From contig NZ_BBOJ01000007.1 of NCBI RefSeq assembly GCF_000974445.1, positions 372,001-436,000 of the forward strand: 64,000 bases of DNA. The letters are read 5' to 3'. The number at the start of each line of letters is the position of its first letter. The first letter of the stretch is position 1. Position numbers and translations under genes: made by a program. Source of the DNA: Lentzea aerocolonigenes. GTDB lineage: Bacteria > Actinomycetota > Actinomycetes > Mycobacteriales > Pseudonocardiaceae. Positions 1 to 64,000 of the stretch are shown one piece after another. A model generated the notes under the pieces. It searched no databases. It was not told where the DNA came from and worked only from the letters and a program-made list of their open reading frames with translations.

Positions 1-1
1 G

Positions 2-757
2 CGCATCTGCTCGTTCCCGCTCAACGACGGCTCGTTCTTCGCCGGCATGTCGTGGCAGGCGGGCGATCCGTGGTGGACGGCGCAGGGCGACACGTGGGCC
101 GTCGACATCGCCGGCGAGGGAACGCTGCGCACCGGCACGTTCTGGCAGTCGATGATCTCGGAGAACCTCGTCGCCGGTGTCGTGCACGGCACGCAGGACT
201 GGATCGCCGGGATGCACGACGGCAAGCTGTGGGGCCTGCTCGGCGCGTCCTGGAGCGTCGGCACCCTGGGCCGGTCGATCCCGAAGGACACCGGCCGCTG
301 GGCCGTCGCGACCATGCCGACGTGGAACGGCAAGCCCTCCAACGGAGTGCAGGGCGGCACGGCGTTCGGGATCTCCGCGGAGAGCAAGGCCCCCGAGGCC
401 GCGATGACGTTCCTGCGCTGGCTCAGCACGAACCCGGACGTGCCGAAGATCGGCAGCACCTTCACCACGCCGTTCCCCGCGCACCTGCCGAACCGGGCCG
501 TCGCGCGGCAGGCCTACAAGGGCGGTTACTTCATCGGCGATCCGGTCTACGACGTCCTCGACGAGGCGGCGAAGCGCGTGCCGGACTGGACGTGGGGACC
601 CAACGCGCTGCGGCTGTTCTCGACGATCTCCGACTCGTTCGGGCCGGTCCGCGGTGGCGGGACGACGTTGCCCGACGCGCTTCGGAAGATCCAGCAGAGC
701 GCCGTGGCCGACATGCGCGCCAAGGGACTTTCGGTGCGGGAAGGGAAATCGGCATGA
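2..757 (+). CDS. Sugar ABC transporter substrate-binding protein, 3' part (5' end outside window)
   Basis: The reading frame is open from the first bases of the window, so only the last ~251 residues are seen. The text resembles the C-terminal lobe of family 1 extracellular solute-binding proteins: a glycine-rich stretch with GGTAFGIS, then SPEAAMTFLRWLSTNPDV-like helices (KAPEAAMTFLRWLS) and a C-terminal helix ALRKIQQSAVADMRAKG. It should capture an oligosaccharide outside the membrane and hand it to the two permeases that follow; the stop codon overlaps the first permease start (ATGA). No ATPase lies nearby, as is usual for actinomycete CUT1 importers that share MsiK. The ligand cannot be read; the DUF2264 and GH30 genes downstream suggest an arabinogalactan-derived oligosaccharide. 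Confidence 0.85.
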   Translation, partial: RICSFPLNDGSFFAGMSWQAGDPWWTAQGDTWAVDIAGEGTLRTGTFWQSMISENLVAGVVHGTQDWIAGMHDGKLWGLLGASWSVGTLGRSIPKDTGRWAVATMPTWNGKPSNGVQGGTAFGISAESKAPEAAMTFLRWLSTNPDVPKIGSTFTTPFPAHLPNRAVARQAYKGGYFIGDPVYDVLDEAAKRVPDWTWGPNALRLFSTISDSFGPVRGGGTTLPDALRKIQQSAVADMRAKGLSVREGKSA

Positions 758-1686
758 GCGTTCTCGCGCCCGAACGCACACCTGTGCTGGAAGAACGGTC
801 CGCGGAACCGGCCGTGCGGACCCGCAGGAAGGACTTCGCGGGACTGGTCCTGGCCATCCCGTTCCTGGTGCTGCTCGTGGGCACGGTGCTGGTTCCCGTG
901 CTGTACGCGCTGTACCTGAGCCTGTTCACGGAACGCCTGAGCGGCCTGGGTTTCTCCGGTCCCGAGCACGTGTTCGTGTGGCTCGGCAACTACGTCTCGG
1001 TCGTCGCGGACAAGGCGTTCCACGCGGGCCTGGGCAACGTCGCGCTGTTCGCGCTGGTGCACATCCCCAGCATGCTGATCGGGGCGCTGGTCCTGGCTCT
1101 GCTGCTGGACTCCGCCGTCGTGCGGCTGCGGCGGATGTGGTCGCTGGCGGTGTTCGTGCCGTACGCGGTGCCCGTGGTCATCGGCGGCCTGATCTGGGCG
1201 TACCTCTACAGCCCCACGATCGGCCCGATCAAGAACCTGCTCGGCATCGATCCGTTGAGCGACACCGCGGTGCTGCCGTCGATCGCGAACATCGCGACGT
1301 GGCAGTGGGTCGGCTACAACATGATCATCTTCTACACGGCGTTGCAGGCCGTGCCGAAGGAGATCGTGGAGGCGGCGCGCGCGGACGGCGCGGGCGGGTT
1401 GCGCACCGCGTGGTCGATCAAGATCCCGGTGATCCGGCCGACGATCTTCGTGGCGGTGGTGTTCACCGTCATCGGGTCGTTGCAGCTGTTCACCGAACCC
1501 ATGGTGCTCAGGGGCTTCACCGGCACGGTGACCAGCACCTGGACGCCCAGCATGTACGTGTACGAGGCCGCGTTCGTGGCCGGTGACAACGGGCGCGCCG
1601 CGGCGGCGTCGGTGCTGCTCGCGGTGATCTGCGCGGTGCTCTCCGCCGTCGTCATGCGCTTCTCGACTCGGAGGTCGTCGCGGTGA
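754..1686 (+). CDS. Sugar ABC transporter permease, MalF/UgpA-like
   Basis: A 310-residue membrane protein with six hydrophobic segments, the first at residues ~30-52 (FAGLVLAIPFLVLLVGTVLV). The inner-membrane EAA motif that docks the ATPase is visible as EIVEAARADGAGGLRTAWSIKIP around residue 205. The ATG start overlaps the stop of the binding protein (ATGA), and its own stop overlaps the GTG of the next permease, so the three are translationally coupled. It forms half of the CUT1-type sugar channel. The family call is safe; the sugar is not known. Confidence 0.9.
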   Translation: MSVLAPERTPVLEERSAEPAVRTRRKDFAGLVLAIPFLVLLVGTVLVPVLYALYLSLFTERLSGLGFSGPEHVFVWLGNYVSVVADKAFHAGLGNVALFALVHIPSMLIGALVLALLLDSAVVRLRRMWSLAVFVPYAVPVVIGGLIWAYLYSPTIGPIKNLLGIDPLSDTAVLPSIANIATWQWVGYNMIIFYTALQAVPKEIVEAARADGAGGLRTAWSIKIPVIRPTIFVAVVFTVIGSLQLFTEPMVLRGFTGTVTSTWTPSMYVYEAAFVAGDNGRAAAASVLLAVICAVLSAVVMRFSTRRSSR

Positions 1687-2537
1687 GCGTCGTGGACAGC
1701 AAGTCCCGCTGGGTATCTGTTCCGGCGGTGCACGTGATCCTCGTGGTGGCGGCGCTGTACAGCCTGCTGCCGCTGGTGTGGCTGGTCACGTCGTCGACCA
1801 AGTCGCTCGGCGACTTCTCCACCACCGGGGCTTTCGAGTTCGGCGACTGGAACCTGTGGGCCAACGTGAAGGCGTTGTTCGCCCAGGAGAACGGCATCTT
1901 CTGGCAGTGGCTGCTCAACTCCGTGCTGTACGCGGGCGGTGGAGCCGTGCTGGGCGCGCTGATCTGCGCCGCGTGCGGGTACGCCATCGCCAAGACGAGC
2001 TTCCCCGGCCGAAAGCTGTTGTTCGCGCTGACGCTCACCGGTGTGCTCGTGCCGACGACCGTGCTGGCGCTGCCGATGTACCTGCTCGCGTCGGAGCTCC
2101 GGGTCGTGGACACGTTCTGGGCGGTGTTCATCCCGTTGCTCACCAACCCGTTCGGCGTCTACCTCGCCAGGGTGTACGCCGACGCGTCGGTGCCGGACGA
2201 GGTGCTGGAGGCCGCGCGCGTCGACGGGGCCGGTCAGCTCCGCACGTTCTTCACCGTGGCGCTGCCGATGATGCGGCCCGGTGTGGTGACCGTGCTGCTG
2301 TTCCAGTTCATCGGGATCTGGAACAACTTCTTCCTGCCGCTGGTGCTGCTGACCGATCCGAAGCTCTTCCCCGTCAGCCTCGGCCTCTTCCAGTGGAGCA
2401 CGCGGCAGAACCAGTTCCCCCAGTACACGCCGCTGGTGATCACCGGGTCGCTGCTCGCGGTGCTGCCGCTGGTGGTGGCGTTCCTGGTGCTGAACCGGCA
2501 GTGGCGCAAGGGGCTCGCGGCGGGGAGCGTCAAGTGA
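1683..2537 (+). CDS. Sugar ABC transporter permease, MalG/UgpE-like
   Basis: A 284-residue integral membrane protein with the second-permease pattern: an N-terminal helix HVILVVAALYSLLPLVWLVT, the motif STKSLGDFS after it, and an EAA loop DEVLEAARVDGAGQLRTFFTV near residue 178. It pairs with the upstream permease to form the transmembrane pore. GTG start within the upstream stop (GTGA), and its TGA overlaps the GTG of the dehydrogenase. The length and topology are normal for CUT1 MalG-type proteins. Confidence 0.9.
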   Translation: MSVVDSKSRWVSVPAVHVILVVAALYSLLPLVWLVTSSTKSLGDFSTTGAFEFGDWNLWANVKALFAQENGIFWQWLLNSVLYAGGGAVLGALICAACGYAIAKTSFPGRKLLFALTLTGVLVPTTVLALPMYLLASELRVVDTFWAVFIPLLTNPFGVYLARVYADASVPDEVLEAARVDGAGQLRTFFTVALPMMRPGVVTVLLFQFIGIWNNFFLPLVLLTDPKLFPVSLGLFQWSTRQNQFPQYTPLVITGSLLAVLPLVVAFLVLNRQWRKGLAAGSVK

Positions 2538-3544
2538 ACCGTCCCGAGGTCCTCCTCGCGATGAGCCAGGACGTCGCCGACCTCCAGTTCGGACCGCGTG
2601 AGCTGGAACGACTGGGGAGGTTGGCCCGTGTCGGCAATCCCCTGGTGGCACAGGACTTCTCGTCCCCCGCAGTGCGCCGCCGCCTGGCGTCGGTGGAGGT
2701 GCTGATCACCTCGTGGGGCTGTCCACCTCTGGACGCCGACGTGCTGGCGGCGGCACCCCGGCTGCGGGCCGCCCTGCACGCGGCGGGCAGCGTCCGGTCG
2801 CACGTCGGTGACGCCGTGTTCGACCGCGACGTCCTCGTCACGACCGCCGCGCACGTCAACGCCGAACCCGTGGCGCAGTACACCGTCGCGGCGATCCTGT
2901 GGGCGTTCAAGAAGGCACCGTTCCTGGCGGCCGACGCCCGCCGGTACCGCGAGGACTGGGGCTACCGCGAACGGCGCGGCGAGCTCTCGGGCCTGGGCCG
3001 CACGATCGTGCTGGTCGGGTTCTCGCGGGTGGGCCGCCGGGTCGTGGAGTTGTTGCGGCGGCTGCAGCTCGGCCGGTTGCTCGTGGTCGACCCGGTGGTG
3101 GACCCCGCGCTGGTGCGGGCGGCGGGCGCGGAGCTCGTGTCCCTGGCCGAGGCACTCCCCCAGGCCGACGTGCTGAGCCTGCACGCCCCGGCGCTGCCGG
3201 AGACGCACCACCTGATCGGAGCGGCGGAACTGGCGGCGCTGCCCGAGCACGCCACGCTGGTCAACACCGCTCGTGGGTCCCTTGTGGACACCGCGGCACT
3301 GGAGGAAGCCTGTGCGCACGGACGCGTGCACGCCGTGCTGGACGTGACCGACCCCGAACCGCTGCCCGCGTGGTCACGGCTGTACGACCTGCCGAACGTG
3401 GTGATCACGCCGCACGTGGCCGGGTCGCTGGGATCGGAGACCAGGTTGATGGCCGCGGCGGCGCTCGACGAGCTGGAGCGGTACGTGAGCGGGCAGCCGC
3501 CGCTGGAGCCGGTGACGAGGCACGGGTTGACGGTGCAGGCATGA
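2534..3544 (+). CDS. D-isomer-specific 2-hydroxyacid dehydrogenase family protein
   Basis: A 336-residue cytosolic protein of the NAD(P)-linked D-2-hydroxyacid dehydrogenase family. An N-terminal substrate domain (residues ~1-110) is followed by a Rossmann dinucleotide domain (IVLVGFSRVGRRVVELL near residue 158, a GxSxxG variant of GxGxxG). The catalytic trio is visible: Arg in NTARGSLVD, Glu/Asp in VTDPEPLP and His in ITPHVAGS. GTG start, translationally coupled to the permease. Family members in sugar operons oxidise or reduce sugar acids; a uronate-derived substrate would fit the beta-glucuronidase-like gene downstream, but that is inference. Confidence 0.85.
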   Translation: MNRPEVLLAMSQDVADLQFGPRELERLGRLARVGNPLVAQDFSSPAVRRRLASVEVLITSWGCPPLDADVLAAAPRLRAALHAAGSVRSHVGDAVFDRDVLVTTAAHVNAEPVAQYTVAAILWAFKKAPFLAADARRYREDWGYRERRGELSGLGRTIVLVGFSRVGRRVVELLRRLQLGRLLVVDPVVDPALVRAAGAELVSLAEALPQADVLSLHAPALPETHHLIGAAELAALPEHATLVNTARGSLVDTAALEEACAHGRVHAVLDVTDPEPLPAWSRLYDLPNVVITPHVAGSLGSETRLMAAAALDELERYVSGQPPLEPVTRHGLTVQA

Positions 3545-3627
3545 GGGGCGGCAGCGGCACGAGCCTGAGCAACTGGCACCGCCTCCTCGACCCCGCGCCC
3601 CGGAACTGGACGGCGGCACCAGCATGA
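3541..3627 (+). CDS. 28-codon ORF bridging the dehydrogenase and DUF2264 genes
   Basis: This tiny frame starts with ATG inside the dehydrogenase stop (ATGA at 3541-3544) and ends with TGA inside the ATG of the DUF2264 gene (ATGA at 3624-3627). It encodes a polar, Trp-containing peptide beginning MRGGSGTSLSNWHRLL. Nothing in it looks like a domain. The exact double coupling suggests that ribosomes read through it to reach the next start, making it a leader or spacer cistron; chance in a 79 bp gap is the alternative. Confidence 0.35.
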   Translation: MRGGSGTSLSNWHRLLDPAPRNWTAAPA

Positions 3628-5525
3628 TCCTCCCTCCCGAGAACCGCTTCCTCTCCCCTCACACGGGCTGGACCCGCGAGCACTGGGAGGCCATCGCCGA
3701 CCACGTGCTCGACTCCGTCAACCCGTACTGGTCCCCGAGGTGCGCCCGCATCGACCTCCCCGGCGAGCCCAGCCGCTTCGGCCCGGTCTCCGACGGCCTC
3801 GAAGGGTTCGCGCGCACGTTCCTGCTCGCGGGGTTCCGGGTCGCGGGTGGTGGCGATCCGAAGCTGCTGGAGCGGTACGCCTGGGGACTCGCCGCCGGCA
3901 CCGACCCGCACTCGCCGGAGGCCTGGCCGCGGCCGGACCAGCTGGGGCAGGCCAAGGTCGAAGCCGCGTCGATCGCGCTCATCCTGCAGCTGACCAGGCC
4001 CTGGCTGTGGGACCACCTCGACGACGGCGTGCGCGACCGTGTCGTCGGCTGGCTCGGCACCGTGGTCGGGCAGCCGTACCCGCCGATCAACTGGGTGTGG
4101 TTCCGGATCGTCGTCGAGTCGTTCCTGCGCGAGGCCGGTGGCGAGTGGTCATCGGAGGACGTCGAGCACGACCTGGCGCTGCACGCGTCGTTCCGGCGTG
4201 AGGGCGGATGGCTCAGCGACGGCGAAGAGCGCGCGTTCGACCACTACACGGGCTGGGCGCTGCACCTGTACCCGTCGCTGTGGACGCACCTGTTCGACGT
4301 GCCGGATTCGCTGTGCTCGCAGGAGACCCGCCGCGCCTGGTCCGACGATCTCGCCCGGTACCTGGAGGACGCAGCCGCGCTGGTCGGTGCCGACGGGTCG
4401 CCGCTCATGCAGGGGCGCAGCCTCACCTACCGGTTCGCGGCCGCGGCGCCGTTCTGGGTCGGCGCGATCACGGGTGTGGCGGAGCCCGGGCTGGTGCGGC
4501 GCGCGGCGTCCGGGGTGCTGCGGCACTTCGTCGACCACGGCGCGCTCGAACCGGACGGCCTGCTGCGCCTCGGCTGGCACGGCTCCTGGCCCGCGTTGCG
4601 CCAGGCCTACTCCGGCCCTGGCTCGCCTTACTGGGCCTCCAAGGGCATGCTGGGTCTCGCGCTGCCCGCCGACCATCCCGTGTGGACGGACGTGGAACGG
4701 CCGCTGCCGGTGGAGACGCACGACTTCACCCGCGTGATCGCGGCGCCGGGCTGGCTGGTGTCGGCGAGGCGTTCCGACGGCATCGTCACGGCGGTGAACC
4801 ACGGCACGGACCACGCGTTGCCGGGAGACCAGAGGGCGGACTCCCCGCTGTACGCGAAGCTGGGCTATTCCACGGCGACGATGCCGTGCGTCACCGACAA
4901 CTCGGTGGCGCTGGTCGACCCCGAAGGCGCGGCCAGCCACCGCGCGGGCTTCCGGACGTTGTTCGTCGAGGAGCTGCCCGGTGGCGTGGTGGCCGGTGCG
5001 TCGCGCGGGTCCGTGCGCTGGGTCGACACCAGCGCGGACGACTCACCCGACCACGGTTCCGGTCGCAGCGGCGAGGTCGTCGAAGGCCCACCGGTGCTCG
5101 TGGTCTCCGTCGTGCGCGACGGCGTGGAGATCCGCATCGTGCGGGTCGACGGCGACACGGACGCGCGGCTGCGGCTGTCGGGCTGGCCGGTCGCGGCCGA
5201 CCTGCGACCGCGCGCGGAGTCCCTGACAGGGCCCGAGATCGTGGTGACCGGTGCGCGCCTGCGCTCTTCGCTGTGCGCCCTGCGCGGGTTCGACCTGGCC
5301 GGCGTCGACACCGAGTCCGGATCGTCGCCACTGGGCAAGTTCGTCGCGGTCCCCCGGCTGACCACCGCCGGAGGAGTTCCCCGTGGTGAGGTGCTCGCCG
5401 CCGCCGTGCGCCTGGACCGGGGCTGCGGCGCCTTCACCAACCCGCTCTTCCTGCCGCACGGCGACGAGGTCGTGCTGCGGTGGAGCGATGGACTCGACAC
5501 GAGGATCACCCTGCCCAATTCCTAG
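3624..5525 (+). CDS. DUF2264 domain protein, probable GH154-type exo-beta-glucuronidase
   Basis: A 633-residue protein without signal peptide. The N-terminal half has the family hallmark opening (N-RFLSPHTGWTREHWEAIAD) and an (alpha/alpha)-barrel-like series of Trp-rich helices (INWVWFRIVVE, FDHYTGWALHLYPSLW, DGLLRLGWHGSWPALRQAYSGPGSPYWASKG); the C-terminal half is beta-rich. I recall that PF10022/DUF2264 proteins were assigned to glycoside hydrolase family GH154 with beta-glucuronidase activity on arabinogalactan-protein glycans; that is family knowledge, not shown here. Being cytoplasmic and coupled to an importer, it would remove terminal glucuronate from imported oligosaccharides. The start at 3624 places the conserved opening motif within ten residues of the N terminus. 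Confidence 0.8.
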   Translation: MILPPENRFLSPHTGWTREHWEAIADHVLDSVNPYWSPRCARIDLPGEPSRFGPVSDGLEGFARTFLLAGFRVAGGGDPKLLERYAWGLAAGTDPHSPEAWPRPDQLGQAKVEAASIALILQLTRPWLWDHLDDGVRDRVVGWLGTVVGQPYPPINWVWFRIVVESFLREAGGEWSSEDVEHDLALHASFRREGGWLSDGEERAFDHYTGWALHLYPSLWTHLFDVPDSLCSQETRRAWSDDLARYLEDAAALVGADGSPLMQGRSLTYRFAAAAPFWVGAITGVAEPGLVRRAASGVLRHFVDHGALEPDGLLRLGWHGSWPALRQAYSGPGSPYWASKGMLGLALPADHPVWTDVERPLPVETHDFTRVIAAPGWLVSARRSDGIVTAVNHGTDHALPGDQRADSPLYAKLGYSTATMPCVTDNSVALVDPEGAASHRAGFRTLFVEELPGGVVAGASRGSVRWVDTSADDSPDHGSGRSGEVVEGPPVLVVSVVRDGVEIRIVRVDGDTDARLRLSGWPVAADLRPRAESLTGPEIVVTGARLRSSLCALRGFDLAGVDTESGSSPLGKFVAVPRLTTAGGVPRGEVLAAAVRLDRGCGAFTNPLFLPHGDEVVLRWSDGLDTRITLPNS

Positions 5526-5533
5526 GAGGAGCC

Positions 5534-6991
5534 GTGGTCACCCGCAGGACAGTGTTGTCCGGTGCAGCCGCCGCCGCAGCAGCGACGGCGCTGGGCACCA
5601 ACGCCAGTGCCGACCAGACCATCGCGATCGACCCCAGCACGAGCTACGGCACGTGGGAAGGCTGGGGCACGTCCCTCGCCTGGTGGGCCAACGTGTTCGG
5701 TGACCGCGACGACCTCGCGGACCTGTGGTTCACCACGAAGTCCGTGACCTACAACGGAACCGCGCTGCCGGGGCTGGGCATGAACATCGCCCGCTACAAC
5801 CTCGGCGCGTGCAGCTGGAACAGCGTGAACGGCGAGAGCATGGTCGCCTCGCCGAACATCCCGCGGTTCAAGCAGATCGAGACCTTCTGGCAGGACTGGA
5901 ACGTCACCGACCCGAACTCGTGGCAGTGGGGCGCCGACGCCAAACAACGCGCGGCCGTCGTGAAGGCCGTGGCCCGTGGCGCGATCACGGAACTGTTCTC
6001 CAACTCGCCCGCGTGGTGGATGTGCCTCAACCACAACCCTTCCGGCGCCGCCAACGCGAACAGCAACAACCTCCAGTCGTGGAACTACCGCACCCACGCC
6101 TCCTACCTGGCCGAGGTCACCCGGCAGTTCCGCGACCGCTTCGGCGTCACGTTCCGCACGGTGGACCCGTTCAACGAGCCCGCGTCGGACTACTGGTCGG
6201 CGACCGGCAAGCAGGAGGGCTGCCACTTCGACCCGTCCCTCCAACGAACCATCCTGCAGTACCTGCGCGAGGAGCTGAACAACCGAGGCCTGTCCGGAAC
6301 GCGCATCTCCGCGTCCGACGAGACCAGCTACGACGTGGCACGCAGCACGTGGAGTTCCTTCGACGCCACCACGAAGTCCGTCGTGAACCAGATCAACGTC
6401 CACGGCTACCAGGGCTCCGGCGGCCGTCGCGACCTCCTGTACACCGACGCGCGGTCGGTCGGCAAGGTGCTGTGGAACTCCGAGTACGGCGACAAGGACG
6501 GCACCGGCCTGTCGATGGCGAGCAACCTGTGCCTGGACTGGCGCTGGCTGCACCCGACGGCGTGGTGCTACTGGCAGGTGATGGACCCGACCCCGGAGTG
6601 GGCGTTGATCGCCTACGACCCGAGCACGCTGAGGGCGGGTGCCGTCGGGAACAAGCTGTACGTGCTCGCGCAGTTCACCCGCCACATCCGGCCGGGCATG
6701 CAGGTCATCTCCGCCTCCACCGGGAACGCCGCCGCGGCCTACGACCCCGCCGCCCGCAGGCTGGTGCTCGTCGGCGTCAACACCGCGACCTCGGCGCAGA
6801 CGATCACCTTCGACCTCACCCGGTACGGCACCCTGCCCACCGGGCTGGTCACCCGGTGGTCCACCTCGACGACCAGCGGCAGCGACAGGTACGTCCAGCG
6901 CACCGACGTCCGGCTGGACGGCAAGCTGCTGCGGGTCCCGTTCGCGGCGGGGCAGGTGCAGACGTTCCAGCTGGACGGAGTGTCCGCGTGA
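5534..6991 (+). CDS. Secreted GH30 endo-beta-1,6-galactanase-like glycoside hydrolase
   Basis: A 485-residue exported enzyme. The GTG start has an excellent ribosome site (AGGAGG at 5524-5529). The N terminus has a twin-arginine signal (VTRRTVLSG, Ala-rich stretch, cleavage near TNASA). The mature protein opens with the GH30 motif YGTWEGWGTSLAWWA; the acid/base Glu is in DPFNEP (about residue 215) and the nucleophile Glu in WNSEYGD (about residue 317), followed by a C-terminal beta-sandwich. The sequence style matches the GH30_5 endo-beta-1,6-galactanases that cut arabinogalactan side chains. It closes the importer operon nine bases after the DUF2264 gene, and a strong hairpin follows. Subfamily assignment is by resemblance only. 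Confidence 0.85.
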   Translation: MVTRRTVLSGAAAAAAATALGTNASADQTIAIDPSTSYGTWEGWGTSLAWWANVFGDRDDLADLWFTTKSVTYNGTALPGLGMNIARYNLGACSWNSVNGESMVASPNIPRFKQIETFWQDWNVTDPNSWQWGADAKQRAAVVKAVARGAITELFSNSPAWWMCLNHNPSGAANANSNNLQSWNYRTHASYLAEVTRQFRDRFGVTFRTVDPFNEPASDYWSATGKQEGCHFDPSLQRTILQYLREELNNRGLSGTRISASDETSYDVARSTWSSFDATTKSVVNQINVHGYQGSGGRRDLLYTDARSVGKVLWNSEYGDKDGTGLSMASNLCLDWRWLHPTAWCYWQVMDPTPEWALIAYDPSTLRAGAVGNKLYVLAQFTRHIRPGMQVISASTGNAAAAYDPAARRLVLVGVNTATSAQTITFDLTRYGTLPTGLVTRWSTSTTSGSDRYVQRTDVRLDGKLLRVPFAAGQVQTFQLDGVSA

Positions 6992-7021
6992 CCGGCGTGC
7001 GCTGCTGACTCTCGACGGTGG

Positions 7022-7070
7022 CTCGCGAGATTCCCGGGATGCCCTGGGTGGTTCCCGGGAATCTCGCGAG
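7022..7070 (+). terminator. Strong intrinsic-terminator-like hairpin after the GH30 gene
   Basis: An 18-bp perfect inverted repeat (TCCCGGGAATCTCGCGAG at 7053-7070 against 7022-7039) with a 13-nt loop lies 30 bp after the galactanase stop. There is no long T run, as is usual in actinomycetes. It probably ends the operon that begins before the window. The remaining spacer up to 7344 (353 bp without a gene in all) holds only the operator-like palindrome listed at 7310 and a ribosome site at 7333-7338. Confidence 0.8.
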
Positions 7071-7309
7071 GTCGAGGCGGAGGCGATCGGTGTGGCCTGC
7101 ACTGAACCGGCTGTGTTGTCTTGCGTTGGGAGCGACACCCGGTCGGGTCGCGCCACCTCCGCACTGCGCAGAGCCCGGCCACGACCACGAACCCGAGCGC
7201 GAGAACCCAGATTTGTTCGACCATCGATTCGACCGTCGAATTGACGAATCCCACCGCACTGTTGCGATTTCCGCGCCGCGCAACGCCATACTCCCCTCAG
7301 GAAAGCGCT

Positions 7310-7323
7310 TACCTACACCCTGC
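7310..7323. promoter_or_regulatory. LacI-type operator candidate upstream of the pectin methylesterase
   Basis: GGAAAGCGCTTACC is an imperfect palindrome centred on AGCGCT, the core typical of LacI-family sites in actinomycetes. It lies 22 bp before the GTG start of the pectinesterase. The same ten bases GGAAAGCGCT recur at 12183 at the start of another cell-wall gene. The cognate regulator is not identified. Confidence 0.4.
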
Positions 7324-7344
7324 GCAAGAGGTAGGAGAAGTCCT

Positions 7345-8313
7345 GTGAACAGGAGAGTGGCAGGTACTTCCGTTTCGACCGTCCTGGCACTGGCGAGCTT
7401 CGCGGCACCGGCAGCCGCCGCCCCGGCGGCAACGCTGACCGTGGCGGCCGACGGCAGCGCCCAGTTCCGCACCGTGCAGGCCGCGATCAACGCGGCTCCG
7501 GTCAACAGCACCGCGCGCACCACGATCACGATCAAGGCCGGCACCTACCGCGAGGTCGTGCGGGTGCCGGCGAACAAGACCGCGATCACGTTGCAGGGAC
7601 TGGGTTCGGGTCCCGCGCAGACCGTGCTCGTGTTCAACAACAGCGCGACCAGTCACGGCACGTTCAACAGCGCCAGCATGTTCGTCGACGGCCGCGACTT
7701 CGGCGCCACGAACCTCACCATCTCCAACGACTACGTGGAGCAGCCAGGCAACGAGGGCAACCAGGCCGTGGCGTTGCACCTCAACGCTGACCGCGCCGTG
7801 TTCCGCAACGTCCGGATGCTCGGCGACCAGGACACGTTGCTGGTCAACGAGAAGACCCGCGCGTACATGGCCGACTCGTACGTGGAGGGCACCGTCGACT
7901 TCATCTTCGGGGGCGGCACCATGGTCTTCGAACGCACGACCGTGCACGAGAAGCGCACGGTCGGCGGCCCGATCACCGCTGCCAGCACGCCGGCCGCCAA
8001 GAAGTACGGCCTGTTGTTCTACCGCTGCACGATCACGGGCACCACCAACAACACCACGCAGCTCGGCCGGCCGTGGCGGCCTGACGGTCAAGTCCTCTAC
8101 CGCGAGTCCACCCTCACCTCCACGCTCAAGACCGCGCAGCCGTGGACCGACATGAGTGGCAACTCGTGGAAGAAGGCCAGGTTCTTCGAGTACCGCAACA
8201 CCGGCGCGGGCGCCGGCACGAACTCCAACCGGCCGCAGCTGCCCGACGCCCAGGCCGGTGACTACACCCCGCAGAAGTACCTCGCTGGCACCGACGGCTG
8301 GAACCCGAGGTGA
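7345..8313 (+). CDS. Secreted pectin methylesterase (carbohydrate esterase family 8)
   Basis: A 322-residue exported enzyme that removes methyl groups from homogalacturonan. GTG start preceded by AGGAGA at 7333-7338. A Sec signal (residues ~1-29, Ala-rich, ending AAPAAAAPAA) precedes a right-handed beta-helix. All five CE8 signatures are visible: GTYRE, QAVAL, GDQDTLL, DFIFGGG (catalytic Asp) and LGRPWRP (substrate-binding Arg/Trp). The C terminus is complete. Its GTGA stop overlap couples it to the next SGNH esterase, so the two probably act together on decorated pectin. Confidence 0.95.
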   Translation: MNRRVAGTSVSTVLALASFAAPAAAAPAATLTVAADGSAQFRTVQAAINAAPVNSTARTTITIKAGTYREVVRVPANKTAITLQGLGSGPAQTVLVFNNSATSHGTFNSASMFVDGRDFGATNLTISNDYVEQPGNEGNQAVALHLNADRAVFRNVRMLGDQDTLLVNEKTRAYMADSYVEGTVDFIFGGGTMVFERTTVHEKRTVGGPITAASTPAAKKYGLLFYRCTITGTTNNTTQLGRPWRPDGQVLYRESTLTSTLKTAQPWTDMSGNSWKKARFFEYRNTGAGAGTNSNRPQLPDAQAGDYTPQKYLAGTDGWNPR

Positions 8314-9137
8314 AGCACCGCCGCCCCGACAGGAAGAGCCTCGTACCCCTCATCGGCCTCCTCGCGGCCGCACTGGCCGTCACGGGGACGAACGCCTCCG
8401 CGGCGGCCCCCGCCCAGATCTTCATCGCGGGAGACTCCACCGCGTCGACCTACACGTCGTCGCAGGCTCCGCGCGCCGGGTGGGGGCAAGCGCTGCCGGT
8501 GTTCCTCACCCCGAGCGCCGTGGCGCGCAACGAGGCGCTGTCGGGCGCCAGCTCGAAGAGTTTCGTCGACCTGGGTCGGCTCGACCGGATCCTGGCGCGG
8601 ATCAAGCCCGGCGACCACCTGCTCATCTCGTTCGGGCACAACGACGAGAAGAAGGAAGACCCGGCCCGCTACACCGAGCCGTCGACGACCTACAAGTCCT
8701 ACCTCTCGCAGTACATCGACAAGAGCCGGGCCAAGGGTGCGAAGCCGGTGCTGGTGACGTCGGTCGAACGGCGCCGCTTCTCCAGCTCGGGAGCGATCAC
8801 GCCGACGCACGGCGCGTACCCGGCGGCGATGCGCGAGCTCGCGCGGGCCAAGGGAGTGCCGTTGATCGACCTGACCGCGATGAGCACGGCGCTGTTCAAC
8901 CGCGTTGGACCCGAAGGAACCAAGAAGTACTTCATGCACCTCAAGGCCGGGCAGTTCCCCAACTACCCCGACGGTGTGGAGGACAACACGCATTTCCAGG
9001 CGACTGGTGCGATCGAGGTCGCGAGGCTCGTCGCCACCGCTCTGCGCAACCAGGACGTGATTCCGCCCCAGGCGTTCTGGAAGCTCGGCGACCAGATTCC
9101 CCCGAGCGCGATCGCGTGGCCGAAGTCCGCTCAGTGA
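8310..9137 (+). CDS. Secreted SGNH-hydrolase, rhamnogalacturonan acetylesterase-like (CE12)
   Basis: A 275-residue exported esterase. The signal peptide spans residues ~1-32 (LIGLLAAALAVTGTNASAAA). SGNH blocks are present: GDST with the nucleophile Ser (FIAGDSTAS), the oxyanion Gly in NEALSGASS, the Asn in SFGHND, and the Asp/His pair in DNTHFQATGA. This set is typical of CE12 rhamnogalacturonan acetylesterases. GTG start inside the pectinesterase stop (GTGA). Its stop overlaps the stop of the convergent racemase gene by seven bases. Removing acetyl groups from rhamnogalacturonan-I would complement the pectinesterase. Confidence 0.88.
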   Translation: MKHRRPDRKSLVPLIGLLAAALAVTGTNASAAAPAQIFIAGDSTASTYTSSQAPRAGWGQALPVFLTPSAVARNEALSGASSKSFVDLGRLDRILARIKPGDHLLISFGHNDEKKEDPARYTEPSTTYKSYLSQYIDKSRAKGAKPVLVTSVERRRFSSSGAITPTHGAYPAAMRELARAKGVPLIDLTAMSTALFNRVGPEGTKKYFMHLKAGQFPNYPDGVEDNTHFQATGAIEVARLVATALRNQDVIPPQAFWKLGDQIPPSAIAWPKSAQ

Positions 9138-9853
9138 CCGAAGTCCCGCAACAAGCCCGCGTACCGCTTGGGCGGCGGGACGGCGAACTCGTCCCGCTTG
9201 CCGGTGCGCAGACCCATCTCCACCAGGGCCTGCACGGTGAGGACGGCGGACTGGACGCCGTCGACCACGGGCACGCCGATCGCGCTCGCGATCGGCGCAG
9301 CCCAGTCCGTCATGCCCGCGCAGCCGAGCACCACCGCGTCCGCGTCGTCCTCCTCGACGGCGCGGGCACAGGCGGCGGTGACGAGATCCAGTGCGCCGGG
9401 ATCGAGCTCCAGCACGGGGATGTCGCAGGCGTGCACGCCCCGGCACAGCCCGCGCATCCCGTAGCGTTCGGCGAGCTCCCACGCGCGGCCGCGGGTGCGG
9501 GACAGCGTCGTCACCACGGTGAAGCCCCGTCCCAGGTAGGCGGCGGTGCGCATGGCGGCTTCGGCGATCCCCACGACGGGCCCGGCCGCGAGCTCCCGTG
9601 CGGCGTCGAGTCCGGGGTCGCCGAAGCACGCGACGACATAACCGTCCACACCGGACCGTTCCCCGGCGGCGACCTCGGCCAGCAGACCGGGCACGCTGAG
9701 CGCCTCGTCGTAGTGACTCTCGATCGACTCCGGTCCCATCGCCGGGCTCACCGCGTGCACGGTGGTCCCGGCAGCGGCCACGGCCTTGGCGGACCGCTCC
9801 ACCAGCGCGGTCATGTCCGCGCTGGTGTTGGGGTTCACGACCTTGATGATCAT
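9131..9853 (-). CDS. Asp/Glu/hydantoin racemase family protein
   Basis: A 240-residue cytosolic protein of the hydantoin/allantoin racemase family. It opens IKVVNPNTSADMT, the family signature, and carries both catalytic cysteines: VACFGDPGLDAA near residue 77 and VLGCAGM near residue 180. Start ATG at 9853 overlaps the permease stop (ATGA), so it is translated with the transporter. Together with the NCS1 permease it should interconvert enantiomers of an imported hydantoin, allantoin or related compound. No hydantoinase or allantoinase is visible in the window, so the pathway is incomplete here. Confidence 0.88.
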   Translation of the reverse strand: MIIKVVNPNTSADMTALVERSAKAVAAAGTTVHAVSPAMGPESIESHYDEALSVPGLLAEVAAGERSGVDGYVVACFGDPGLDAARELAAGPVVGIAEAAMRTAAYLGRGFTVVTTLSRTRGRAWELAERYGMRGLCRGVHACDIPVLELDPGALDLVTAACARAVEEDDADAVVLGCAGMTDWAAPIASAIGVPVVDGVQSAVLTVQALVEMGLRTGKRDEFAVPPPKRYAGLLRDFGH

Positions 9854-11289
9854 CGCTTGGACGCCGCGGTGTACACGGCCAGGCCCACGATCATTCCGAT
9901 GAACCAGGTGTACTGCGCGGCGGGCGCCAGCACGGGCACGAGCACCGGCGCCACCGCGACGACCGCGCCGGCGGCGGTCGCGGCGATCGCCTTCGGGTTG
10001 TAGCCCTTGCGGTAGTGGTACTGCCCGTCCGGGGACATCGTGAACAGGTCGTCCACCACCACCTTCTGCTTGCGCACCAGGTAGTAGTCCGCGATCAGCA
10101 CGCCGAACAGCGGTCCGATGAACGCGCCGAGCACCTCCAGCGTGTAGTGGATGACCTCCGGGCTGTTGTAGAGGTTCCACGGCGTGATGAGCACCGACCC
10201 GACGGCGGCGATCATGCCGCCCGCGCGCCAGCTGATCTTCTGCGGGCTGACGTTGGAGAAGTCGAACGCGGGCGAGATGAAGTTCGCGACGATGTTGATG
10301 CCGATGGTGGCCACGCTGAACGTCAAGGCGCCCAGCACGATCGCGAACGTGCTGTCGACGCGTGCGACCGTCTCGACCGGGTCCGTGATGAGCTCGCCGA
10401 ACACCGGCAGCGTCAGCGACGTGGTCACGACGACCAGCACCGAGAACACCAGGAAGTTCACCGGCAGGCCGAGCACGTTGCCCCGCTTGACCGCGGCGAA
10501 CGAGCGGCCGTAGCGGGAGAAGTCGCCGAAGTTCAGCATCGGGCCGGAGAAGTACGATACGACCAGGGCGATCGCGCCGAGCATCACCGGGATCGACGCC
10601 AGTCCCGTGTGGCGAACCTCGCCGAGGCTCAGGTCGATCGCGCCCCAGCCCGCCCGGTAGATCAGGTAGCCGGTGAGCACGAACATCACCACGTACACGG
10701 CGGGTCCGCAGAAGTCGATGAACCGGCGGATCGTCTCCATGCCGGTCCAGAACACCGCGGCCTGCACGAACCAGAGCAGGGTGAAGGAGGCCCAGCCGAG
10801 CAGCGGAAGCCCGAGGAACCCGTACTGCTGCACGTCCGCGTACGGCATCAGCGCCGGGAAGAGCTTGAGCAGCACCACGTTCAGCGCGGCCGACGCCAGG
10901 TAGGTCTGGATGCCGTACCAGGCCACGGCGATGAGCCCGCGGATGATCGCCGGCACGTTCGCGCCCAGCACGCCGAACGACGCGCGGCAGATGACCGGGT
11001 ACGGCACACCCGTCACCTGGCTCGGTTTCGCGACCAGGTTGCAGAACACGTTCACGATGCCGATGCCGACCAGCAGCGCCAGCAGCACCTGCCAGCTGGA
11101 CAGGCCGAGCATGAACAGGCTGCCCGCGGTCACGTACCCGCCGACGCTGTGCACGTCCGACATCCAGAACGCGAAGATGTTGTACGAGCCCCAGGTCTGC
11201 TTCTTCAGCGGCGCCAGGTCCTCGTTGGTGAGGCGCGGGTCGTACTGCGGCGTGGTGCCGATCGCCGGGCGGGAGACTGTATCGGTCAT
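9850..11289 (-). CDS. NCS1 family permease (hydantoin/allantoin/nucleobase:cation symporter)
   Basis: A 479-residue integral membrane protein with about twelve hydrophobic segments. The N-terminal pattern YDPRLTNEDLAPLKKQTW followed by SYNIFAFWMSDVHSVGGY is diagnostic of the NCS1 (Mhp1/PucI/FurE) family. The ATG at 11289 is preferred over the GTG just before it because AGGAG sits six bases upstream. It would import a hydantoin, allantoin or nucleobase with Na+ or H+. Downstream it is coupled to a hydantoin-racemase-like gene; upstream lies a GntR regulator in the same orientation. Confidence 0.92.
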   Translation of the reverse strand: MTDTVSRPAIGTTPQYDPRLTNEDLAPLKKQTWGSYNIFAFWMSDVHSVGGYVTAGSLFMLGLSSWQVLLALLVGIGIVNVFCNLVAKPSQVTGVPYPVICRASFGVLGANVPAIIRGLIAVAWYGIQTYLASAALNVVLLKLFPALMPYADVQQYGFLGLPLLGWASFTLLWFVQAAVFWTGMETIRRFIDFCGPAVYVVMFVLTGYLIYRAGWGAIDLSLGEVRHTGLASIPVMLGAIALVVSYFSGPMLNFGDFSRYGRSFAAVKRGNVLGLPVNFLVFSVLVVVTTSLTLPVFGELITDPVETVARVDSTFAIVLGALTFSVATIGINIVANFISPAFDFSNVSPQKISWRAGGMIAAVGSVLITPWNLYNSPEVIHYTLEVLGAFIGPLFGVLIADYYLVRKQKVVVDDLFTMSPDGQYHYRKGYNPKAIAATAAGAVVAVAPVLVPVLAPAAQYTWFIGMIVGLAVYTAASKR

Positions 11290-11356
11290 CACCGACTCCT
11301 CGTGAACCTGGGATGTGGTGCGAGAAGCCTGGTCCCGGCTTGTTACGCCGTCATGA

Positions 11357-11378
11357 CGCGAACCGTATATCTTTCGCG
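11357..11378. promoter_or_regulatory. Candidate GntR operator in front of the permease-racemase pair
   Basis: An inverted repeat CGCGAA-N10-TTCGCG surrounds an AT-rich core containing GTATAT, which resembles the GT-N-AC core of FadR-subfamily GntR sites. It lies 68-89 bp upstream of the permease start and just past the regulator stop. The permease gene probably has its own promoter here; no clear -35/-10 pair was fixed. Confidence 0.4.
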
Positions 11379-11385
11379 GGCCGAT

Positions 11386-12099
11386 TCATTCGCCCTCGAC
11401 GAGCAACCCCGTGTGACGAGGCAATGTGGCCAGTGACGCCCGCAGCCGCCCGTGGTGCGCCCGCGCCGCCGCGACCAGCCGCTCCACGTCCCGCGCCAGG
11501 AACGCCGCGAGCATCTCCTCGTGGTCGCGGTGCATCTCCGCCTTCGCGCCGTCCGACACGTGTGCCATCGGCTGCACGGGTTCGGTGGTGTTCCAGGCCG
11601 ACTCCAGCATCGCCAGCAGCCGGTGCATGCCGCACGGCCGGACCAGCGCGAGGTGGAACCGCCTGCTGTCGCGGTGGTAGCCGCGCACGTCGTGGGCTTC
11701 GATGGCGTGGCCGAGCGCCTCGTGGGTCGCGGTCGCCTCCACGTCGTCCTGTTCGGTCGCCGAGGCCACCGCGGCGGTCAGCGCCGCCACCTCCAGCACC
11801 TCGCGCACCACGTACAACTCGTGCAACTCGCGGGCGGTCAGCCTGGCCACGTGATAGCCGAGGTTGGGCCGGTGCTCGACGAGGCCCTCGCCGATCAGGG
11901 TCTTGAGCGCCTCCCGCACCGGGATGCGGCTCACCCCGAACACCTGCGCGACCTCGTCCAGCGGGATCGGCGTGCCCGGCGGCACCTCGCCGTCGAGCAG
12001 GCACCGGCGCAGCTCCTCGAGGATGGACGCCTGGGACCCGCCCGGCTGGTCGCTGACCAGCCGGGCGATCAACGCAGAACGCTTCCGCGGGCCCGCCAC
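11386..12099 (-). CDS. GntR family transcriptional regulator, FCD/FadR subfamily
   Basis: A 237-residue regulator. The winged helix-turn-helix occupies residues ~22-85 with the GntR signature GTPIPLDEVAQVFGVSRIPVREALKTLIGEGLV. The C-terminal helical FCD domain (residues ~90-225) carries metal/ligand-type residues in HRDSRRFHLALV and HRDHEEMLAAFLARD. It precedes the NCS1 permease and racemase on the same strand with a 96-bp gap, and most likely controls them in response to their substrate. Confidence 0.9.
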   Translation of the reverse strand: MAGPRKRSALIARLVSDQPGGSQASILEELRRCLLDGEVPPGTPIPLDEVAQVFGVSRIPVREALKTLIGEGLVEHRPNLGYHVARLTARELHELYVVREVLEVAALTAAVASATEQDDVEATATHEALGHAIEAHDVRGYHRDSRRFHLALVRPCGMHRLLAMLESAWNTTEPVQPMAHVSDGAKAEMHRDHEEMLAAFLARDVERLVAAARAHHGRLRASLATLPRHTGLLVEGE

Positions 12100-12172
12100 G
12101 CCCAGCAGCGTAGGCCACCACCCGGCCGGTCGGCCGGTTTCCTCGTGGCCGGAGATCTCCTAGCCTGCGCTC

Positions 12173-12928
12173 ATGCCATTTTGGAAAGCGCTCTCCGTGC
12201 TTCTGGCACTTCAACTCGCGACCGCGGCCACTCCGGCCCTCGCGCACCCCTCCTCCTGCGCTCGCCCGGACGTGCTGTTCTGCGAGGACTTCCAGTCCGT
12301 CCCGCTCGGCGGCGCCACCAGTCTCAACTGGGGCGTCGACACGAGCCACGGCACGCTCACCGTGGAGAGAGCCCCACGCGGCCAACGGGTTCTCCACGCG
12401 CACACCGAGCGCAACGGACGTGCGTTCCTGAAGGTCGAGGACTTCGCGCCGCCCGGCAACAGCTTCTACGGCCGGGTGCGGCTCAAGGTCAAGGCCTTCC
12501 CGCGCAAGCCCGACTGGGCCCACTACACCCTGATCGAGACCACCGGCCAGGGCGCGGAGATCGTGCGGCCGCTCGGTGGTCAGTACGTGCCCACTGTGGA
12601 CCGTGCGCTGTGGGGCGTGGGAGCCGACGGCGGGCCGACCGGTGACTGGACGAACTGGCGCGAGTCGGCGCCGTCCCGCGAGGACGTGTGGCAGTGCGTC
12701 GAGTGGCGGATGGACGCGTCCGACAACCGGGTCGAGCTCTGGTTCGACGGCGTCGCCCAGCCGGATCTGACCGTGTCGACGCGCAGCCACGGCGGCAACC
12801 CCGTGGACTTCGTCTTCCCGCGGTTCAACACCGTGAAGTTCGGCTGGCAGCTCTACCAGCCCAACGACGGCGCGTACGACCTCTGGATGGACGACATCGC
12901 GCTGGCCACCAAGCGGATCGGCTGCTGA
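12173..12928 (+). CDS. Secreted jelly-roll protein, polysaccharide lyase/Cip1-like
   Basis: A 251-residue exported protein. Signal peptide at residues ~1-24 (LSVLLALQLATAATPALA). The mature part starts with LFCEDFQSVPLG and has the alternating beta-strand pattern of a concanavalin-like jelly roll, with conserved-looking motifs FYGRVRLKVKAFP, HYTLIETTG, CVEWRMDASDNRVELWFDG and MDDIALA. This resembles the Cip1/PL20-like group of lignocellulose-associated proteins. Four to five cysteines suggest disulfides. The likely role is binding or cleaving an acidic polysaccharide, but catalytic residues were not identified. An AGCGCT-centred palindrome overlaps codons 4-8, and no clear ribosome site precedes the ATG. 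Confidence 0.6.
   Translation: MPFWKALSVLLALQLATAATPALAHPSSCARPDVLFCEDFQSVPLGGATSLNWGVDTSHGTLTVERAPRGQRVLHAHTERNGRAFLKVEDFAPPGNSFYGRVRLKVKAFPRKPDWAHYTLIETTGQGAEIVRPLGGQYVPTVDRALWGVGADGGPTGDWTNWRESAPSREDVWQCVEWRMDASDNRVELWFDGVAQPDLTVSTRSHGGNPVDFVFPRFNTVKFGWQLYQPNDGAYDLWMDDIALATKRIGC
12183..12196. promoter_or_regulatory. AGCGCT-centred palindrome overlapping the start of the lyase-like gene
   Basis: GGAAAGCGCTCTCC shares its first ten bases with the site at 7310 before the pectinesterase. It lies within the first codons of the lyase-like gene. It may be a repressor site acting from inside the gene, or chance in coding sequence. Confidence 0.25.
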
Positions 12929-12941
12929 CTCCTCCCGGACC

Positions 12942-12974
12942 GGCGGGCGCCTCGACGAGTACGGGGCGCCCGCC
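12942..12974 (+). terminator. Hairpin after the lyase-like gene
   Basis: GGCGGGCGCC at 12942-12951 pairs perfectly with GGCGCCCGCC at 12965-12974 across a 13-nt loop, 13 bp after the stop codon. GC-rich stem without a T tract, consistent with an actinomycete terminator. Confidence 0.65.
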
Positions 12975-12988
12975 TGTTGAGACGGTGA

Positions 12989-13041
12989 ATTCCTTCTGCC
13001 CCAAGGAATCGACGTCGATTCGATGCGATTGTCCGCATCGA
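12989..13041. promoter_or_regulatory. Three adjacent dyads upstream of the second acetylesterase
   Basis: Within 53 bp there are three inverted repeats: ATTCCTT-N7-AAGGAAT (12989-13009), the perfect 14-bp palindrome AATCGACGTCGATT (13007-13020) and TCGATGCG-N6-CGCATCGA (13020-13041). They end 50 bp before the GTG start. This looks like a protein-binding promoter region; no regulator gene lies beside it. Confidence 0.45.
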
Positions 13042-13091
13042 CATCCGGCCCTAACCTGGCTGCACGCGGCGATTCACCTAGGGAGACAACT

Positions 13092-13931
13092 GTGCGGAAA
13101 ACCCTGCTGGCGGTGGCAGCTCTCGCGGTCCTGCCGTTCGTCACCGCCGCCGCTCCGGCGTCCGCGGACCAGCCCGATTGCGCCCCGGCGGCCACGACTG
13201 CGTCGACGAACGCCGCGAGCGTGAAGGTCTGGCTCGCCGGCGACTCGACGATGGCCGACCCGCGATCGACCTGCCCGGTCGGCTGGGGCAGCCAGTTCGA
13301 CGCGTTGTTCAAAGACGACGTCACGGTCGTGAACGCCGCGGTGGCCGGTCGGAGCATCCAGACCTGGCTGTACGAGTCCAACGTGCAGAGCACCAAGGAC
13401 TCCGCCGGTGAGTGCGTGGTGAGCCCCAAGACGTTCCACCAGCGCTGGCTGACCATGCTCGATCCCGCCGCCGGGATGAAGGCCGGCGACTACCTGATGA
13501 TCCAGTTCGGGATCAACGACGGCGACCGCAACTGCCCCCGGCACGTGGGTTCGGCGCGCTACAAGGAACTCCTCGCCCTCATGGCCAAGGCGGCCAAGGA
13601 CCGCGGCGTCACGCCGATCTTCCTGACGCCGGTGTCGGCGATCAGGTGCAGCGGCAGCACGGCGGTGGCCACCCGCGGCTTCCTGACCGAGACGTTCGAC
13701 GCGGCCAGGAGCGCCGGAGTCACCGTCGTCGACCTGCACAAGCTGAGCTACACGCTCTACAACACGCTCAAGCTGTGCCCCAACGACGGTGACTACACCA
13801 GGGGCCCTGTCGGCGCCTTCTTCTGCAACGACCACACCCACTTCGAGGCCGCCGGTGCGAAGCAGATCGCCGGGGTGGTCGCGAAGGCCTTGCGCGACCA
13901 GCGAATCCCTCTTTCCAGCTACCTCAGGTGA
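13092..13931 (+). CDS. Secreted SGNH-hydrolase, rhamnogalacturonan acetylesterase-like (second copy)
   Basis: A 279-residue exported esterase with GTG start behind an AGGGAGA ribosome site. The signal peptide ends near PASA (residue ~25). SGNH residues: Ser in WLAGDSTMAD, Gly in AAVAGRSI, Asn in FGINDGD, Asp-His in NDHTHFEAAGA. It contains several cysteines (DCAP, STCP, ECVV, RNCP, IRCS, LCPN, FFCN) that could form disulfides, unlike the first copy at 8310. It is only distantly similar to that copy, so it may act on a differently acetylated pectin. The stop overlaps the convergent methyltransferase stop by eight bases. Confidence 0.87.
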   Translation: MRKTLLAVAALAVLPFVTAAAPASADQPDCAPAATTASTNAASVKVWLAGDSTMADPRSTCPVGWGSQFDALFKDDVTVVNAAVAGRSIQTWLYESNVQSTKDSAGECVVSPKTFHQRWLTMLDPAAGMKAGDYLMIQFGINDGDRNCPRHVGSARYKELLALMAKAAKDRGVTPIFLTPVSAIRCSGSTAVATRGFLTETFDAARSAGVTVVDLHKLSYTLYNTLKLCPNDGDYTRGPVGAFFCNDHTHFEAAGAKQIAGVVAKALRDQRIPLSSYLR

Positions 13932-14736
13932 CCTTGCGTCCCACCGCGGCGAGGCCGGTGAACCGCTCGGGGTTCTCGTCGACCTCGTCGAGGTTCTCCG
14001 GCCGCCACAGCGGCAGGTACACCACACCGGGATCGACCAGCTCGAGGCCGTCGAACAGCGCCCGCACCTCGGTGCGCGAGCGCATGGACATCGGCGTCGC
14101 CGTGCGCTGGTACAGGGTCTGGTGCTCGTCCGCGCGCTGTGGCTGACCTTCGTGCGTGGCGTGCGACATCACGAGGAAGCTGCCCGGCGCCATGGCCTCG
14201 CGGTAGCCGGCGACCACCGCGGCGGGGTCGTCGGCGTCGGGCACGAAGTGCAGGACCGCGACCATCATCACGGCCACCGGCCGGCTGAAGTCGAGCAGGC
14301 CGGTGACCTCGGGAAGCTGCAGCAGCAGGTCGGGACGGCGCAGGTCGGCCTGCACCACGGCCGTCTGCGGGTCGCCCTTGAGGATCGTGCGGCTGTGGGT
14401 GACGGCGACGGGGTCGATGTCGGCGTAGACCACCCGAGCGTCCGGCGCGGCCGCCCTGGCGACCTCGTGCACGTTCCCGGCGGTGGGAATGCCGGAGCCG
14501 AGGTCGAGGAACTGGCGGATGCCGGCGGCGACGCAGAACCTCACCGCGCGCCGCAGGAACGCCCGGTTGGCCTGCATGATCAGCGGGAGGTCCGGCCACA
14601 TCGCGATGGCCTGCTCGGCCATCTCGCGGTCGGCGGCGAAGTTGTGCGCCCCGCCGAGGTAGTAGTCGTACACGCGGGCCGCGCTGGGACGGCTGAGGTC
14701 GATGTCGCTGGGCAGCGCCGACGGTTCCGTTGGCAT
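13924..14736 (-). CDS. DUF574/PF04672 S-adenosylmethionine-dependent methyltransferase
   Basis: A 270-residue protein of the actinobacterial SAM-dependent methyltransferase family DUF574. The diagnostic N-terminal text SRPSAARVYDYYLGGAHNFAADREMAE is present across residues ~14-41. The SAM-binding motif is FLDLGSGIPTAGNVHEVA near residue 80, followed by VVYADIDPVAV (acidic loop) and VAVLHFVPD. ATG at 14736 is chosen because the conserved region starts 14 residues later. The physiological substrate of this family is not known. It stands alone between two sugar genes, with no obvious functional link. Confidence 0.88.
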   Translation of the reverse strand: MPTEPSALPSDIDLSRPSAARVYDYYLGGAHNFAADREMAEQAIAMWPDLPLIMQANRAFLRRAVRFCVAAGIRQFLDLGSGIPTAGNVHEVARAAAPDARVVYADIDPVAVTHSRTILKGDPQTAVVQADLRRPDLLLQLPEVTGLLDFSRPVAVMMVAVLHFVPDADDPAAVVAGYREAMAPGSFLVMSHATHEGQPQRADEHQTLYQRTATPMSMRSRTEVRALFDGLELVDPGVVYLPLWRPENLDEVDENPERFTGLAAVGRKVT

Positions 14737-14791
14737 GCAGGTCCTCGCTTCCCGGGGCTGATCGAACGAACACGGTAGCCGACCCCGCGCG

Positions 14792-17014
14792 TCACGGCCG
14801 GAGGTCCCTGACGGTGAGCGCGGTGCCGGGGACCGGGTCCTCGCCGGGGAACTGGAGCTGCCACGCGGACGGCGACTCGGCCTCGACCTCGATCCGGTCG
14901 CCGCTGCGGCGCGTCCGGAACGTGGAGCCGCCGACCTCGGTCGTGATCTCGGCGCCGTCGTCGAGGTGGTGGATCCGCAACGTGACGCCGTCGGCGTAGT
15001 CGTAGTCCGGGCGGTCGTCGACGGCACCGAGCGGGAGGACGGTGTTCGGCCTGACCAGCAACGGCACGGTGAGGAAGTCGCATGTCATCGTTGTCCACCG
15101 GCCGCCGGGCACCTCTGCGCCGGTGAAGAAGTCCGTCCAGGTGCCCTCGGGCACGTAGAAGGACACCCGGCCGCTGTCGGAGAACACCGGCGCCACCAGC
15201 AGGCTGTCGCCGAGCATGTACTGCCGTTCAAGGTGCGTGCACGCCGGGTCGTCGGGGAACTCCAGCGCCATCGCCCGCATCATCGGCGTTCCGTCGGTGA
15301 CCGCCTGCGACGCCGCGTGGTGCAGGTACGGCATCAGCCGGGCCTTCAGCTTGGCGAACACCCGCAGCACGTCGACGGCCTCCTCGTCGAACAGCCACGG
15401 CACCCGATACGACCTGCTGCCGTGCAGGCGGCTGTGCGACGACAGCAGGCCGAACGCGATCCACCGCTTGAACAACGCCGGATCGGGGGTGCCCTCGAAG
15501 CCGCCGATGTCGTGGCTCCAGTAGCCGAACCCCGACAGGCCCAGGGACAGCCCGCCGCGCAGGCTCTCGGCCATGGCCTCGTAGGTCGACTCGCAGTCGC
15601 CGCCCCAGTGCACCGGGAACTGCTGCGATCCCGCGGTGGCGGCACGCGCGAACACCACCGCCTCGCCGTCACCACGGCGTTTGCGCAGCACCTCGAACAC
15701 CGTCTGGTTGTAGAGGTAGGCGTAGTAGTTGTGCATGCGCTCGGGATCGGAGCCGTCGAAGTACACGACGTCGGTGGGGATGCGCTCGCCGAAGTCGGTC
15801 TTGAAGCAGTCGACGCCCTGGTCGAGCAGAGCGTCCAGTTTGGACGCGTACCACTCGCGGGCGGCGGGGTTCGTGAAGTCCACCAGCGCCATGCCCGGCT
15901 GCCAGAGGTCCCACTGCCACACGTCACCGTTCGGCCGCTTGAGCAGGAAGCCGCCTTCGACCCCCTCGGCGAACAGCGGAGATCGTTGCCCCACATAGGG
16001 GTTGATCCAGACCGAGATCCGCAGGTCCCGCGACTTCAGCCGGTCCAGCATGCCCACCGGGTCCGGGAACGTGCGCGGGTCCCACTCGAAGTCGCACCAG
16101 TTGTACTCGCGCATCCAGAAGCAGTCGAAGTGGAACACGCTGAGCGGCAGGTCGCGTTCGATCATGCCGTCGATGAAGCCCGACACCGTCTGCTCGTCGT
16201 ACGACGTCGTGAAGGACGTGGACAGCCAGAGGCCGAACGACCACGCCGGCGGCATCGGCGGCCTGCCGGTCAGCGCCGTGTACTTGCGCAGGATCTCCTT
16301 CGGGCTCGGGCCGTAGATCACGAAGTACTCCAGCGACTGCCCTTCGACGCTGAACTGCACGCAGGACACCTTCTCCGAGGCGACCTCGAACGACACGTGA
16401 CCCGGATGGTTGACGAACACGCCGTACCCCGCATTCGTCAGGTAGAACGGCACGTTCTTGTACGCCTGCTCACTGCTCGTGCCGCCGTCCGCGTTCCAGA
16501 TGTCGACCGTCTGCCCATTGCGCACCAACGGCCCGAAGCGCTCGCCGAGCCCGTAGACGACCTCGCCGACGCCGAGAGCGAGCCGGTCCCGGACGTAGTG
16601 CCTGCCGTCCAGCGTCATGAAGCCCATGCCCTTGGCCGCGCTGGACGTCAGCACCTCGCCGCCGGCCGCGAACTCGACCTGCCAGTCGCGGCTCACCTTC
16701 ACCTCCAGCGCGCCGGACGTGAGGGAGTCGCCGGTGAGGCGCACGTGGGGCTCTGTCCTGTCGAGGCCGAACTCCGGTTTCCTGGGGAGCCCGCCCTCGA
16801 AGTGCGTCAGGCTCACCCCGATCACGTCCGGCATCGGCGAGGAGAACCGGACGGTCGCCACCGGACCCTGCAGGAGGTCGCCGCGGTGCCGGATCGGGCG
16901 GGTCGGCGCGTGGACCACCAGCTCCCCCGCCGCCGGGGTGATGTCGTAGACCTCGACCGGATGCGCCGCCTGCACTCCGTCGCGCAGCAGCCAGTAACCG
17001 TTGCTGAACTTCAT
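14792..17014 (-). CDS. yicI: GH31 alpha-xylosidase (YicI-like)
   Basis: A 740-residue cytosolic glycoside hydrolase of normal YicI length. It releases alpha-1,6-xylose from the non-reducing end of xyloglucan oligosaccharides in family members. The N-terminal beta-sandwich contains VVYGLGERFGPLVRNGQ; the barrel has FHFDCFWMREYNWCDFEWD, the nucleophile Asp in CFKTDFGERIPTDV (about residue 407) and the acid/base Asp in WGGDCESTYEAMAESLRGG (about residue 473). A C-terminal beta domain follows. No signal peptide. No transporter is adjacent, but the ROK gene upstream is in the same orientation and a dyad sits before the start. Confidence 0.92.
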   Translation of the reverse strand: MKFSNGYWLLRDGVQAAHPVEVYDITPAAGELVVHAPTRPIRHRGDLLQGPVATVRFSSPMPDVIGVSLTHFEGGLPRKPEFGLDRTEPHVRLTGDSLTSGALEVKVSRDWQVEFAAGGEVLTSSAAKGMGFMTLDGRHYVRDRLALGVGEVVYGLGERFGPLVRNGQTVDIWNADGGTSSEQAYKNVPFYLTNAGYGVFVNHPGHVSFEVASEKVSCVQFSVEGQSLEYFVIYGPSPKEILRKYTALTGRPPMPPAWSFGLWLSTSFTTSYDEQTVSGFIDGMIERDLPLSVFHFDCFWMREYNWCDFEWDPRTFPDPVGMLDRLKSRDLRISVWINPYVGQRSPLFAEGVEGGFLLKRPNGDVWQWDLWQPGMALVDFTNPAAREWYASKLDALLDQGVDCFKTDFGERIPTDVVYFDGSDPERMHNYYAYLYNQTVFEVLRKRRGDGEAVVFARAATAGSQQFPVHWGGDCESTYEAMAESLRGGLSLGLSGFGYWSHDIGGFEGTPDPALFKRWIAFGLLSSHSRLHGSRSYRVPWLFDEEAVDVLRVFAKLKARLMPYLHHAASQAVTDGTPMMRAMALEFPDDPACTHLERQYMLGDSLLVAPVFSDSGRVSFYVPEGTWTDFFTGAEVPGGRWTTMTCDFLTVPLLVRPNTVLPLGAVDDRPDYDYADGVTLRIHHLDDGAEITTEVGGSTFRTRRSGDRIEVEAESPSAWQLQFPGEDPVPGTALTVRDLRP

Positions 17015-17039
17015 TCGACCGCTTTCACCGCTCGAATTC

Positions 17040-17059
17040 GAATCGAATCGCTTCGATTC
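17040..17059. promoter_or_regulatory. Dyad upstream of the alpha-xylosidase gene
   Basis: GAATCGAA-N4-TTCGATTC is a perfect 8-bp inverted repeat 26-45 bp before the ATG of the GH31 gene, inside an unusually AT-rich stretch that also carries further TCGAAT repeats. It is a plausible repressor site or leader hairpin. Confidence 0.4.
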
Positions 17060-17161
17060 TCTTTTGTCACGGGAGACATTAGCGATGACGTGCCTGGTGA
17101 GGAAGCCTCGAAATTCCCCCGCATTCGCGTTCCCGAACGAGTTTTCCGTGGCAGTTCTCGA

Positions 17162-18544
17162 TCAGCGCACGAACACCGGCGGCTCGTCGGCGGCCAGGTC
17201 GTCCGGCAGGTGCAGGCCCTTCTGCCGCGGCACGAGCTCGGACTGCAGCACGATCGCCGCTGCCCCGATCGCCGGTGCGGACGCGGCCGACGGCGACAAC
17301 CGCACGGAGACGGGGTGGGCGTCGCGGGCGATGAACGCGGTGTCGAGCTCGGCGCGCAGGACCGGGAGGTAGACAGAGCCGGCGACGGCGAAGCTCGGGC
17401 CGGTCAGGACGAGCACTTCCAGGTCCAGGACGCCGGCCAGGGAGCGGGCGGCCACGGCGATGTAGCGGGCGGAGCGTTCCAGGAGAGCCAGGGCCCGGGG
17501 GTTGCCGTGACGGGCTGCGCGGCTGATGGCGGCGAAGTCGGAGGCGATGGGGGTTCGGGCGGGCGTGCGGCGCAGAGCTGCCGTGGTCTTGGCGGACGTC
17601 CGGGCCGGTGCCGCGGGCTCCATCCCCGCCGAAGCCTCACCACCGATCCCGTCCCCCACCCGGTTCACCGCCGCGCCACCGGTCCCGTCCAGCACCCGGC
17701 CCAGCGCCGCACCCGGCACCACAGCTCGCGCCCCAGCACGGCTCCGTCCACCCACCAGCCCGGCCGCCCGCCTCAACGCCCGATCCGCCCGAGCCTGCGC
17801 CACCACCGCCCCCGGCCCCGCCAACGCCTCCAGGCATCCCCTGGCCCCACACCAACATTCCGGACCATCGACGTCCAGGCACATGTGCCCGATCTCGCCG
17901 GCGTGCCCGCTCGGTCCCCGGTGCGTGGCCCCACCGAGCACCACCCCGGCACCGAGCCCGGTCCCCATGTACAGCGCGGCGAACGTCGCGGAGGCCCCGA
18001 CCCCACCGGACCAGTGCTCGCCGATCGCCGCCGCGGTCGCGTCGTTGTCCAGCACGACCGGCAACCCGGTCGCCTCCTCCAGCGCCTGAGCGAACTCGCC
18101 GAGCGCTGACGGACGCGCCGACACGAGGCCCAGCCCGAGGATTCGATCGCGTTCGACACCCACGCTGTCGATCAGCGCGTCGACCTCGCCGGCCATCGTG
18201 GCGACGAGACCGCTGCCCGCGCGCGAGATCCGGGCGACGACGGCGCCGCCGAGGTTGGTCAGGACGTACGTGATGCGTGCGTCGTCGAGGTGGACGCCGA
18301 CGGCGTAGCGCGCGAAGTGGTTGAGCTGCAACATGACCCGGCGCTTGCCGCCGGTGGATTCCGCGTGACCGGTCTCGGCCACGAGGCCCTCGTCGATCAG
18401 GCCGCGGACGACCGTGGAGATCGTGCCGCCGGTCAGGCCGCTGGCGTTGACCAGGCCCACCCGGCTGATCATGCCCGCCGCGCGGATCAGGTCCAGCACC
18501 GCAGCTCTGGTGCTGGCGTGGGTCACGCGCGCCGGTCCGCCCAC
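17162..18544 (-). CDS. ROK family transcriptional regulator with a long internal insertion
   Basis: A 460-residue regulator, longer than the usual ~390-400. The N-terminal helix-turn-helix (residues ~12-58: RAAVLDLIRAAGMISRVGLV then GGTISTVVRGLIDEGLV) precedes a ROK sugar-binding/kinase fold with DNDATAAAIGE (residues ~167-176), MGTGLGAGVVLGG and the zinc motif CWCGARGCLE (residues 230-239). Two oddities: the segment between GLGLVSARP and the DNDA motif is shorter than normal, and residues ~255-334 are a low-complexity Ala/Gly/Arg/Pro insertion not expected in the family. GTG start with GGAGGA five bases upstream. Divergent from the mannoside importer, which it probably controls. Confidence 0.88.
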   Translation of the reverse strand: MGGPARVTHASTRAAVLDLIRAAGMISRVGLVNASGLTGGTISTVVRGLIDEGLVAETGHAESTGGKRRVMLQLNHFARYAVGVHLDDARITYVLTNLGGAVVARISRAGSGLVATMAGEVDALIDSVGVERDRILGLGLVSARPSALGEFAQALEEATGLPVVLDNDATAAAIGEHWSGGVGASATFAALYMGTGLGAGVVLGGATHRGPSGHAGEIGHMCLDVDGPECWCGARGCLEALAGPGAVVAQARADRALRRAAGLVGGRSRAGARAVVPGAALGRVLDGTGGAAVNRVGDGIGGEASAGMEPAAPARTSAKTTAALRRTPARTPIASDFAAISRAARHGNPRALALLERSARYIAVAARSLAGVLDLEVLVLTGPSFAVAGSVYLPVLRAELDTAFIARDAHPVSVRLSPSAASAPAIGAAAIVLQSELVPRQKGLHLPDDLAADEPPVFVR

Positions 18545-18612
18545 CGCATTCCTCCGTCGAACGACGAACTTTCCTCATCGACAAGTCGCGACCAGTAAAG
18601 CATCCAGGAGCG

Positions 18613-18642
18613 TTGACTTTCTTTGTTTAGTATCTGAAGAAT
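18613..18642. promoter_or_regulatory. Promoter/operator candidate for the mannoside importer operon
   Basis: TTGACT at 18613-18618 is a good -35 element, with AAGAAT at 18637-18642 as a weak -10 after 18 bp. Inside the spacer lies the inverted repeat TTCTT-N13-AAGAA (18619-18641), with the AT-rich text TTTGTTTAG at its centre. Position between the divergent ROK and importer genes makes it a likely ROK binding site. Confidence 0.45.
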
Positions 18643-18680
18643 CCTCGCCGCGAACCACCCAGCGGCGGGGAGGATCAACG

Positions 18681-20339
18681 ATGCACAGGCGGCTTTGGGC
18701 ACTCGGTCTGGCGGTGGTCGTGGCGGCGACCGCGGGCTGTTCAGGATCCGGCGGTGGCGGTCAAGCCAGGGACACGCTCGTCGTCTACACCGGGCAGGCC
18801 GGCGACTTCCAGCTCAACTTCAACCCGTACTCCCCCACCTTCATCGAGGGCATGGGCACGATCAACGAGCCACTGTTCTTCTTCAACATCGCTGCCGACC
18901 AGCAGCCGAAGCCGATGCTGGGCACGGACTTCAAGTGGAACACCGACGGTACCGAACTGGCGATCACGTTGCGGGACAACGTGTCCTGGGCCGACGGCGA
19001 GAAGTTCACCGCCGAGGACGTGGTGTTCACCCTGGACATGGTCGCCAAGAACCCGGCGCTGAACAAGACCGCCTACAAGGGCACGGCCACCGCGACCGAC
19101 GACACGCACGTGGTGGTCAAGTTCCCCGAGCCCGCCTACATGGACGGCCCGCAGGTGCTCGGCCAGATGTGGATCATGCCGGAGCACATCTGGAAGAACG
19201 TCGCCAACCCGGCGACCGAGGTCAACCCCAAGCCGGTCGGCACCGGCCCGTTCGTGCTCGGTGACTTCAAGGCGCAGTCGTTCACCCTCAAGGCGAACCC
19301 GAAGTACTGGGGCGGTGAGCCCGCGGTCAAGCAGGTCCGCTACCTGTCGCTGTCGGGCAACCAGGCCGGTGTCGACGCGCTGAAGGCCGGGTCGATCGAC
19401 TGGCAGACCGGCCCGATCCCGGACATCAAGGACATCGAGAAGAACTACCCCGGGTACAAGGCGATCACGTTGCCGCTCAACCAGGTCTCGTTGTACACCT
19501 GCTCCAACACCCAGCTGGGCTGCCAGGGCGCGCAGACCGATCCGGCCGTGCGCAAGGCGATCTACTACGGCATGAACCGCACCCAGATCAACTCACTGGC
19601 CTTCCAGAACGTCAACAGCGAGATGTCCCCCGGCTTCACCCTGCAGCCCCGCGACGCCGCGCTCCTGTCGAGCAAGCTCACCGACCGCATGGCGCCGATG
19701 AACCCGGACACCGCCAAGGCCAACGAACTGCTCACCTCCGCCGGGTACGTCAAGGGTGCGGACGGCATCTACGCCAAGGACGGGAAGCCGTTGGCGCTCA
19801 GCGTGAAGGTCGTCGCCGGCTGGACCGACTACATCACCGCGCTGGAGACGCTGAGCCAGCAGCTGCTCCAGATCGGCATCAAGATCACCCCGCAGCAGCT
19901 GTCGTGGAACGAGTGGGCCGACGCGCGCGGCCGCGGCCAGTTCGAGCTGTTGATCGACTCCGTCGAGCAGGGCCCCGCACCGGATCCGTACTACACCTAC
20001 GCCTACTTCTTCTCCACCACGGCCACCGCTCCGGTCGGGCAGGCCGCCTTCCCGAACTACTCCCGGTTCAGCAACCCGATCGTCGACAACGCGCTGGCCG
20101 AGCTGAAGAAGACCGACCGCGGCAACCCCGCGCGGCAGCCGCACTACGACGCGATCCAGGTCGAGCTCGAGAAGTACATGCCCTACATCCCGGTGCTGAC
20201 CGGCGGAATCCCCAACGAGTACAACGACAAGGCGTTCACCGGCTGGCCCACCAAGGACGACCTCTACGCGTTCCCGGCGGTGTGGAAGCGGCCCGACGCC
20301 TCCCAGGTGTACATGAAGCTCAAGCCCGCCGGGAAGTAG
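18681..20339 (+). CDS. ABC transporter substrate-binding lipoprotein, family 5 (Dpp/Opp/mannoside type)
   Basis: A 552-residue lipoprotein. Lipobox ATAGC with the lipidated Cys at residue 20 follows a short hydrophobic signal. Family 5 motifs are clear: LRDNVSWADGEKFTAEDVVFTLD (about residues 95-117), YKGTATATDDTHVVVKF, GTGPFVL and VRKAIYYGMNR. A GGGAGGA ribosome site precedes the ATG. Family 5 proteins bind peptides or oligosaccharides; the GH2 beta-mannosidase at the end of the operon and the ROK regulator suggest beta-manno-oligosaccharides rather than peptides. Confidence 0.92.
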   Translation: MHRRLWALGLAVVVAATAGCSGSGGGGQARDTLVVYTGQAGDFQLNFNPYSPTFIEGMGTINEPLFFFNIAADQQPKPMLGTDFKWNTDGTELAITLRDNVSWADGEKFTAEDVVFTLDMVAKNPALNKTAYKGTATATDDTHVVVKFPEPAYMDGPQVLGQMWIMPEHIWKNVANPATEVNPKPVGTGPFVLGDFKAQSFTLKANPKYWGGEPAVKQVRYLSLSGNQAGVDALKAGSIDWQTGPIPDIKDIEKNYPGYKAITLPLNQVSLYTCSNTQLGCQGAQTDPAVRKAIYYGMNRTQINSLAFQNVNSEMSPGFTLQPRDAALLSSKLTDRMAPMNPDTAKANELLTSAGYVKGADGIYAKDGKPLALSVKVVAGWTDYITALETLSQQLLQIGIKITPQQLSWNEWADARGRGQFELLIDSVEQGPAPDPYYTYAYFFSTTATAPVGQAAFPNYSRFSNPIVDNALAELKKTDRGNPARQPHYDAIQVELEKYMPYIPVLTGGIPNEYNDKAFTGWPTKDDLYAFPAVWKRPDASQVYMKLKPAGK

Positions 20340-20341
20340 CG

Positions 20342-21340
20342 ATGAACTACTACGTGCGCAAGGCCGCCTTCTACCTGGCGGCCTTGTGGGCGGCGGTCAC
20401 GCTGAACTTCGTCATCCCCAGAATGCTGCCGGGCAACCCGGTCGACATCCTGATGGCGAAGCTGCAGCAACGCGGCGGAAGCGTGGACCCCGCCGCCCGC
20501 CAGGCCTACGAAACACTGCTCGGCACGGGTGGCGGCGGCTCGGTCTTCAGCGAGTACGTCGCCTATCTGGGCAACCTGCTGCGCGGTGACCTGGGCGTGT
20601 CCGTCAGCGCGTTCCCGGCGAAGGTCTCCGACGTGATCGCGGACTCGCTGCCGTGGACCGTCGTGCTGGTCGGGCTCGCGACGCTGCTGTCGTTCCTGCT
20701 CGGCGTCGGGCTCGGCGCGCTCGTCGGCTGGAAGCGCGGCACCTGGCTCGACGCGCTGGTGCCCGCGACCACCGTGCTGTCCGCGGTGCCGTACTTCTGG
20801 CTGGCCCTCATCCTGGTCGCGCTGCTGTCGACCGGGCTGGGCTGGTTCCCGCTCAACGGCGGCTACGACGTCGTTCTCGATCCGGGTTGGAGCGGTGAGT
20901 TCATCGGATCGGCCATCTACCACGGCATCCTGCCCGCGCTGACGATCGTGATCTCCTCGGTCGGCGGGTGGCTGCTCGGAATGCGCAACATGATGGTCTC
21001 GGCGATGTCCGAGGACTATGTGCTGACCGCACGCGCGAAGGGGCTCAAGGACAGCCGGATCATGATCCGGTACGCGGCCCGCAACGCCGTGCTGCCCTCC
21101 GTCGCCGGGTTCGCGATCTCGCTCGGGTTCGTGGTGTCCGGGTCGATCGTCACGGAGCTGGTGTTCTCCTACCCCGGCATCGGGTCGAAGCTGCTGCAGG
21201 CCGTGCAGAACAACGACTACGCGCTGATGCAGGGCATCTTCCTGGTGATCACGATCGCGGTGCTGGGCGCCAACCTGGTCGTGGACCTGCTGTACGGGCT
21301 GATCGACGCCAGGACCAGGGATCGGAGCGTGGTGTCGTGA
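20342..21340 (+). CDS. ABC transporter permease, DppB-like
   Basis: A 332-residue membrane protein with six hydrophobic segments and the DppB-type N terminus (FYLAALWAAVTLNFVIPRMLPGNP). The EAA-type motif is DYVLTARAKGLKDSRIMIRYAARNAVLP near residue 225. It begins two bases after the binding-protein stop and its TGA overlaps the next GTG (GTGA). It forms one half of the channel with the permease domain of the next, fused protein. Confidence 0.92.
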   Translation: MNYYVRKAAFYLAALWAAVTLNFVIPRMLPGNPVDILMAKLQQRGGSVDPAARQAYETLLGTGGGGSVFSEYVAYLGNLLRGDLGVSVSAFPAKVSDVIADSLPWTVVLVGLATLLSFLLGVGLGALVGWKRGTWLDALVPATTVLSAVPYFWLALILVALLSTGLGWFPLNGGYDVVLDPGWSGEFIGSAIYHGILPALTIVISSVGGWLLGMRNMMVSAMSEDYVLTARAKGLKDSRIMIRYAARNAVLPSVAGFAISLGFVVSGSIVTELVFSYPGIGSKLLQAVQNNDYALMQGIFLVITIAVLGANLVVDLLYGLIDARTRDRSVVS

Positions 21341-23106
21341 CCAACCTCAGTCCGCTCACCGAGGTCGCGCCCGAAGTCCCGAGATCGCGCAACCGCTGGC
21401 GGGGCCTGCTGCCCCGCTGGTCCCCCAAACTGGGCACCGGGCTCGGCCTGGCCGGTGCGATCGTCCTGTTCGGACTGATCGGGCCGCTCGTCACCGGTGA
21501 CCCGGCCACGATCAGGGACTTCGGCCTCACCCCGCCCGGCGGCGAACACCTCCTCGGCACCACGGTCACCGGCCAGGACATCCTCGCCCAGCTGGCCCAC
21601 GCCACCCGCGGGTCGCTGCAGATCGGCCTGCTCGTCGGGATCATGGCGACCGTGCTGTCCGGCGTCTTCGGCATCGTCGGCGCGTACGCGGGCGGGGTCG
21701 TGGACGAGATCTTCTCGTTGTTCTCCAACGTGATGCTGGTGATCCCCGGTCTGCCGCTGGTCATCGTCATCGCCGGCTTCGTGCCGCCGGACCAGCGCGG
21801 CACGGGGACGATCTCGCTGGTCCTCGCGATCACGGGGTGGGCGGCGGCGGCCCGCGTGCTGCGGGCGCAAACGTTGTCGTTGCGCAACAGGGACTACGTG
21901 GCCGCGGCGCGGGTGTCCGGTGAGAAGACCTGGCGGGTGATCTGCGTCGAGATCCTGCCGAACCTGTTGCCGATCCTCGCCTCGCAGTTCGTGTTCGCCG
22001 TCGTGCTGGCCATCCTCAGCGAGGCGGGCCTGTCGTTCCTCGGGCTCGGCGCGGCCAACTCGTCGACGCTCGGCACGATGCTCTACTACGCCCAGAACGG
22101 CTTCGCGCTGCAACGGGACGCGTGGTGGTGGTTCGTCCCGCCTGGACTGATCATCGCCCTGTTCGGCGGTGCGCTGGCGCTGATCAACTTCAGCATCGAC
22201 GAGATCATCAACCCCAAGCTGCGCGATCGTGCCCGGCGCGCACGGGACGTGGTGGCGGTCGAGACGGACACCGCGGCCGCCGAGCAGGACGCCGTGCTGA
22301 CGGTGAAGAACCTCAACGTCGTGTACCAGGCGGACACGCCCGTGCACGCGGTCAAGGACGTGTCGCTGACGTTGCGGCGTGGCGAGATCCTCGGCCTGGC
22401 AGGGGAATCCGGCTGCGGCAAGACGACCCTCGCGTACGCGATCAACCGCCTGCACCGGCCGCCGGCCGAGGTCACGTCGGGCTCGGTCACGTTCCACGAC
22501 CGCGACGGCGAGGACGTCGACGTCCTGGCGTTGGCACCGGAGGAGCTCAGGGCGTTCCGGTGGGTCAAGCTCTCCATGGTGTTCCAGGGCGCCATGAACG
22601 CGCTGAACCCGGTCACCCCGATCCGCGCGCAGCTCCAGGACGTCCTGCGCACGCACCGCCCCGGCATGCCGGCCTCGGACCGCGAGAAGCGGTGCGCGGA
22701 GGTACTCCGGCTCGTCGGGGTCGACCCGGCCAGGCTCGGTTCGTTCCCGCACGAGCTGTCCGGCGGGATGCGGCAGCGCGTCATGATCGCCATGGCGCTG
22801 CTGCTCGACCCACAGGTGATGATCATGGACGAACCCACCACCGCGCTGGACGTGCTGGTGCAACGGGAGATCCTCAACGAGATCAAGCGTTTGCGCGACG
22901 AGCTGAGCTTCGCGGTCGTGTTCATCACCCACGATCTGCCGTTGCTGCTGGAGCTGAGCGACCGCATCGCGGTGATGCGCGACGGCGAGGTCGTCGAGTA
23001 CGCGGACGCCGAGGAGATGTACCTGCGGCCGCAACACCCGTACACGCGGGAGCTGCTGGCGTCGTTCCCCGGCCTGAACGACGACCGAGGAGCCCTGATC
23101 CGATGA
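21337..23106 (+). CDS. Fused ABC permease (DppC-like) and ATPase (DppD-like)
   Basis: A 589-residue two-domain protein; in most systems these are two genes. Residues ~1-300 are a DppC-like permease (LLGTTVTGQDILAQL, the EAA motif RDYVAAARVSGEKTWRVICVE, SEAGLSFLGLG). A short charged linker (residues ~300-318) leads to a complete nucleotide-binding domain: Walker A GESGCGKTT near residue 360, signature LSGGMRQRV near 475, Walker B MIMDEPTTALD and switch His in FITHD. There is no stop or restart between them. It should pair with the DppF-like ATPase downstream to form a heterodimeric motor. GTG start coupled to the DppB-like gene. Confidence 0.93.
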   Translation: MTNLSPLTEVAPEVPRSRNRWRGLLPRWSPKLGTGLGLAGAIVLFGLIGPLVTGDPATIRDFGLTPPGGEHLLGTTVTGQDILAQLAHATRGSLQIGLLVGIMATVLSGVFGIVGAYAGGVVDEIFSLFSNVMLVIPGLPLVIVIAGFVPPDQRGTGTISLVLAITGWAAAARVLRAQTLSLRNRDYVAAARVSGEKTWRVICVEILPNLLPILASQFVFAVVLAILSEAGLSFLGLGAANSSTLGTMLYYAQNGFALQRDAWWWFVPPGLIIALFGGALALINFSIDEIINPKLRDRARRARDVVAVETDTAAAEQDAVLTVKNLNVVYQADTPVHAVKDVSLTLRRGEILGLAGESGCGKTTLAYAINRLHRPPAEVTSGSVTFHDRDGEDVDVLALAPEELRAFRWVKLSMVFQGAMNALNPVTPIRAQLQDVLRTHRPGMPASDREKRCAEVLRLVGVDPARLGSFPHELSGGMRQRVMIAMALLLDPQVMIMDEPTTALDVLVQREILNEIKRLRDELSFAVVFITHDLPLLLELSDRIAVMRDGEVVEYADAEEMYLRPQHPYTRELLASFPGLNDDRGALIR

Positions 23107-23858
23107 CCACACTGGAAGTCCGCAACCTCAGCAAGACCTTCCACAAGCTCCGCGCGGTCGACAACGTCTCGTTCACCCTCACGCCCGGCCGCACGGTGGC
23201 GCTGGTCGGCGAGTCCGGGTCCGGCAAGTCGACGGTCGCCAGGATGATCGCCCGGCTGGTCCGCCCCACCTCGGGCGAAATCCTGCTGACCTCCTCCGAC
23301 GGCGAACCGGTGCCGCGCAAGGCCTATCGCGACCACGTGCAGATGATCTTCCAGGACCCGTTCGCCTCGCTCAACCCGTTCCACACCGTCGAACACCACC
23401 TCGTCCGGCCGCTGCGGCTGCACGGGCGTTCCCGCGCCGAGGTACCGCACCTGCTGGAACGGGTCAGCCTCCCGCCGGACTTCGCGCACCGGCGGCCGCA
23501 CGAGCTGTCCGGCGGGCAACGGCAGCGGGTCGCCATCGCCCGCGCGCTCGCACCGGGTGCCAAGGTGATCATCGCCGACGAGCCGGTGTCCATGCTGGAC
23601 GTCTCGATCCGCCTGGGAGTGCTCAAGCTGCTCGCCCGCCTGCAACGCGAGGAGAACCTCGCCGTCCTCTACATCACGCACGACCTCGCCACCGCACGGC
23701 ACTTCTCCGACGAGGTGCTCGTGATGCACCGGGGCCGAATCGTCGAGCACGGGCCGAGCGACGAGGTGCTCACCCGTCCGGAAGCCCCGTACACGCGACA
23801 ACTCGCCGCCGCCGCACCAGATCCGGACGCCCGGTTCCGCCAGGGAGGACAGCCTTGA
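23103..23858 (+). CDS. ABC transporter ATPase, DppF-like
   Basis: A 251-residue nucleotide-binding subunit with Walker A GESGSGKST near residue 40, Q-loop IFQDPFASLNP, signature LSGGQRQRVAIARAL, Walker B VIIADEPVSMLD and ITHDLATARH. It is shorter than typical DppF (~330) and lacks most of the C-terminal oligopeptide/dipeptide extension, although APYTRQL remains. ATG overlaps the stop of the fused permease-ATPase, and its stop overlaps the TTG of the mannosidase. Confidence 0.92.
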   Translation: MTTLEVRNLSKTFHKLRAVDNVSFTLTPGRTVALVGESGSGKSTVARMIARLVRPTSGEILLTSSDGEPVPRKAYRDHVQMIFQDPFASLNPFHTVEHHLVRPLRLHGRSRAEVPHLLERVSLPPDFAHRRPHELSGGQRQRVAIARALAPGAKVIIADEPVSMLDVSIRLGVLKLLARLQREENLAVLYITHDLATARHFSDEVLVMHRGRIVEHGPSDEVLTRPEAPYTRQLAAAAPDPDARFRQGGQP

Positions 23859-26305
23859 TCCGCCAACACCTGCACGACGGCTGGCAGCTGACCGCGACGA
23901 CGAACGAGGTGCCGGACAACATCAGGGGCAGGACGGTGCCCGCGACCGTGCCCGGCAGCACCCACCTCGACCTGCTCGCGTCCGGGCTGATCACCGACCC
24001 GTTCCTCGACCGGGCCGAGACCGAGCTGACCTGGATGCACCGCACGGACTGGCGCTACAGCACCACGTTCCTCGCCGCCGCGGTCACGTCGGACCAGCGC
24101 GTCGACCTCGTGTTCGACGGCCTCGACACCATGGCGACCGTGCGGCTCAACGGACACGTCCTCGGCCACACCGCGAACATGCACCGGACCTACCGGTTCG
24201 ACGTCCGCGAGTTCCTGTTCGACGGCGGCAACGACCTCACGGTGTCGTTCTCGTCCGCCCTGGCGCACGCCGAAAAGGTCGAGGCCGGTCTCGGACCCCG
24301 CGCCCACGTGAACGCCCACCCGTTCAACATGATCCGCAAGATGGCGTGCAGCTTCGGCTGGGACTGGGGCCCTGACCTGCAGACCACCGGCATCTGGCGG
24401 CCGGTGCGGCTGGAGCGCTGGCACACCGCGCGGCTCGCCGGGGTGCGGCCGGTCGTGACCGTCTCGCCGGACGGGACCGGACACGTCGAACTGCACACCG
24501 ACCTGGAGTGGGCCGCGCAGGAGGACCTGACGCTGCACATCGCCGTCGGCTCGCGCGAGCACACCGTCGCCGTCCCCGCCGGGCAGGAGACCGTGGTGGC
24601 CCGCGTCGACGTCCCGGACGTCGACCTGTGGTGGCCGGCGGGATACGGTGACCAACCGCTCTACGACCTGGATGTGGCACTGCACGCGCGATCGTCCGTT
24701 GTGGACGTCGTGCGCCGGCGGATCGGGTTCCGCACGATCGTCGTGGACACGACACCCGACGAGATCGGCACGCCGTTCACCGTGGTGGTGAACTCCAAAC
24801 CCGTCTTCGTCAAGGGCGCCAACTGGATTCCCGACGACCACTTCCTGACCAGGATCACTCCCGAACGGCTGGCGCGGCGCGTCGACCAGGCCCTGGGCGC
24901 GCACGTCAACCTGCTGCGCGTGTGGGGTGGCGGGATCTACGAGTCCGACGACTTCTACGACATCTGCGACGCGCGCGGTGTCCTGGTGTGGCAGGACTTC
25001 CCGCTCGCGTGCGCCGCGTACCCCGAGGAAGAACCGGTGCGCGGCGAGTTGGAGGCCGAGGCCCGCGAGAACGTCTCGCGCCTGATGTCGCACGCCTCGC
25101 TCGCGCTGTGGAACGGCGGCAACGAGAACCTGTGGGGCTTCGCCGACTGGGGCTGGCCGTGGCAGCTGGAGGGCAGGACCTGGGGCCTCGGTTACTACGA
25201 CGAGCTGCTGCCGGGGATCGTCGCCGAGCTCGACCCGACCCGGTTCTACTGCCCCAGCAGCCCGTACAGCCCGGTCGAGGGCCTGCACCCGAACGACGAG
25301 AACCACGGCACCCGGCACGAGTGGCAGGTCTGGAACGAGGTCGACTACACGCACTACCGCGACCACGTGCCCCGGTTCTGCGCGGAGTTCGGCTTCCAGG
25401 GCCCGCCGACGTGGTCGACGCTGACCCGCTGGATCCACGACCAGCCGCTGACGCCGACGTCACCGAGCTTCCTGACGCACCAGAAGGCCGAGGACGGCAA
25501 CGGCAAGCTCGACCGCGGCCTGGCGGCACACCTGCCCGTGCCGGAGGAGTTCCCGGACTGGCACTGGGCGACGCAGCTCAACCAGGCACGCGCGGTGAGC
25601 TTCGGCATCGAGCACTTCCGCTCGTGGTGGCCGCGCACGGCGGGCGCGGTCGTCTGGCAGCTCAACGACTGCTGGCCGGTGACGTCGTGGGCGGCGATCG
25701 ACAGCGAGGAACGCCTCAAGCCGTTGTGGTACGGGCTGCGGCACGCGTTCGCGCCGCGGCTGCTGACCTTCCAGCCGCGAGACGGCCGGCTCGTCCTCGT
25801 CGCCGTGAACGACCACGACGAGCCGTGGGACGCGCACATCACCCTCGACCGGCAGAGCTTCCGGGGCGTTACCCTGCACCTGACCAGACTGCGCCGGAAG
25901 GTGCCGCCCCGGTCGGTTGTCGAGCTCTACCTCGACGAACCGCTGCGGCAGCCGGTGAACGCGGATGCGGAGGTGATGGTGGCGACCACCGCCGAGGCCC
26001 GCGCGATCCTGCCGTTCCTGCCCGACTCGCAGCTCGCCTACCACCCGAGGCCTCTCGACGCGCGCGCAGAAGCGGTGCGCGGCGGGTACGAGGTGGAGGT
26101 GCGCGCCGACTCGTTCGCCCAGGACGTGGCGATCCTGGCCGACCGGGTCGCGCCCGACGCCGTCGTGGACGACATGCTCGTGCCGATGCTCGCCGGAGAG
26201 GTCCGCGTCTTCGGCATCCGCACCGGCGCCACCGTCGATCCCGCGGCCTTCACCGACCCGCTGGTGCTGCGCTGTGCCAACGATCTCGGCGCGGTCGGGT
26301 CGTGA
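23855..26305 (+). CDS. GH2 beta-mannosidase
   Basis: An 816-residue cytosolic enzyme that removes terminal beta-mannose. It has the GH2 order: jelly roll (residues ~1-190, DGWQLTATTNEVPDN and TVPGSTHLDLLASGLI), immunoglobulin-like domain, TIM barrel with the acid/base Glu in WNGGNENLWG (residue ~424) and the nucleophile Glu in FCAEFGFQGPP (residue ~511), and C-terminal beta domains. The VKGANWIPDD and RVWGGGIYESDDFYDICD stretches are typical of beta-mannosidases. TTG start at 23855 with a GGGAGGA ribosome site, overlapping the previous stop. As the last enzyme of an importer operon it would digest the imported oligosaccharide. Confidence 0.93.
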   Translation: MIRQHLHDGWQLTATTNEVPDNIRGRTVPATVPGSTHLDLLASGLITDPFLDRAETELTWMHRTDWRYSTTFLAAAVTSDQRVDLVFDGLDTMATVRLNGHVLGHTANMHRTYRFDVREFLFDGGNDLTVSFSSALAHAEKVEAGLGPRAHVNAHPFNMIRKMACSFGWDWGPDLQTTGIWRPVRLERWHTARLAGVRPVVTVSPDGTGHVELHTDLEWAAQEDLTLHIAVGSREHTVAVPAGQETVVARVDVPDVDLWWPAGYGDQPLYDLDVALHARSSVVDVVRRRIGFRTIVVDTTPDEIGTPFTVVVNSKPVFVKGANWIPDDHFLTRITPERLARRVDQALGAHVNLLRVWGGGIYESDDFYDICDARGVLVWQDFPLACAAYPEEEPVRGELEAEARENVSRLMSHASLALWNGGNENLWGFADWGWPWQLEGRTWGLGYYDELLPGIVAELDPTRFYCPSSPYSPVEGLHPNDENHGTRHEWQVWNEVDYTHYRDHVPRFCAEFGFQGPPTWSTLTRWIHDQPLTPTSPSFLTHQKAEDGNGKLDRGLAAHLPVPEEFPDWHWATQLNQARAVSFGIEHFRSWWPRTAGAVVWQLNDCWPVTSWAAIDSEERLKPLWYGLRHAFAPRLLTFQPRDGRLVLVAVNDHDEPWDAHITLDRQSFRGVTLHLTRLRRKVPPRSVVELYLDEPLRQPVNADAEVMVATTAEARAILPFLPDSQLAYHPRPLDARAEAVRGGYEVEVRADSFAQDVAILADRVAPDAVVDDMLVPMLAGEVRVFGIRTGATVDPAAFTDPLVLRCANDLGAVGS

Positions 26306-27114
26306 TCGGCGCGGTCGGGCTCGTGCTGGCCAGGCCCGCGCGGCTGCTGGGCGTCGAGCCGTTCTTCATGGAGTTCATCGCGGGGATCGAGGAACGGCTC
26401 GCCGAACGCGACCTCTCGGTGCTGCTGCACGTGGTGGCTGACCACGAGGCCGAGATCGCCGCGTACCGCCGCTGGGCGGCGCGCGGCCTGGTCGACGCGA
26501 CCGTGGTGGTGAACCCGGTGGTGGACGACCCGCGCCCGGCCGTGGTGCGGGAACTGGGACTTCCCGCCGTCGTCGTCGGGGACGGCGGCGGGTTGCCCGA
26601 CGTCCGCACCGATCACCGCGGCCCGGTGCTGGAAGCCCTGGGTCACCTGCTGGACCTGGGCCACCGGCGGATCGCGAGGGTCACCGGGCCGTCCGCCCTG
26701 CAGCACACGCAGGCACGCACGGCCGCGTTGCTCTCGCGCTGCCCGGAGGCCGTGATCGTCGAGGGCGACTACTCCGAGGAGGCGGGCGCCAAGCTGACCA
26801 CCGCGCTGCTGAACCTCGCGGACCCGCCCACCGCGATCCTCTACGACAACGACGTGATGGCCGTGGCGGGTCTGGCCGCGGCCACGTCGTCCGGTGTGGC
26901 GGTGCCGTCGCAGCTCAGCCTCGTCGCGTGGGACGACTCGACGTTGTGCCGCTTGGCAACCCCTGCGCTGACGACGATGAGCGTGGACGTGCACCAGTTC
27001 GGTGTGCTGGTGGCGGAGTCGGTGCTGGAATGCGTCGACGGTCTTCCCGTGACGGTGCGCTGGTCTCCCGCCGCGCACTACGTTGCGCGCGGCACCACGG
27101 CAGCGGCCCCGTAG
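26302..27114 (+). CDS. LacI-like sugar-binding sensor without a DNA-binding domain
   Basis: A 270-residue protein that aligns by pattern with the effector domain of LacI/PurR regulators: it opens directly with IGAVGLVLARP (normally the text right after the hinge), and contains GLVDATVVV, VRTDHRGPVLEALGHLLDLGHRRIARVTGP, PTAILYDNDVMAVAGL and PSQLSLVAWDDSTLCRLATPALTT. The usual 55-60 residue helix-turn-helix and hinge are absent, and the upstream DNA is the coding end of the mannosidase (GTGA overlap), so there is no room for it. It may be a mannoside sensor or binding partner, or a decayed regulator that kept its ligand domain. Confidence 0.8.
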   Translation: MIGAVGLVLARPARLLGVEPFFMEFIAGIEERLAERDLSVLLHVVADHEAEIAAYRRWAARGLVDATVVVNPVVDDPRPAVVRELGLPAVVVGDGGGLPDVRTDHRGPVLEALGHLLDLGHRRIARVTGPSALQHTQARTAALLSRCPEAVIVEGDYSEEAGAKLTTALLNLADPPTAILYDNDVMAVAGLAAATSSGVAVPSQLSLVAWDDSTLCRLATPALTTMSVDVHQFGVLVAESVLECVDGLPVTVRWSPAAHYVARGTTAAAP

Positions 27115-27115
27115 C

Positions 27116-27949
27116 TCACTGCGATCCGGTTTCCACCAGCCTCGCGCTGATCGGTTCGAGCTCCGCGACCAACTCGTCGAGCTCGGCGGGAGTGAGCGCC
27201 TCGTACGGTGCCTCCGCGAGCTCGTCGGTGAGGGCTTCGATCCGTTGCTGGAGCTCACGACCGGCGTCGGTGAACCGGCCGTCCGCGTCGACGACCCCGC
27301 GCTTGCGCAGGCCCTCCATCACTTCGGCGAGCCGCTTCTTCGGCAGGTGGTGGATGCGCCCGAACGACTCCGGCGGGTGGATGCCCATGGCGATGGCGGA
27401 GAGCACGTGCGCCTCCGTGCCGCCGACGCGCGCGCCGACGAGAGCGGCGATGTGCCCGTCACCGCGGTGTTCGCGCAACATGGTCGCGGAGTGCCAGAGC
27501 CGGGCGACAGGATCGCTCGGCACCTCGACAGTGCGCATCCCCGCGTACATCACCCTGCCTTCCATGGGCGCGCTCGTCGCGGCCTTCGTCGTCAGGTCGG
27601 CGGCGCGCACCAGGCCAGGGGTGCCGGCGAGGTCGCCGAGGATGCGGCGCAGGGAGGCCGCGCTGCCCCGTTCCCGCGCGGCGACGGACGCCTCGGGCGG
27701 GATCGTCTCCCACGCGCTCGGGATGTGCCGCGCGGCCTCACCGTCGGCGAAGTTGTAGAACGCCGCGTGCACGACCTCCGCCGAGACCCGTCCCAGCGGT
27801 GCGGCGCGGCTCGCGAAGTACCCGTCCCAGTAGGTGCGGTGGCCGAGCGCGGCCAGTTCCTCGTTGCACTCGTCGGCGAAGAACGTGACCAGGCAGATCG
27901 GTTCCAGGAGCTCGTGCATGCGACGAGCGGTGCGAGACATGGCCTTCAT
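27116..27949 (-). CDS. SCO6745-family helical protein, possibly MarR-like
   Basis: A 277-residue soluble protein resembling the actinobacterial SCO6745 family. It opens RTARRMHELLEPICLVTFF, followed by YWDGYFASRAAPLGRVSAEVVHAAFYNF, a central helical region and a C-terminal winged-helix-like section (LPKKRLAEVMEGLRKRGVVDADGRFTDAGRELQQRIEAL, residues ~195-250). Start ATG at 27949 overlaps the stop of the methyltransferase (ATGA). Function is not established; a regulatory or ligand-binding role is likely from the wing-like segment. Confidence 0.7.
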   Translation of the reverse strand: MKAMSRTARRMHELLEPICLVTFFADECNEELAALGHRTYWDGYFASRAAPLGRVSAEVVHAAFYNFADGEAARHIPSAWETIPPEASVAARERGSAASLRRILGDLAGTPGLVRAADLTTKAATSAPMEGRVMYAGMRTVEVPSDPVARLWHSATMLREHRGDGHIAALVGARVGGTEAHVLSAIAMGIHPPESFGRIHHLPKKRLAEVMEGLRKRGVVDADGRFTDAGRELQQRIEALTDELAEAPYEALTPAELDELVAELEPISARLVETGSQ

Positions 27950-28689
27950 CGTGCCATCGGCTTGCGGGCGAGCAACGTGAACGTGTTCGGCAGCCTTCCC
28001 CGCCACGCCGCCGCGTCAAGGTCGCCCCACCGGAAGAACGGCTCCGCGTGCTCGGCCACGTGCCGCAGCTCCAGCCCGGCGCCGAGCACCGCGGTGACGA
28101 TCCCGGCCAGCGTCGCCTGGTACTCCACCGCGCCGCCTGCGGGAAAGGTGTCGTTGACGTGGGACCGCTCGAAGTACCCGCGGTCGGGGCGGATCCTGGG
28201 CTCGTCCTCGTCCCACGTCCACAGCGGCACCAAGGGGTGTGCCTCGAGCACGAACAGGTGCCCGCCCGGCCGCAGCAACCGTACGACGTCCTCGGCCCAG
28301 GAACCGAGGTCCGGCAACCAGATCAACGCGCCCTTGCCGGTGTAGACGAGATCGGCGCAGCCGTCCCGCAGCGGCGCTCCGGGCAGCTCCGCGATCACGT
28401 ACCGGCAGTTGACGCCCAGCTCGTCCGCTCTGAGTTGCGCGGCCTTGGCCGTGACGGAGCTGAAGTCGACGCCGACCACGGACCGGGCGCCCTCCGCGAC
28501 GAGTGCGAGGTCGTCCAGGCCGTGGCCGCTCTGCAGGTGCACCACGGCAGGCGACTCCGCCAGCAACGGCCGCAGCACCTCCAGCTCGACCGCGGCCAGG
28601 GACGAGGAGTTCCTGGCCTGGTCGAGAAGTTCCTGGTGTTCCTGGACGTACTTGTCCGACGCGGCTTCCCACGCGCTCCGGTTCCCCAT
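27946..28689 (-). CDS. Class I SAM-dependent methyltransferase
   Basis: A 247-residue cytosolic protein with a Rossmann-type methyltransferase core: a modified glycine motif VVHLQSGHGLDDLALVAEG (residues ~49-67, where the first glycine position is Gln-Ser), acidic motif VVGVDFS, YVIAELPGAPL and the post-III strand RLLRPGGHLFVLEAHPL. ATG at 28689 gives MGNRSAWEAASDKYVQEHQ, a usual family opening; a GTG 15 bases upstream is an alternative. It is coupled to the SCO6745-family gene. The substrate is unknown. Confidence 0.82.
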   Translation of the reverse strand: MGNRSAWEAASDKYVQEHQELLDQARNSSSLAAVELEVLRPLLAESPAVVHLQSGHGLDDLALVAEGARSVVGVDFSSVTAKAAQLRADELGVNCRYVIAELPGAPLRDGCADLVYTGKGALIWLPDLGSWAEDVVRLLRPGGHLFVLEAHPLVPLWTWDEDEPRIRPDRGYFERSHVNDTFPAGGAVEYQATLAGIVTAVLGAGLELRHVAEHAEPFFRWGDLDAAAWRGRLPNTFTLLARKPMAR

Positions 28690-28711
28690 GGTTCCACTGT
28701 GCACGAACCGA

Positions 28712-29365
28712 TCAGGCGGGCGCCACCGCTCGCCCGGTCTGCGGGGAGATCATGCCCGCGCACAGGCCGCGGCTCGCCAGCACCTGTGCGATGCGGGGAA
28801 TCGCGGTGAGCGTGTTGGCCGGGCCGTCGTGCATGAGGATCACCTGGCCGTTGGTGAGTCTGCCGTTCGCCTGCACGATCGCGTCGACGCTCGCGTTGTT
28901 CCAGTCCTGCGAGTCGACGTCCCAGAGGATCTGCCGCAGGCCGTACTGGGTCGCGACGGACTGCACCGTCGCGTTCGTCCCGCCGTACGGGGGACGGAAC
29001 AGCCTCGGCGTGCCACCACCGGCGGCGGAGATCGCCCGCTGGGTGCGGGAGATCTCCGAGTCGACCTGCGCCCTGGCCATCTGGTCCAGGTGCGGGTGGG
29101 TGTAGCTGTGGTTGCCGACCCACATGCCGGCGCTCACCTGCGCGCGGACCAGCGCGGGATTGGCCGCGGCTGCCTGGCCCACGTTGAACATGGTGGCGCG
29201 CAGGCCGTTCTGCCGCAGTGCGTTGAGCAGGCTCTGCGTCTTGGTCGTGGGGCCGTCGTCGAAGGTGAGCCCGACGTACCCGTTGCAGGCGGCGGCGTTC
29301 GCCTGGCCCGAGCCGACGACGCTCGCCGCGGCCAGCACGACGGCGGCGAGGAATCTGGTGTGCAC
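28712..29365 (-). CDS. Secreted polysaccharide deacetylase (CE4/NodB domain)
   Basis: A 217-residue exported enzyme: signal peptide of ~25 residues ending near ANAAA, then a single NodB domain. Motif 1 TFDDGP supplies the catalytic base and metal Asp; motif 2 HSYTHPHL supplies the two metal His; motif 3 RPPYG; motif 4 WDVDSQDW; motif 5 ILMHDGPANT. It should remove N- or O-acetyl groups from chitin oligomers, peptidoglycan or xylan; in this cell-wall-rich neighbourhood acetylxylan is possible. GTG start behind AAGGAGA. The 228 bp upstream have no gene and hold the TTCGA repeats listed separately. Confidence 0.93.
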   Translation of the reverse strand: MHTRFLAAVVLAAASVVGSGQANAAACNGYVGLTFDDGPTTKTQSLLNALRQNGLRATMFNVGQAAAANPALVRAQVSAGMWVGNHSYTHPHLDQMARAQVDSEISRTQRAISAAGGGTPRLFRPPYGGTNATVQSVATQYGLRQILWDVDSQDWNNASVDAIVQANGRLTNGQVILMHDGPANTLTAIPRIAQVLASRGLCAGMISPQTGRAVAPA

Positions 29366-29471
29366 GAGAGAGATCTCCTTCAATGCCTGTGCGCATTCAC
29401 GGAAAGGCGGCGGAGAACTGGCGTTTTCGGTCAGCCACAAGCACTTTAGCGCGCACGGCAAGGAGGGCGTG

Positions 29472-29519
29472 CATTCGATTGAATTCGACGGACGTTCGAC
29501 TGTTCGACTCGACCGAATG
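29472..29519. promoter_or_regulatory. Repeated TTCGA motifs upstream of the deacetylase gene
   Basis: Four TTCGA units start at 29474, 29484, 29495 and 29503, spaced about one helical turn, and are framed by CATTCG (29472) and CGAATG (29514-29519) as an outer inverted repeat. The cluster is 107-154 bp upstream of the GTG start in an AT-rich region. A regulator-binding site is the simplest reading. Confidence 0.35.
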
Positions 29520-29593
29520 TCCACATCGGACCACTCGGCACGTCCGGGGTGAACCGATTGACATCTTCACGAGTTTCGAACGCGTCGAACGCC

Positions 29594-30103
29594 TCAGCTG
29601 AGCAGCTCCACGACGTGCAGCACGTGGTCGCGCGCCCACGTCCGGTGCCAGCCGCCGTGCAACGTGACCAGGAGCTCCTCCCCCGACGTCACCGCGACCA
29701 CCTGACCGACCGGCCCGATCGTGCCGTACAGCCGGATCAGGTCACCCGGCGTGAGTTCGTCGGCCCGCTTGGTCCCGGTGTTGCGCGCGGACGAAGCCGG
29801 CCGCACGAGCACGGTGAACAGCCACCACGAGACGCCGCACACCGCGGGGGTCGTGATCACCAGGACACCCGCGACGACCGGCCTGCTGGTGACCACCACG
29901 GCCGCGCCGACCAACGACCACAGCAGTCCTGCGAACGCCGCGATGTGCGCCGAGCTCACCGGGTGGTGGCCGACCTGGAGCCATCCCGTCGTGCGCACCC
30001 AGCCCGCCTTGGTCAGCCCGCGCGGCGGCCTGCCGTCGCCGAGACCGGGCACCAGACCGGCGGCGGGCTTGCTGAACAGATCGATGCTGCTGTCAGTCGG
30101 CAC
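29594..30103 (-). CDS. Hypothetical membrane protein with C-terminal small beta domain
   Basis: A 169-residue protein of unknown function. Two hydrophobic segments (residues ~52-73, IAAFAGLLWSLVGAAVVVTS, and ~76-100, VAGVLVITTPAVCGVSWWLF) form a hairpin in the membrane; residues ~115-169 (LTPGDLIRLYGTIGPVGQVVAV then ELLVTLHGGWHRTWARDHVLHV) look like a small OB/SH3-like beta barrel outside. GTG start; its first 11 bases overlap the end of the nuclease-fold gene upstream, so the two are likely cotranscribed. Confidence 0.6.
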   Translation of the reverse strand: MPTDSSIDLFSKPAAGLVPGLGDGRPPRGLTKAGWVRTTGWLQVGHHPVSSAHIAAFAGLLWSLVGAAVVVTSRPVVAGVLVITTPAVCGVSWWLFTVLVRPASSARNTGTKRADELTPGDLIRLYGTIGPVGQVVAVTSGEELLVTLHGGWHRTWARDHVLHVVELLS

Positions 30104-30941
30104 GCCGCCACCTCAGCTGGTTCTTGCCGTTGCGGGCACAGACCATCTCCTCGCCGCTCGGAGACTTCTTCCGCGCACCTTCCTCGGAGCACCGCCGGCC
30201 CAGCAGGATGCCGGTCAGCGTCGTCTCGGACGTCGTCGTGGTGGTCTCCGGCTCCTCGGGCTCAGGCGATTCGGACGTTCCCGGCACGGGCGGGGTGGTC
30301 GTCGTCGTGGTCGGCGCCGGAGACGACGAGGTCGAGGACGGCGTGCTGGAGGTCGTCACCGCACCCGGAGCGCACCCGACCGACCACAGACCGCGATGTT
30401 GCTGGCGAGCCGCGGCTTCGACGGGCGCGAGCTCGTCACGGGCCGACAGGTCCGCCGGCACCACGCCGTCGCCCACCACGGTCTGCGCGTAGTCCGCCCC
30501 GTCCGGCAGCCGCACGTCGACCGCGATCCGATCGTCCCCGGACCCGGCGTCCTTCCTGACGGTGAGCCGCACGTTCTTGCCCAGCAACAGGTTCCGGGCG
30601 GCGGCGAGGGACTCCGACACCCAGCACTGCCCCGCGGGGCGCACCCCGGCGACCCGAGCGTGGAAGAAGAGTCCGGTGGCGGGCTCCACGCCTTCGAACC
30701 GATCCACATCGGACACGCTGTGGACCGTCACCTCGAAGGAGTCACCCCGGTGCAGGGCCTCCCGGGGCGCGACGTCCTTCGCCGGGACGTCGGCGTTCAT
30801 GAACCCGGCCGCACCCGTCGTGGCGAGCGCGGTCAGAACCCCGAGGCCCATGATCGTGAGCCTGGTGGGCTGGCTGGTGTGCCACCAGAAACGGCGGACG
30901 GCCCCCGGCCGCGTCGTGGTGGACTCTGATGTGCTCGGCAA
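30093..30941 (-). CDS. Membrane-anchored protein with degenerate SNase-like domain and Cys-containing tail
   Basis: A 282-residue protein. One N-terminal transmembrane segment (residues ~28-48) is followed by a staphylococcal-nuclease-like beta barrel (residues ~65-195), recognisable by ARVAGVRPAGQCWVSESLAAARNLLLGKNVRL and LPDGADYAQTVVGDGVV, then a long Thr/Ser/Pro linker and a terminal module GRRCSEEGARKKSPSGEEMVCARNGKNQLRW. The nuclease catalytic Glu after the PE motif is not present, so enzymatic activity is doubtful. The TTG start at 30941 is uncertain; ATG at 30851 would remove the cytoplasmic N terminus. It resembles the SNase-fold part of the protein at 39612. Confidence 0.55.
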   Translation of the reverse strand: MPSTSESTTTRPGAVRRFWWHTSQPTRLTIMGLGVLTALATTGAAGFMNADVPAKDVAPREALHRGDSFEVTVHSVSDVDRFEGVEPATGLFFHARVAGVRPAGQCWVSESLAAARNLLLGKNVRLTVRKDAGSGDDRIAVDVRLPDGADYAQTVVGDGVVPADLSARDELAPVEAAARQQHRGLWSVGCAPGAVTTSSTPSSTSSSPAPTTTTTTPPVPGTSESPEPEEPETTTTTSETTLTGILLGRRCSEEGARKKSPSGEEMVCARNGKNQLRWRRAD

Positions 30942-31062
30942 GGGCGGTTCCCGATCCGTGAGAGTCGTACGGTCTGGTATACGGGAGGTCCGCCGGAAAT
31001 GTTCAATCGATCAACCGCCTATGTTTCACAGAACGCCGTGTTATTGCTTCCGCACACGTTCG

Positions 31063-31094
31063 GAGAGCACCACCCGTGACCGGATGGTGCTCTC
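31063..31094 (-). terminator. Hairpin after the first DUF4394 gene
   Basis: GAGAGCACCA (31063-31072) and TGGTGCTCTC (31085-31094) form a perfect 10-bp stem with a 12-nt loop, 20 bp past the DUF4394 stop on the minus strand. Confidence 0.7.
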
Positions 31095-31113
31095 GTCCCC
31101 TGGAAGAGGAAAG

Positions 31114-31980
31114 TCAGTATCCGTTGAGCGAAACGGCCAGGTCGGCGATCGCCAGCGGGAACTGGCCGACGACGGTCGCCGCGCCGCTCAGCAGGTTCAC
31201 GGTGTACAACGACGCCGAGCCGTTCGGCGCGACCAGGGTCGCGAACCCCGCCGAGGAGACCGCTTTCCCACCGCTCAGCGTGCTGAAGATGTCGAAGCCC
31301 GCGTTGGCACCGGCGTCCACACCCAGCTTGCCGGTGGCGGCCAGCAGGCCGTTGTTCGCCGGTGACTGGACGAGCACCTCGTCGGTGGCCGTGCCGATGT
31401 CGAACAACGTGGTCGCGGTGCCGGGGTCGAGGTCGTTGTTCGTGTACGCGACCGCCGTGACACCCCTGGTCGGCCCGAGGGCGGGCGGGGTGGACAGGAA
31501 GGCGTCCTCGGTCGTGGTGTTGTCGCCGAGGTTGTGCCGGAGGTTCTGACCGGTGTCGCCGACCACCCGGAGCCGGTCGGCCGCCGGGTTGAAGTCCACC
31601 CCGAAGTTCGTGCCGTACAACGGGACGGTCAGCTGCGAGACCTTGGTGATGACCGGGTCGGGCTGCGACGGCGGGTTGGGCAGCTTGACGGAGTAGATGC
31701 CGCCCTTGTTGCCCACCAGGTACATCAACCCGTCCTGAACCCGGAAGTCCAGCCCGATCGCCGCCGTGTCACCGGAAAAACCCTGGATCTGTCGCACCCA
31801 GTCCAGCACCTGCGGCTTGTCCGTCGTGAACGTCACCATCAACGTGCCGTCCGCCGAAATTCCGAACGCTCGCAGTCCGGAAGGCTGAGCGACACTGCTC
31901 CCGCCGCTCGCCACGACGGCCGCGGCCATCGACACCACCACGGCCGCCGCAGCGACTCCCCGCTTGATCCGCGCCTTCAT
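31114..31980 (-). CDS. Secreted DUF4394 protein (copy A of a tandem pair)
   Basis: A 288-residue exported protein with a Sec signal of about 32 residues. The rest is a beta-propeller-like DUF4394 domain with recurring motifs: GLDFRVQDGLMYLVGNKGGIYSV, FGVDFNPAADRLRVVGDTGQNLR, AYTNNDLDPGTATTLFDIGTATDEVLVQSP and ISAD at the start. DUF4394 proteins have no known enzymatic role; a secreted ligand-binding or surface protein is likely. It is highly similar to the upstream neighbour at 32061, and the promoter region was duplicated too. Confidence 0.88.
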   Translation of the reverse strand: MKARIKRGVAAAAVVVSMAAAVVASGGSSVAQPSGLRAFGISADGTLMVTFTTDKPQVLDWVRQIQGFSGDTAAIGLDFRVQDGLMYLVGNKGGIYSVKLPNPPSQPDPVITKVSQLTVPLYGTNFGVDFNPAADRLRVVGDTGQNLRHNLGDNTTTEDAFLSTPPALGPTRGVTAVAYTNNDLDPGTATTLFDIGTATDEVLVQSPANNGLLAATGKLGVDAGANAGFDIFSTLSGGKAVSSAGFATLVAPNGSASLYTVNLLSGAATVVGQFPLAIADLAVSLNGY

Positions 31981-32032
31981 CAGCCCACTCCCCTGTGCGA
32001 AGAACCTTGCGGCACAAGCTATTCGACAGGTC

Positions 32033-32049
32033 TGGACATCTACTGGACG
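32033..32049. promoter_or_regulatory. 11-bp direct repeats upstream of DUF4394 copy A
   Basis: TGGACATCTAC (32033-32043) is followed at once by TGGACGC, repeating TGGAC at an 11-bp period. On the transcribed (minus) strand this reads GTCCA and is followed by a conserved AATAGCTTGTG element shared with copy B. The arrangement resembles OmpR/PhoB-type response-regulator boxes. Confidence 0.45.
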
Positions 32050-32060
32050 CGCGGGGAAGA

Positions 32061-32930
32061 TCAGCTCCCGGTCAGCGAGACGGCCAGGTCGGTGATCGCC
32101 AGCGGGAACTGCCCGATGCTGGTCGCCGTGCCGTTCAACAGGTTCACGCTGTACAACGACGACGAGCCGTTCGGTGCGACGAGAGTGGCGAACCCGGCCA
32201 CCGACACGGCCTTGCCACCGCTCAACGTGCTGTAGATGTCGAAGCCCGCGTTGGCACCGGCGTCCACGGTGAGGCTGCCGGTCGGCGCCAGAGTTCCGTT
32301 GTTGGCGGGCGACTGGATGAGCACCTGGTCGCTCGTGGTGCCGATGTCGAACAACGTGGTCGCCGTGCCGGGGTCGAGGTCGTTGTTCGTGTACGCCGCC
32401 GCGGTGACGCCCTTGGTCGATCCCGTCGTGGGCGGGGTGGAAAGAGCGGTGTCCGCGACGGTGGTGTGCGTGTTGAGGTCGTGGCGCAGGTTCTGGCCGT
32501 TGTCACCGACCACCCGGAGCCGGTCGGCCGCCGGGTTGAAGTCCACCCCGAAGTTCGTGCCCTGCAGCGAGACCGTCAGCTGCGAGACCTTGGTGACGAC
32601 CGGGTCCGGCTGTGACGGCAGGTTGGGCAGCCGAACGGAGTAGATGCCACCCTTGTTGCCCACCAGGTACATCAACCCGTCCTGAACCCGGAAGTCCAGC
32701 CCGATCGCCGCCGTGTCACCCGAGAAGCCCTGGATCTGTCTCACCCAGTCCAGCACCTGCGGCTTGTCCGTCGTGAACGTCGCCATCACCTTGCCGTCCG
32801 CCGAGATCCCGAACGCGCGCAGACCCGCGGCCGGAGCGGCGTGGCCCGCGGTGCTCCCCGCCAGCGTGGCGGCCACCACCGACGCGACCACCGCGGCCGC
32901 GGCGGCAACCCGCTTGGTTCGAACGTTCAT
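32061..32930 (-). CDS. Secreted DUF4394 protein (copy B of a tandem pair)
   Basis: A 289-residue exported protein, same architecture as copy A: Sec signal to about residue 33 (ending GHAAPA), then the DUF4394 domain with RAFGISADGKVMATFTTDKPQ, GFSGDTAAIGLDFRVQDG and GVDFNPAADRLRVVGDNGQNLRHD. Long stretches are identical to copy A and differences are scattered, mostly conservative, so both copies look functional. It is divergent from the small secreted gene at 33083, and the shared spacer holds four TGGAC repeats. Confidence 0.88.
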   Translation of the reverse strand: MNVRTKRVAAAAAVVASVVAATLAGSTAGHAAPAAGLRAFGISADGKVMATFTTDKPQVLDWVRQIQGFSGDTAAIGLDFRVQDGLMYLVGNKGGIYSVRLPNLPSQPDPVVTKVSQLTVSLQGTNFGVDFNPAADRLRVVGDNGQNLRHDLNTHTTVADTALSTPPTTGSTKGVTAAAYTNNDLDPGTATTLFDIGTTSDQVLIQSPANNGTLAPTGSLTVDAGANAGFDIYSTLSGGKAVSVAGFATLVAPNGSSSLYSVNLLNGTATSIGQFPLAITDLAVSLTGS

Positions 32931-32977
32931 CAGCCCTCATTCCCTGTGGAATCACCTTGCGACACAAGCTATTGGGC

Positions 32978-33013
32978 TGGACTGGACGTCGATTGGACGT
33001 CGGTTGGACGTGG
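32978..33013. promoter_or_regulatory. Array of TGGAC direct repeats (11-bp period) between DUF4394 copy B and the gene at 33083
   Basis: Four TGGAC units lie head to tail: TGGAC (32978), TGGACGTCGAT (32983-32993), TGGACGTCGGT (32994-33004) and TGGACGTGG (33005-33013). The exact 11-bp period places each on the same DNA face. The array precedes the conserved AATAGCTTGTG element of copy B on the minus strand, at the place expected for an activator overlapping the -35 region. Confidence 0.55.
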
Positions 33014-33082
33014 CGCGCCGGCCTCTTGCGGTCACCCGCGAGCAGGCACCACAGTGCAGGCACACGTACTCGAGGGGGCGCC

Positions 33083-33529
33083 ATGAAGGTCAGGGTGGCA
33101 GCGGTGGGCCTGGCGGCGGTCGTCGCGGGGATCTCGCTCACCACGGGCACCGCGACCGGCGCGACCGAGACGACGTGCTCGACGCCGGTGCTGACGTCCG
33201 CGCCGGTGCATCTCACAGATCCCGGCAGGTGGAGCTACACCTACCACGTCTCCTGGTGCGTGGAGGGCGGACGGATCACCGGCATCACCCAGCACATCGC
33301 CCACGAGGAGGACGGCAGCACGTGCGTCTGGGTGGCGAACCAGGAGGAGTCGAAGACACCTGTTCCGGACGGCAGCGGGGCCTGGGACTCGTTCAACATG
33401 GTCGAACTGTCCTGCAAGGACGGCGCCGGCAAGCCGGGCAGCGTGAACCCGTGGGGTGTCATCACCGTTCGGCCGGACGGCACCAGCACCGTGCTGCGCA
33501 AGGGAATCGGCGACCTCGTCGAGAACTAG
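33083..33529 (+). CDS. Small secreted protein of unknown function
   Basis: A 148-residue exported protein with a Sec signal of about 26 residues (VRVAAVGLAAVVAGISLTTGTATG). The mature part is beta-rich and polar, with three cysteines (TTCSTP, SWCVEG, STCVWV, plus LSCKDG) that could form two disulfides, and a C-terminal strand pair GVITVRPDGTSTVLRKGIG. No known domain was recognised. GGGGG at 33074-33078 may serve as the ribosome site. Its stop overlaps the convergent AfsR-like gene stop by four bases. Confidence 0.65.
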   Translation: MKVRVAAVGLAAVVAGISLTTGTATGATETTCSTPVLTSAPVHLTDPGRWSYTYHVSWCVEGGRITGITQHIAHEEDGSTCVWVANQEESKTPVPDGSGAWDSFNMVELSCKDGAGKPGSVNPWGVITVRPDGTSTVLRKGIGDLVEN

Positions 33530-36500
33530 CGCCGTGCCCGCCGCAACACCGCGAGAGTGGCCGCCTCCGCCTGCCGGTGGCCGGTCTCCCGGTGCACGGC
33601 GAGCGCCTGGAACGCGTGATCGGTGCCGTCGCGGGGATTGCCCGACGCGAGCAGGATGCCGGCGACCGCCGTCAGGGCTTGGCCCTCCAGCGCGCGGTAG
33701 CCCGCGTTCCGCGCCAGCGCGAGAGCCTGCCGGGCGAGAGCGGGGTCGGCGGTGACGGTGGCGAGACCGATGAGGATGTCGATCTCGGGATACCTGTCCC
33801 CGGTGTTGCGGACGAGGTCGAGTGCCTGGCGGTAGTGCCGGATCGCGTCCGTGCGGTGACCGAGCCGGTGGTCGACGGCCGCCAGTGCGGCGAGCGCTTC
33901 CACCTCGGTCCGGGGATCACCGGCCTCCTGGGCCAGGAAGAGTCCCGTGCGGGCGTGCTCCAGCGCCTCTGCCGCGCGGCCGAGGTCACCGCACGTCGCG
34001 GCCAGCCTGCCGCGGGTCTGGGCCTCACCGCCACGGTTGCCGCTCTCCTGGTGCAGGGCGAGAGCGCGGGTGAGCAGCTCGGCCGCTTCGACGGGCAGTC
34101 CGCGGGCGCGTTGCGTGTGGCCGAGGTTGCCGAGGTTGATCGCTTCGCCGTACCGCGACCCGATCTGCCGGTACCGGCTCAGCGCCAGGGTGTAGTGCTC
34201 GGCCGCCTGCTCCAGCCTGCCCATCTCCCAGTGGACGAGGCCGAGGTTCCCGAGCGCGACGGCCTCACCCGCGGGCTGGCCGATGCTCCTGCTCAGCGCG
34301 AGGCACCTCGCGAAGCGCGCGGCCGCTGCGGCGAGCCGCCCCGACTGCCAGTAGACGCACCCGAGGTTGCCCAGCACGGCGGCGCCGGCCGCCGCCCACT
34401 CCGCCTGCCGCGCAAGCAGTCGTGCGTGGGTGTAGTGCCGGACGGCGTCCTGGTACCTGCCCTGCCGGAAGTACAGGTCGGCCAGGCTCAGCCTCGCGGC
34501 GGCCTGCGGGCGGGGCTCGCCGGACTCCTCGGCCGCGGCCAGCGCCGACTGTGCGGTGGCGAGCCAGTCGACGCGCCGGCTGGACATCCAGAAGTAGCCC
34601 CGGAGCGCGTCGGCGAGCAACCACGCCGTGGCCCGCGGCCCGCCTTTCGCCGCGCTCCTGACCGCCGCGACGAGGTTGGCGCGTTCGGAGTCGAGCCAGT
34701 TCGCGGCCTCCGCCGGTCCGGTGACGCCCGCCGGTGGCCGTACCAGGAGCGGCGGTAGCGGCAGCCTCAGCATGTGCGGGTAGAGCAACCGGGCCGCGGC
34801 GTCCACAGCGCACAGGTACCAGTCGTACAAACGCTGGAGAGCGGCCGCGCGATCCTCCTCCGTCTCGTGGCGCGCCGCCTGCTCGGCCGCGTAGAGCCGG
34901 AGCAGGTCGTGAAAGCTGTAGCGGCCGGGGACGTGGAACTCGACGAGGTGCGCGGCGGCGAGCCGGTCCAGCAACCGCGCCGCCTGCTCGGGTTCCGCCC
35001 CGGCGAGGACCGCGACGGCCTCCGTCCCGGTGTCGCTGCCCGGCAGGAGGCTCAGCAGGCGGAACAACCGTTGCGCCTGCGCGGGCAACGCGGCGTAGGA
35101 GAGGTCGAAGGCCGTGCGGACCGCCGTGTGCTCGTCGCCCGGCACCGCGAGGGCCGTCAACAGGTTGCCCCGCCTCAGCTCGGCCACGTGGTCGTCGATC
35201 CCGCGGCCGGGGTGGTCGGCGAGGTTGGCGGCCGCGATCCGCAACGCGAGCGGCAGGTGGGCGCACAGCTCGGCGAAGTCGGCCGCCGCCACCGGTTCCG
35301 CCCGGATCCGCTCCGGCCCGAGCACACTCGCCAGCAGCTCCAGGGCGTCCGTGGGACTCAGCACGTCGAGCGTCACCTGACGGGCGCCGTGCGAGGCGAC
35401 CAGACCGGTCATCCGATCACGGCAGGTCACCACGACCAGGCACGCGGAGCCCGCCGGCAACAGCGGGCGGACCTGGTCAGGGTCGGCGGCGTTGTCGAGC
35501 AGCACCAGCACCTTCCGGTCGGTCGTCAGCGTCCGGAACATGGCCGACGCGGCGTCCACGTCGACGGGCACGCGCTCGGCGGGAACCTCCAGCGCGGTGA
35601 GGAACTGGGTGAGCACCTCCAGTGGCGCCGCCGCCCCGCCCCTGGAGTGCCCGCGCAGGTTCGCGTAGAGCTGCCCGTCCGGGAACCGGTCCGCGACGCG
35701 GTGCGCCCAGTGCACGGCCAGCGCGGTCTTCCCGACGCCCGCGGTGCCGGAGATCGCGGCGATCGTCACGGCGTCGACGGAACGCCCGCTCACCGGAACC
35801 AGGGAATCCAATGTGGACACTTGAGCCGTCCGCCCGGTGAACCCGGGAGGGTGCGCCGGCAGCTGTCTCGGCACGCGCGGCACGGCCCTGGCCCGCGTGG
35901 CGGCGTTCTCGGCGCCACCGAAGTCGGTGTCGTGCAGCAAGGTCGCGTGTGCCGCGCGCAGTTCCGGCCCTGGGTCGATGCCGAGCTCCTCCACGAGCCG
36001 GGCACGGGCCTCGTGGTAGACCTGGAAGGCCGCGGCACGACGACCGACGGCGTGGTAGGCCCGGATCAGGCGCGCCTGTGCGGGTTCGTCCAGCGGCTGG
36101 TCGGCTGCCGCCTCGGCGATGTCGGCGAGCACGTCCGCCGCGGACCCGATCGCGATCATCGCGTCGCCTTGGCGGGCGAGCGCCTCCCGGTGCACCGCCA
36201 CGAGCGACACGACCTTCGGATGCGTGGCGAGCACGGGAAGATCCGCGAACGGCCTGCCGTGCCACATCTTCAGCGCCGTGCCCAGCCCGGCCGCGGCACG
36301 GTCCCAGTCGCCGTCGCGGTAGGCGTCGTTCGCCTCCGCGACGAGGCGGCGGAACGCCACCAGGTCGACGTCCACCGCGTCCGGGTTCACCGCGTAGCCG
36401 CCGTTCGCGAACGGCAGGACCCCGCTGCCCGACCGTGCCGAACGGCCGGGCTCCAGCAACCGGCGCAGGTGTTTGACGTGCGTCTGCAGGACGTTCACGG

Positions 36501-36681
36501 CACTCGGTGGTGGCCGGTCGCCCCACAGCGCGTCCACCAGCGACCCGGTGGCCACCGGTTCCCCTTCTGCGAGCACGAGAAGTCCCAGCACGGCCCGTCG
36601 TCCTGGCGGACCGAGCTCGATCTCCGTCCTGCCGTTCCACGCCCGCGTCGAACCCAGCACCTGGATCCGCACAGAGCTCAT
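33526..36681 (-). CDS. AfsR/SARP-type regulator (OmpR-like HTH, BTAD, NB-ARC, TPR)
   Basis: A 1051-residue regulator. Residues ~1-95: OmpR-type winged helix ([52 protein letters not shown]). Residues ~100-250: bacterial transcriptional activation domain (AYRDGDWDRAAAGLGTALKMWHGRPFADL). Residues ~285-570: NB-ARC ATPase with P-loop ISGTAGVGKTALAVHWAHR and Walker B VLVLLDNAAD. Residues ~680-1040: TPR repeats (AVLGNLGCVYWQSGRLAAAAARF, VALGNLGLVHWEMGRLEQAAEHY and more). Such proteins activate transcription after ATP binding. The start is seven bases after the last gas-vesicle gene on the same strand, so it is probably in that operon and may be a feedback or pathway-specific activator. Confidence 0.9.
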   Translation of the reverse strand: MSSVRIQVLGSTRAWNGRTEIELGPPGRRAVLGLLVLAEGEPVATGSLVDALWGDRPPPSAVNVLQTHVKHLRRLLEPGRSARSGSGVLPFANGGYAVNPDAVDVDLVAFRRLVAEANDAYRDGDWDRAAAGLGTALKMWHGRPFADLPVLATHPKVVSLVAVHREALARQGDAMIAIGSAADVLADIAEAAADQPLDEPAQARLIRAYHAVGRRAAAFQVYHEARARLVEELGIDPGPELRAAHATLLHDTDFGGAENAATRARAVPRVPRQLPAHPPGFTGRTAQVSTLDSLVPVSGRSVDAVTIAAISGTAGVGKTALAVHWAHRVADRFPDGQLYANLRGHSRGGAAAPLEVLTQFLTALEVPAERVPVDVDAASAMFRTLTTDRKVLVLLDNAADPDQVRPLLPAGSACLVVVTCRDRMTGLVASHGARQVTLDVLSPTDALELLASVLGPERIRAEPVAAADFAELCAHLPLALRIAAANLADHPGRGIDDHVAELRRGNLLTALAVPGDEHTAVRTAFDLSYAALPAQAQRLFRLLSLLPGSDTGTEAVAVLAGAEPEQAARLLDRLAAAHLVEFHVPGRYSFHDLLRLYAAEQAARHETEEDRAAALQRLYDWYLCAVDAAARLLYPHMLRLPLPPLLVRPPAGVTGPAEAANWLDSERANLVAAVRSAAKGGPRATAWLLADALRGYFWMSSRRVDWLATAQSALAAAEESGEPRPQAAARLSLADLYFRQGRYQDAVRHYTHARLLARQAEWAAAGAAVLGNLGCVYWQSGRLAAAAARFARCLALSRSIGQPAGEAVALGNLGLVHWEMGRLEQAAEHYTLALSRYRQIGSRYGEAINLGNLGHTQRARGLPVEAAELLTRALALHQESGNRGGEAQTRGRLAATCGDLGRAAEALEHARTGLFLAQEAGDPRTEVEALAALAAVDHRLGHRTDAIRHYRQALDLVRNTGDRYPEIDILIGLATVTADPALARQALALARNAGYRALEGQALTAVAGILLASGNPRDGTDHAFQALAVHRETGHRQAEAATLAVLRRARR

Positions 36682-36688
36682 CGCAGAC

Positions 36689-37387
36689 CTACCAGCCCCA
36701 GCGCGAGGCCGGCTGCTGAGCGTTTCGCGGTGCCAGGTCGAGGAAGTGGAACGCGGGCAGCGGGCCGGTGCAGGTCGCCACGACACCACCGAGCCCGGCG
36801 ACCGCGGCCCGGACGCCCTCGGCCTCGTCCAGTCGCACCAGGTACGCCCGGAGCTCCTCGGTGTGCTCCGGCGCTTCGAGCAGGGCGACCGACCGCGCCA
36901 TCGCCGACACCGGTGCGAGCACCGCGTCGGCCTGACTCCTGCGCCACGCGACGATCTCCCTGGCGATCTGCTCACCTCCCGCGATGGTGGACGTGAGGTC
37001 CGCGCCCCGTGCGGTGAACGTCGCCTTGCCGTGCACGGCACGAAGCGCGGTGTCCTCGTCGAACACGAGGCGAACGTGCATCTCCGCCAAGCCGTCCAAC
37101 CGGTCGAGGTGCTGGCGCAGCAGCGGCGCCCTGAGCGCGAGCACGGCGGCACGGGCCGCGGCCTCGTCGACCGCGACCGTGCCGATCCGCAGCGGCAGCA
37201 CCGGTCCGCCCGGCAGCAACGCGCACAGCTCCGCGAGGTGGGCCGTGGCCTCCTCCTCGGTCAGCTCGCGGTTCTCCCGCCGGTCGCTCACCACGACCGC
37301 GAGCTCGTCCAGGCCGATCAACCGGAACGGCGAGCATTCCGGCAGACGGTGGCTCGCCCGCACCACCCCGTGCAAGAACAGGCTCAC
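36689..37387 (-). CDS. gvpL: Gas vesicle protein GvpL/GvpF family
   Basis: A 232-residue gas-vesicle assembly protein. Family marks: opening FLHGVVRAS, strand DELAVVVSD, the segment PLRIGTVAVDEAAARAAVLALRAPLLRQHLDRLDGLAEMHVRLVFDE and C-terminal GPLPAFHFLDLAP. GvpF/L proteins interact with GvpA during shell nucleation in cyanobacteria and haloarchaea. The GTG at 37387 overlaps the gvpA stop (GTGA). Naming L rather than F is by position; the other copy is at 38163. Confidence 0.85.
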   Translation of the reverse strand: MSLFLHGVVRASHRLPECSPFRLIGLDELAVVVSDRRENRELTEEEATAHLAELCALLPGGPVLPLRIGTVAVDEAAARAAVLALRAPLLRQHLDRLDGLAEMHVRLVFDEDTALRAVHGKATFTARGADLTSTIAGGEQIAREIVAWRRSQADAVLAPVSAMARSVALLEAPEHTEELRAYLVRLDEAEGVRAAVAGLGGVVATCTGPLPAFHFLDLAPRNAQQPASRWGW

Positions 37388-37746
37388 GGCTGGGGTTCCT
37401 CCACGGCGACGGGAGCCGGCGTGACGGCGGGAGCCGGTGTGACGACGGCGGGTGCGACCACCGCCGGGACCGCCGCCTGGGTCAGCAGGCCGTAGGTGCC
37501 GGCGATGCCCTGTCCCCCTGGCGGCTGCACCACCACACCTCTGCGCGCGACTTCGAGTCGTTGCATCGCCTCGAGATAACGGATGTAGGTGTCGACGCTC
37601 GCGATCACGACCTTGATGTCGATGCTCAGGATCTCGATGCCGATCAACGACACCTTCACCGACGCGTCGATCACGAGTCCCTTGTCCAGCAGGACGTTCA
37701 GCACGTCGGCCAGGCCGCCGGAGCCCGGAACGGCAGGAGCGGTCAC
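37384..37746 (-). CDS. gvpA: Gas vesicle structural protein GvpA with an extended tail
   Basis: A 120-residue shell protein. Residues ~10-62 match the GvpA core: GGLADVLNVLLDKGLVIDA, the beta-turn-beta SVKVSLIGIEILSIDIKVVIASVDTYIRYLEA. The remaining ~55 residues are a Val/Ala/Pro-rich tail (VVAPAVVTPAPAVTPAPVAV) not found in the minimal 70-residue GvpA. This copy is the best GvpA candidate of three A/J/S-type genes here because of the ASVDTYIRYLEA segment. GTG at 37746 inside the gvpK stop. Confidence 0.85.
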   Translation of the reverse strand: MTAPAVPGSGGLADVLNVLLDKGLVIDASVKVSLIGIEILSIDIKVVIASVDTYIRYLEAMQRLEVARRGVVVQPPGGQGIAGTYGLLTQAAVPAVVAPAVVTPAPAVTPAPVAVEEPQP

Positions 37747-38012
37747 GATGATGTCCTCTCTTCGTGCGACAGGCTCGCGATGTCGACCGGCAGCCGGACA
37801 CCGGACGTGTCGGGATCTCCGAGTGCTTCGCGCAACGCCGCGAACTGGCGTTGCAGCGAGATCAGCGCCTGACCGAGGTTCTCCACCTCCTCCGCGGTGA
37901 GGGTGCCCGCGTCCACCCGGCGCAGCGCCTGACGCTCGAGCAGTTCGCACACGATCTCCAGCACCGCCACGACGATCCGGCCCAGTCCGCGTCCCGCGTC
38001 CTGCGCGCTCAT
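37743..38012 (-). CDS. gvpK: Gas vesicle protein GvpK
   Basis: An 89-residue helical protein with the GvpK pattern GLGRIVVAVLEIVCELLERQALRRVDAGTLTAEEVENLGQALISLQRQFAALREALG. It is required for vesicle formation in known clusters. ATG at 38012 overlaps the upstream stop (ATGA), and its own stop overlaps the gvpA start. Confidence 0.92.
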   Translation of the reverse strand: MSAQDAGRGLGRIVVAVLEIVCELLERQALRRVDAGTLTAEEVENLGQALISLQRQFAALREALGDPDTSGVRLPVDIASLSHEERTSS

Positions 38013-38170
38013 CGGATCTCGCCGCCGATGCCGATCAACAACAACCTCAGGTCGAGCCGGATCAGTTCCACGCCCGCCAGCGCGATCACCACGTCACCCC
38101 GCACGACCGCGCCCCGGTGCACCACCCGGTCGAGCAGGTCGACCAGGCTCGCCGTGCCGTGCTCAGGCAT
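38009..38170 (-). CDS. gvpS: Short GvpA/J-like protein (GvpS type)
   Basis: A 53-residue protein of the GvpA/GvpJ/GvpS family: SLVDLLDRVVHRGAVVRGDVVIALAGVELIRLDLRLLLIGIG. It consists almost only of the conserved helix-strand-turn-strand core, ending soon after it. The His-Arg in the first helix and LDLRLLL are usual in the S/second-J type of actinomycete clusters. ATG at 38170 overlaps the gvpF end by eight bases. Confidence 0.8.
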   Translation of the reverse strand: MPEHGTASLVDLLDRVVHRGAVVRGDVVIALAGVELIRLDLRLLLIGIGGEIR

Positions 38171-38840
38171 CGGCGAGCTCCACCTTCGTGAACGAGTACG
38201 GCGGCCACGGCCCGGTGATCTCCACCGCGAGCCCCAGCTCGGCGGCCAGCCGGTCGGCCTCGGCGGGGAACTCCGTCCCGGCGTCCACCAGGTAAGCGGT
38301 TTCCAGGAGCGCGTCGCGGGTGACGTCGCGGGACACGCTCTCGTCCGCCCGTTCGCCCAGCTTCTCGTGCAGAACCGCGGCGGCACGGCGAACCGCGTCG
38401 GCGTCGGCGAGCCGCTGCCGGCGTTGAGCCAGGTACGCCGTGCCGGAAAGCCCGTCGAGCCGCACCGCTTCCCGTTGCGCGGCACGCACTTTCACTCCCC
38501 ACTCCTGCCGTCCCCGCACGCGGTCCAGCCAGGCCGACACCTCCTCGTGGCGGGCGTCGAGCAACCGCACGGCCGCGTCGGCCCCTTCGAGGACGGTCCC
38601 GAACCGCAGCGGCAGCACCGGTTCGTGGCGGAACACCGAGCGCACGACGGCGTCGTGGTAGCGGGCCAGCACCGCGAGCGGGCTGTCCTCGGAAGGCTCG
38701 TCCAGGTCGAGCCCGGTGAACCGGTCCAGGTCGACCTCGGCCACGACGAGCGCGAGCCCGCGGTGGCCGACCAGCCACGGCCCGGCGAGGTCGAGAGGCA
38801 GGTCCCTGGTGATCGCGTAGGCGTACAGACCGCGGCTCAT
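38163..38840 (-). CDS. gvpF: Gas vesicle protein GvpF/GvpL family
   Basis: A 225-residue assembly protein. It opens SRGLYAYAITRDLP, contains RYHDAVVRSVFRHEPVLPLRFGTVLEG (the classic GvpF/L segment, residues ~72-98), WGVKVRAA, and ends ITGPWPPYSFTKVEL, all typical of GvpF/L. It differs from the copy at 36689 throughout, so the two are old paralogues. ATG at 38840 overlaps the gvpJ stop (ATGA). Confidence 0.9.
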   Translation of the reverse strand: MSRGLYAYAITRDLPLDLAGPWLVGHRGLALVVAEVDLDRFTGLDLDEPSEDSPLAVLARYHDAVVRSVFRHEPVLPLRFGTVLEGADAAVRLLDARHEEVSAWLDRVRGRQEWGVKVRAAQREAVRLDGLSGTAYLAQRRQRLADADAVRRAAAVLHEKLGERADESVSRDVTRDALLETAYLVDAGTEFPAEADRLAAELGLAVEITGPWPPYSFTKVELADA

Positions 38841-39157
38841 CGGCGTTCCTCCACCACCCGCTCCAGCTCCGCGACGCGGTCGCGCAGCACGGCGTTCTGC
38901 TGGGCGAGCTCGTTCGCCTCAGCGGTCCGGTCCACCGCTTTGGGTGTGAAGAAAGGATCGTTCGTCCACCAGTCCATTCCCATCTCACGCGCTGTCTGCG
39001 CGGAAGCCACGAACAACCGCACCCGCAACGTGAGCAGCTCTATGTCCACCACGCAGACGGCGATGTCCCCGACTATCACCACACCTTTGTCCAGGACGCG
39101 TTCCAACGTGTCGGCGAGCGAACCGGATCTGTTGTCCACGAAGAACCATCCCGTCAC
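38837..39157 (-). CDS. gvpJ: Gas vesicle protein GvpJ
   Basis: A 106-residue GvpA-related minor structural protein. The core GSLADTLERVLDKGVVIVGDIAVCVVDIELLTLRVRLFVASAQTAREMGMDWW matches GvpJ more than GvpA, especially the AREMGMDWW ending. A C-terminal coiled-coil helix follows (TAEANELAQQNAVLRDRVAELERVVEERR, residues ~78-106). GTG at 39157 lies inside the gvpO stop (GTGA). Confidence 0.87.
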   Translation of the reverse strand: MTGWFFVDNRSGSLADTLERVLDKGVVIVGDIAVCVVDIELLTLRVRLFVASAQTAREMGMDWWTNDPFFTPKAVDRTAEANELAQQNAVLRDRVAELERVVEERR

Positions 39158-39474
39158 ATGTCGGTCGTCCCACGGGTGTAGCGCCTGAGCCGCTCGCAGC
39201 CGCACAACTCACCGGCGGCGTCGACGTCGACTCGATAGGTGGCGATGATGCTGGTGGTTGCCGGAATTCGTTCCAGCTCGACGACGTCGACCAGCACCGA
39301 CCAGCCGCCGTCCGGCACAGCGCGAATGCCCGAAACGGCTTCCGGTGTCCTGCCGATCAGAGCACTGAACTGTTCGGTCGCGGCTCGAATTGCCAATACC
39401 GCGGTGAGTTTTTCAGGTTTTCCGGATGGCGAACCGTCATTCGAATCGTCAGCCACTCTCCCGATCTTAGGCAT
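39154..39474 (-). CDS. gvpO: Gas vesicle protein GvpO
   Basis: A 106-residue protein with the GvpO pattern: AIRAATEQFSALIGRTPEAVSGIRAVPDGGWSVLVDVVELERIPATTSIIATYRVDVDAAGEL, then RYTRG near the end. It is the first gene of the gas-vesicle operon, as in other actinomycetes. No strong ribosome site precedes the ATG. The 137-bp spacer upstream (39475-39611) holds the presumed operon promoter and three GCGCAA repeats near 39534, 39575 and 39589, but no clear -35/-10 pair. Confidence 0.9.
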   Translation of the reverse strand: MPKIGRVADDSNDGSPSGKPEKLTAVLAIRAATEQFSALIGRTPEAVSGIRAVPDGGWSVLVDVVELERIPATTSIIATYRVDVDAAGELCGCERLRRYTRGTTDM

Positions 39475-39611
39475 GCGGGAGAGTGGCGTGCCGAATTGCC
39501 CGCCGGGAAAGAATTAACACGTTCACTTTCAACTGCGCAAACGGTCGAACACTGGTCCGCCCGTTTCAGTCGGTTGCGCAATTCAGTGGCGCAATCGCGC
39601 CGTCGGTTCGA

Positions 39612-40526
39612 CTACTCGACCGAGCACTGCGCCCCGTTGAGGGAGAAGGAGGAGGGCGTCGACGGCGGACCCCACGCGTTGGCGTTGAACCCGATCTGCA
39701 CCGAACCGCCGGGCGCGACCTGCGGGTTGTAGTCGGCGTTCACGGCGTTGACGGTCGCCCCGGACTGCCGGGACGAGGCGTTCCACATCTCCCTGACGGA
39801 CTCGCCATTCGCGAGGTTCCAGCGCAGCGTCCAGCCGTTGGTCGTCGAGGTCCCGGTGTTGCGCCAGGTCACGGTCGCTTGGAAGCCGCCCTGCCACTGC
39901 CCGGCGATCCGGTACGCGACCGCGCACGACCGCGCGGGCGGCGGCGGTGTCGTGGTGGTCGTCGGCCCAGGAGGGGGCGGCGGTGGCGGTGTGGCGGAAG
40001 TGGTGGTGGTCGTGGTCGGCGCGGAAGTCGGCTTGGCCGTGCCGGAACCGTCACACGGCGGGCCCCACAGCCCGCGTTTCGCGGCGGCGGCTTCGGACTG
40101 AGCGGCGATCAGCGGGCCGCCGTCGACGCCTTCCGGCCGCATCGCGCCCTGCTGCACGGCGAGCACCGCGTAGTCGGTGCCGTCCTCGAGCTCCATGTTG
40201 ATCTCGCCCGGTGTCAGGCCGGTGAAGCGCACCGAGGCGGCGAGCAGCGTCTTCCTGGCGAACGCCAGGGAGGCCTCCGCCCAGCACGGCTCGGGCGGGG
40301 CGAGCAGGGCGACGCGGACCTTGGAGCCGTCCGCCAGCTCGACCGTGCGGCCGTCGATCACGTCGCGGACGACGGTGAGCACGTTCTGGGGCGGCACCAC
40401 CTCGTTGATGAGCGTGGGCGGTTTCAGGTACGACGGGGTGGACGGTGGCGGCGCGGCCGGCTCAGCCGTGCACGCTCCGGTGAGCAGTACCAACATCACC
40501 AGCAAATGGCTGCGCGCCACCGTCAC
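39612..40526 (-). CDS. Lipoprotein with SNase-like domain fused to a CBM2 cellulose-binding module
   Basis: A 304-residue exported protein. Lipobox LTGAC puts the lipidated Cys at residue 19. Residues ~50-165 have the SNase fold pattern: VIDGRTVELADGSKVRVALLAPPEPCWAEASLAFARKTLL, then DGTDYAVLAVQQGAM and SEAAAAKRGLWGPPC. The Arg and Glu of the first active-site strand remain, but the DxYGRxLA motif carrying the second catalytic Arg is changed to EDGTDYAVLAV. A Thr/Pro linker leads to a family 2 cellulose-binding domain (residues ~205-304, CAVAYRIAGQWQGGFQATVTWRNTGTSTTNGWTLRW, ending C-SVE). GTG start seven bases after the GH30 stop, so cotranscribed. Confidence 0.82.
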   Translation of the reverse strand: MTVARSHLLVMLVLLTGACTAEPAAPPPSTPSYLKPPTLINEVVPPQNVLTVVRDVIDGRTVELADGSKVRVALLAPPEPCWAEASLAFARKTLLAASVRFTGLTPGEINMELEDGTDYAVLAVQQGAMRPEGVDGGPLIAAQSEAAAAKRGLWGPPCDGSGTAKPTSAPTTTTTTSATPPPPPPPGPTTTTTPPPPARSCAVAYRIAGQWQGGFQATVTWRNTGTSTTNGWTLRWNLANGESVREMWNASSRQSGATVNAVNADYNPQVAPGGSVQIGFNANAWGPPSTPSSFSLNGAQCSVE

Positions 40527-40532
40527 TCCCGA

Positions 40533-42515
40533 CTATCTCACCGAAGAAGCTGTCCAGCGTTGGTTCGCACCAGAGGTCGCGTGGTACAAACCGATTCTTG
40601 CGCCGTCCTCACGCGACTCACCGACGACGTCGAGCAGCGCTCCCGTCGCGGCGTTGACGAAGGTCCAGCTGTCGTCGCCGGTGGAGGACAGGATCCACCT
40701 GGCAGCCGGACTGTCGCTGGAGATCAGCGTCGCGTTACCGTCCACAGCGGCGATTCGCTGGCCAGTGGCGGAGTTCACCACGGCGAACTGGACGTCGTTG
40801 CCGTAACCGCCCGTCTTGCGCTCCAGACGCCACACCTGGTCCTGCGCGGCGGTGTTCGTCGTGCGCTGCACCAGCGAGGTGCCCGACGGCGCGAGCGACT
40901 TGCCGCTCTGCGCGCCCGTGAGGCGGTACTTGCCGTTCAGCGCGGCCGAACGGTCCAGTCCGCTCACGCCCGTCACGTCGAACGTCACGACCGACTTCGC
41001 GGGCACGGTGAGGGTCGCCTTGCGGTCCTTCACCTTCACCGCGCCGCCCTTGACGAGCGCGCCGAACATGTCCGTCACGATCGGACGGACCGAGGCGTTC
41101 GGCCGCACCGACCCGAACGCGGACAGGTCCAGGGTGACCGACTGCGGCTGCTCGGACTGGTTCAGGTGCACCACGGACTTCAGCTCGGTGTTGCGCACCG
41201 CCGCCACGTCGGACTTGGTGTTGACCTTGATCATCCGGTCGCCCGGCTTGATGTAGTGCGTGAAGTTCCGCAGCGTGTGGAACTTGCTGTTGACCCGCGC
41301 GGGGCAGGTCGCGAGCGTGTCCTGCGGGCCGCAGTTGAACGGGATCTGGACGACGCCCCAGTTCATGCCGTTCGGCGTCTCGCCGCCGGGCTTCATGTTG
41401 TCGTAGTCCTCGACGGCCTGCCACAGCAGCCAGGCGCGGGGCTCGAGCTCGCGCAGGTCGTCGATCACCCGTGCGGCGATGCCCAGCCCGGAGTCCATGG
41501 CGGTGAAGTTCTGGGAGTTGCCCCAGGACCCGTCGACCTCGCTCATCCACATCGGCTTGTCCGCGGCCTTGGCGATGTCACGCGCGGACGTGCGGCGGTC
41601 CTGGCCGTAGGTGTGGACGTTGAGCTGACCGACCTGCGAGCGCACGGCGGCCGGGTACCCCGCCCAGTCGTCGGCGAAGATGCCGGGGTTGGTCTCGTCC
41701 GGTGCGGACACGACTGCCTTCAACCGCTTGGCGCGCAACGCGTCGGCCACGGCGGGCACGACCTTCGCCTGCAGCGCCGGGCTCATGTGCGCGCCCTCCT
41801 GGCGGCCGCCCGTCGGGTTGCCGTCCGGACCGAGCTTCGTGCCCCAGTACGTGGTGTTGGGCTCGTTGAACGGGTCGAGCGTCGAGAACTTGATGCCGTG
41901 CGCGCGCTCGAGCTCCGCGGTCGCCTGCGTCAGGTACGCGGCGAAGTCCTTGACGCGGTCCTCGCGCAGCTGGTCGGCCGACGCGTCGAAACCGCCGGAG
42001 ACGTACCCGCTGACGGTCTGGAACCACGGCGGCGAGTTGCTGAACGCCTCCCACTTCGTGACCTGAGACTTGATCTTGTCGACCCACCAGCGCTGGCGCG
42101 GGTCCGCCGAGGCGTCGAAGAACCGCGGATCACCCGGCTTCCACCAGTCGGTGTCCTTGCGAGTGGTCCCGGAAGGCGCTTTCCACCAACCGGGCACGGC
42201 CGCGCCGGCGCGCAGGTACGACGGCACGTCCGGGGCGTTGCCGCCACCGATGTTGTAGCGGGCGATGTTGAGGTTGAGCCCGTCCTCACCGAACAGCAGC
42301 TCGGCGAGCTGGTTGCGAATCTCGTCCGGGTATCCCCCGGTGGCGTTCGCGAACCAGATGAGGCTCGTTCCCCACCCCTGGAAGGACTCCTGTTGGTAGG
42401 TCGGATCCGGCCGCACGGTCACGGACTCCACAGCGGCCGCGGCGGGAACTCCGCTGGCGACCACTGTGGACAACGTGAGCGCCGAAGCGGCGAGAAGTGC
42501 AGGGAATCTTGTCAT
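40533..42515 (-). CDS. Secreted GH30 glycoside hydrolase with C-terminal ricin-type beta-trefoil
   Basis: A 660-residue exported enzyme. Sec signal ~1-28 (ending VPAAAA). The GH30 catalytic domain begins QGWGTSLIWFANATGG; acid/base Glu in DPFNEPNTTYWG (residue ~218), nucleophile Glu in MWMSEVDGSWG (residue ~326); the side beta-sandwich follows to about residue 515. Residues ~525-660 form a ricin B-like lectin domain (NGKYRLTGAQSGKSLAPSG, WRLERKTGGYGNDVQFAVVNSATGQ, ending SGANQRWTASSVR). Resembles bacterial endo-beta-1,6-galactanases, but beta-xylanase-type specificity cannot be excluded. A LacI-type half-conserved operator lies 23 bp upstream, matching the arabinose regulon sites. Confidence 0.87.
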   Translation of the reverse strand: MTRFPALLAASALTLSTVVASGVPAAAAVESVTVRPDPTYQQESFQGWGTSLIWFANATGGYPDEIRNQLAELLFGEDGLNLNIARYNIGGGNAPDVPSYLRAGAAVPGWWKAPSGTTRKDTDWWKPGDPRFFDASADPRQRWWVDKIKSQVTKWEAFSNSPPWFQTVSGYVSGGFDASADQLREDRVKDFAAYLTQATAELERAHGIKFSTLDPFNEPNTTYWGTKLGPDGNPTGGRQEGAHMSPALQAKVVPAVADALRAKRLKAVVSAPDETNPGIFADDWAGYPAAVRSQVGQLNVHTYGQDRRTSARDIAKAADKPMWMSEVDGSWGNSQNFTAMDSGLGIAARVIDDLRELEPRAWLLWQAVEDYDNMKPGGETPNGMNWGVVQIPFNCGPQDTLATCPARVNSKFHTLRNFTHYIKPGDRMIKVNTKSDVAAVRNTELKSVVHLNQSEQPQSVTLDLSAFGSVRPNASVRPIVTDMFGALVKGGAVKVKDRKATLTVPAKSVVTFDVTGVSGLDRSAALNGKYRLTGAQSGKSLAPSGTSLVQRTTNTAAQDQVWRLERKTGGYGNDVQFAVVNSATGQRIAAVDGNATLISSDSPAARWILSSTGDDSWTFVNAATGALLDVVGESREDGARIGLYHATSGANQRWTASSVR

Positions 42516-42537
42516 CGGTTCTCCGTCGAACAGTCGA

Positions 42538-42551
42538 TGTGCGCGCTAACA
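42538..42551. promoter_or_regulatory. Arabinose-regulon operator candidate before GH30
   Basis: TGTGCGCGCTAACA keeps the right half (GCTAACA) of the araB/lacI site TGTTATCGCTAACA and sits 23 bp upstream of the GH30 start codon. Confidence 0.5.
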
Positions 42552-42576
42552 TCTACCGAGGACGGCATGGTGCGTC

Positions 42577-42618
42577 AAGGGCTTGCCGAGCGGTGGCGCG
42601 ACCGCTCGGCAAGCCCTT
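42577..42618 (-). terminator. 18-bp perfect hairpin downstream of the duplicated-domain gene
   Basis: AAGGGCTTGCCGAGCGGT (42577-42594) pairs perfectly with 42601-42618 across a 6-nt loop. Read on the minus strand it follows the gene at 42680 by 61 bp and precedes the GH30 operator, so it separates the two transcription units. Confidence 0.8.
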
Positions 42619-42679
42619 TCCCAGGAACGCTCGCCCCCCGAGGAGAGGCGGGCTCTGCTCGCTCACACCCCGAGGAGGG

Positions 42680-43498
42680 TCACTTGAGCGAGCAGGTGGC
42701 GAAGCGTTCCAGGCCTTCCGGCTTCGCGGCGACGCGACCGATCGCGGTCTCGATCCGGTTGAGCGCCGCGACGCGCTTGTCCTTCAACGGGCCGAGAATC
42801 GCGTTCTGCACGAAGTTCGGGCCACCCTGACCCGCGGACGTCCGCAGCCGCTCGTTCGCCTCGGCCTGCTGCTTGCCGAGGTTGGCGAGCTCGCGGTCCA
42901 CTTCGGCCTTCGCCTGAGCCGGGACGTTCTGCACGACGGGCAGCGGACACTCGATCGTCTTCCCCGACGCCGACGCGTTGTTTCCGGACCCGTTGTTGCC
43001 GTTCGCGTTGCCGTTGCCGTTGCCGTTCGCGTTCCCGTTGTTGCCGGACGCCTGCTTCGTCGGCGCCGCCGCCACCGCCGGCGCCGAGCCGACTCCGCAG
43101 GGCGCGAATCGTTCAAGCCCCTCCGGCTTCTCCGCCACGCGGCCGATCGCTGTTTCGATCCGGTTCAGCGCCGCGACACGCTTGTCCTTCAACGGACCGA
43201 CAATCGCGTTCTGCACGAAGTTCGGGCCACCCTGACCCGCCGACGTGCGCAGACGGTTGTTCGCCTCGGCTATCTGCTTGTCCAGGTTCGCCAGTTCACG
43301 CTGGACCTCGGCCTGCGCCTGGGCGGGAACCGCGGGGATGACGGGCTTCGGGCACGCGATCGACTGGCCAGCGGCGTTGTTGCCCTCACCCGCGGCGAAC
43401 GCGGCGATAGCGGTACCGGCGGTCAGCGTCGCGGCGACGGCGATTCCGGCGACGAGCACCCGCTTGCGCCGTTCTGGTTTTGCATGCGCTCTCGACAT
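42680..43498 (-). CDS. Secreted protein with two near-identical Cys-bounded helical repeats
   Basis: A 272-residue exported protein of unknown function. A membrane or signal segment covers residues ~14-36 behind a basic N terminus. Two 86-residue repeats follow (residues 49-134 and 184-269), each beginning and ending with a Cys and sharing blocks such as NRLRTSAGQGGPNFVQNAI, GPLKDKRVAALNRIETAIGR and KPEGLERFA. They are joined by a 49-residue Asn/Gly-rich linker (residues 135-183). The repeats look helical, and the flanking Cys could close each into a disulfide-bonded bundle. It forms its own transcription unit with a strong terminator. Confidence 0.7.
   Translation of the reverse strand: MSRAHAKPERRKRVLVAGIAVAATLTAGTAIAAFAAGEGNNAAGQSIACPKPVIPAVPAQAQAEVQRELANLDKQIAEANNRLRTSAGQGGPNFVQNAIVGPLKDKRVAALNRIETAIGRVAEKPEGLERFAPCGVGSAPAVAAAPTKQASGNNGNANGNGNGNANGNNGSGNNASASGKTIECPLPVVQNVPAQAKAEVDRELANLGKQQAEANERLRTSAGQGGPNFVQNAILGPLKDKRVAALNRIETAIGRVAAKPEGLERFATCSLK
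42692..42949 (-). repeat. Intragenic 258-bp repeat, copy 2
   Basis: Encodes residues 184-269 of the secreted repeat protein. Nearly the same protein sequence is encoded at 43097-43354. The two copies are spaced by a region coding for the Asn/Gly linker, which points to an internal duplication. Confidence 0.85.
43097..43354 (-). repeat. Intragenic 258-bp repeat, copy 1
   Basis: Encodes residues 49-134 of the secreted repeat protein and matches the copy at 42692-42949, with many identical blocks at DNA level too (for example around 43190-43230 and 42785-42825). Confidence 0.85.
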
Positions 43499-43578
43499 GT
43501 TCGAACCCTCACGAATCAGTGGATGAAATCTGCCGGCACAGCGGGATACGGACCGGGACGGTCAAGGGTTCAACCACT

Positions 43579-43592
43579 TGTGAGCGCTCACA
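43579..43592. promoter_or_regulatory. Perfect 14-bp LacI-type palindrome
   Basis: TGTGAGCGCTCACA is a perfect palindrome with the AGCGCT core, located between the divergent secreted-repeat gene (start 43498) and hydrolase gene (start 43657). It is close to TGTGAGCGTTCACT at 53606 before the furanose importer, so the same regulator may read both. Confidence 0.55.
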
Positions 43593-43656
43593 GCAAATGG
43601 CATGCTGGCGTCCCGTCGTTCCGCAGCCCGCACCTGCGCAGAATTCGGGGTCCGCC

Positions 43657-44493
43657 ATGCCATCGGGGCACAGAGTCGTGCACGACCAGCTTCTCTTGAG
43701 AGTTCAGGGGGTGAACCTCAAGGTCGCCGCCGTGCACCGCGGGGGCACCGCCGAGCCGATCGTCTTCCTGCACGGCTTCGGCACGAGCAAGGAGGACTAC
43801 ACCGACATCACCCAGCGGCACGAGTTCACGGAACGCGCTTTCCTGGCGTTCGACCTGCCCGGATGCGGCGCCACGGAGTGCGCCGACCTCAGGGCGATCG
43901 ACGTGCCGTTCATCGTGGACACCGCCCGCGCCGTGCTCGATCGCGCCGGCATCGGCCGCTACCACGTCGTCGGGCACTCGCTCGGCGGTCTCACGGCGCT
44001 GCTGCTCGCGCACCGCGAACCGAGCCGGGTGCTCAGCTTCGTCAACATCAAGGGCACGCTCGCTCCCGAGGACTGCGCGCCGACCAGGCAGTTGCTGTCC
44101 CACCAGGAGACCGGCGACCTCTTCCACCGGTTCGTCGAGGGAATCCGCCACTCCCAGGGCTACTCGAGCGGCCTGTACGGCGCGAACCTGCCGTACAAGA
44201 TCCGCCCGGGAGCCGTGCCCGGCATCTTCCGGTCCGTGGTCGAGCTCGCCGACCACGGGGAGCTGTTGAACAAGTTCCTCGCGCTCCCCATCCCGAAGAT
44301 GTACCTCTACGGCGAGGAATGCGCGTCACTGTCCTATTTGCCGCTGCTCGACGCGAACGGGGTGGAGCTCGCCGAGATCCCGCACAGCGGGCACCTCCCG
44401 ATGTACTCCAACCCCGTCGCGACGTGGAAGCGGATCGCCGGGTTCTACGCCGGCGACCTCAGTCAGCGAATTCCGGCCGCCAGGCGGTGGTAG
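43657..44493 (+). CDS. Alpha/beta hydrolase
   Basis: A 278-residue cytosolic hydrolase. The fold marks are [10 protein letters not shown] (oxyanion region, residues ~36-45), the nucleophile elbow GHSLGG (residues ~106-111), a Glu/Asp candidate near YLYGEE, and the catalytic His in [17 protein letters not shown] at 43657 leaves the conserved core intact; an in-frame ATG at 43597 would add 20 residues but falls right after the operator-like palindrome. No substrate can be named. The last 31 bases overlap the end of araA on the other strand. Confidence 0.8.
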
Positions 44494-45971
44494 GCGGCGT
44501 TCCAGCGCAACCGGTCACCGAACTGGGCCGGGGTGGTCGACGAGTCGATCAGCACCAGTTCGGTGGCCGCCATGGTGGCGAAGTCCCGCAGCGTCTCGGC
44601 CCCGACCGCGTGGGTCATGACCGTGTGGTGGGGTCCGCCGGCGGTGAGCCAGCACTCGGCCGAGGTGGACAGTGACGGTGCGGGCTGCCAGACGGCGCGG
44701 GCGACGGACAGGTTGGGCAGCGGCTCGTCGGGTGGGACGACGGTGATTTCATTGGCCACCAATCGGAAGCGGTCGCCGAGGTCGGCCAGGCCGATCACGA
44801 CGGCGGGTCCGGGGGTGGCGTCGAAGACGAGTCGGACGGGGTCTTCGCGGTCGCCGATGCCGAGCGGGTGGATTTCACACGACGGCTGGTCCGCCGCGAT
44901 CGTCGGGCACACCTCCAGCATGTGGGCGCCGAGGATCTTCGGGGTGCCGGGTCCGAAGTGGTAGGTGTAGTCCTCCATGAATGAGGTGCCGCGGCCCGTG
45001 CCGACGCCCATGGCCTTGACGGCGGCGAGCAGTGCGGAGGTCTTCCAGTCGCCTTCGCCGCCGAAGCCGTAGCCGTCGGCCATGAGCCGTTGGACGGCGA
45101 GGCCGGGGAGCTGGCGCAGTCCGCCGAGGTCCTGGAAGTTCGTGGTGAACGCGCCGAAGCCGCCTTCGTCCAGGAAGGACCGCAGGCCGATCTCGATGCG
45201 GGCGGCGTAGCGCAGCGAGTCGTGCCGGTCTCCCCCGCGGGCGAGTTCCGCGGCGAGCCGGTAGGTCTCGGCGTAGTCGGCCACGAGCAGGTCGATGTCC
45301 GCGTCGGACACTGCGTCGACCTTCGCCACGAGATCATTCACGCCGTAGGTGTTGACCGAGACACCGAACCGCAGCTCCGCCTCGACCTTGTCGCCCTCGG
45401 TCACCGCGACGTCGCGCATGTTGTCGCCGAACCGGGCCAGCTTCAACGACCGCAGATGCGCCACACCCGCCGCCGCACGCGCCCAGCCGTCGATGCGCTC
45501 GGCCAGGTGCGGGTCGCTCGCGTGACCCGCCACCGTCTTGCGCGCCACGCCGATCCGCGTCTGGATGTACGCGAACTCCCGGTCGCCGTGCGCCGCCTGG
45601 TTGAGGTTCATGAAGTCCATGTCGATCGTGGACCACGGCAGCGCCTCATTCAACTGCGTGTGCAAGTGCAGCAAAGGTTTGCGCAGCAGGTCCAGCCCGG
45701 TGATCCACATCTTCGCCGGGGAGAACGTGTGCATCCACGCGATCACACCGACGCACGACGGGTCGTTGTTCGCCTCCTGCATGATCCCGCGGATCGCGGC
45801 CGCGTCGGTCAGCACCGGCTTCCACACGATCTCGGTGCTGATCCGGCCGGACTCGCTGAGCATCCGCTGGATCTGCTGCGACTGCGCGGCCACCTGGTCG
45901 AGCGTCTCGGGGCCGTACAGGTGCTGGCCGCCCGTCAGGAACCAGACCTGGGGCTTGCCCGCGAACGACAT
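44463..45971 (-). CDS. araA: L-arabinose isomerase
   Basis: A 502-residue cytosolic enzyme converting L-arabinose to L-ribulose with Mn2+. The family opening is [16 protein letters not shown], followed by [12 protein letters not shown], the metal Glu in [16 protein letters not shown] and [17 protein letters not shown], His in [22 protein letters not shown], and the C-terminal GPHHTV. ATG at 45971 has GAGGAG six bases upstream, which decides the start over a GTG at 45992. It is the last gene of the araBDA operon. Length is normal. Confidence 0.97.
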
Positions 45972-45988
45972 CTTCTCTCCTCGTGGGC

Positions 45989-46642
45989 TCACTGCCCGTA
46001 GACGTTCTGGTAGCGCTGGTAGAGCCGGTCGACGTCCTGCTGTTCGATCGGTTCGGCCTTGCCGAGCTGGAGTGCGAAGTGGACGGTGCGTGCCACGTCC
46101 TCCAGCATCACGGCGGACTTCACCGCCGAACGCGCGCTCGGGCCGACCGTGAACGGGCCGTGGTTGCGCATCAGCACCGCCCGGGACCTGCTGCCGCGCA
46201 AGGTTTCCACGATGCCGCGCCCGATCGAGTCGTCGCCGATCAACGCGAACGGGCCGACCGGGATCTCACCGCCGAACTCGTCCGCGATCATCGTCAGCAC
46301 ACAGGGAATCGGCTCTCCGCGCGCCGCCCACGCCGTGGCGTAAGGGGAATGCGTGTGCACGACACCGTTCACCTCGGGCATGTGGCGGTAGACGTACGCG
46401 TGCGCGGCGGTGTCCGACGACGGCGCGAACTCACCCTCGACGAGCTTGCCGTGCAGGTCGGTCACGACCATCGCGTCCGGCCCCAGCTGGTCGTAGGACA
46501 CCCCGGACGGCTTGATCACCATCAGCTCGTGGCCCGGCACGCGCGCGGAGACGTTGCCCGCGGTCCAGATCACCAGCTCGTACTTGGTGAGCTCGCGGTG
46601 CAGGTCGGCGACCGTGCGGCGCAGCTCAGAGGTCACCGACAT
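45989..46642 (-). CDS. araD: L-ribulose-5-phosphate 4-epimerase
   Basis: A 217-residue class II aldolase-fold enzyme that converts L-ribulose 5-phosphate to D-xylulose 5-phosphate. Motifs: GNVSAR (residues ~28-33), [11 protein letters not shown], the acidic ...[32 protein letters not shown] with the zinc His pair, and [12 protein letters not shown] overlaps the TGA of araB by one base. Its product enters the pentose phosphate pathway. Confidence 0.96.
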
Positions 46643-48324
46643 CAGTTCTTCCCTTCCAGTGCGTCACGGCGGAACTTGCGCAGCCGGCGCATGACGTCGT
46701 TGACACCGCGGCCGAAGTAGTCGTGCAGCTCGAGGTAGTCGAGGAACAGCCGTTCGTAGGCCTCGACGTTCTCCGGAATCGGCGTGAAGACGTGACGCTG
46801 CACCGATCCCATGGCGTTCGCGGCACCGCGGATGTCTTCGAACGCCCCCGCGGCCACCGCCGCGTGCATCGCCGAACCGAGCGCCGGCCCCTGCGCCGAA
46901 CCGATGACCGACAGCGGCAGGTTCACGACGTCGGCGTAGATCTGCATCAGCAACGGGTTCTTGACCAGACCACCGGCGATCACCAGTTCGGTCACGGGCA
47001 CGCCGGCGTCGGTGAAGGTGTCGATGATGACCCGCGTACCGAACGCCGTGGCCTCCAGCAACGCCCGGTAGACGTCTTCGGCCTTCGTCGCCAGCGTCTG
47101 CCCGACGACCACACCGGACAGTTCGTGGTCGACCAGCACGGACCTGTTGCCGCTGTGCCAGTCCAGCGCGACCAGGCCGTGCTCACCAACCCGTTGCGTG
47201 GCAGCGAGTTCGGTGAGGAGTTCGTGCACCGTGATGCCGCGCTCGTTCGCCTGCTCGTGGTAGGCGGGCGGAACCTGGTTCTTCACGAACCAAGCGAAGA
47301 TGTCACCGACACCGCTCTGCCCGGCCTCGTAACCCCACAACCCCGGAACAATGCCGCCGTCCACGACACCGCACATGCCAGGAACCTCACGCAGCACATC
47401 GCCGCTCATCACGTGACACGTGGACGTGCCCATGATCGCGACCATCTGCCCCGGCTCCACCGCCTGCGCGGCCGGAGCGGTCACGTGCGCATCGACGTTG
47501 CCGACCGCGACCGCGATTCCCTCGGGCAGCCCGGTCCACGCCGCGGCTTCAGCGGTCAGGGTTCCGGCCGTGTCGCCCAGCGCGGACAGCGGGTGGTCGA
47601 GCTTGTCCGCCACGAAAGTCGCGAACGCGGGGTTGAGCTCGGCGAGGAACTCCTCGCTCGGGTACGCACCGTCCTGGTGGATCCCCTTGTACCCGGCGGT
47701 GCAGGCGTTGCGCGTGTACCGGCCGGTGAGCTGCCAGATGATCCAGTCCGCCGCCTCGACCCAGTGCTCCATCGCCGCATAGACCTCAGGCGCCTCCTCC
47801 AGCACCTGCAAGCCCTTGGCGAACTCCCACTCCGACGAGATCAGCCCGCCGTAACGCGGAAGCCACGACTCCTTGCGGTCGTGTGCCAGGTCGTTGATCC
47901 GGTCGGCCTGCCCCTGCGCGGCGTGGTGACGCCACAGCTTCACGTAGGCGTGCGGGTTCTCCGCGAACTCCGGCAGGTCGCACAACGGGGTTCCGTCGGC
48001 GGTCACCGGAACCATCGTGCAGGCGGTGAAGTCGGTGCCGATCCCGATGACGAGCTCCGGCGCGACACCGGCGTCCGCCACGGCCTGAGGGACGGCGGTC
48101 CGCAGGACGTCGAGGTAGTCGCTCGGAACCTGGAGCGCCCACTCCGGCGGCAGGGCGCGGCCCGTCGCGGGCAGCACTCCGTCCACCACGCCGTGGCTGT
48201 AGTCGTGCACCGCGGTGCCGAGCTCGGCACCGTCACGGACGCGCACCACCACCGCACGGCCGGACAACGTGCCGAAGTCGACACCCACCACACAGGCGTC
48301 GGGATGGATCGTCTTGTCAGTCAC
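46642..48324 (-). CDS. araB: L-ribulokinase
   Basis: A 560-residue sugar kinase of the FGGY family with the AraB layout: N-terminal phosphate loop VVGVDFGTLSGRAVVV (residues ~10-25), DFTACTMVP, GYKGIHQDG, and in the C-terminal domain MGTSTCHVMSG, DWHSGNRSVLVD and VIAGGLVKNPLLMQIYADV. It phosphorylates L-ribulose. The GTG at 48324 is chosen for normal AraB length. A 14-bp operator ends nine bases upstream and no ribosome site is seen, so translation may start on a short-leader or leaderless mRNA. First gene of araB-araD-araA. Confidence 0.95.
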   Translation of the reverse strand: MTDKTIHPDACVVGVDFGTLSGRAVVVRVRDGAELGTAVHDYSHGVVDGVLPATGRALPPEWALQVPSDYLDVLRTAVPQAVADAGVAPELVIGIGTDFTACTMVPVTADGTPLCDLPEFAENPHAYVKLWRHHAAQGQADRINDLAHDRKESWLPRYGGLISSEWEFAKGLQVLEEAPEVYAAMEHWVEAADWIIWQLTGRYTRNACTAGYKGIHQDGAYPSEEFLAELNPAFATFVADKLDHPLSALGDTAGTLTAEAAAWTGLPEGIAVAVGNVDAHVTAPAAQAVEPGQMVAIMGTSTCHVMSGDVLREVPGMCGVVDGGIVPGLWGYEAGQSGVGDIFAWFVKNQVPPAYHEQANERGITVHELLTELAATQRVGEHGLVALDWHSGNRSVLVDHELSGVVVGQTLATKAEDVYRALLEATAFGTRVIIDTFTDAGVPVTELVIAGGLVKNPLLMQIYADVVNLPLSVIGSAQGPALGSAMHAAVAAGAFEDIRGAANAMGSVQRHVFTPIPENVEAYERLFLDYLELHDYFGRGVNDVMRRLRKFRRDALEGKN

Positions 48325-48332
48325 GCGCTGAG

Positions 48333-48346
48333 TGTTATCGCTAACA
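48333..48346. promoter_or_regulatory. araBDA operator
   Basis: TGTTATCGCTAACA; its reverse complement is identical to the 14-mer before the LacI gene at 49522. It sits nine bases upstream of the araB start, positioned to block transcription. Confidence 0.7.
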
Positions 48347-48429
48347 TTCGGTCCGTCAAGTACGGGCGGAGAAGTCGCGAAAGCCTTGATGAGGCTAGGT
48401 GGGCCAAGAGAGTGAACGTATGACAAGAC

Positions 48430-48457
48430 GTCCCGGTCGACGGAGGCCGGCCGGGAC
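48430..48457 (-). terminator. Short hairpin after the LacI gene
   Basis: GTCCCGGTC (48430-48438) pairs with GGCCGGGAC (48449-48457), with one G-T pair, 18 bp downstream of the regulator stop. It may separate the regulator transcript from araBDA. Confidence 0.5.
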
Positions 48458-48474
48458 CTGGGCCCACCCGGCGA

Positions 48475-49488
48475 TCAGGCGGGCGGTGCCACGCTGTCCC
48501 GCGCCACCAGAACAGGTTTGATGGAACGCCGCGGCTGCGCGGACTCGCCCTCGCTCACCTGCTCGAGCAACAACCCCAGCGTCTCCCGTGCCACCGCCGC
48601 GAAGTCCGGGCGGATGGTCGTGAGCGGCGGGATGAAGTACGCGGCTTCCGGCACGTCGTCGAAGCCGACCACGCTCACGTCGTGCGGCACCCGCCTGCCG
48701 CGTTCGTGCATCGCCCGCAGCACGCCGAGGGCGAGGTGGTCGTTCGAGCAGAACACCGCCGTGACCTCGGGCATCCTCGCCAGCATCTGCCCCGCCTTGT
48801 AGCCGGAGGCCGCGCTCCAGTCGGCGGCCATCACCGGCGGCACCTCCTTGCCTGCCGCCTCCAGCGCCTCGCGCCAGCCCTGCACGCGACCGGCCGCGTC
48901 GAACCAGTCGGTCGGACCGGAGACGTGCCACACCGTGTCGTGCCCGGCGTTCAGGAGGTGCTCGGTGGCGTCGTAGGCCCCCGACGCCTGGTCGACCGTC
49001 ACCAGCGGCGTCGGCCGGCCGGGGTCACCGTCCACAGTCACCAGCGGCAGGCCGGCGGGGACGTCGGCGAGCGCGTCGGCGGCGGACGAGTTCGGTGCGA
49101 TCACGACGATGCCCGCCACGCGCTGGTCGCGGTGGCGTTCGACGGCGGCCGCTATCGAGTCGCGGTCGAGGACCTTGACGCGGCCGACGCTCACACCGAA
49201 CCCGGCCTCGCCCGCCGCCTCCTCGAAGGCGGACAGCAGCGAGGCCGGGCCGTACAGCGTCGAGTTCTGCGCGACCACGCCGATCAGGTAGGTCTTGCCG
49301 GTGACCAGGGCACGAGCTGCCCTGTTCGGACGGTAGCCCAGCTCCTTGATGGCGGCGCGAACCCGCAGCCGGGTCTGCTCGCGAACGTTCGGATGGTCGT
49401 TGAGCACGCGCGAAACCGTCTGGTGGGACACCCCGGCCAGGCGGGCGACGTCGGTCATCGCGGGGTCACGCGTGGTCTTCTGGTCCAC
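48475..49488 (-). CDS. LacI family repressor of the arabinose locus
   Basis: A 337-residue regulator. Helix-turn-helix at residues ~11-35 (MTDVARLAGVSHQTVSRVLN), hinge to ~60 (GYRPNRAARALVTGKTYLIGVV) and a complete periplasmic-binding-type effector domain (RVAGIVVIAPNSSAADAL, VDQASGAYDATEHLLNAGHDTVWHVSGP, AVFCSNDHLALGVLRAMHERGRRVPHDVSVVGFDDVPEAAY). GTG start. It lies between araBDA and the arabinofuranosidases, and an identical operator precedes both it and araB, so it is the likely local repressor (autoregulated) with an arabinose-related inducer. It is of LacI type, not the enterobacterial AraC type or the GntR-LacI chimeric AraR. Confidence 0.92.
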   Translation of the reverse strand: MDQKTTRDPAMTDVARLAGVSHQTVSRVLNDHPNVREQTRLRVRAAIKELGYRPNRAARALVTGKTYLIGVVAQNSTLYGPASLLSAFEEAAGEAGFGVSVGRVKVLDRDSIAAAVERHRDQRVAGIVVIAPNSSAADALADVPAGLPLVTVDGDPGRPTPLVTVDQASGAYDATEHLLNAGHDTVWHVSGPTDWFDAAGRVQGWREALEAAGKEVPPVMAADWSAASGYKAGQMLARMPEVTAVFCSNDHLALGVLRAMHERGRRVPHDVSVVGFDDVPEAAYFIPPLTTIRPDFAAVARETLGLLLEQVSEGESAQPRRSIKPVLVARDSVAPPA

Positions 49489-49521
49489 GAACGGTCTCCG
49501 ATCCTTGGTCTAGACCTAGGG

Positions 49522-49535
49522 TGTTAGCGATAACA
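49522..49535. promoter_or_regulatory. Operator upstream of the LacI gene
   Basis: TGTTAGCGATAACA within a wider GTGTTA...TAACAC dyad, 34 bp before the regulator start. It is the same 14-mer as at araB in the opposite orientation, indicating autoregulation. Confidence 0.7.
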
Positions 49536-49571
49536 CCCGTCAGCCTCGGTTCAGCAGACCCATTGTGACTC

Positions 49572-51011
49572 CTACTCGAGCCGGAACGTCGCACGTCGGC
49601 GCGCGTCGCGGTCGTTTCCGGGTCTGCCGACCACCAGTCTGCCCCGATCGTGAATGAGATAAGAATCTGCTCCAACATTCAACGAAATCGCCTTGCCGTC
49701 GGCGAGCCCCCGAACCTGCGTGAAGCTGGTCGCCCGGCCGTACGCGTCGGAGTCCTCGAACGGGTCGATGCGGACCCCGTTCGCGTCCGCCCGCACGTAC
49801 CGGTCGGGGAAGTTCACCGACTGCAGCGCGACCGTCCCGGTGCCGAGAAGCCCCGGTACGAACCGGAACTGCGAGTCGGCCAGCTCGCGGACGTTGCCGT
49901 CGACCCGCAGCTGGTACTCGTAGTGCCGCACGTGCAGTCCGTCCATCGTGGCCAGCCGCGAGATCGGGCCGCCCTTGCCGACCGGGACGCCGAAGCTCGG
50001 TGTGCCGTCGGCGTTCCAGTGCAGGCGCTGCACTCGGGTGTGCCGGTTCGGGTCGAACAGCGGGTCGCCGTTGATGTCGCGGTAGTCGCGGGCGTGGTAG
50101 ACCAGCACGTCCATGTCGCCGACCGTCGTGAACGAGTTGTGCCCCGGCCCGTACTGCGAGCTCGGCGCGTTGGTCGCGAACACCGGGTTCGGCGACTTGG
50201 TCCACGACCGCGCGTCGAGCAGGTTCGCGTTCTCGTCGGCGGTCAGCAGGCCCATGCAGTACCGGGCGTCGGTGGCGCTCGCGGAGAACGTCACGAACAC
50301 CCGGCCGTTGCGGATGAGCACCGCCGGGCCCTCGTTCACCCGGAAACCCTGCACCTCCCACGACGCCGTCGGCGTGGCGATCCGCACCGGCGCGGTCTTC
50401 AACGCGAGCGGCGAGGCCATCTCGGCGATGTAGAGGTTGGTGCCGGAACCGACGGCGGGGTCGTTCTGCGCCCACAGGAGGTAGCGCTTGCCGCGGTGCG
50501 CGAACGTCGTCGCGTCCAGGGTGAACGTGTCCAGGTGCGTCACGATCTGGCCGCGCAGCACCCAGCCGTCCGCGCGCGGGTCGGCGTTCGGGGACTCCAG
50601 CACGTAGGTGCGGATGCGGAACGGTTCGTCCTTGTCACCGGCGGCGAAGTAGACGTACCACTTGCCGTCGATGCGGTGCAGCTCCGGCGCCCAGATGTAG
50701 CCGCCCATCCTGCCGGACGCCGGACGGCGCCAGATCGTGCGTTCCCGTGCCGAGGTCAGGCCGTCCAGGGTGGACGCGCCGCGGATGACGATCCGGTCGT
50801 ACTCCGGCACGGACCCGGTCAGGTAGTACATGCCGTCGGTCGGCGGCGTGATGAACGGGTCGGCGCGCTGCTCGACGAGCGGGCTGCGGGTGGGCAGCTC
50901 GGCCGGTGCTTCCGGCGCGGCCACGACAGGAGCGGAGGCCGCGAGCGACACCGTGCCGGTGGCGGCGAGAACACCACCGGTGCCCAGCAACAGGGTTCTG
51001 CGGTCGATCAC
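49572..51011 (-). CDS. Secreted GH43 exo-alpha-1,5-L-arabinofuranosidase with CBM42
   Basis: A 479-residue exported enzyme. Tat-like signal (VIDRRTLLLGTGGVLAATG, residues ~1-32). A five-bladed propeller GH43 domain follows: general base Asp in RADPFITP, pKa-modulating Asp in TLDATTF and acid Glu in RVNEGPAVL. Residues ~340-479 are an arabinose-binding AbfB/CBM42 beta-trefoil (SVNFPDRYVRADANGVRIDPFEDSD, then SLNVGADSYLIHDRGRLV). The combination matches exo-1,5-alpha-L-arabinofuranosidases of the GH43_26 type. GTG start inside the GH51 stop (GTGA), so it is made together with that enzyme. Confidence 0.9.
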   Translation of the reverse strand: MIDRRTLLLGTGGVLAATGTVSLAASAPVVAAPEAPAELPTRSPLVEQRADPFITPPTDGMYYLTGSVPEYDRIVIRGASTLDGLTSARERTIWRRPASGRMGGYIWAPELHRIDGKWYVYFAAGDKDEPFRIRTYVLESPNADPRADGWVLRGQIVTHLDTFTLDATTFAHRGKRYLLWAQNDPAVGSGTNLYIAEMASPLALKTAPVRIATPTASWEVQGFRVNEGPAVLIRNGRVFVTFSASATDARYCMGLLTADENANLLDARSWTKSPNPVFATNAPSSQYGPGHNSFTTVGDMDVLVYHARDYRDINGDPLFDPNRHTRVQRLHWNADGTPSFGVPVGKGGPISRLATMDGLHVRHYEYQLRVDGNVRELADSQFRFVPGLLGTGTVALQSVNFPDRYVRADANGVRIDPFEDSDAYGRATSFTQVRGLADGKAISLNVGADSYLIHDRGRLVVGRPGNDRDARRRATFRLE

Positions 51012-53485
51012 TTGCGGCTCCTGTCCTTGACGCGGAAGACCGTGATGGAGTTCGGCGGGAACGTGTAGCTGAACGAGCTGCGCACGCTCACCTGGGACGT
51101 GCGCGGCTTGATGGGCTGGACGAACTCGGTGTTGATGTCGTCGGGGCGTCCCTGCAGGGTGGTGACCCGCGCGGTGGACGCCACCGGGACACCGAGGTCG
51201 ATCTTGGTGCGGGCGGCGTTGTCCTGGGCGTTGACGACCTTGACGATCAGCTCACCGGTGGCGAGGTCGCGGGTGACGACCTGACGGAACGGCTCGGCCA
51301 GCTTGTCGTCGGTGAACTCGCCCCACTTCTGCCCGTCGAGGAACAGCGCGACGTGGCGTCCCTTCACCTCGACCCGCACGTCGTAGGTGCGGCCGGTCTC
51401 GATGCTGGTGTTGTTGCTCATCAGCGTGCTCTTGCCACCGCCGACGGCCTTCTCCACCGCGGACTGGGTGTTGTTCCAGCCGCCGAGGTTCCACCAGTAG
51501 TAGTTGCCGGTGTCCTGCACGCCGAACGCGACGAGGAAGCCCTCGCGGCCGGACTGCTTGGTGGCCTTGAGGTTCAGGGTGTAGTCGTGCCAGTTCCGGT
51601 CGCCGGCGGTCACGAGCGTGTTCTCGGCGGCGGCGTCGGACTGGACGTAGGCGCCGTTCACGACGTTCCAGGTGCCCTTGCCGGTCCTGGTCCACTGCGC
51701 GTCGGTGCCGGAGAAGTCGTCGTTGAACAGCTGCTGGCCGGACGTGCTGGTGACGCGCACGTCGTCGTAGCTCGCGGCGGTCGCCCACGTCGAGAGGCCG
51801 ATCGCGCCGGTGATCGGGGCCTGGGTGGACGGCGTGGCCGACGCCGTGCTGGGCACGACCTCGTCACCGACGTTGTTCATGAACAGCTTCTGCGTCTCGT
51901 AGCTGGCCGATCCCCACGACGCGTGGTTGTTGAACCAGATCATGTCCGGCTTCCACTGCACGTAGTCCTCGTTGGACAGCAATGGCGCGTAGGAGGCGAG
52001 CTTCACGACGTCGGCGTTGCGTTCGAGGCCGGTCATGAACGCGGCTTCGCTCAGCGCGTTGAAGAACTTGTTGTCCAGAGAGGCGTACTCGCCGAGGAAC
52101 ACCTTCGGACCGTTGCGGTCGTAGGAGTCGTAGCGGTTGTTGTTCTCCAGGAACCAGCTCGGGCTGTTGTAGTAGTGCTCGTCGACCATCTTCACGCCGG
52201 CCTGCTTGTTGAGCTGCCACAGGCGGTCGAACGTGCCGCCGGTGTCGTCGGGGCCGGAGTTGCTGACGACGGTGATGTCCGGGTACTTGGCGTTGATGGC
52301 CTTGCGGAACTCGGTGAAGCGGGCGAAGAACTCGTCGGGCAGGTTCTCCTCGTTGCCGACCGAGAGGTGCGTGAGCTTGAACGGCTTGGGGTGCCCCATC
52401 TCGGCGCGCTTGCGGCCCCACGCCGAGTCGGCGGGACCGTTGGCGAACTCGATGAGGTCGAGCGTGTCCTGGATGTGCCGTTGCAGCAGCGCGGGGTCGT
52501 CGGTGGCGCGGTTCTGGCCGCAGCCGGTGACGAGCGCGGGCACGACGGGCAGCGGCATGGCGCCGACGTCCTCGGAGAACTGGAAGTACTCGTAGTAGCC
52601 GAGGCCGTAGGACTGGTTGTAGCCCCAGAAGTTCCAGTTGGTGGCACGCTGCTCGACTGGGCCGATCGTGTCCTTCCACTGGTACGAACGGCGGCGCTCG
52701 TAGTTCGGCGCGTCGTAGCCGTAGTGGCTGCCGGTGTTGACCAGGCAGCCACCGGGGAACCGGACGAAGCCGGGTTTGAGCGCGGCGATCTTCTCGGCCA
52801 GGTCGCGGCGCAGGCCGTGGCCCTTGAAGGTGTCCCGCGGCATCAGCGAGATCATGTCGAGGCGCAGGGTGCCGCCGCCGTCACCGGTGACCAGCAGCCT
52901 GCCGGTCGTGGTGGACTTCTTCGCGCGGACCGTGCCGCTGTAGCGGGTCCAGCCGTCGCCCTTGACCTGCACCTTCACCGGATCGCCCAGCGCGTTGCCC
53001 GCCGGGTCGGTGATCGTGGCGGTCAGCGGCGTGGTGGCCTGGTCGGTGCGCGCCCAGACGGAGAAGTCGTAGCGCTGTCCCTCCTGGACGGCGATGCCGG
53101 AGTTGTAGCCCGAGTTGATGACGCCCGCGGGCAGGCCGAGCTTGAGGTAACGGCGGTTGCGGTCGTTCATCCGGCCGTTGTCGTCGATCACGTCTACCGT
53201 GCCGCTGTGCGGTGCCCATCCGGTCAGCGGTGTGTAGCTCGCGTTGTCGGCCTTGTCGTACTCGAACGAACGGTTCTGGACGAGCTCGGCGTACAGGCCA
53301 CCGTCGGCGGCCCGGTTGATGTCCTCGAAGAAGACGCCGTACATCGTGTCGTCGATCGACGCGCCCTTCTTCGTGGCGTCGACCTTGAGCGTGTAGTCGG
53401 TGTCGACCGCCGCGCCCGAACCGGGGACGGCGGCCAGCAGGGAGGCCGCGAGTGCGGCGGACAGCAGAACGTGCCTGGGGGACAT
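51008..53485 (-). CDS. Secreted GH51 alpha-L-arabinofuranosidase
   Basis: An 825-residue exported enzyme. Sec signal to about residue 24 (LLSAALAASLLAAVPGSGAA). Motifs of GH51: YGVFFEDINRAADGGLYAELVQNRSFEY, RFPGGCLVNTGSHYGY, acid/base Glu in LSVGNEENLPDEF (residue ~379) and nucleophile Glu in VFLGEYASLDN (residue ~466). A carbohydrate-binding-like domain sits before the catalytic part, and a LamG/CBM-like module is inserted at about residues 570-715 before the final beta strands. Extracellular GH51 enzymes are less common than cytosolic ones. ATG at 53485 gives the signal peptide directly. Confidence 0.92.
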   Translation of the reverse strand: MSPRHVLLSAALAASLLAAVPGSGAAVDTDYTLKVDATKKGASIDDTMYGVFFEDINRAADGGLYAELVQNRSFEYDKADNASYTPLTGWAPHSGTVDVIDDNGRMNDRNRRYLKLGLPAGVINSGYNSGIAVQEGQRYDFSVWARTDQATTPLTATITDPAGNALGDPVKVQVKGDGWTRYSGTVRAKKSTTTGRLLVTGDGGGTLRLDMISLMPRDTFKGHGLRRDLAEKIAALKPGFVRFPGGCLVNTGSHYGYDAPNYERRRSYQWKDTIGPVEQRATNWNFWGYNQSYGLGYYEYFQFSEDVGAMPLPVVPALVTGCGQNRATDDPALLQRHIQDTLDLIEFANGPADSAWGRKRAEMGHPKPFKLTHLSVGNEENLPDEFFARFTEFRKAINAKYPDITVVSNSGPDDTGGTFDRLWQLNKQAGVKMVDEHYYNSPSWFLENNNRYDSYDRNGPKVFLGEYASLDNKFFNALSEAAFMTGLERNADVVKLASYAPLLSNEDYVQWKPDMIWFNNHASWGSASYETQKLFMNNVGDEVVPSTASATPSTQAPITGAIGLSTWATAASYDDVRVTSTSGQQLFNDDFSGTDAQWTRTGKGTWNVVNGAYVQSDAAAENTLVTAGDRNWHDYTLNLKATKQSGREGFLVAFGVQDTGNYYWWNLGGWNNTQSAVEKAVGGGKSTLMSNNTSIETGRTYDVRVEVKGRHVALFLDGQKWGEFTDDKLAEPFRQVVTRDLATGELIVKVVNAQDNAARTKIDLGVPVASTARVTTLQGRPDDINTEFVQPIKPRTSQVSVRSSFSYTFPPNSITVFRVKDRSRK

Positions 53486-53526
53486 GAAGTAGAGCTCCCG
53501 GCGTTCGGAAGTGCCTTCGCAGGAAA

Positions 53527-53540
53527 AGTGAGCGCTAACA
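53527..53540. promoter_or_regulatory. Arabinose-regulon operator candidate before GH51-GH43
   Basis: AGTGAGCGCTAACA keeps the GCTAACA half-site of the araB operator and lies 42 bp upstream of the GH51 start codon. Confidence 0.6.
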
Positions 53541-53605
53541 TACGACCGCAATGGAATCAGGTCAACGGTTACAAGTCGTTATGGCCGAAGGCTTGACGCG
53601 CCGGA

Positions 53606-53619
53606 TGTGAGCGTTCACT
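53606..53619. promoter_or_regulatory. Operator candidate before the furanose importer operon
   Basis: TGTGAGCGTTCACT is a near-perfect palindrome (GTGAGC/GTTCAC) 71 bp upstream of the binding-protein start, in the 204-bp divergent spacer that also holds the GH51 operator at 53527. It is close to the palindrome at 43579. Confidence 0.55.
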
Positions 53620-53689
53620 GTTGTCCACCTGACAGCCGCGGGCACGTGGCCGGGCTCCGCGACACCGTAGTCACCTCGGAGGAATCGCT

Positions 53690-54667
53690 GTGCTGAAGAA
53701 GATCACGACAGCCGCCAGCGTGATCGCGCTGTGCGCGCTCGCCGCGTGTGGTTCTGGTTCTGGCGGTGCCGGCAACGGCACTGGTTCATCCGGTGGCGAC
53801 GCCATCACGATGGGCTTCGCCCAGGTGGGCGCGGAGAGCGGCTGGCGCACCGCCAACACCAAGTCGATCCAGGAAGAGGCCAAGGCCGCCGGGATCGACC
53901 TGAAGTTCTCCGACGCGCAGCAGAAGCAGGAGAACCAGATCAAGGCGATCCGCTCCTACATCCAGCAGAAGGTCAAGGTCATCGCGTTCTCCCCGGTGGT
54001 GGAGACCGGCTGGGACACCGTGCTGCTGGAGGCCAAGCGGGCCAACATCCCGGTCATCCTGACCGACCGCGCGATCGACTCCGACGACACGTCGCTGTAC
54101 AAGACGTTCCTCGGCTCGGACTTCGTGGAGGAGGGCCGCAAGGCCGGTGACTGGATGGTCGCCAACGCCACCGGCCCCACCAACGTCGTCGAACTGCAGG
54201 GCACCACGGGTGCCGCGCCGGCGATCGACCGGAAGAAGGGGTTCGAGGAGAAGATCGCCTCCAAGCCCGACATCAAGATCGTGGCGTCGCAGACCGGTGA
54301 CTTCACCCGCTCCGGCGGCAAGCAGGTCATGGAAGCCTTCCTGAAGTCCCAGCCCAAGATCGACGTCGTCTACGCGCACAACGACGACATGGGCCTGGGC
54401 GCGATCGAGGCGATCAAGGCCGCGGGCAAGGTGCCCGGCAAGGACATCAAGATCATCACGGTGGACGCGGTCAAGGACGGCATGACCGCCCTGGCCAACG
54501 GCGAGATCAACTACATCGTCGAGTGCAACCCCCTGCTCGGCAAGCAGCTCATGGAACTCGCCAAGAAGGTCGTCAAGGGCGAAAACGTCCCCGCACGGGT
54601 CGTCACCGAAGAGGGCGCCTTCAACCAGGAGCAGGCCAAGGCCGCACTGCCGAACCGCCAGTACTGA
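53690..54667 (+). CDS. ytfQ: Furanose ABC transporter substrate-binding lipoprotein, YtfQ/ribose type
   Basis: A 325-residue lipoprotein; lipobox LAAC with the lipidated Cys at residue 20. The mature protein matches the periplasmic-binding type I family with the YtfQ-like text TMGFAQVGAESGWRTANTKSIQEEA, FSDAQQKQENQIKAIRSYIQQKVKVIAFSPVVETGWD, VILTDRAIDSDD and YAHNDDMGLGAIEAIKAAG. YtfQ binds galactofuranose and arabinofuranose-like sugars in E. coli. GTG start with GGAGGA eight bases upstream. In this locus the ligand is most likely L-arabinose in furanose form. Confidence 0.9.
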   Translation: MLKKITTAASVIALCALAACGSGSGGAGNGTGSSGGDAITMGFAQVGAESGWRTANTKSIQEEAKAAGIDLKFSDAQQKQENQIKAIRSYIQQKVKVIAFSPVVETGWDTVLLEAKRANIPVILTDRAIDSDDTSLYKTFLGSDFVEEGRKAGDWMVANATGPTNVVELQGTTGAAPAIDRKKGFEEKIASKPDIKIVASQTGDFTRSGGKQVMEAFLKSQPKIDVVYAHNDDMGLGAIEAIKAAGKVPGKDIKIITVDAVKDGMTALANGEINYIVECNPLLGKQLMELAKKVVKGENVPARVVTEEGAFNQEQAKAALPNRQY

Positions 54668-54680
54668 TCCCACCAAAGAC

Positions 54681-54724
54681 TGCGGGACCCGTCACTCTCT
54701 CACGTTCCAGTGGCGGGTCCCGCA
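54681..54724 (+). terminator. Intercistronic stem-loop between binding protein and ATPase genes
   Basis: TGCGGGACCCG (54681-54691) pairs perfectly with CGGGTCCCGCA (54714-54724) across a 22-nt loop. It lies in the 80-bp gap after the binding-protein gene. Such elements give partial termination or mRNA protection so that the binding protein is made in excess over the membrane parts. Confidence 0.7.
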
Positions 54725-54747
54725 CCCCAAGCGACGAAGGCTCCCTC

Positions 54748-56277
54748 ATGACCGAGTCACCGCCGCCCGTCGTCGAGATGCGAGGCATCAGCCTCGCATT
54801 TCCTGGCGTGAAGGCGTTGCAGGACGTCGACTTCCGGCTGTTCCCCGGCGAAGTGCACGCCCTCATGGGCGAGAACGGCGCCGGCAAGTCCACCCTGATC
54901 AAGACCCTCACCGGTGTTCACACGCCGGACAGCGGCACAGTGCAGCTCGCGGGTGACGCGGTCGCGTTCTCCTCCCCCGGCCAGGCGCAGGAAGCCGGGA
55001 TCAGCACGGTGTACCAGGAGGTCAACCTCTGCGCGAACCTCACGGTCGCGGAGAACATCCTGCTGGGCCGCGAACCGAGAAAGCTCGGCGGCATCGACTT
55101 CCCCGCCATGCGCAAGCGCGCGGCGGAAGTGCTGTCGCGCATCGGCGTGCACATCGACCCCGCGTCGAGCCTCGGTGAACACCCGATCGCCGTGCAGCAG
55201 CTCGTCGCCATCGCCCGTGCCATCGCGGTCGACTGCCGGGTGCTCGTGCTCGACGAACCGACGTCCAGTTTGGACGCCGGCGAGGTCGCCGAGCTGTTCC
55301 GCATCATGCGCGTGCTGCGCGGCGAAGGCGTCGCGATCCTCTTCGTCTCCCACTTCCTCGACCAGGTCTACGAGATCTCCGACCGCATGACGGTGCTGCG
55401 CAACGGAACTCTCGTCGGCGAGCACCTGACCTCGGAACTCGACCGGCGCGCGCTGGTCTCGAAGATGATCGGCCGCGAGCTCGGTGCGCTGGAGGCGATC
55501 GAGGAAGCCGCGGAGAAGCACCAGGCAGACGGACCGGTGCTCGTGCGCGCGGAAGGCCTCGGCCGCCGCGGCGCGATCGCGCCGTTCGACCTCGACGTCC
55601 GCGCGGGCGAGGTGGTCGGGCTGGCCGGTCTGCTGGGTTCCGGCCGCACAGAACTCGCGCGGCTGCTCTTCGGCGCCGACAAGGCCGACTCCGGTCAGTT
55701 GCTCGTCGACGGCAAGCCGCTGCACCTGCGCGGCCCGCGCTCGGCGATCGCGGCCGGCATCGCGTTCTGTTCGGAGGACCGCAAGGGCGAAGGCCTGGTC
55801 GCGGACCTCTCCATCCGTGACAACCTCGTGCTGGCCATGCAGGCCGCGCGCGGCTGGACCCGTCCGCTGTCCCGCCGGGTGAAGGACGAGCTGGTCGAGA
55901 AGTACCTGGCGGCGCTGGACATCCGGCCCGCCAACCCGGACGCGCTCGTGCGCACGCTCTCCGGCGGCAACCAGCAGAAGGTCCTGCTGGCCCGCTGGCT
56001 CGTCACCGAACCGCGGTTGCTGATCCTGGACGAGCCGACGCGCGGCATCGACATCGGCGCCAAGGCCCAGATCCAGCACCTCGTCACGACCCTCGCCGCG
56101 GAAGGCACGGCGGTGCTGTTCATCTCGGCGGAGTTGGAGGAGGTCGTGCGCATCGCCGACCGGATCGTCGTGCTGCGCGACCGGCACAAGATCGCCGAGC
56201 TGGACGGCGGGGCGAGTTTGGACGAGGTCGTCGGCCTCATCGCGGGTGAACAGCTCCCGGAAGGGGTGGCGTCGTGA
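54748..56277 (+). CDS. ytfR: Sugar ABC transporter ATPase with two nucleotide-binding domains (YtfR/RbsA-like)
   Basis: A 509-residue tandem ATPase. First domain: Walker A GENGAGKST (near residue 43), signature-like IAVQQLVAIARAI, Walker B VLVLDEPTSSLD. Second domain: degenerate Walker A GLLGSGRTELAR (usual in this family), signature LSGGNQQKVLLARWL and LLILDEPTRGIDIGAK. It is typical of CUT2 importers. ATG at 54748 is followed by a conserved opening, VVEMRGISLAFPGVKALQDV. Its end overlaps the first permease by four bases. Confidence 0.93.
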   Translation: MTESPPPVVEMRGISLAFPGVKALQDVDFRLFPGEVHALMGENGAGKSTLIKTLTGVHTPDSGTVQLAGDAVAFSSPGQAQEAGISTVYQEVNLCANLTVAENILLGREPRKLGGIDFPAMRKRAAEVLSRIGVHIDPASSLGEHPIAVQQLVAIARAIAVDCRVLVLDEPTSSLDAGEVAELFRIMRVLRGEGVAILFVSHFLDQVYEISDRMTVLRNGTLVGEHLTSELDRRALVSKMIGRELGALEAIEEAAEKHQADGPVLVRAEGLGRRGAIAPFDLDVRAGEVVGLAGLLGSGRTELARLLFGADKADSGQLLVDGKPLHLRGPRSAIAAGIAFCSEDRKGEGLVADLSIRDNLVLAMQAARGWTRPLSRRVKDELVEKYLAALDIRPANPDALVRTLSGGNQQKVLLARWLVTEPRLLILDEPTRGIDIGAKAQIQHLVTTLAAEGTAVLFISAELEEVVRIADRIVVLRDRHKIAELDGGASLDEVVGLIAGEQLPEGVAS

Positions 56278-57257
56278 AGAACCGCTTGCTCTGGCCGATC
56301 GTGGCGCTGGTCGCCCTGCTGCTGCTCAACCTCATCTTCACTCCGTCGTTCTTCGCGTTGCGCATCCAGGACGGCCACCTCTACGGCGGCCTGGTCGACG
56401 TGCTCAAGAACGGCGCGCCCACGCTCCTCATCGCGATCGGCATGACGCTGGTCATCGCCACCCGCGGCATCGACCTCTCCGTCGGCGCCGTCGCGGCGAT
56501 CGCGGCCGCGGTGACGTGTGTCCACATCGGAACGTCACCGGACTTCGGCACGGCGTTGGCAGGCATGGCGATCGCGCTGGTGCTCTGCGCGGTGCTGGGC
56601 CTGTGGAACGGTTTCCTGGTGGCAGGACTCGGCATCCAGCCCATCATCGCCACCCTGGTCCTGATGACCGCAGGCCGCGGCATCGCCATGCTGGTGACCG
56701 AGGGCCAGATCATCACCGTCAACAACAACGCCTACCGCCAGGTCGGCGCCGGGTTCGTGGTGCTGCCGGTCTCGATCCTGATCAGCCTCGCGGTGCTCGG
56801 TCTGGTCGCGTTCACCACGCGCAAGACCGCACTCGGCATGCTGATCGAGTCGGTCGGCGTGAACCCCGAGGCCTCCCGCCTCGCCGGCGTGAAGTCCAAG
56901 ACGATCATCTGGACCGTCTACGTGTTCGCGGCGGTCTGCGCGGGCATCGCCGGTCTGATGATCAGCTCGAACGTGAGCGCGGCCGACGCCAACAGCAACG
57001 GGTTGTGGATCGAGATGGACGCGATCCTCGCCGTCGTCATCGGCGGCACGTCGCTCGCGGGCGGCCGGTACTCGCTCGCCGGCACGCTGCTCGGCTCCCT
57101 GATCATCCAGACCCTCACCACGACCGTCTACACGATCGGCGTGGCGGCGGAGGTCACGCTGGTGTTCAAGGCGGTCGTCGTCATCACCGTGTGCCTGATC
57201 CAGTCGCCGAAGGCCCGCGCCGCACTCAGCTTCCGGAAGGTGGCCGTCGCGTCATGA
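56274..57257 (+). CDS. ytfT: Sugar ABC transporter permease, YtfT-like
   Basis: A 327-residue CUT2 permease with 8-10 hydrophobic segments. Family motifs: TLLIAIGMTLVIATRGIDLSVGAVAA, GLGIQPIIATLVLMTAGRGIAML, NPEASRLAGVKSKTIIWTVYVF and AVVIGGTSLAGGRYSLAGTLLG. GTG start coupled to the ATPase, stop coupled to the next permease (ATGA). The pair of different permeases matches YtfT-YjfF. Confidence 0.92.
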   Translation: MKNRLLWPIVALVALLLLNLIFTPSFFALRIQDGHLYGGLVDVLKNGAPTLLIAIGMTLVIATRGIDLSVGAVAAIAAAVTCVHIGTSPDFGTALAGMAIALVLCAVLGLWNGFLVAGLGIQPIIATLVLMTAGRGIAMLVTEGQIITVNNNAYRQVGAGFVVLPVSILISLAVLGLVAFTTRKTALGMLIESVGVNPEASRLAGVKSKTIIWTVYVFAAVCAGIAGLMISSNVSAADANSNGLWIEMDAILAVVIGGTSLAGGRYSLAGTLLGSLIIQTLTTTVYTIGVAAEVTLVFKAVVVITVCLIQSPKARAALSFRKVAVAS

Positions 57258-58222
57258 CCGCTCTCACCACCCGGCTGCCGTCGCGGTTCCTGCCGGTCCT
57301 CGCGACCGTGGTGCTGTTCGTGATCACGTTCGGCGTCGGCTCGGTCCGGTACGACGGGTTCGCGTCCGGTCAGGTCATCGCGAACCTGTTCATCGACAAC
57401 GCCTTCCTCATCGTGCTCGCCGCGGGCATGACCTTCGTCATCCTCAGCGGCGGCATCGACCTCTCCGTCGGCTCCGTCGTCGCACTGTCCACAATGGTCA
57501 CCGCCGCCGGACTCCGCGCAGGCTGGCCGGTCCCCCTGGTCATCATCGCCGTCCTGCTGATCGGCTCGACGCTCGGACTGCTCATGGGCCTGGTCATCCA
57601 CAAGTTCGACATCCAGCCCTTCATCGTCACCCTCGCCGGCATGTTCCTCGCCCGCGGCCTCTGCTTCCTCATCAGCGTGGAATCCGTCTCCATCAAGGAC
57701 ACGACCTTCCGCGACGTCGCCACCGCCGTCATCGAACTGCCCGGCGGCGTCACGATCACCTACAACGTGGTCATCGCGCTCGTCGTCGTGCTGGCGGCGC
57801 TGTTCGTCCTGCACCGCACCCGCTTCGGCCGCACGGTCTACGCGGTCGGCGGCAACGAGCAGTCGGCGATGCTGATGGGGCTCAAGACCGGGCGCACCAA
57901 GGTCGGCGTGTACGTGATCAGCGGCTTCTGCTCGGCGCTGGCCGGGCTGCTGTTCAGCCTGTACATGCTCTCCGGGTACGGCCTGCACGCGGTCGGCATG
58001 GAGCTCGACGCCATCGCGGCCGTGGTCATCGGCGGCACTCTGCTGGCGGGCGGGCTCGGGTACGTGCTCGGCAGCCTCGCCGGGGTGCTGGTGCTCGGCA
58101 CGATCCAGACGCTGATCTCGTTCCAGGGCACGCTCAGCTCGTGGTGGACGAAGATCGTGATCGGCGCGCTGCTGCTGGTCTTCATCGCGGTCCAGCGCGG
58201 GATGATCCGCGACCGGCGCTGA
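57254..58222 (+). CDS. yjfF: Sugar ABC transporter permease, YjfF-like
   Basis: A 322-residue CUT2 permease. Motifs: DNAFLIVLAAGMTFVILSGGIDLSVGSVVALS, KFDIQPFIVTLAGMFLARGLCFL, ISVESVSI, VYAVGGNEQSAMLMGLKTGRTKVGVYVISG and GYGLHAVGMELDAIAAVVIGGTLLAGG. Residue pattern close to E. coli YjfF. Last gene of the importer operon; a perfect terminator hairpin follows six bases after the stop. Confidence 0.93.
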   Translation: MTALTTRLPSRFLPVLATVVLFVITFGVGSVRYDGFASGQVIANLFIDNAFLIVLAAGMTFVILSGGIDLSVGSVVALSTMVTAAGLRAGWPVPLVIIAVLLIGSTLGLLMGLVIHKFDIQPFIVTLAGMFLARGLCFLISVESVSIKDTTFRDVATAVIELPGGVTITYNVVIALVVVLAALFVLHRTRFGRTVYAVGGNEQSAMLMGLKTGRTKVGVYVISGFCSALAGLLFSLYMLSGYGLHAVGMELDAIAAVVIGGTLLAGGLGYVLGSLAGVLVLGTIQTLISFQGTLSSWWTKIVIGALLLVFIAVQRGMIRDRR

Positions 58223-58227
58223 GCCGG

Positions 58228-58260
58228 ACCGCCCGGCTGGTCGCTGACCAGCCGGGCGGT
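58228..58260. terminator. Bidirectional terminator between convergent importer and protease genes
   Basis: ACCGCCCGGCTGGTC (58228-58242) pairs perfectly with 58246-58260 across a 3-nt loop. It lies between the stops of the plus-strand permease (58222) and the minus-strand protease (58269) and can serve both. Confidence 0.85.
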
Positions 58261-58268
58261 ACCCCCAG

Positions 58269-60191
<1,923 letters not shown>

Positions 60192-60412
60192 AAACGCCCC
60201 TCTCATCCGAGACAAGCCTTGTGCAGGCGCACGATGCGCCCGCACAGGAGGTCGTCGCAGCGGAGGTTTCGCTACCGGAAAAGTGGGTAGTGGATCCAAA
60301 TGACTCCGTCGGGACCACCCGGCTACGCGATGTGCTCGCCAGGCCGCGACGCAGACAGCAGTCAGCGATCTGGTCCTTTCGGCCACCGGGAAAGTGCTCA
60401 ACTGCCGGTCGT

Positions 60413-63400
60413 TCAGGTCGGCACGGCGAGCCCGTCGAGGCGGGCTTTGAGCTGATCGGCCTCCGGCACGCCGATGTCGTCGTAGAGGGCGGCCGCCTCA
60501 CGCCACAGCGCTGCCGCCTCAGCCGGGTTTCCCGTGCTGCAACGCACCTTTCCGATGCCGTCGAGCGCACGGGCCCGTTCGTACCTGTCGCCGGTCTCGG
60601 TGGCCAGCGCGAGCGCGGCGTCGTGGTGCAACTCAGCCTGGTCGAACCGGCGCATCGCCGTCGCGGCGGCCGCGATGCCGTTGAGCGCCTGTGCTTCCTG
60701 GAACCGCTCGCCGAGGCGCCTGTCCAGCGTCAGCGCCTGGCGGAACGACCGCAACGCCTGTGCGGGCAAACCCATGCGCAGCAACAGATCCCCCTGGAAG
60801 CCGAGCACCGCGGCCTCGCTGGCGAGGTCCCCGGCCGCCGCGTGCACGGCCAGGGCCCGTTCGACGTGGCGGCGCGCGACCCAGTGGTTGCCGAGCCTGG
60901 TGTGCAGGACGGCGAGGTTGCCGGACACGAAACCCTCGCCCTGGCGATCACCCAGCTCGCGGCACATCTCGGCGGCCCGGTGCAACGACCGCGCGGATTC
61001 CCGGTGAAGGCCGAGGAGCGCGTACACCAGCCCGAGGTTGCAGTGCTCGATGCTCTCCATCATCCGGTCGTCCAGCAGCTGGGCCAGCTCCAGCGCCCGG
61101 CGGTGGCAGTCCACGGTCTCCCGGTAGCTGCCGAGCCGCAGGCGCACGAACGCGAGGTTGGCCAGCACCATCGCCTCGCTCGCCCGGTCGCCGAGATCGC
61201 GCGCGATCGCCAGCGCCCGCCGGTAGTGCTCGATCGCGTCGCCGTGCCTGCCCAGCCTGGCGTACACGCCCGCCAGGTTGCTGGTGGTCCTCGCCTCGCC
61301 GGTCCGGTCACCTTCCTGCCTGCGCAGAACCAGTGCCGCGTCGAGGTGTTCGGCCGCCTCGGCATAACGACCGAGGTGGTGGCACACACCACCGAGGTTG
61401 TTGAGCGCCGCGCCGATGCCGGCCGGGTCGCCGAGTCTGCGGGCGGCGTGCAGCGCGTGCCGGTGGACGGTCTGCGCCTCGGCCAGATGACGGCCCTGGT
61501 CCAGGTAGGGCCGCAACGCCTGCGCCAGCTCGCAGGCCTGGGCGTGCCAGCCGTGAAGCGCGCAGTGCGCGACGACGGCGACCAGGTTCGCCCGCTCGGC
61601 GTTGAGCCAGTGCGCGGCCAGGACCGGGTCGTGCAGCGGCGGCGTGCGGAACGCGGACGGTGGCGGTGTGCGGCCACGACCCAGTGGCAGCACGGTTTCG
61701 GCGACGTTCGCGGCGTGCACGTAGTAGTCGAAGAGTCCGGTGAGCGCGGCCTCGACGGCGTCGGCCGGTGGTTGGCGCCGGCCGTAGGCACGCAGCAGGT
61801 CGTGGACGTGGTACCGGCCCTTGGCACCGCGCTGCACCAGATGTGCGCGGCAGAGCGCCCCGACGAGCCGTCCCGCCTCCTCGGGTGAGGTCTCCAGCAG
61901 GGCGGCGGCGGCGTGCACGTCGAAGTCGGCGCCCGGATGCCAGGTGAGGAGGCCGAACGCGCGTGCCGCGGCGGGAGGCAGCACCCGGTAGGACCAGTCG
62001 AACACCGCCACCACGGCGGTGCCCGGATCACCGCCGGCGTCCATCTCGTCGAGCGCGCGCTGCCGGTCGGCCAGGGTCACGGCGAGCTCGTCGAGCGGGA
62101 CCGCGGACTGCGCCGCGAGCTCGGCGACGATGCGCAACGCCAGCGGCAGCCCGGCGCACTGCCCCGCGATCGCTCCCGCACCCTCCTGGTCGCCGATCAG
62201 GCTCCCGAGCAGCGCCTGGGACTCGTCCGCTGTCATCGGGTCCAGCCGCACCCGCCGGGCGCCGTCCCGCGCCACCAGACCGGCGAGGTCGTCGCGGCTC
62301 GTCACCACGACCACGCAGCCCGCGGTGCCCGGCAGCAGCGGCCGCACCTGCTCGGCGGCACGCGCGTTGTCCAGCACCACCAGCATCTTCCGGTCCGCGA
62401 TCGCCGTCCGGTACCGGCCGGACAGCTCGGCGATGTCGTGGCCCGCGTGGGCGCCGCGTTCACCGAGCACCCGCAGGAACCCCACCAGCACCTGCTCCGG
62501 CGGCACCGGCGTGCCGGGTCCGTAGCCGCGCAGGTCCACGTACAGGCAGCCGTCGGGGAACCGGTCACGTGCGCCGTGCGCCCAGTGCACCGCCAGCGCG
62601 GTCTTGCCCACCCCCGCCGTTCCGACGACCGCGGTGGTGCCGGATGCCGCGGCCGACAGGCGATCCAGCTCGTCGTGCCTGCCGACGAACGGTTCCGCGT
62701 CCGGCGGCAACTGCCACGGAACGGCAGCGGCGCGCGGCGGAACGGCGGCGGTCCGCACGGGCCCTGCCAGCCCGGGGTCGTCGCGCAGGATCCGTTGGTG
62801 CAGCTGCTTGATCTCGGGGCTCGGGTCGGCTCCCAGCTCCGCGTGCAGCACCCGCCGCAGCCGGTCGTACGCCCGCATCGCCTCGCCCGGCCTGCCGCTG
62901 CGGTACAGGGCGAGCATCAGCTGGCCCCACAACCGTTCCCGCAGCTCGTACCGGCCAGTGAGCTCACGCAGCTCGGCGGCGAGCCCCGCGTGCCTGCCGA
63001 GCTCGAGCCGTGCCTGAACGCAGTCCTCGATGGCGTCGACGCGCCGTTCCTCCAGCATCCGGACGGTGGGCGCGACCGCCTGCGGGACCGGCACTCCGTC
63101 GAGCACGGGACCTCGCCACAGCGCGCCCGCACTGGTCAGCCGCTCGACGGCCTGTTCGTGCTCGCCGCGCGCGAGACAGTCCCTGCCCGCGAGCGCGAGC
63201 GCGGTGAAGCCGAGGACGTCGAGGTCGTCCGGCTCCGAGGCGAGCAGGTAGCCACCGCTGGCGGTCTCGATCCTCGTGCTGTTCCTCCCGCCGGAGCGCA
63301 GCAGCCGACGCAGGTCGCTGACGTACGAACGCAGGTTGATCCGCGCGGACCGCGGCGGGGAGCCGTCCCACAGCGCGTCGACGATCCGTTCGGTCGGCAC

Positions 63401-63517
63401 GAAGGTGTTGGCGTGCAAGGCGAGCACGCCGAGCAGCACCCTGGCCATCCGCCGCGCGGGCAACGCAGGACCGTGGTCGGTGGCGATCTCGACCGGCCCG
63501 AGAATGCGAAGTCTCAC
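60413..63517 (-). CDS. AfsR/SARP-type regulator (second)
   Basis: A 1034-residue regulator with the order OmpR-type winged helix (residues ~1-95, LRILGPVEIATDHGP, RINLRSYVSDLRRLL), activation domain BTAD (~97-245, ERLWGQLMLALYRSGRPGEAMRAYDRLR), NB-ARC ATPase with P-loop VGTAGVGKTALAVHWAHG (near residue 300) and Walker B KMLVVLDNARA, then about ten TPR units (ALNNLGGVCHHLGRYAEAAEHL, MVLANLAFVRLRLGSYRETVDCH). The GTG at 63517 is preferred to the GTG six bases earlier because GGAGAG is seven bases upstream. Divergent from a LuxR-type gene. The target genes are unknown. Confidence 0.9.
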   Translation of the reverse strand: MRLRILGPVEIATDHGPALPARRMARVLLGVLALHANTFVPTERIVDALWDGSPPRSARINLRSYVSDLRRLLRSGGRNSTRIETASGGYLLASEPDDLDVLGFTALALAGRDCLARGEHEQAVERLTSAGALWRGPVLDGVPVPQAVAPTVRMLEERRVDAIEDCVQARLELGRHAGLAAELRELTGRYELRERLWGQLMLALYRSGRPGEAMRAYDRLRRVLHAELGADPSPEIKQLHQRILRDDPGLAGPVRTAAVPPRAAAVPWQLPPDAEPFVGRHDELDRLSAAASGTTAVVGTAGVGKTALAVHWAHGARDRFPDGCLYVDLRGYGPGTPVPPEQVLVGFLRVLGERGAHAGHDIAELSGRYRTAIADRKMLVVLDNARAAEQVRPLLPGTAGCVVVVTSRDDLAGLVARDGARRVRLDPMTADESQALLGSLIGDQEGAGAIAGQCAGLPLALRIVAELAAQSAVPLDELAVTLADRQRALDEMDAGGDPGTAVVAVFDWSYRVLPPAAARAFGLLTWHPGADFDVHAAAALLETSPEEAGRLVGALCRAHLVQRGAKGRYHVHDLLRAYGRRQPPADAVEAALTGLFDYYVHAANVAETVLPLGRGRTPPPSAFRTPPLHDPVLAAHWLNAERANLVAVVAHCALHGWHAQACELAQALRPYLDQGRHLAEAQTVHRHALHAARRLGDPAGIGAALNNLGGVCHHLGRYAEAAEHLDAALVLRRQEGDRTGEARTTSNLAGVYARLGRHGDAIEHYRRALAIARDLGDRASEAMVLANLAFVRLRLGSYRETVDCHRRALELAQLLDDRMMESIEHCNLGLVYALLGLHRESARSLHRAAEMCRELGDRQGEGFVSGNLAVLHTRLGNHWVARRHVERALAVHAAAGDLASEAAVLGFQGDLLLRMGLPAQALRSFRQALTLDRRLGERFQEAQALNGIAAAATAMRRFDQAELHHDAALALATETGDRYERARALDGIGKVRCSTGNPAEAAALWREAAALYDDIGVPEADQLKARLDGLAVPT

Positions 63518-63610
63518 CCACACTCTCCAGCGTCACCAGGAAGTGTCGACGTTTCGAGCCTAGGGCCGGGAACGGCGGTCGTACGCACCCAATCGGAGTG
63601 AAGCGTTTGC

Positions 63611-63640
63611 GTACACGACGCCGTGTACGCCGTTGTGTAC
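63611..63640. promoter_or_regulatory. GTACAC/GTGTAC repeats between the divergent regulators
   Basis: GTACAC at 63611-63616, then GTGTAC at 63623-63628 (inverted, 12-bp step) and again at 63635-63640 (direct, 12-bp step). They lie between the AfsR-like gene and the LuxR-like gene, 24 bp before the latter's ATG. A multimeric regulator site is likely; a related CGTACGC occurs near 63580. Confidence 0.5.
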
Positions 63641-63663
63641 GCGGGCAGCCGATCGTGCCGGAC

Positions 63664-64000
63664 ATGGGAGCCGTCACAGTGCCATCGCCCCGGATGATCG
63701 GGCGCTCACAGGAGTTGCGGGTGCTCACCGGGGTGGTGGAGACCGGCGGCGCCGCGATCGTGCTCGGCGAGCCGGGCATCGGGAAGTCGCGGCTCGTGAC
63801 CGCGGCGGCGGACCACGCGGTGGGGTTGGGAATGCGGGTGTTGCGAGGCCGCGCCGACGCCTCGGCACCGCTGCGGGCGTTGTCCGAGGCGGTGCTTTCG
63901 CTCGCCCGCGACGACGGCCTGCCCGCCGACCCCGTGCTCCTGCCCTACCGGCACGCGCTCGCCCGGTTCGCCCCGGAATGGCGCGACAGCGGGACCAGCG
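63664..64000 (+). CDS. LuxR/MalT-type ATPase regulator, N-terminal part (cut by window end)
   Basis: Open to the last base of the window; 112 residues are visible. The N terminus has the pattern of large LuxR regulators with an AAA/NACHT-like ATPase: MIGRSQELRVLTGVVETGGAAIVLGEPGIGKSRLV, with Walker A GEPGIGKS at about residues 35-42, then GMRVLRGRADASAPLRALSEAVLSL. The family usually has ~900 residues with a C-terminal LuxR helix-turn-helix, which is not visible here. ATG at 63664 is the only suitable start; no strong ribosome site precedes it. Confidence 0.8.
   Translation, partial: MGAVTVPSPRMIGRSQELRVLTGVVETGGAAIVLGEPGIGKSRLVTAAADHAVGLGMRVLRGRADASAPLRALSEAVLSLARDDGLPADPVLLPYRHALARFAPEWRDSGTS

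Follow-up and report, generated by a model that had tools for sequence, protein, structure and literature searches.

A predicted lipoprotein of Lentzea aerocolonigenes joining a degenerate staphylococcal nuclease-like domain to CBM2

The window analyzed here, a stretch of 64,000 nucleotides from Lentzea aerocolonigenes, contains an open reading frame whose product combines a signal peptide, a staphylococcal nuclease (SNase)-like domain, a Pro/Thr-rich linker, and a CBM2 domain (Table 1). The CBM2 assignment comes from a PF00553 match to residues 201-301 (E 1.3e-27; 96.5 bits against a cut-off of 24). W211, W248, and Y266 occupy the positions that we take to be the cellulose-binding aromatics of CBM2; the window module therefore carries the surface aromatics for cellulose, with Tyr rather than Trp at the third position, and across the 76 distinct CBM2-type ORFs of the family W, W, and Y are found in 75, 75, and 70, respectively. 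Given its signal peptide with a lipobox Cys, the protein is predicted to be a lipoprotein and would be lipidated at that residue; the PROSITE lipobox pattern was passed by 74 of the same 76 ORFs. The initial annotation had described a lipoprotein that joins an SNase-like domain to CBM2, and the ORF, lipobox, PF00553 match, and predicted fold (below) bear this out, as the binding aromatics do for the CBM2 itself.

Table 1. Features of the lipoprotein gene and of the neighboring sugar-related locus (window coordinates).
Feature	Position	Strand	Basis or remark
Whole lipoprotein gene: SNase-like pseudonuclease domain, Pro/Thr linker, CBM2	39612..40526	(-)	304 aa, GTG start
Signal peptide with lipobox-like LLTGAC, residues 1-19, Cys19	40470..40526	(-)	PROSITE lipobox pattern
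SNase-like domain, residues 48-158	40053..40385	(-)	AlphaFold2 model, Foldseek, VIA, family alignment
Pro/Thr-rich linker, residues 159-200	39927..40052	(-)	variable among 16 orthologues
CBM2, residues 201-304; aromatics W211, W248, Y266	39615..39926	(-)	PF00553, 3ndy, 1exg
Secreted GH30 (PF14587) with ricin-type lectin domain	40533..42515	(-)	6 bases upstream of lipoprotein gene
272-aa protein with internal duplication, conserved neighbor	42680..43498	(-)	no Pfam match at 0.001
L-arabinose isomerase (araA)	44463-45992	(-)	
Class II aldolase, araD-like	45989-46642	(-)	
FGGY sugar kinase, araB-like	46642-48426	(-)	
LacI-type regulator	48475-49488	(-)	
GH43-AbfB	49572-51011	(-)	
Alpha-L-arabinofuranosidase	51008-53551	(-)	

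The secreted GH30 that had been noted next to this gene lies upstream on the same strand and only 6 bases away, a distance read from the window. In the comparison across loci some gaps came out negative, as the gene caller chooses the earliest start codon, and we rely on the window value alone. Beyond the GH30 gene, the locus holds a sugar-binding protein and an ABC ATPase in addition to the arabinose and arabinan genes listed in Table 1. The main text of a published survey reports a GH30_5 endo-beta-1,6-galactanase in nearly all Lentzea strains surveyed and uses the words 'nuclease' and 'lipoprotein' 0 times each (PMC9120177). We infer that the GH30 of the window belongs to the GH30_5 subfamily. 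The 272-aa protein encoded next to the GH30 gene consists of two similar halves with an Asn/Gly-rich stretch between them and is conserved beside the GH30 and lipoprotein genes.

We asked whether the N-terminal domain could be linked to known nucleases. Pfam and NCBIfam scans of the window protein left the SNase-like region without a match, a PDB sequence search with the domain alone returned an unrelated protein as its best match (E 0.12) and SND1 at 0.47, and a PF00565 scan of the own genome gave 0 matches. Since the Pfam, NCBIfam, and PDB sequence searches gave no significant SNase match, the link was made by profile and by structure. An AlphaFold2 model (pLDDT 89.8, pTM 0.83) was built from an alignment of 62 domains, made up of the window domain, with its first codon GTG read as M, and 61 stretches from Lentzea loci. 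Foldseek placed staphylococcal nuclease first (E 1.4e-6) among 283 PDB matches at E<=0.001, and VIA gave a Z of 15-16 to the SN-like domains of SND1 and of about 15 to SNase, with an rmsd of about 2. This predicted structure upholds the SNase-like fold proposed in the initial annotation and indicates that the window domain belongs to the SNase fold superfamily.

Homology to known SNases is indirect, running through matches of a profile of the SNase-like domain that are themselves PF00565 proteins. The profile finds L155 at E 5e-16, and L155 matches PF00565 at 6.4e-20 and has staphylococcal nuclease as its best PDB match (E 2.3e-17); five further profile matches (L150, L157, L159, L163, and L165) also score above the PF00565 cut-off. 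The window domain has its fold and order of secondary structure in common with staphylococcal nuclease and the thermonuclease family (PF00565), and real SNases from its own bacterial family connect it to these by homology. Unlike that family, it lacks D21, D40, and R87, falls below Pfam detection, and is part of a lipoprotein with CBM2. The SN-like domains of SND1 (Tudor-SN) are its best structural matches and share the SNase fold, whereas SND1 itself is eukaryotic and multi-domain and has no CBM. The Pfam copy used in our analysis has no model that detects this domain family.

We next considered the active site, for which we take D21 and D40 (with T41) to be the Ca2+ ligands and R35, E43, and R87 to be the catalytic residues of SNase. 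At the D21 position Arg is found in 61 of the 62 aligned relatives (R60 in the window), the D40 position is Ala in 60 rows (A76), and Thr occupies the T41 position in 0 of 62, the window having P77. Arg is retained at the R35 position in 47 of 62 rows, among them that of the window (R71). An ungapped count finds Glu at E43 in two of the 62 rows, of which the window is one (E79); once real SNases are aligned with the family, all 62 rows show gaps in the E43 and R87 columns. At the level of motifs, D[GVA]RT stands for DGDT and LAxP for IDTPE, and the DxYGR segment that carries R87 is missing in all 62. Two cysteines, Cys81 and Cys158 in window numbering, are present in every row (62/62). By comparison, the residues at D21, R35, D40, E43, and R87 are D, R, D, E, and R in L150, L155, L157, L159, and L165, and L163 differs from this full set solely by Q at R35. 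The altered site extends to other genera, where 17 rows have Arg at D21, 15 of which have Ala at D40 (the exceptions are T in L144 and P in L164); some further rows have mixed sites.

Our data indicate that the window domain does not have the full set of residues of a catalytic SNase. The altered active-site motif that had been read from the sequence is confirmed, in that the metal site is lost by residue comparison, and an active nuclease was rejected on the same basis (D21 and D40 replaced, R87 segment missing). Since the window retains R35 and, in the ungapped placement, Glu at E43, catalytic loss is a deduction from the residues. These two residues are also what would favor a nuclease with a rearranged active site, R35 being retained in 47 of 62 rows. 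We regard such an enzyme as highly improbable, as D21 and D40 are replaced in nearly all rows, the R87 segment is absent throughout, and Glu at E43 is confined to the two rows mentioned.

We found that the domain is under purifying constraint. The mean dN/dS of 16 orthologues against the window gene, computed from pairs that are not independent and with linker dS near saturation, is 0.24 for both the domain and the linker and 0.51 for CBM2. The dead domain is more constrained than the CBM2, and a decaying domain was rejected on the value of 0.24.

We then questioned how widely the domain and its fusion are distributed. The SNase-like domain is present in 24 of 24 Lentzea genomes, with 2-11 matches each and 170 in sum, a total over the Lentzea genomes with 15 candidates scored per genome that includes Excalibur-type and divergent copies. 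With family members in all 24 genomes, the observation made in the window is not a chance one. Among the 61 Lentzea loci gathered, three bear the name Nocardia sp. NRRL S-836 (L072, L082, and L103); they fall inside Lentzea in the domain tree, and the name is probably wrong. In a sample of the family, the domain is matched in 122 of 297 genomes, from 21 of 46 genera, real SNases included, with 1-4 matches per genome outside Lentzea compared to 2-11 within it. At the class level, 5 of 394 genomes match at 1e-6, namely the own genome and four from another family of the order.

The tail of these proteins differs between Lentzea and other genera. We classified 117 distinct ORFs at E<=1e-4, a set that does not cover every match and leaves L165 and L166 below the cut-off; Excalibur and CBM2 tails were assigned with one query each, and Pfam confirmed Excalibur in five proteins (PF05901 in L136 and L158). 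Within Lentzea, 76 of 84 ORFs carry CBM2, 5 carry Excalibur, and 3 have no recognized tail, while the ORFs outside the genus comprise 24 with Excalibur and 9 without a recognized tail. In 23 Lentzea genomes the best locus is CBM2-type; the exception is G019, whose two matches are both of the Excalibur type. A full-length profile was run on 80 of the 98 domain-matching genomes outside the genus, with up to 28 candidates scored per genome, and among the best matches listed none spans both domains: they cover either the SNase-like domain or CBM2, the latter in some cases together with preceding sequence. Ten loci fetched from this run were without the SNase-like domain (best E 0.12). A domain-CBM2 fusion outside Lentzea was accordingly rejected for the matches listed from these 80 genomes. 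Separation of the two domains in homologues, which the initial annotation had named as a refutation of its proposal, is seen outside Lentzea and in 8 of 84 Lentzea members; the other 76 carry CBM2.

In a domain tree of 115 rows, which omits identical domains and L166 and has few columns, the CBM2 label needs 2 changes compared to a mean of 34 for shuffled labels. The tree fits one gain of CBM2 within Lentzea and one loss, in the three tail-less Lentzea rows, with a weak fork (83/75) uniting the CBM2-type and tail-less rows. Excalibur rows stand outside that group, and the CBM2-type members are spread into several orthologue groups in Lentzea. Arg and Ala are found at D21 and D40 in Excalibur-type rows too, so the site had most likely degenerated before CBM2 was acquired. 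The idea that the nuclease fold was altered by being tied to cellulose does not hold, since the same degenerate domain occurs with Excalibur in other genera. These degenerate SNase-Excalibur proteins of Pseudonocardiaceae have the domain and the Pro/Thr linker in common with the window protein and carry an Excalibur tail, or no recognized tail, where the window protein has CBM2. The family points to a nuclease fold which, after losing its metal site, was kept under purifying selection, exchanged its tail for CBM2, and multiplied within one soil genus. A literature search, largely outside subscription journals, found no description of an SNase-like-CBM2 fusion.

The window also encodes a second, divergent member of the SNase-like family (30093-30941, (-); 282 aa; profile E 6e-14), which lacks a lipobox and seems to be anchored in the membrane. 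It has neither CBM2 nor a Pfam match at 0.001, and by eye its Cys-containing tail is like that of L154 and L160.

We examined the gene neighborhoods of the relatives, with neighbor families assigned on one representative each and several names taken from reading sequences by eye. A GH30 gene neighbors 7 of 11 loci in orthologue group 1 and 11 of 12 in group 2; a strict tie to GH30 was rejected, as it is absent from the stretch examined in 5 of these 23 loci, the own group 2 copy included. All 12 group 2 loci have a pectate lyase/pectinesterase gene, and the 13 loci of group 5 have genes for LacI (9), GH12 (9), acetyl xylan esterase (8), GH3 (7), and GH5 (5). In group 3, 13 of 15 loci contain a ribonuclease gene (PF00545) and 11-12 of 15 have aromatic-catabolism-like genes; in group 4, a Clp protease gene accompanies 7 of 8 loci, with no conserved polysaccharide gene recognized in the 8. 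In these 13 group 3 loci, which include L032 and L075, the dead nuclease gene adjoins a probably live one, assigned to PF00545 from L075.

Pseudonuclease-CBM2 fusions account for 6 of the 37 CBM2 matches in the own genome. A LacI gene lies within 2 kb of three of these six copies, where about 0.017 would be expected per random locus, corresponding to a chance of about 1e-4 for random positions; this test overstates specificity because its null uses random positions while the genes lie on CAZyme-rich contigs. Within 3.5 kb, a LacI gene accompanies 3 of 6 fusions and 6 of 30 other own CBM2 genes, a weak excess.

We hypothesize that the SNase-fold domain is a pseudonuclease, which would have kept its fold and conserved cysteine pair while losing the metal site and R87, and that it acts as a scaffold displaying a cellulose-binding CBM2 at the cell surface and holding plant wall fragments there, a reading that we hold to be somewhat probable. 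The pseudonuclease would be a compact scaffold, probably a binding domain, from which a flexible linker presents CBM2 on the outer side of the membrane. The lipoprotein would be made together with the secreted GH30, possibly from one transcript, beside the arabinose/arabinan operon, and might keep fragments of plant wall that contain cellulose close to the cell surface, such that sugars released by the enzymes would be freed close to it. Of the earlier proposal of a carbohydrate- or wall-binding adaptor, the role itself fits the plant-sugar locus, while conversion by a tie to cellulose falls away. CBM2 is found in 3ndy and 1exg joined to an enzyme, with all three binding positions Trp where the window protein has two Trp and a Tyr, and in the window protein it is joined to a pseudonuclease. 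Bacteroidetes have surface glycan-binding lipoproteins that are non-enzymatic, contain a carbohydrate module, and are encoded with degradation genes. The window protein resembles these in presumed function, whereas organism and domains differ, and we do not claim membership among SusD or SGBP proteins; if the adaptor role is true, it would be a Gram-positive counterpart to them. The linker residues (about 28 plus 42) may not carry a membrane lipoprotein past a thick wall, and the ribonuclease and aromatic-catabolism-like neighbors of group 3 and the Clp protease neighbors of group 4 count against a polysaccharide role.

The pseudonuclease could instead serve mainly for protein docking, recruiting co-secreted enzymes such as the GH30 to cellulose with cell attachment secondary. 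SN-like domains of SND1 serve binding and protein docking, and they are among the best structural matches; moreover, the adjoining GH30 brings a lectin domain of its own, and two paralogue groups each include members that lie next to a GH30 gene. As GH30 is a conserved neighbor in those two groups only, we consider docking rather doubtful as the main role. We asked further what the domain itself might bind. Arg at the old Ca2+ position together with the mostly retained R35 makes for a more basic site, which on an SNase fold would suit a domain that still binds nucleic acid but does not cleave it, tying the extracellular DNA of a biofilm to cellulose; the sugar-related gene context in the window and in several groups makes this quite unlikely. 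The same arginines could have rebuilt the former active site into an anion pocket (R60 with R71) for an acidic sugar of plant origin, for example a pectin or arabinogalactan uronate, giving a two-ligand surface receptor in which the ex-nuclease grips matrix polysaccharide and CBM2 grips cellulose, an unlikely elaboration. The conserved Arg in the old metal site is the place to look for a ligand of the pseudonuclease, if there is any, and the change from metal ligand to Arg offers one residue to test.

It could also be argued that the domain is a folded spacer and the fusion no more than CBM2 on a lipoprotein, as the tail alone could bind cellulose and tails vary (CBM2, Excalibur, or none recognized). 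A spacer would not be expected to be better conserved than the CBM2 it carries, to keep Cys81 and Cys158 in 62 of 62 rows and R60 in 61, or to occur without a recognized tail in 3 of 84 Lentzea members, and we judge this reading very unlikely. The surface display of CBM2 by a pseudonuclease scaffold remains the reading that we favor.

On the other side of the lipoprotein gene, directly downstream, lies a GvpO gas vesicle gene (39154-39474, (-)), and further genes to about 37152 look by eye like gas vesicle genes. Farther along, two adjacent genes (31114-31980 and 32061-32930, (-)) encode signal-peptide proteins whose first 70 residues look alike.
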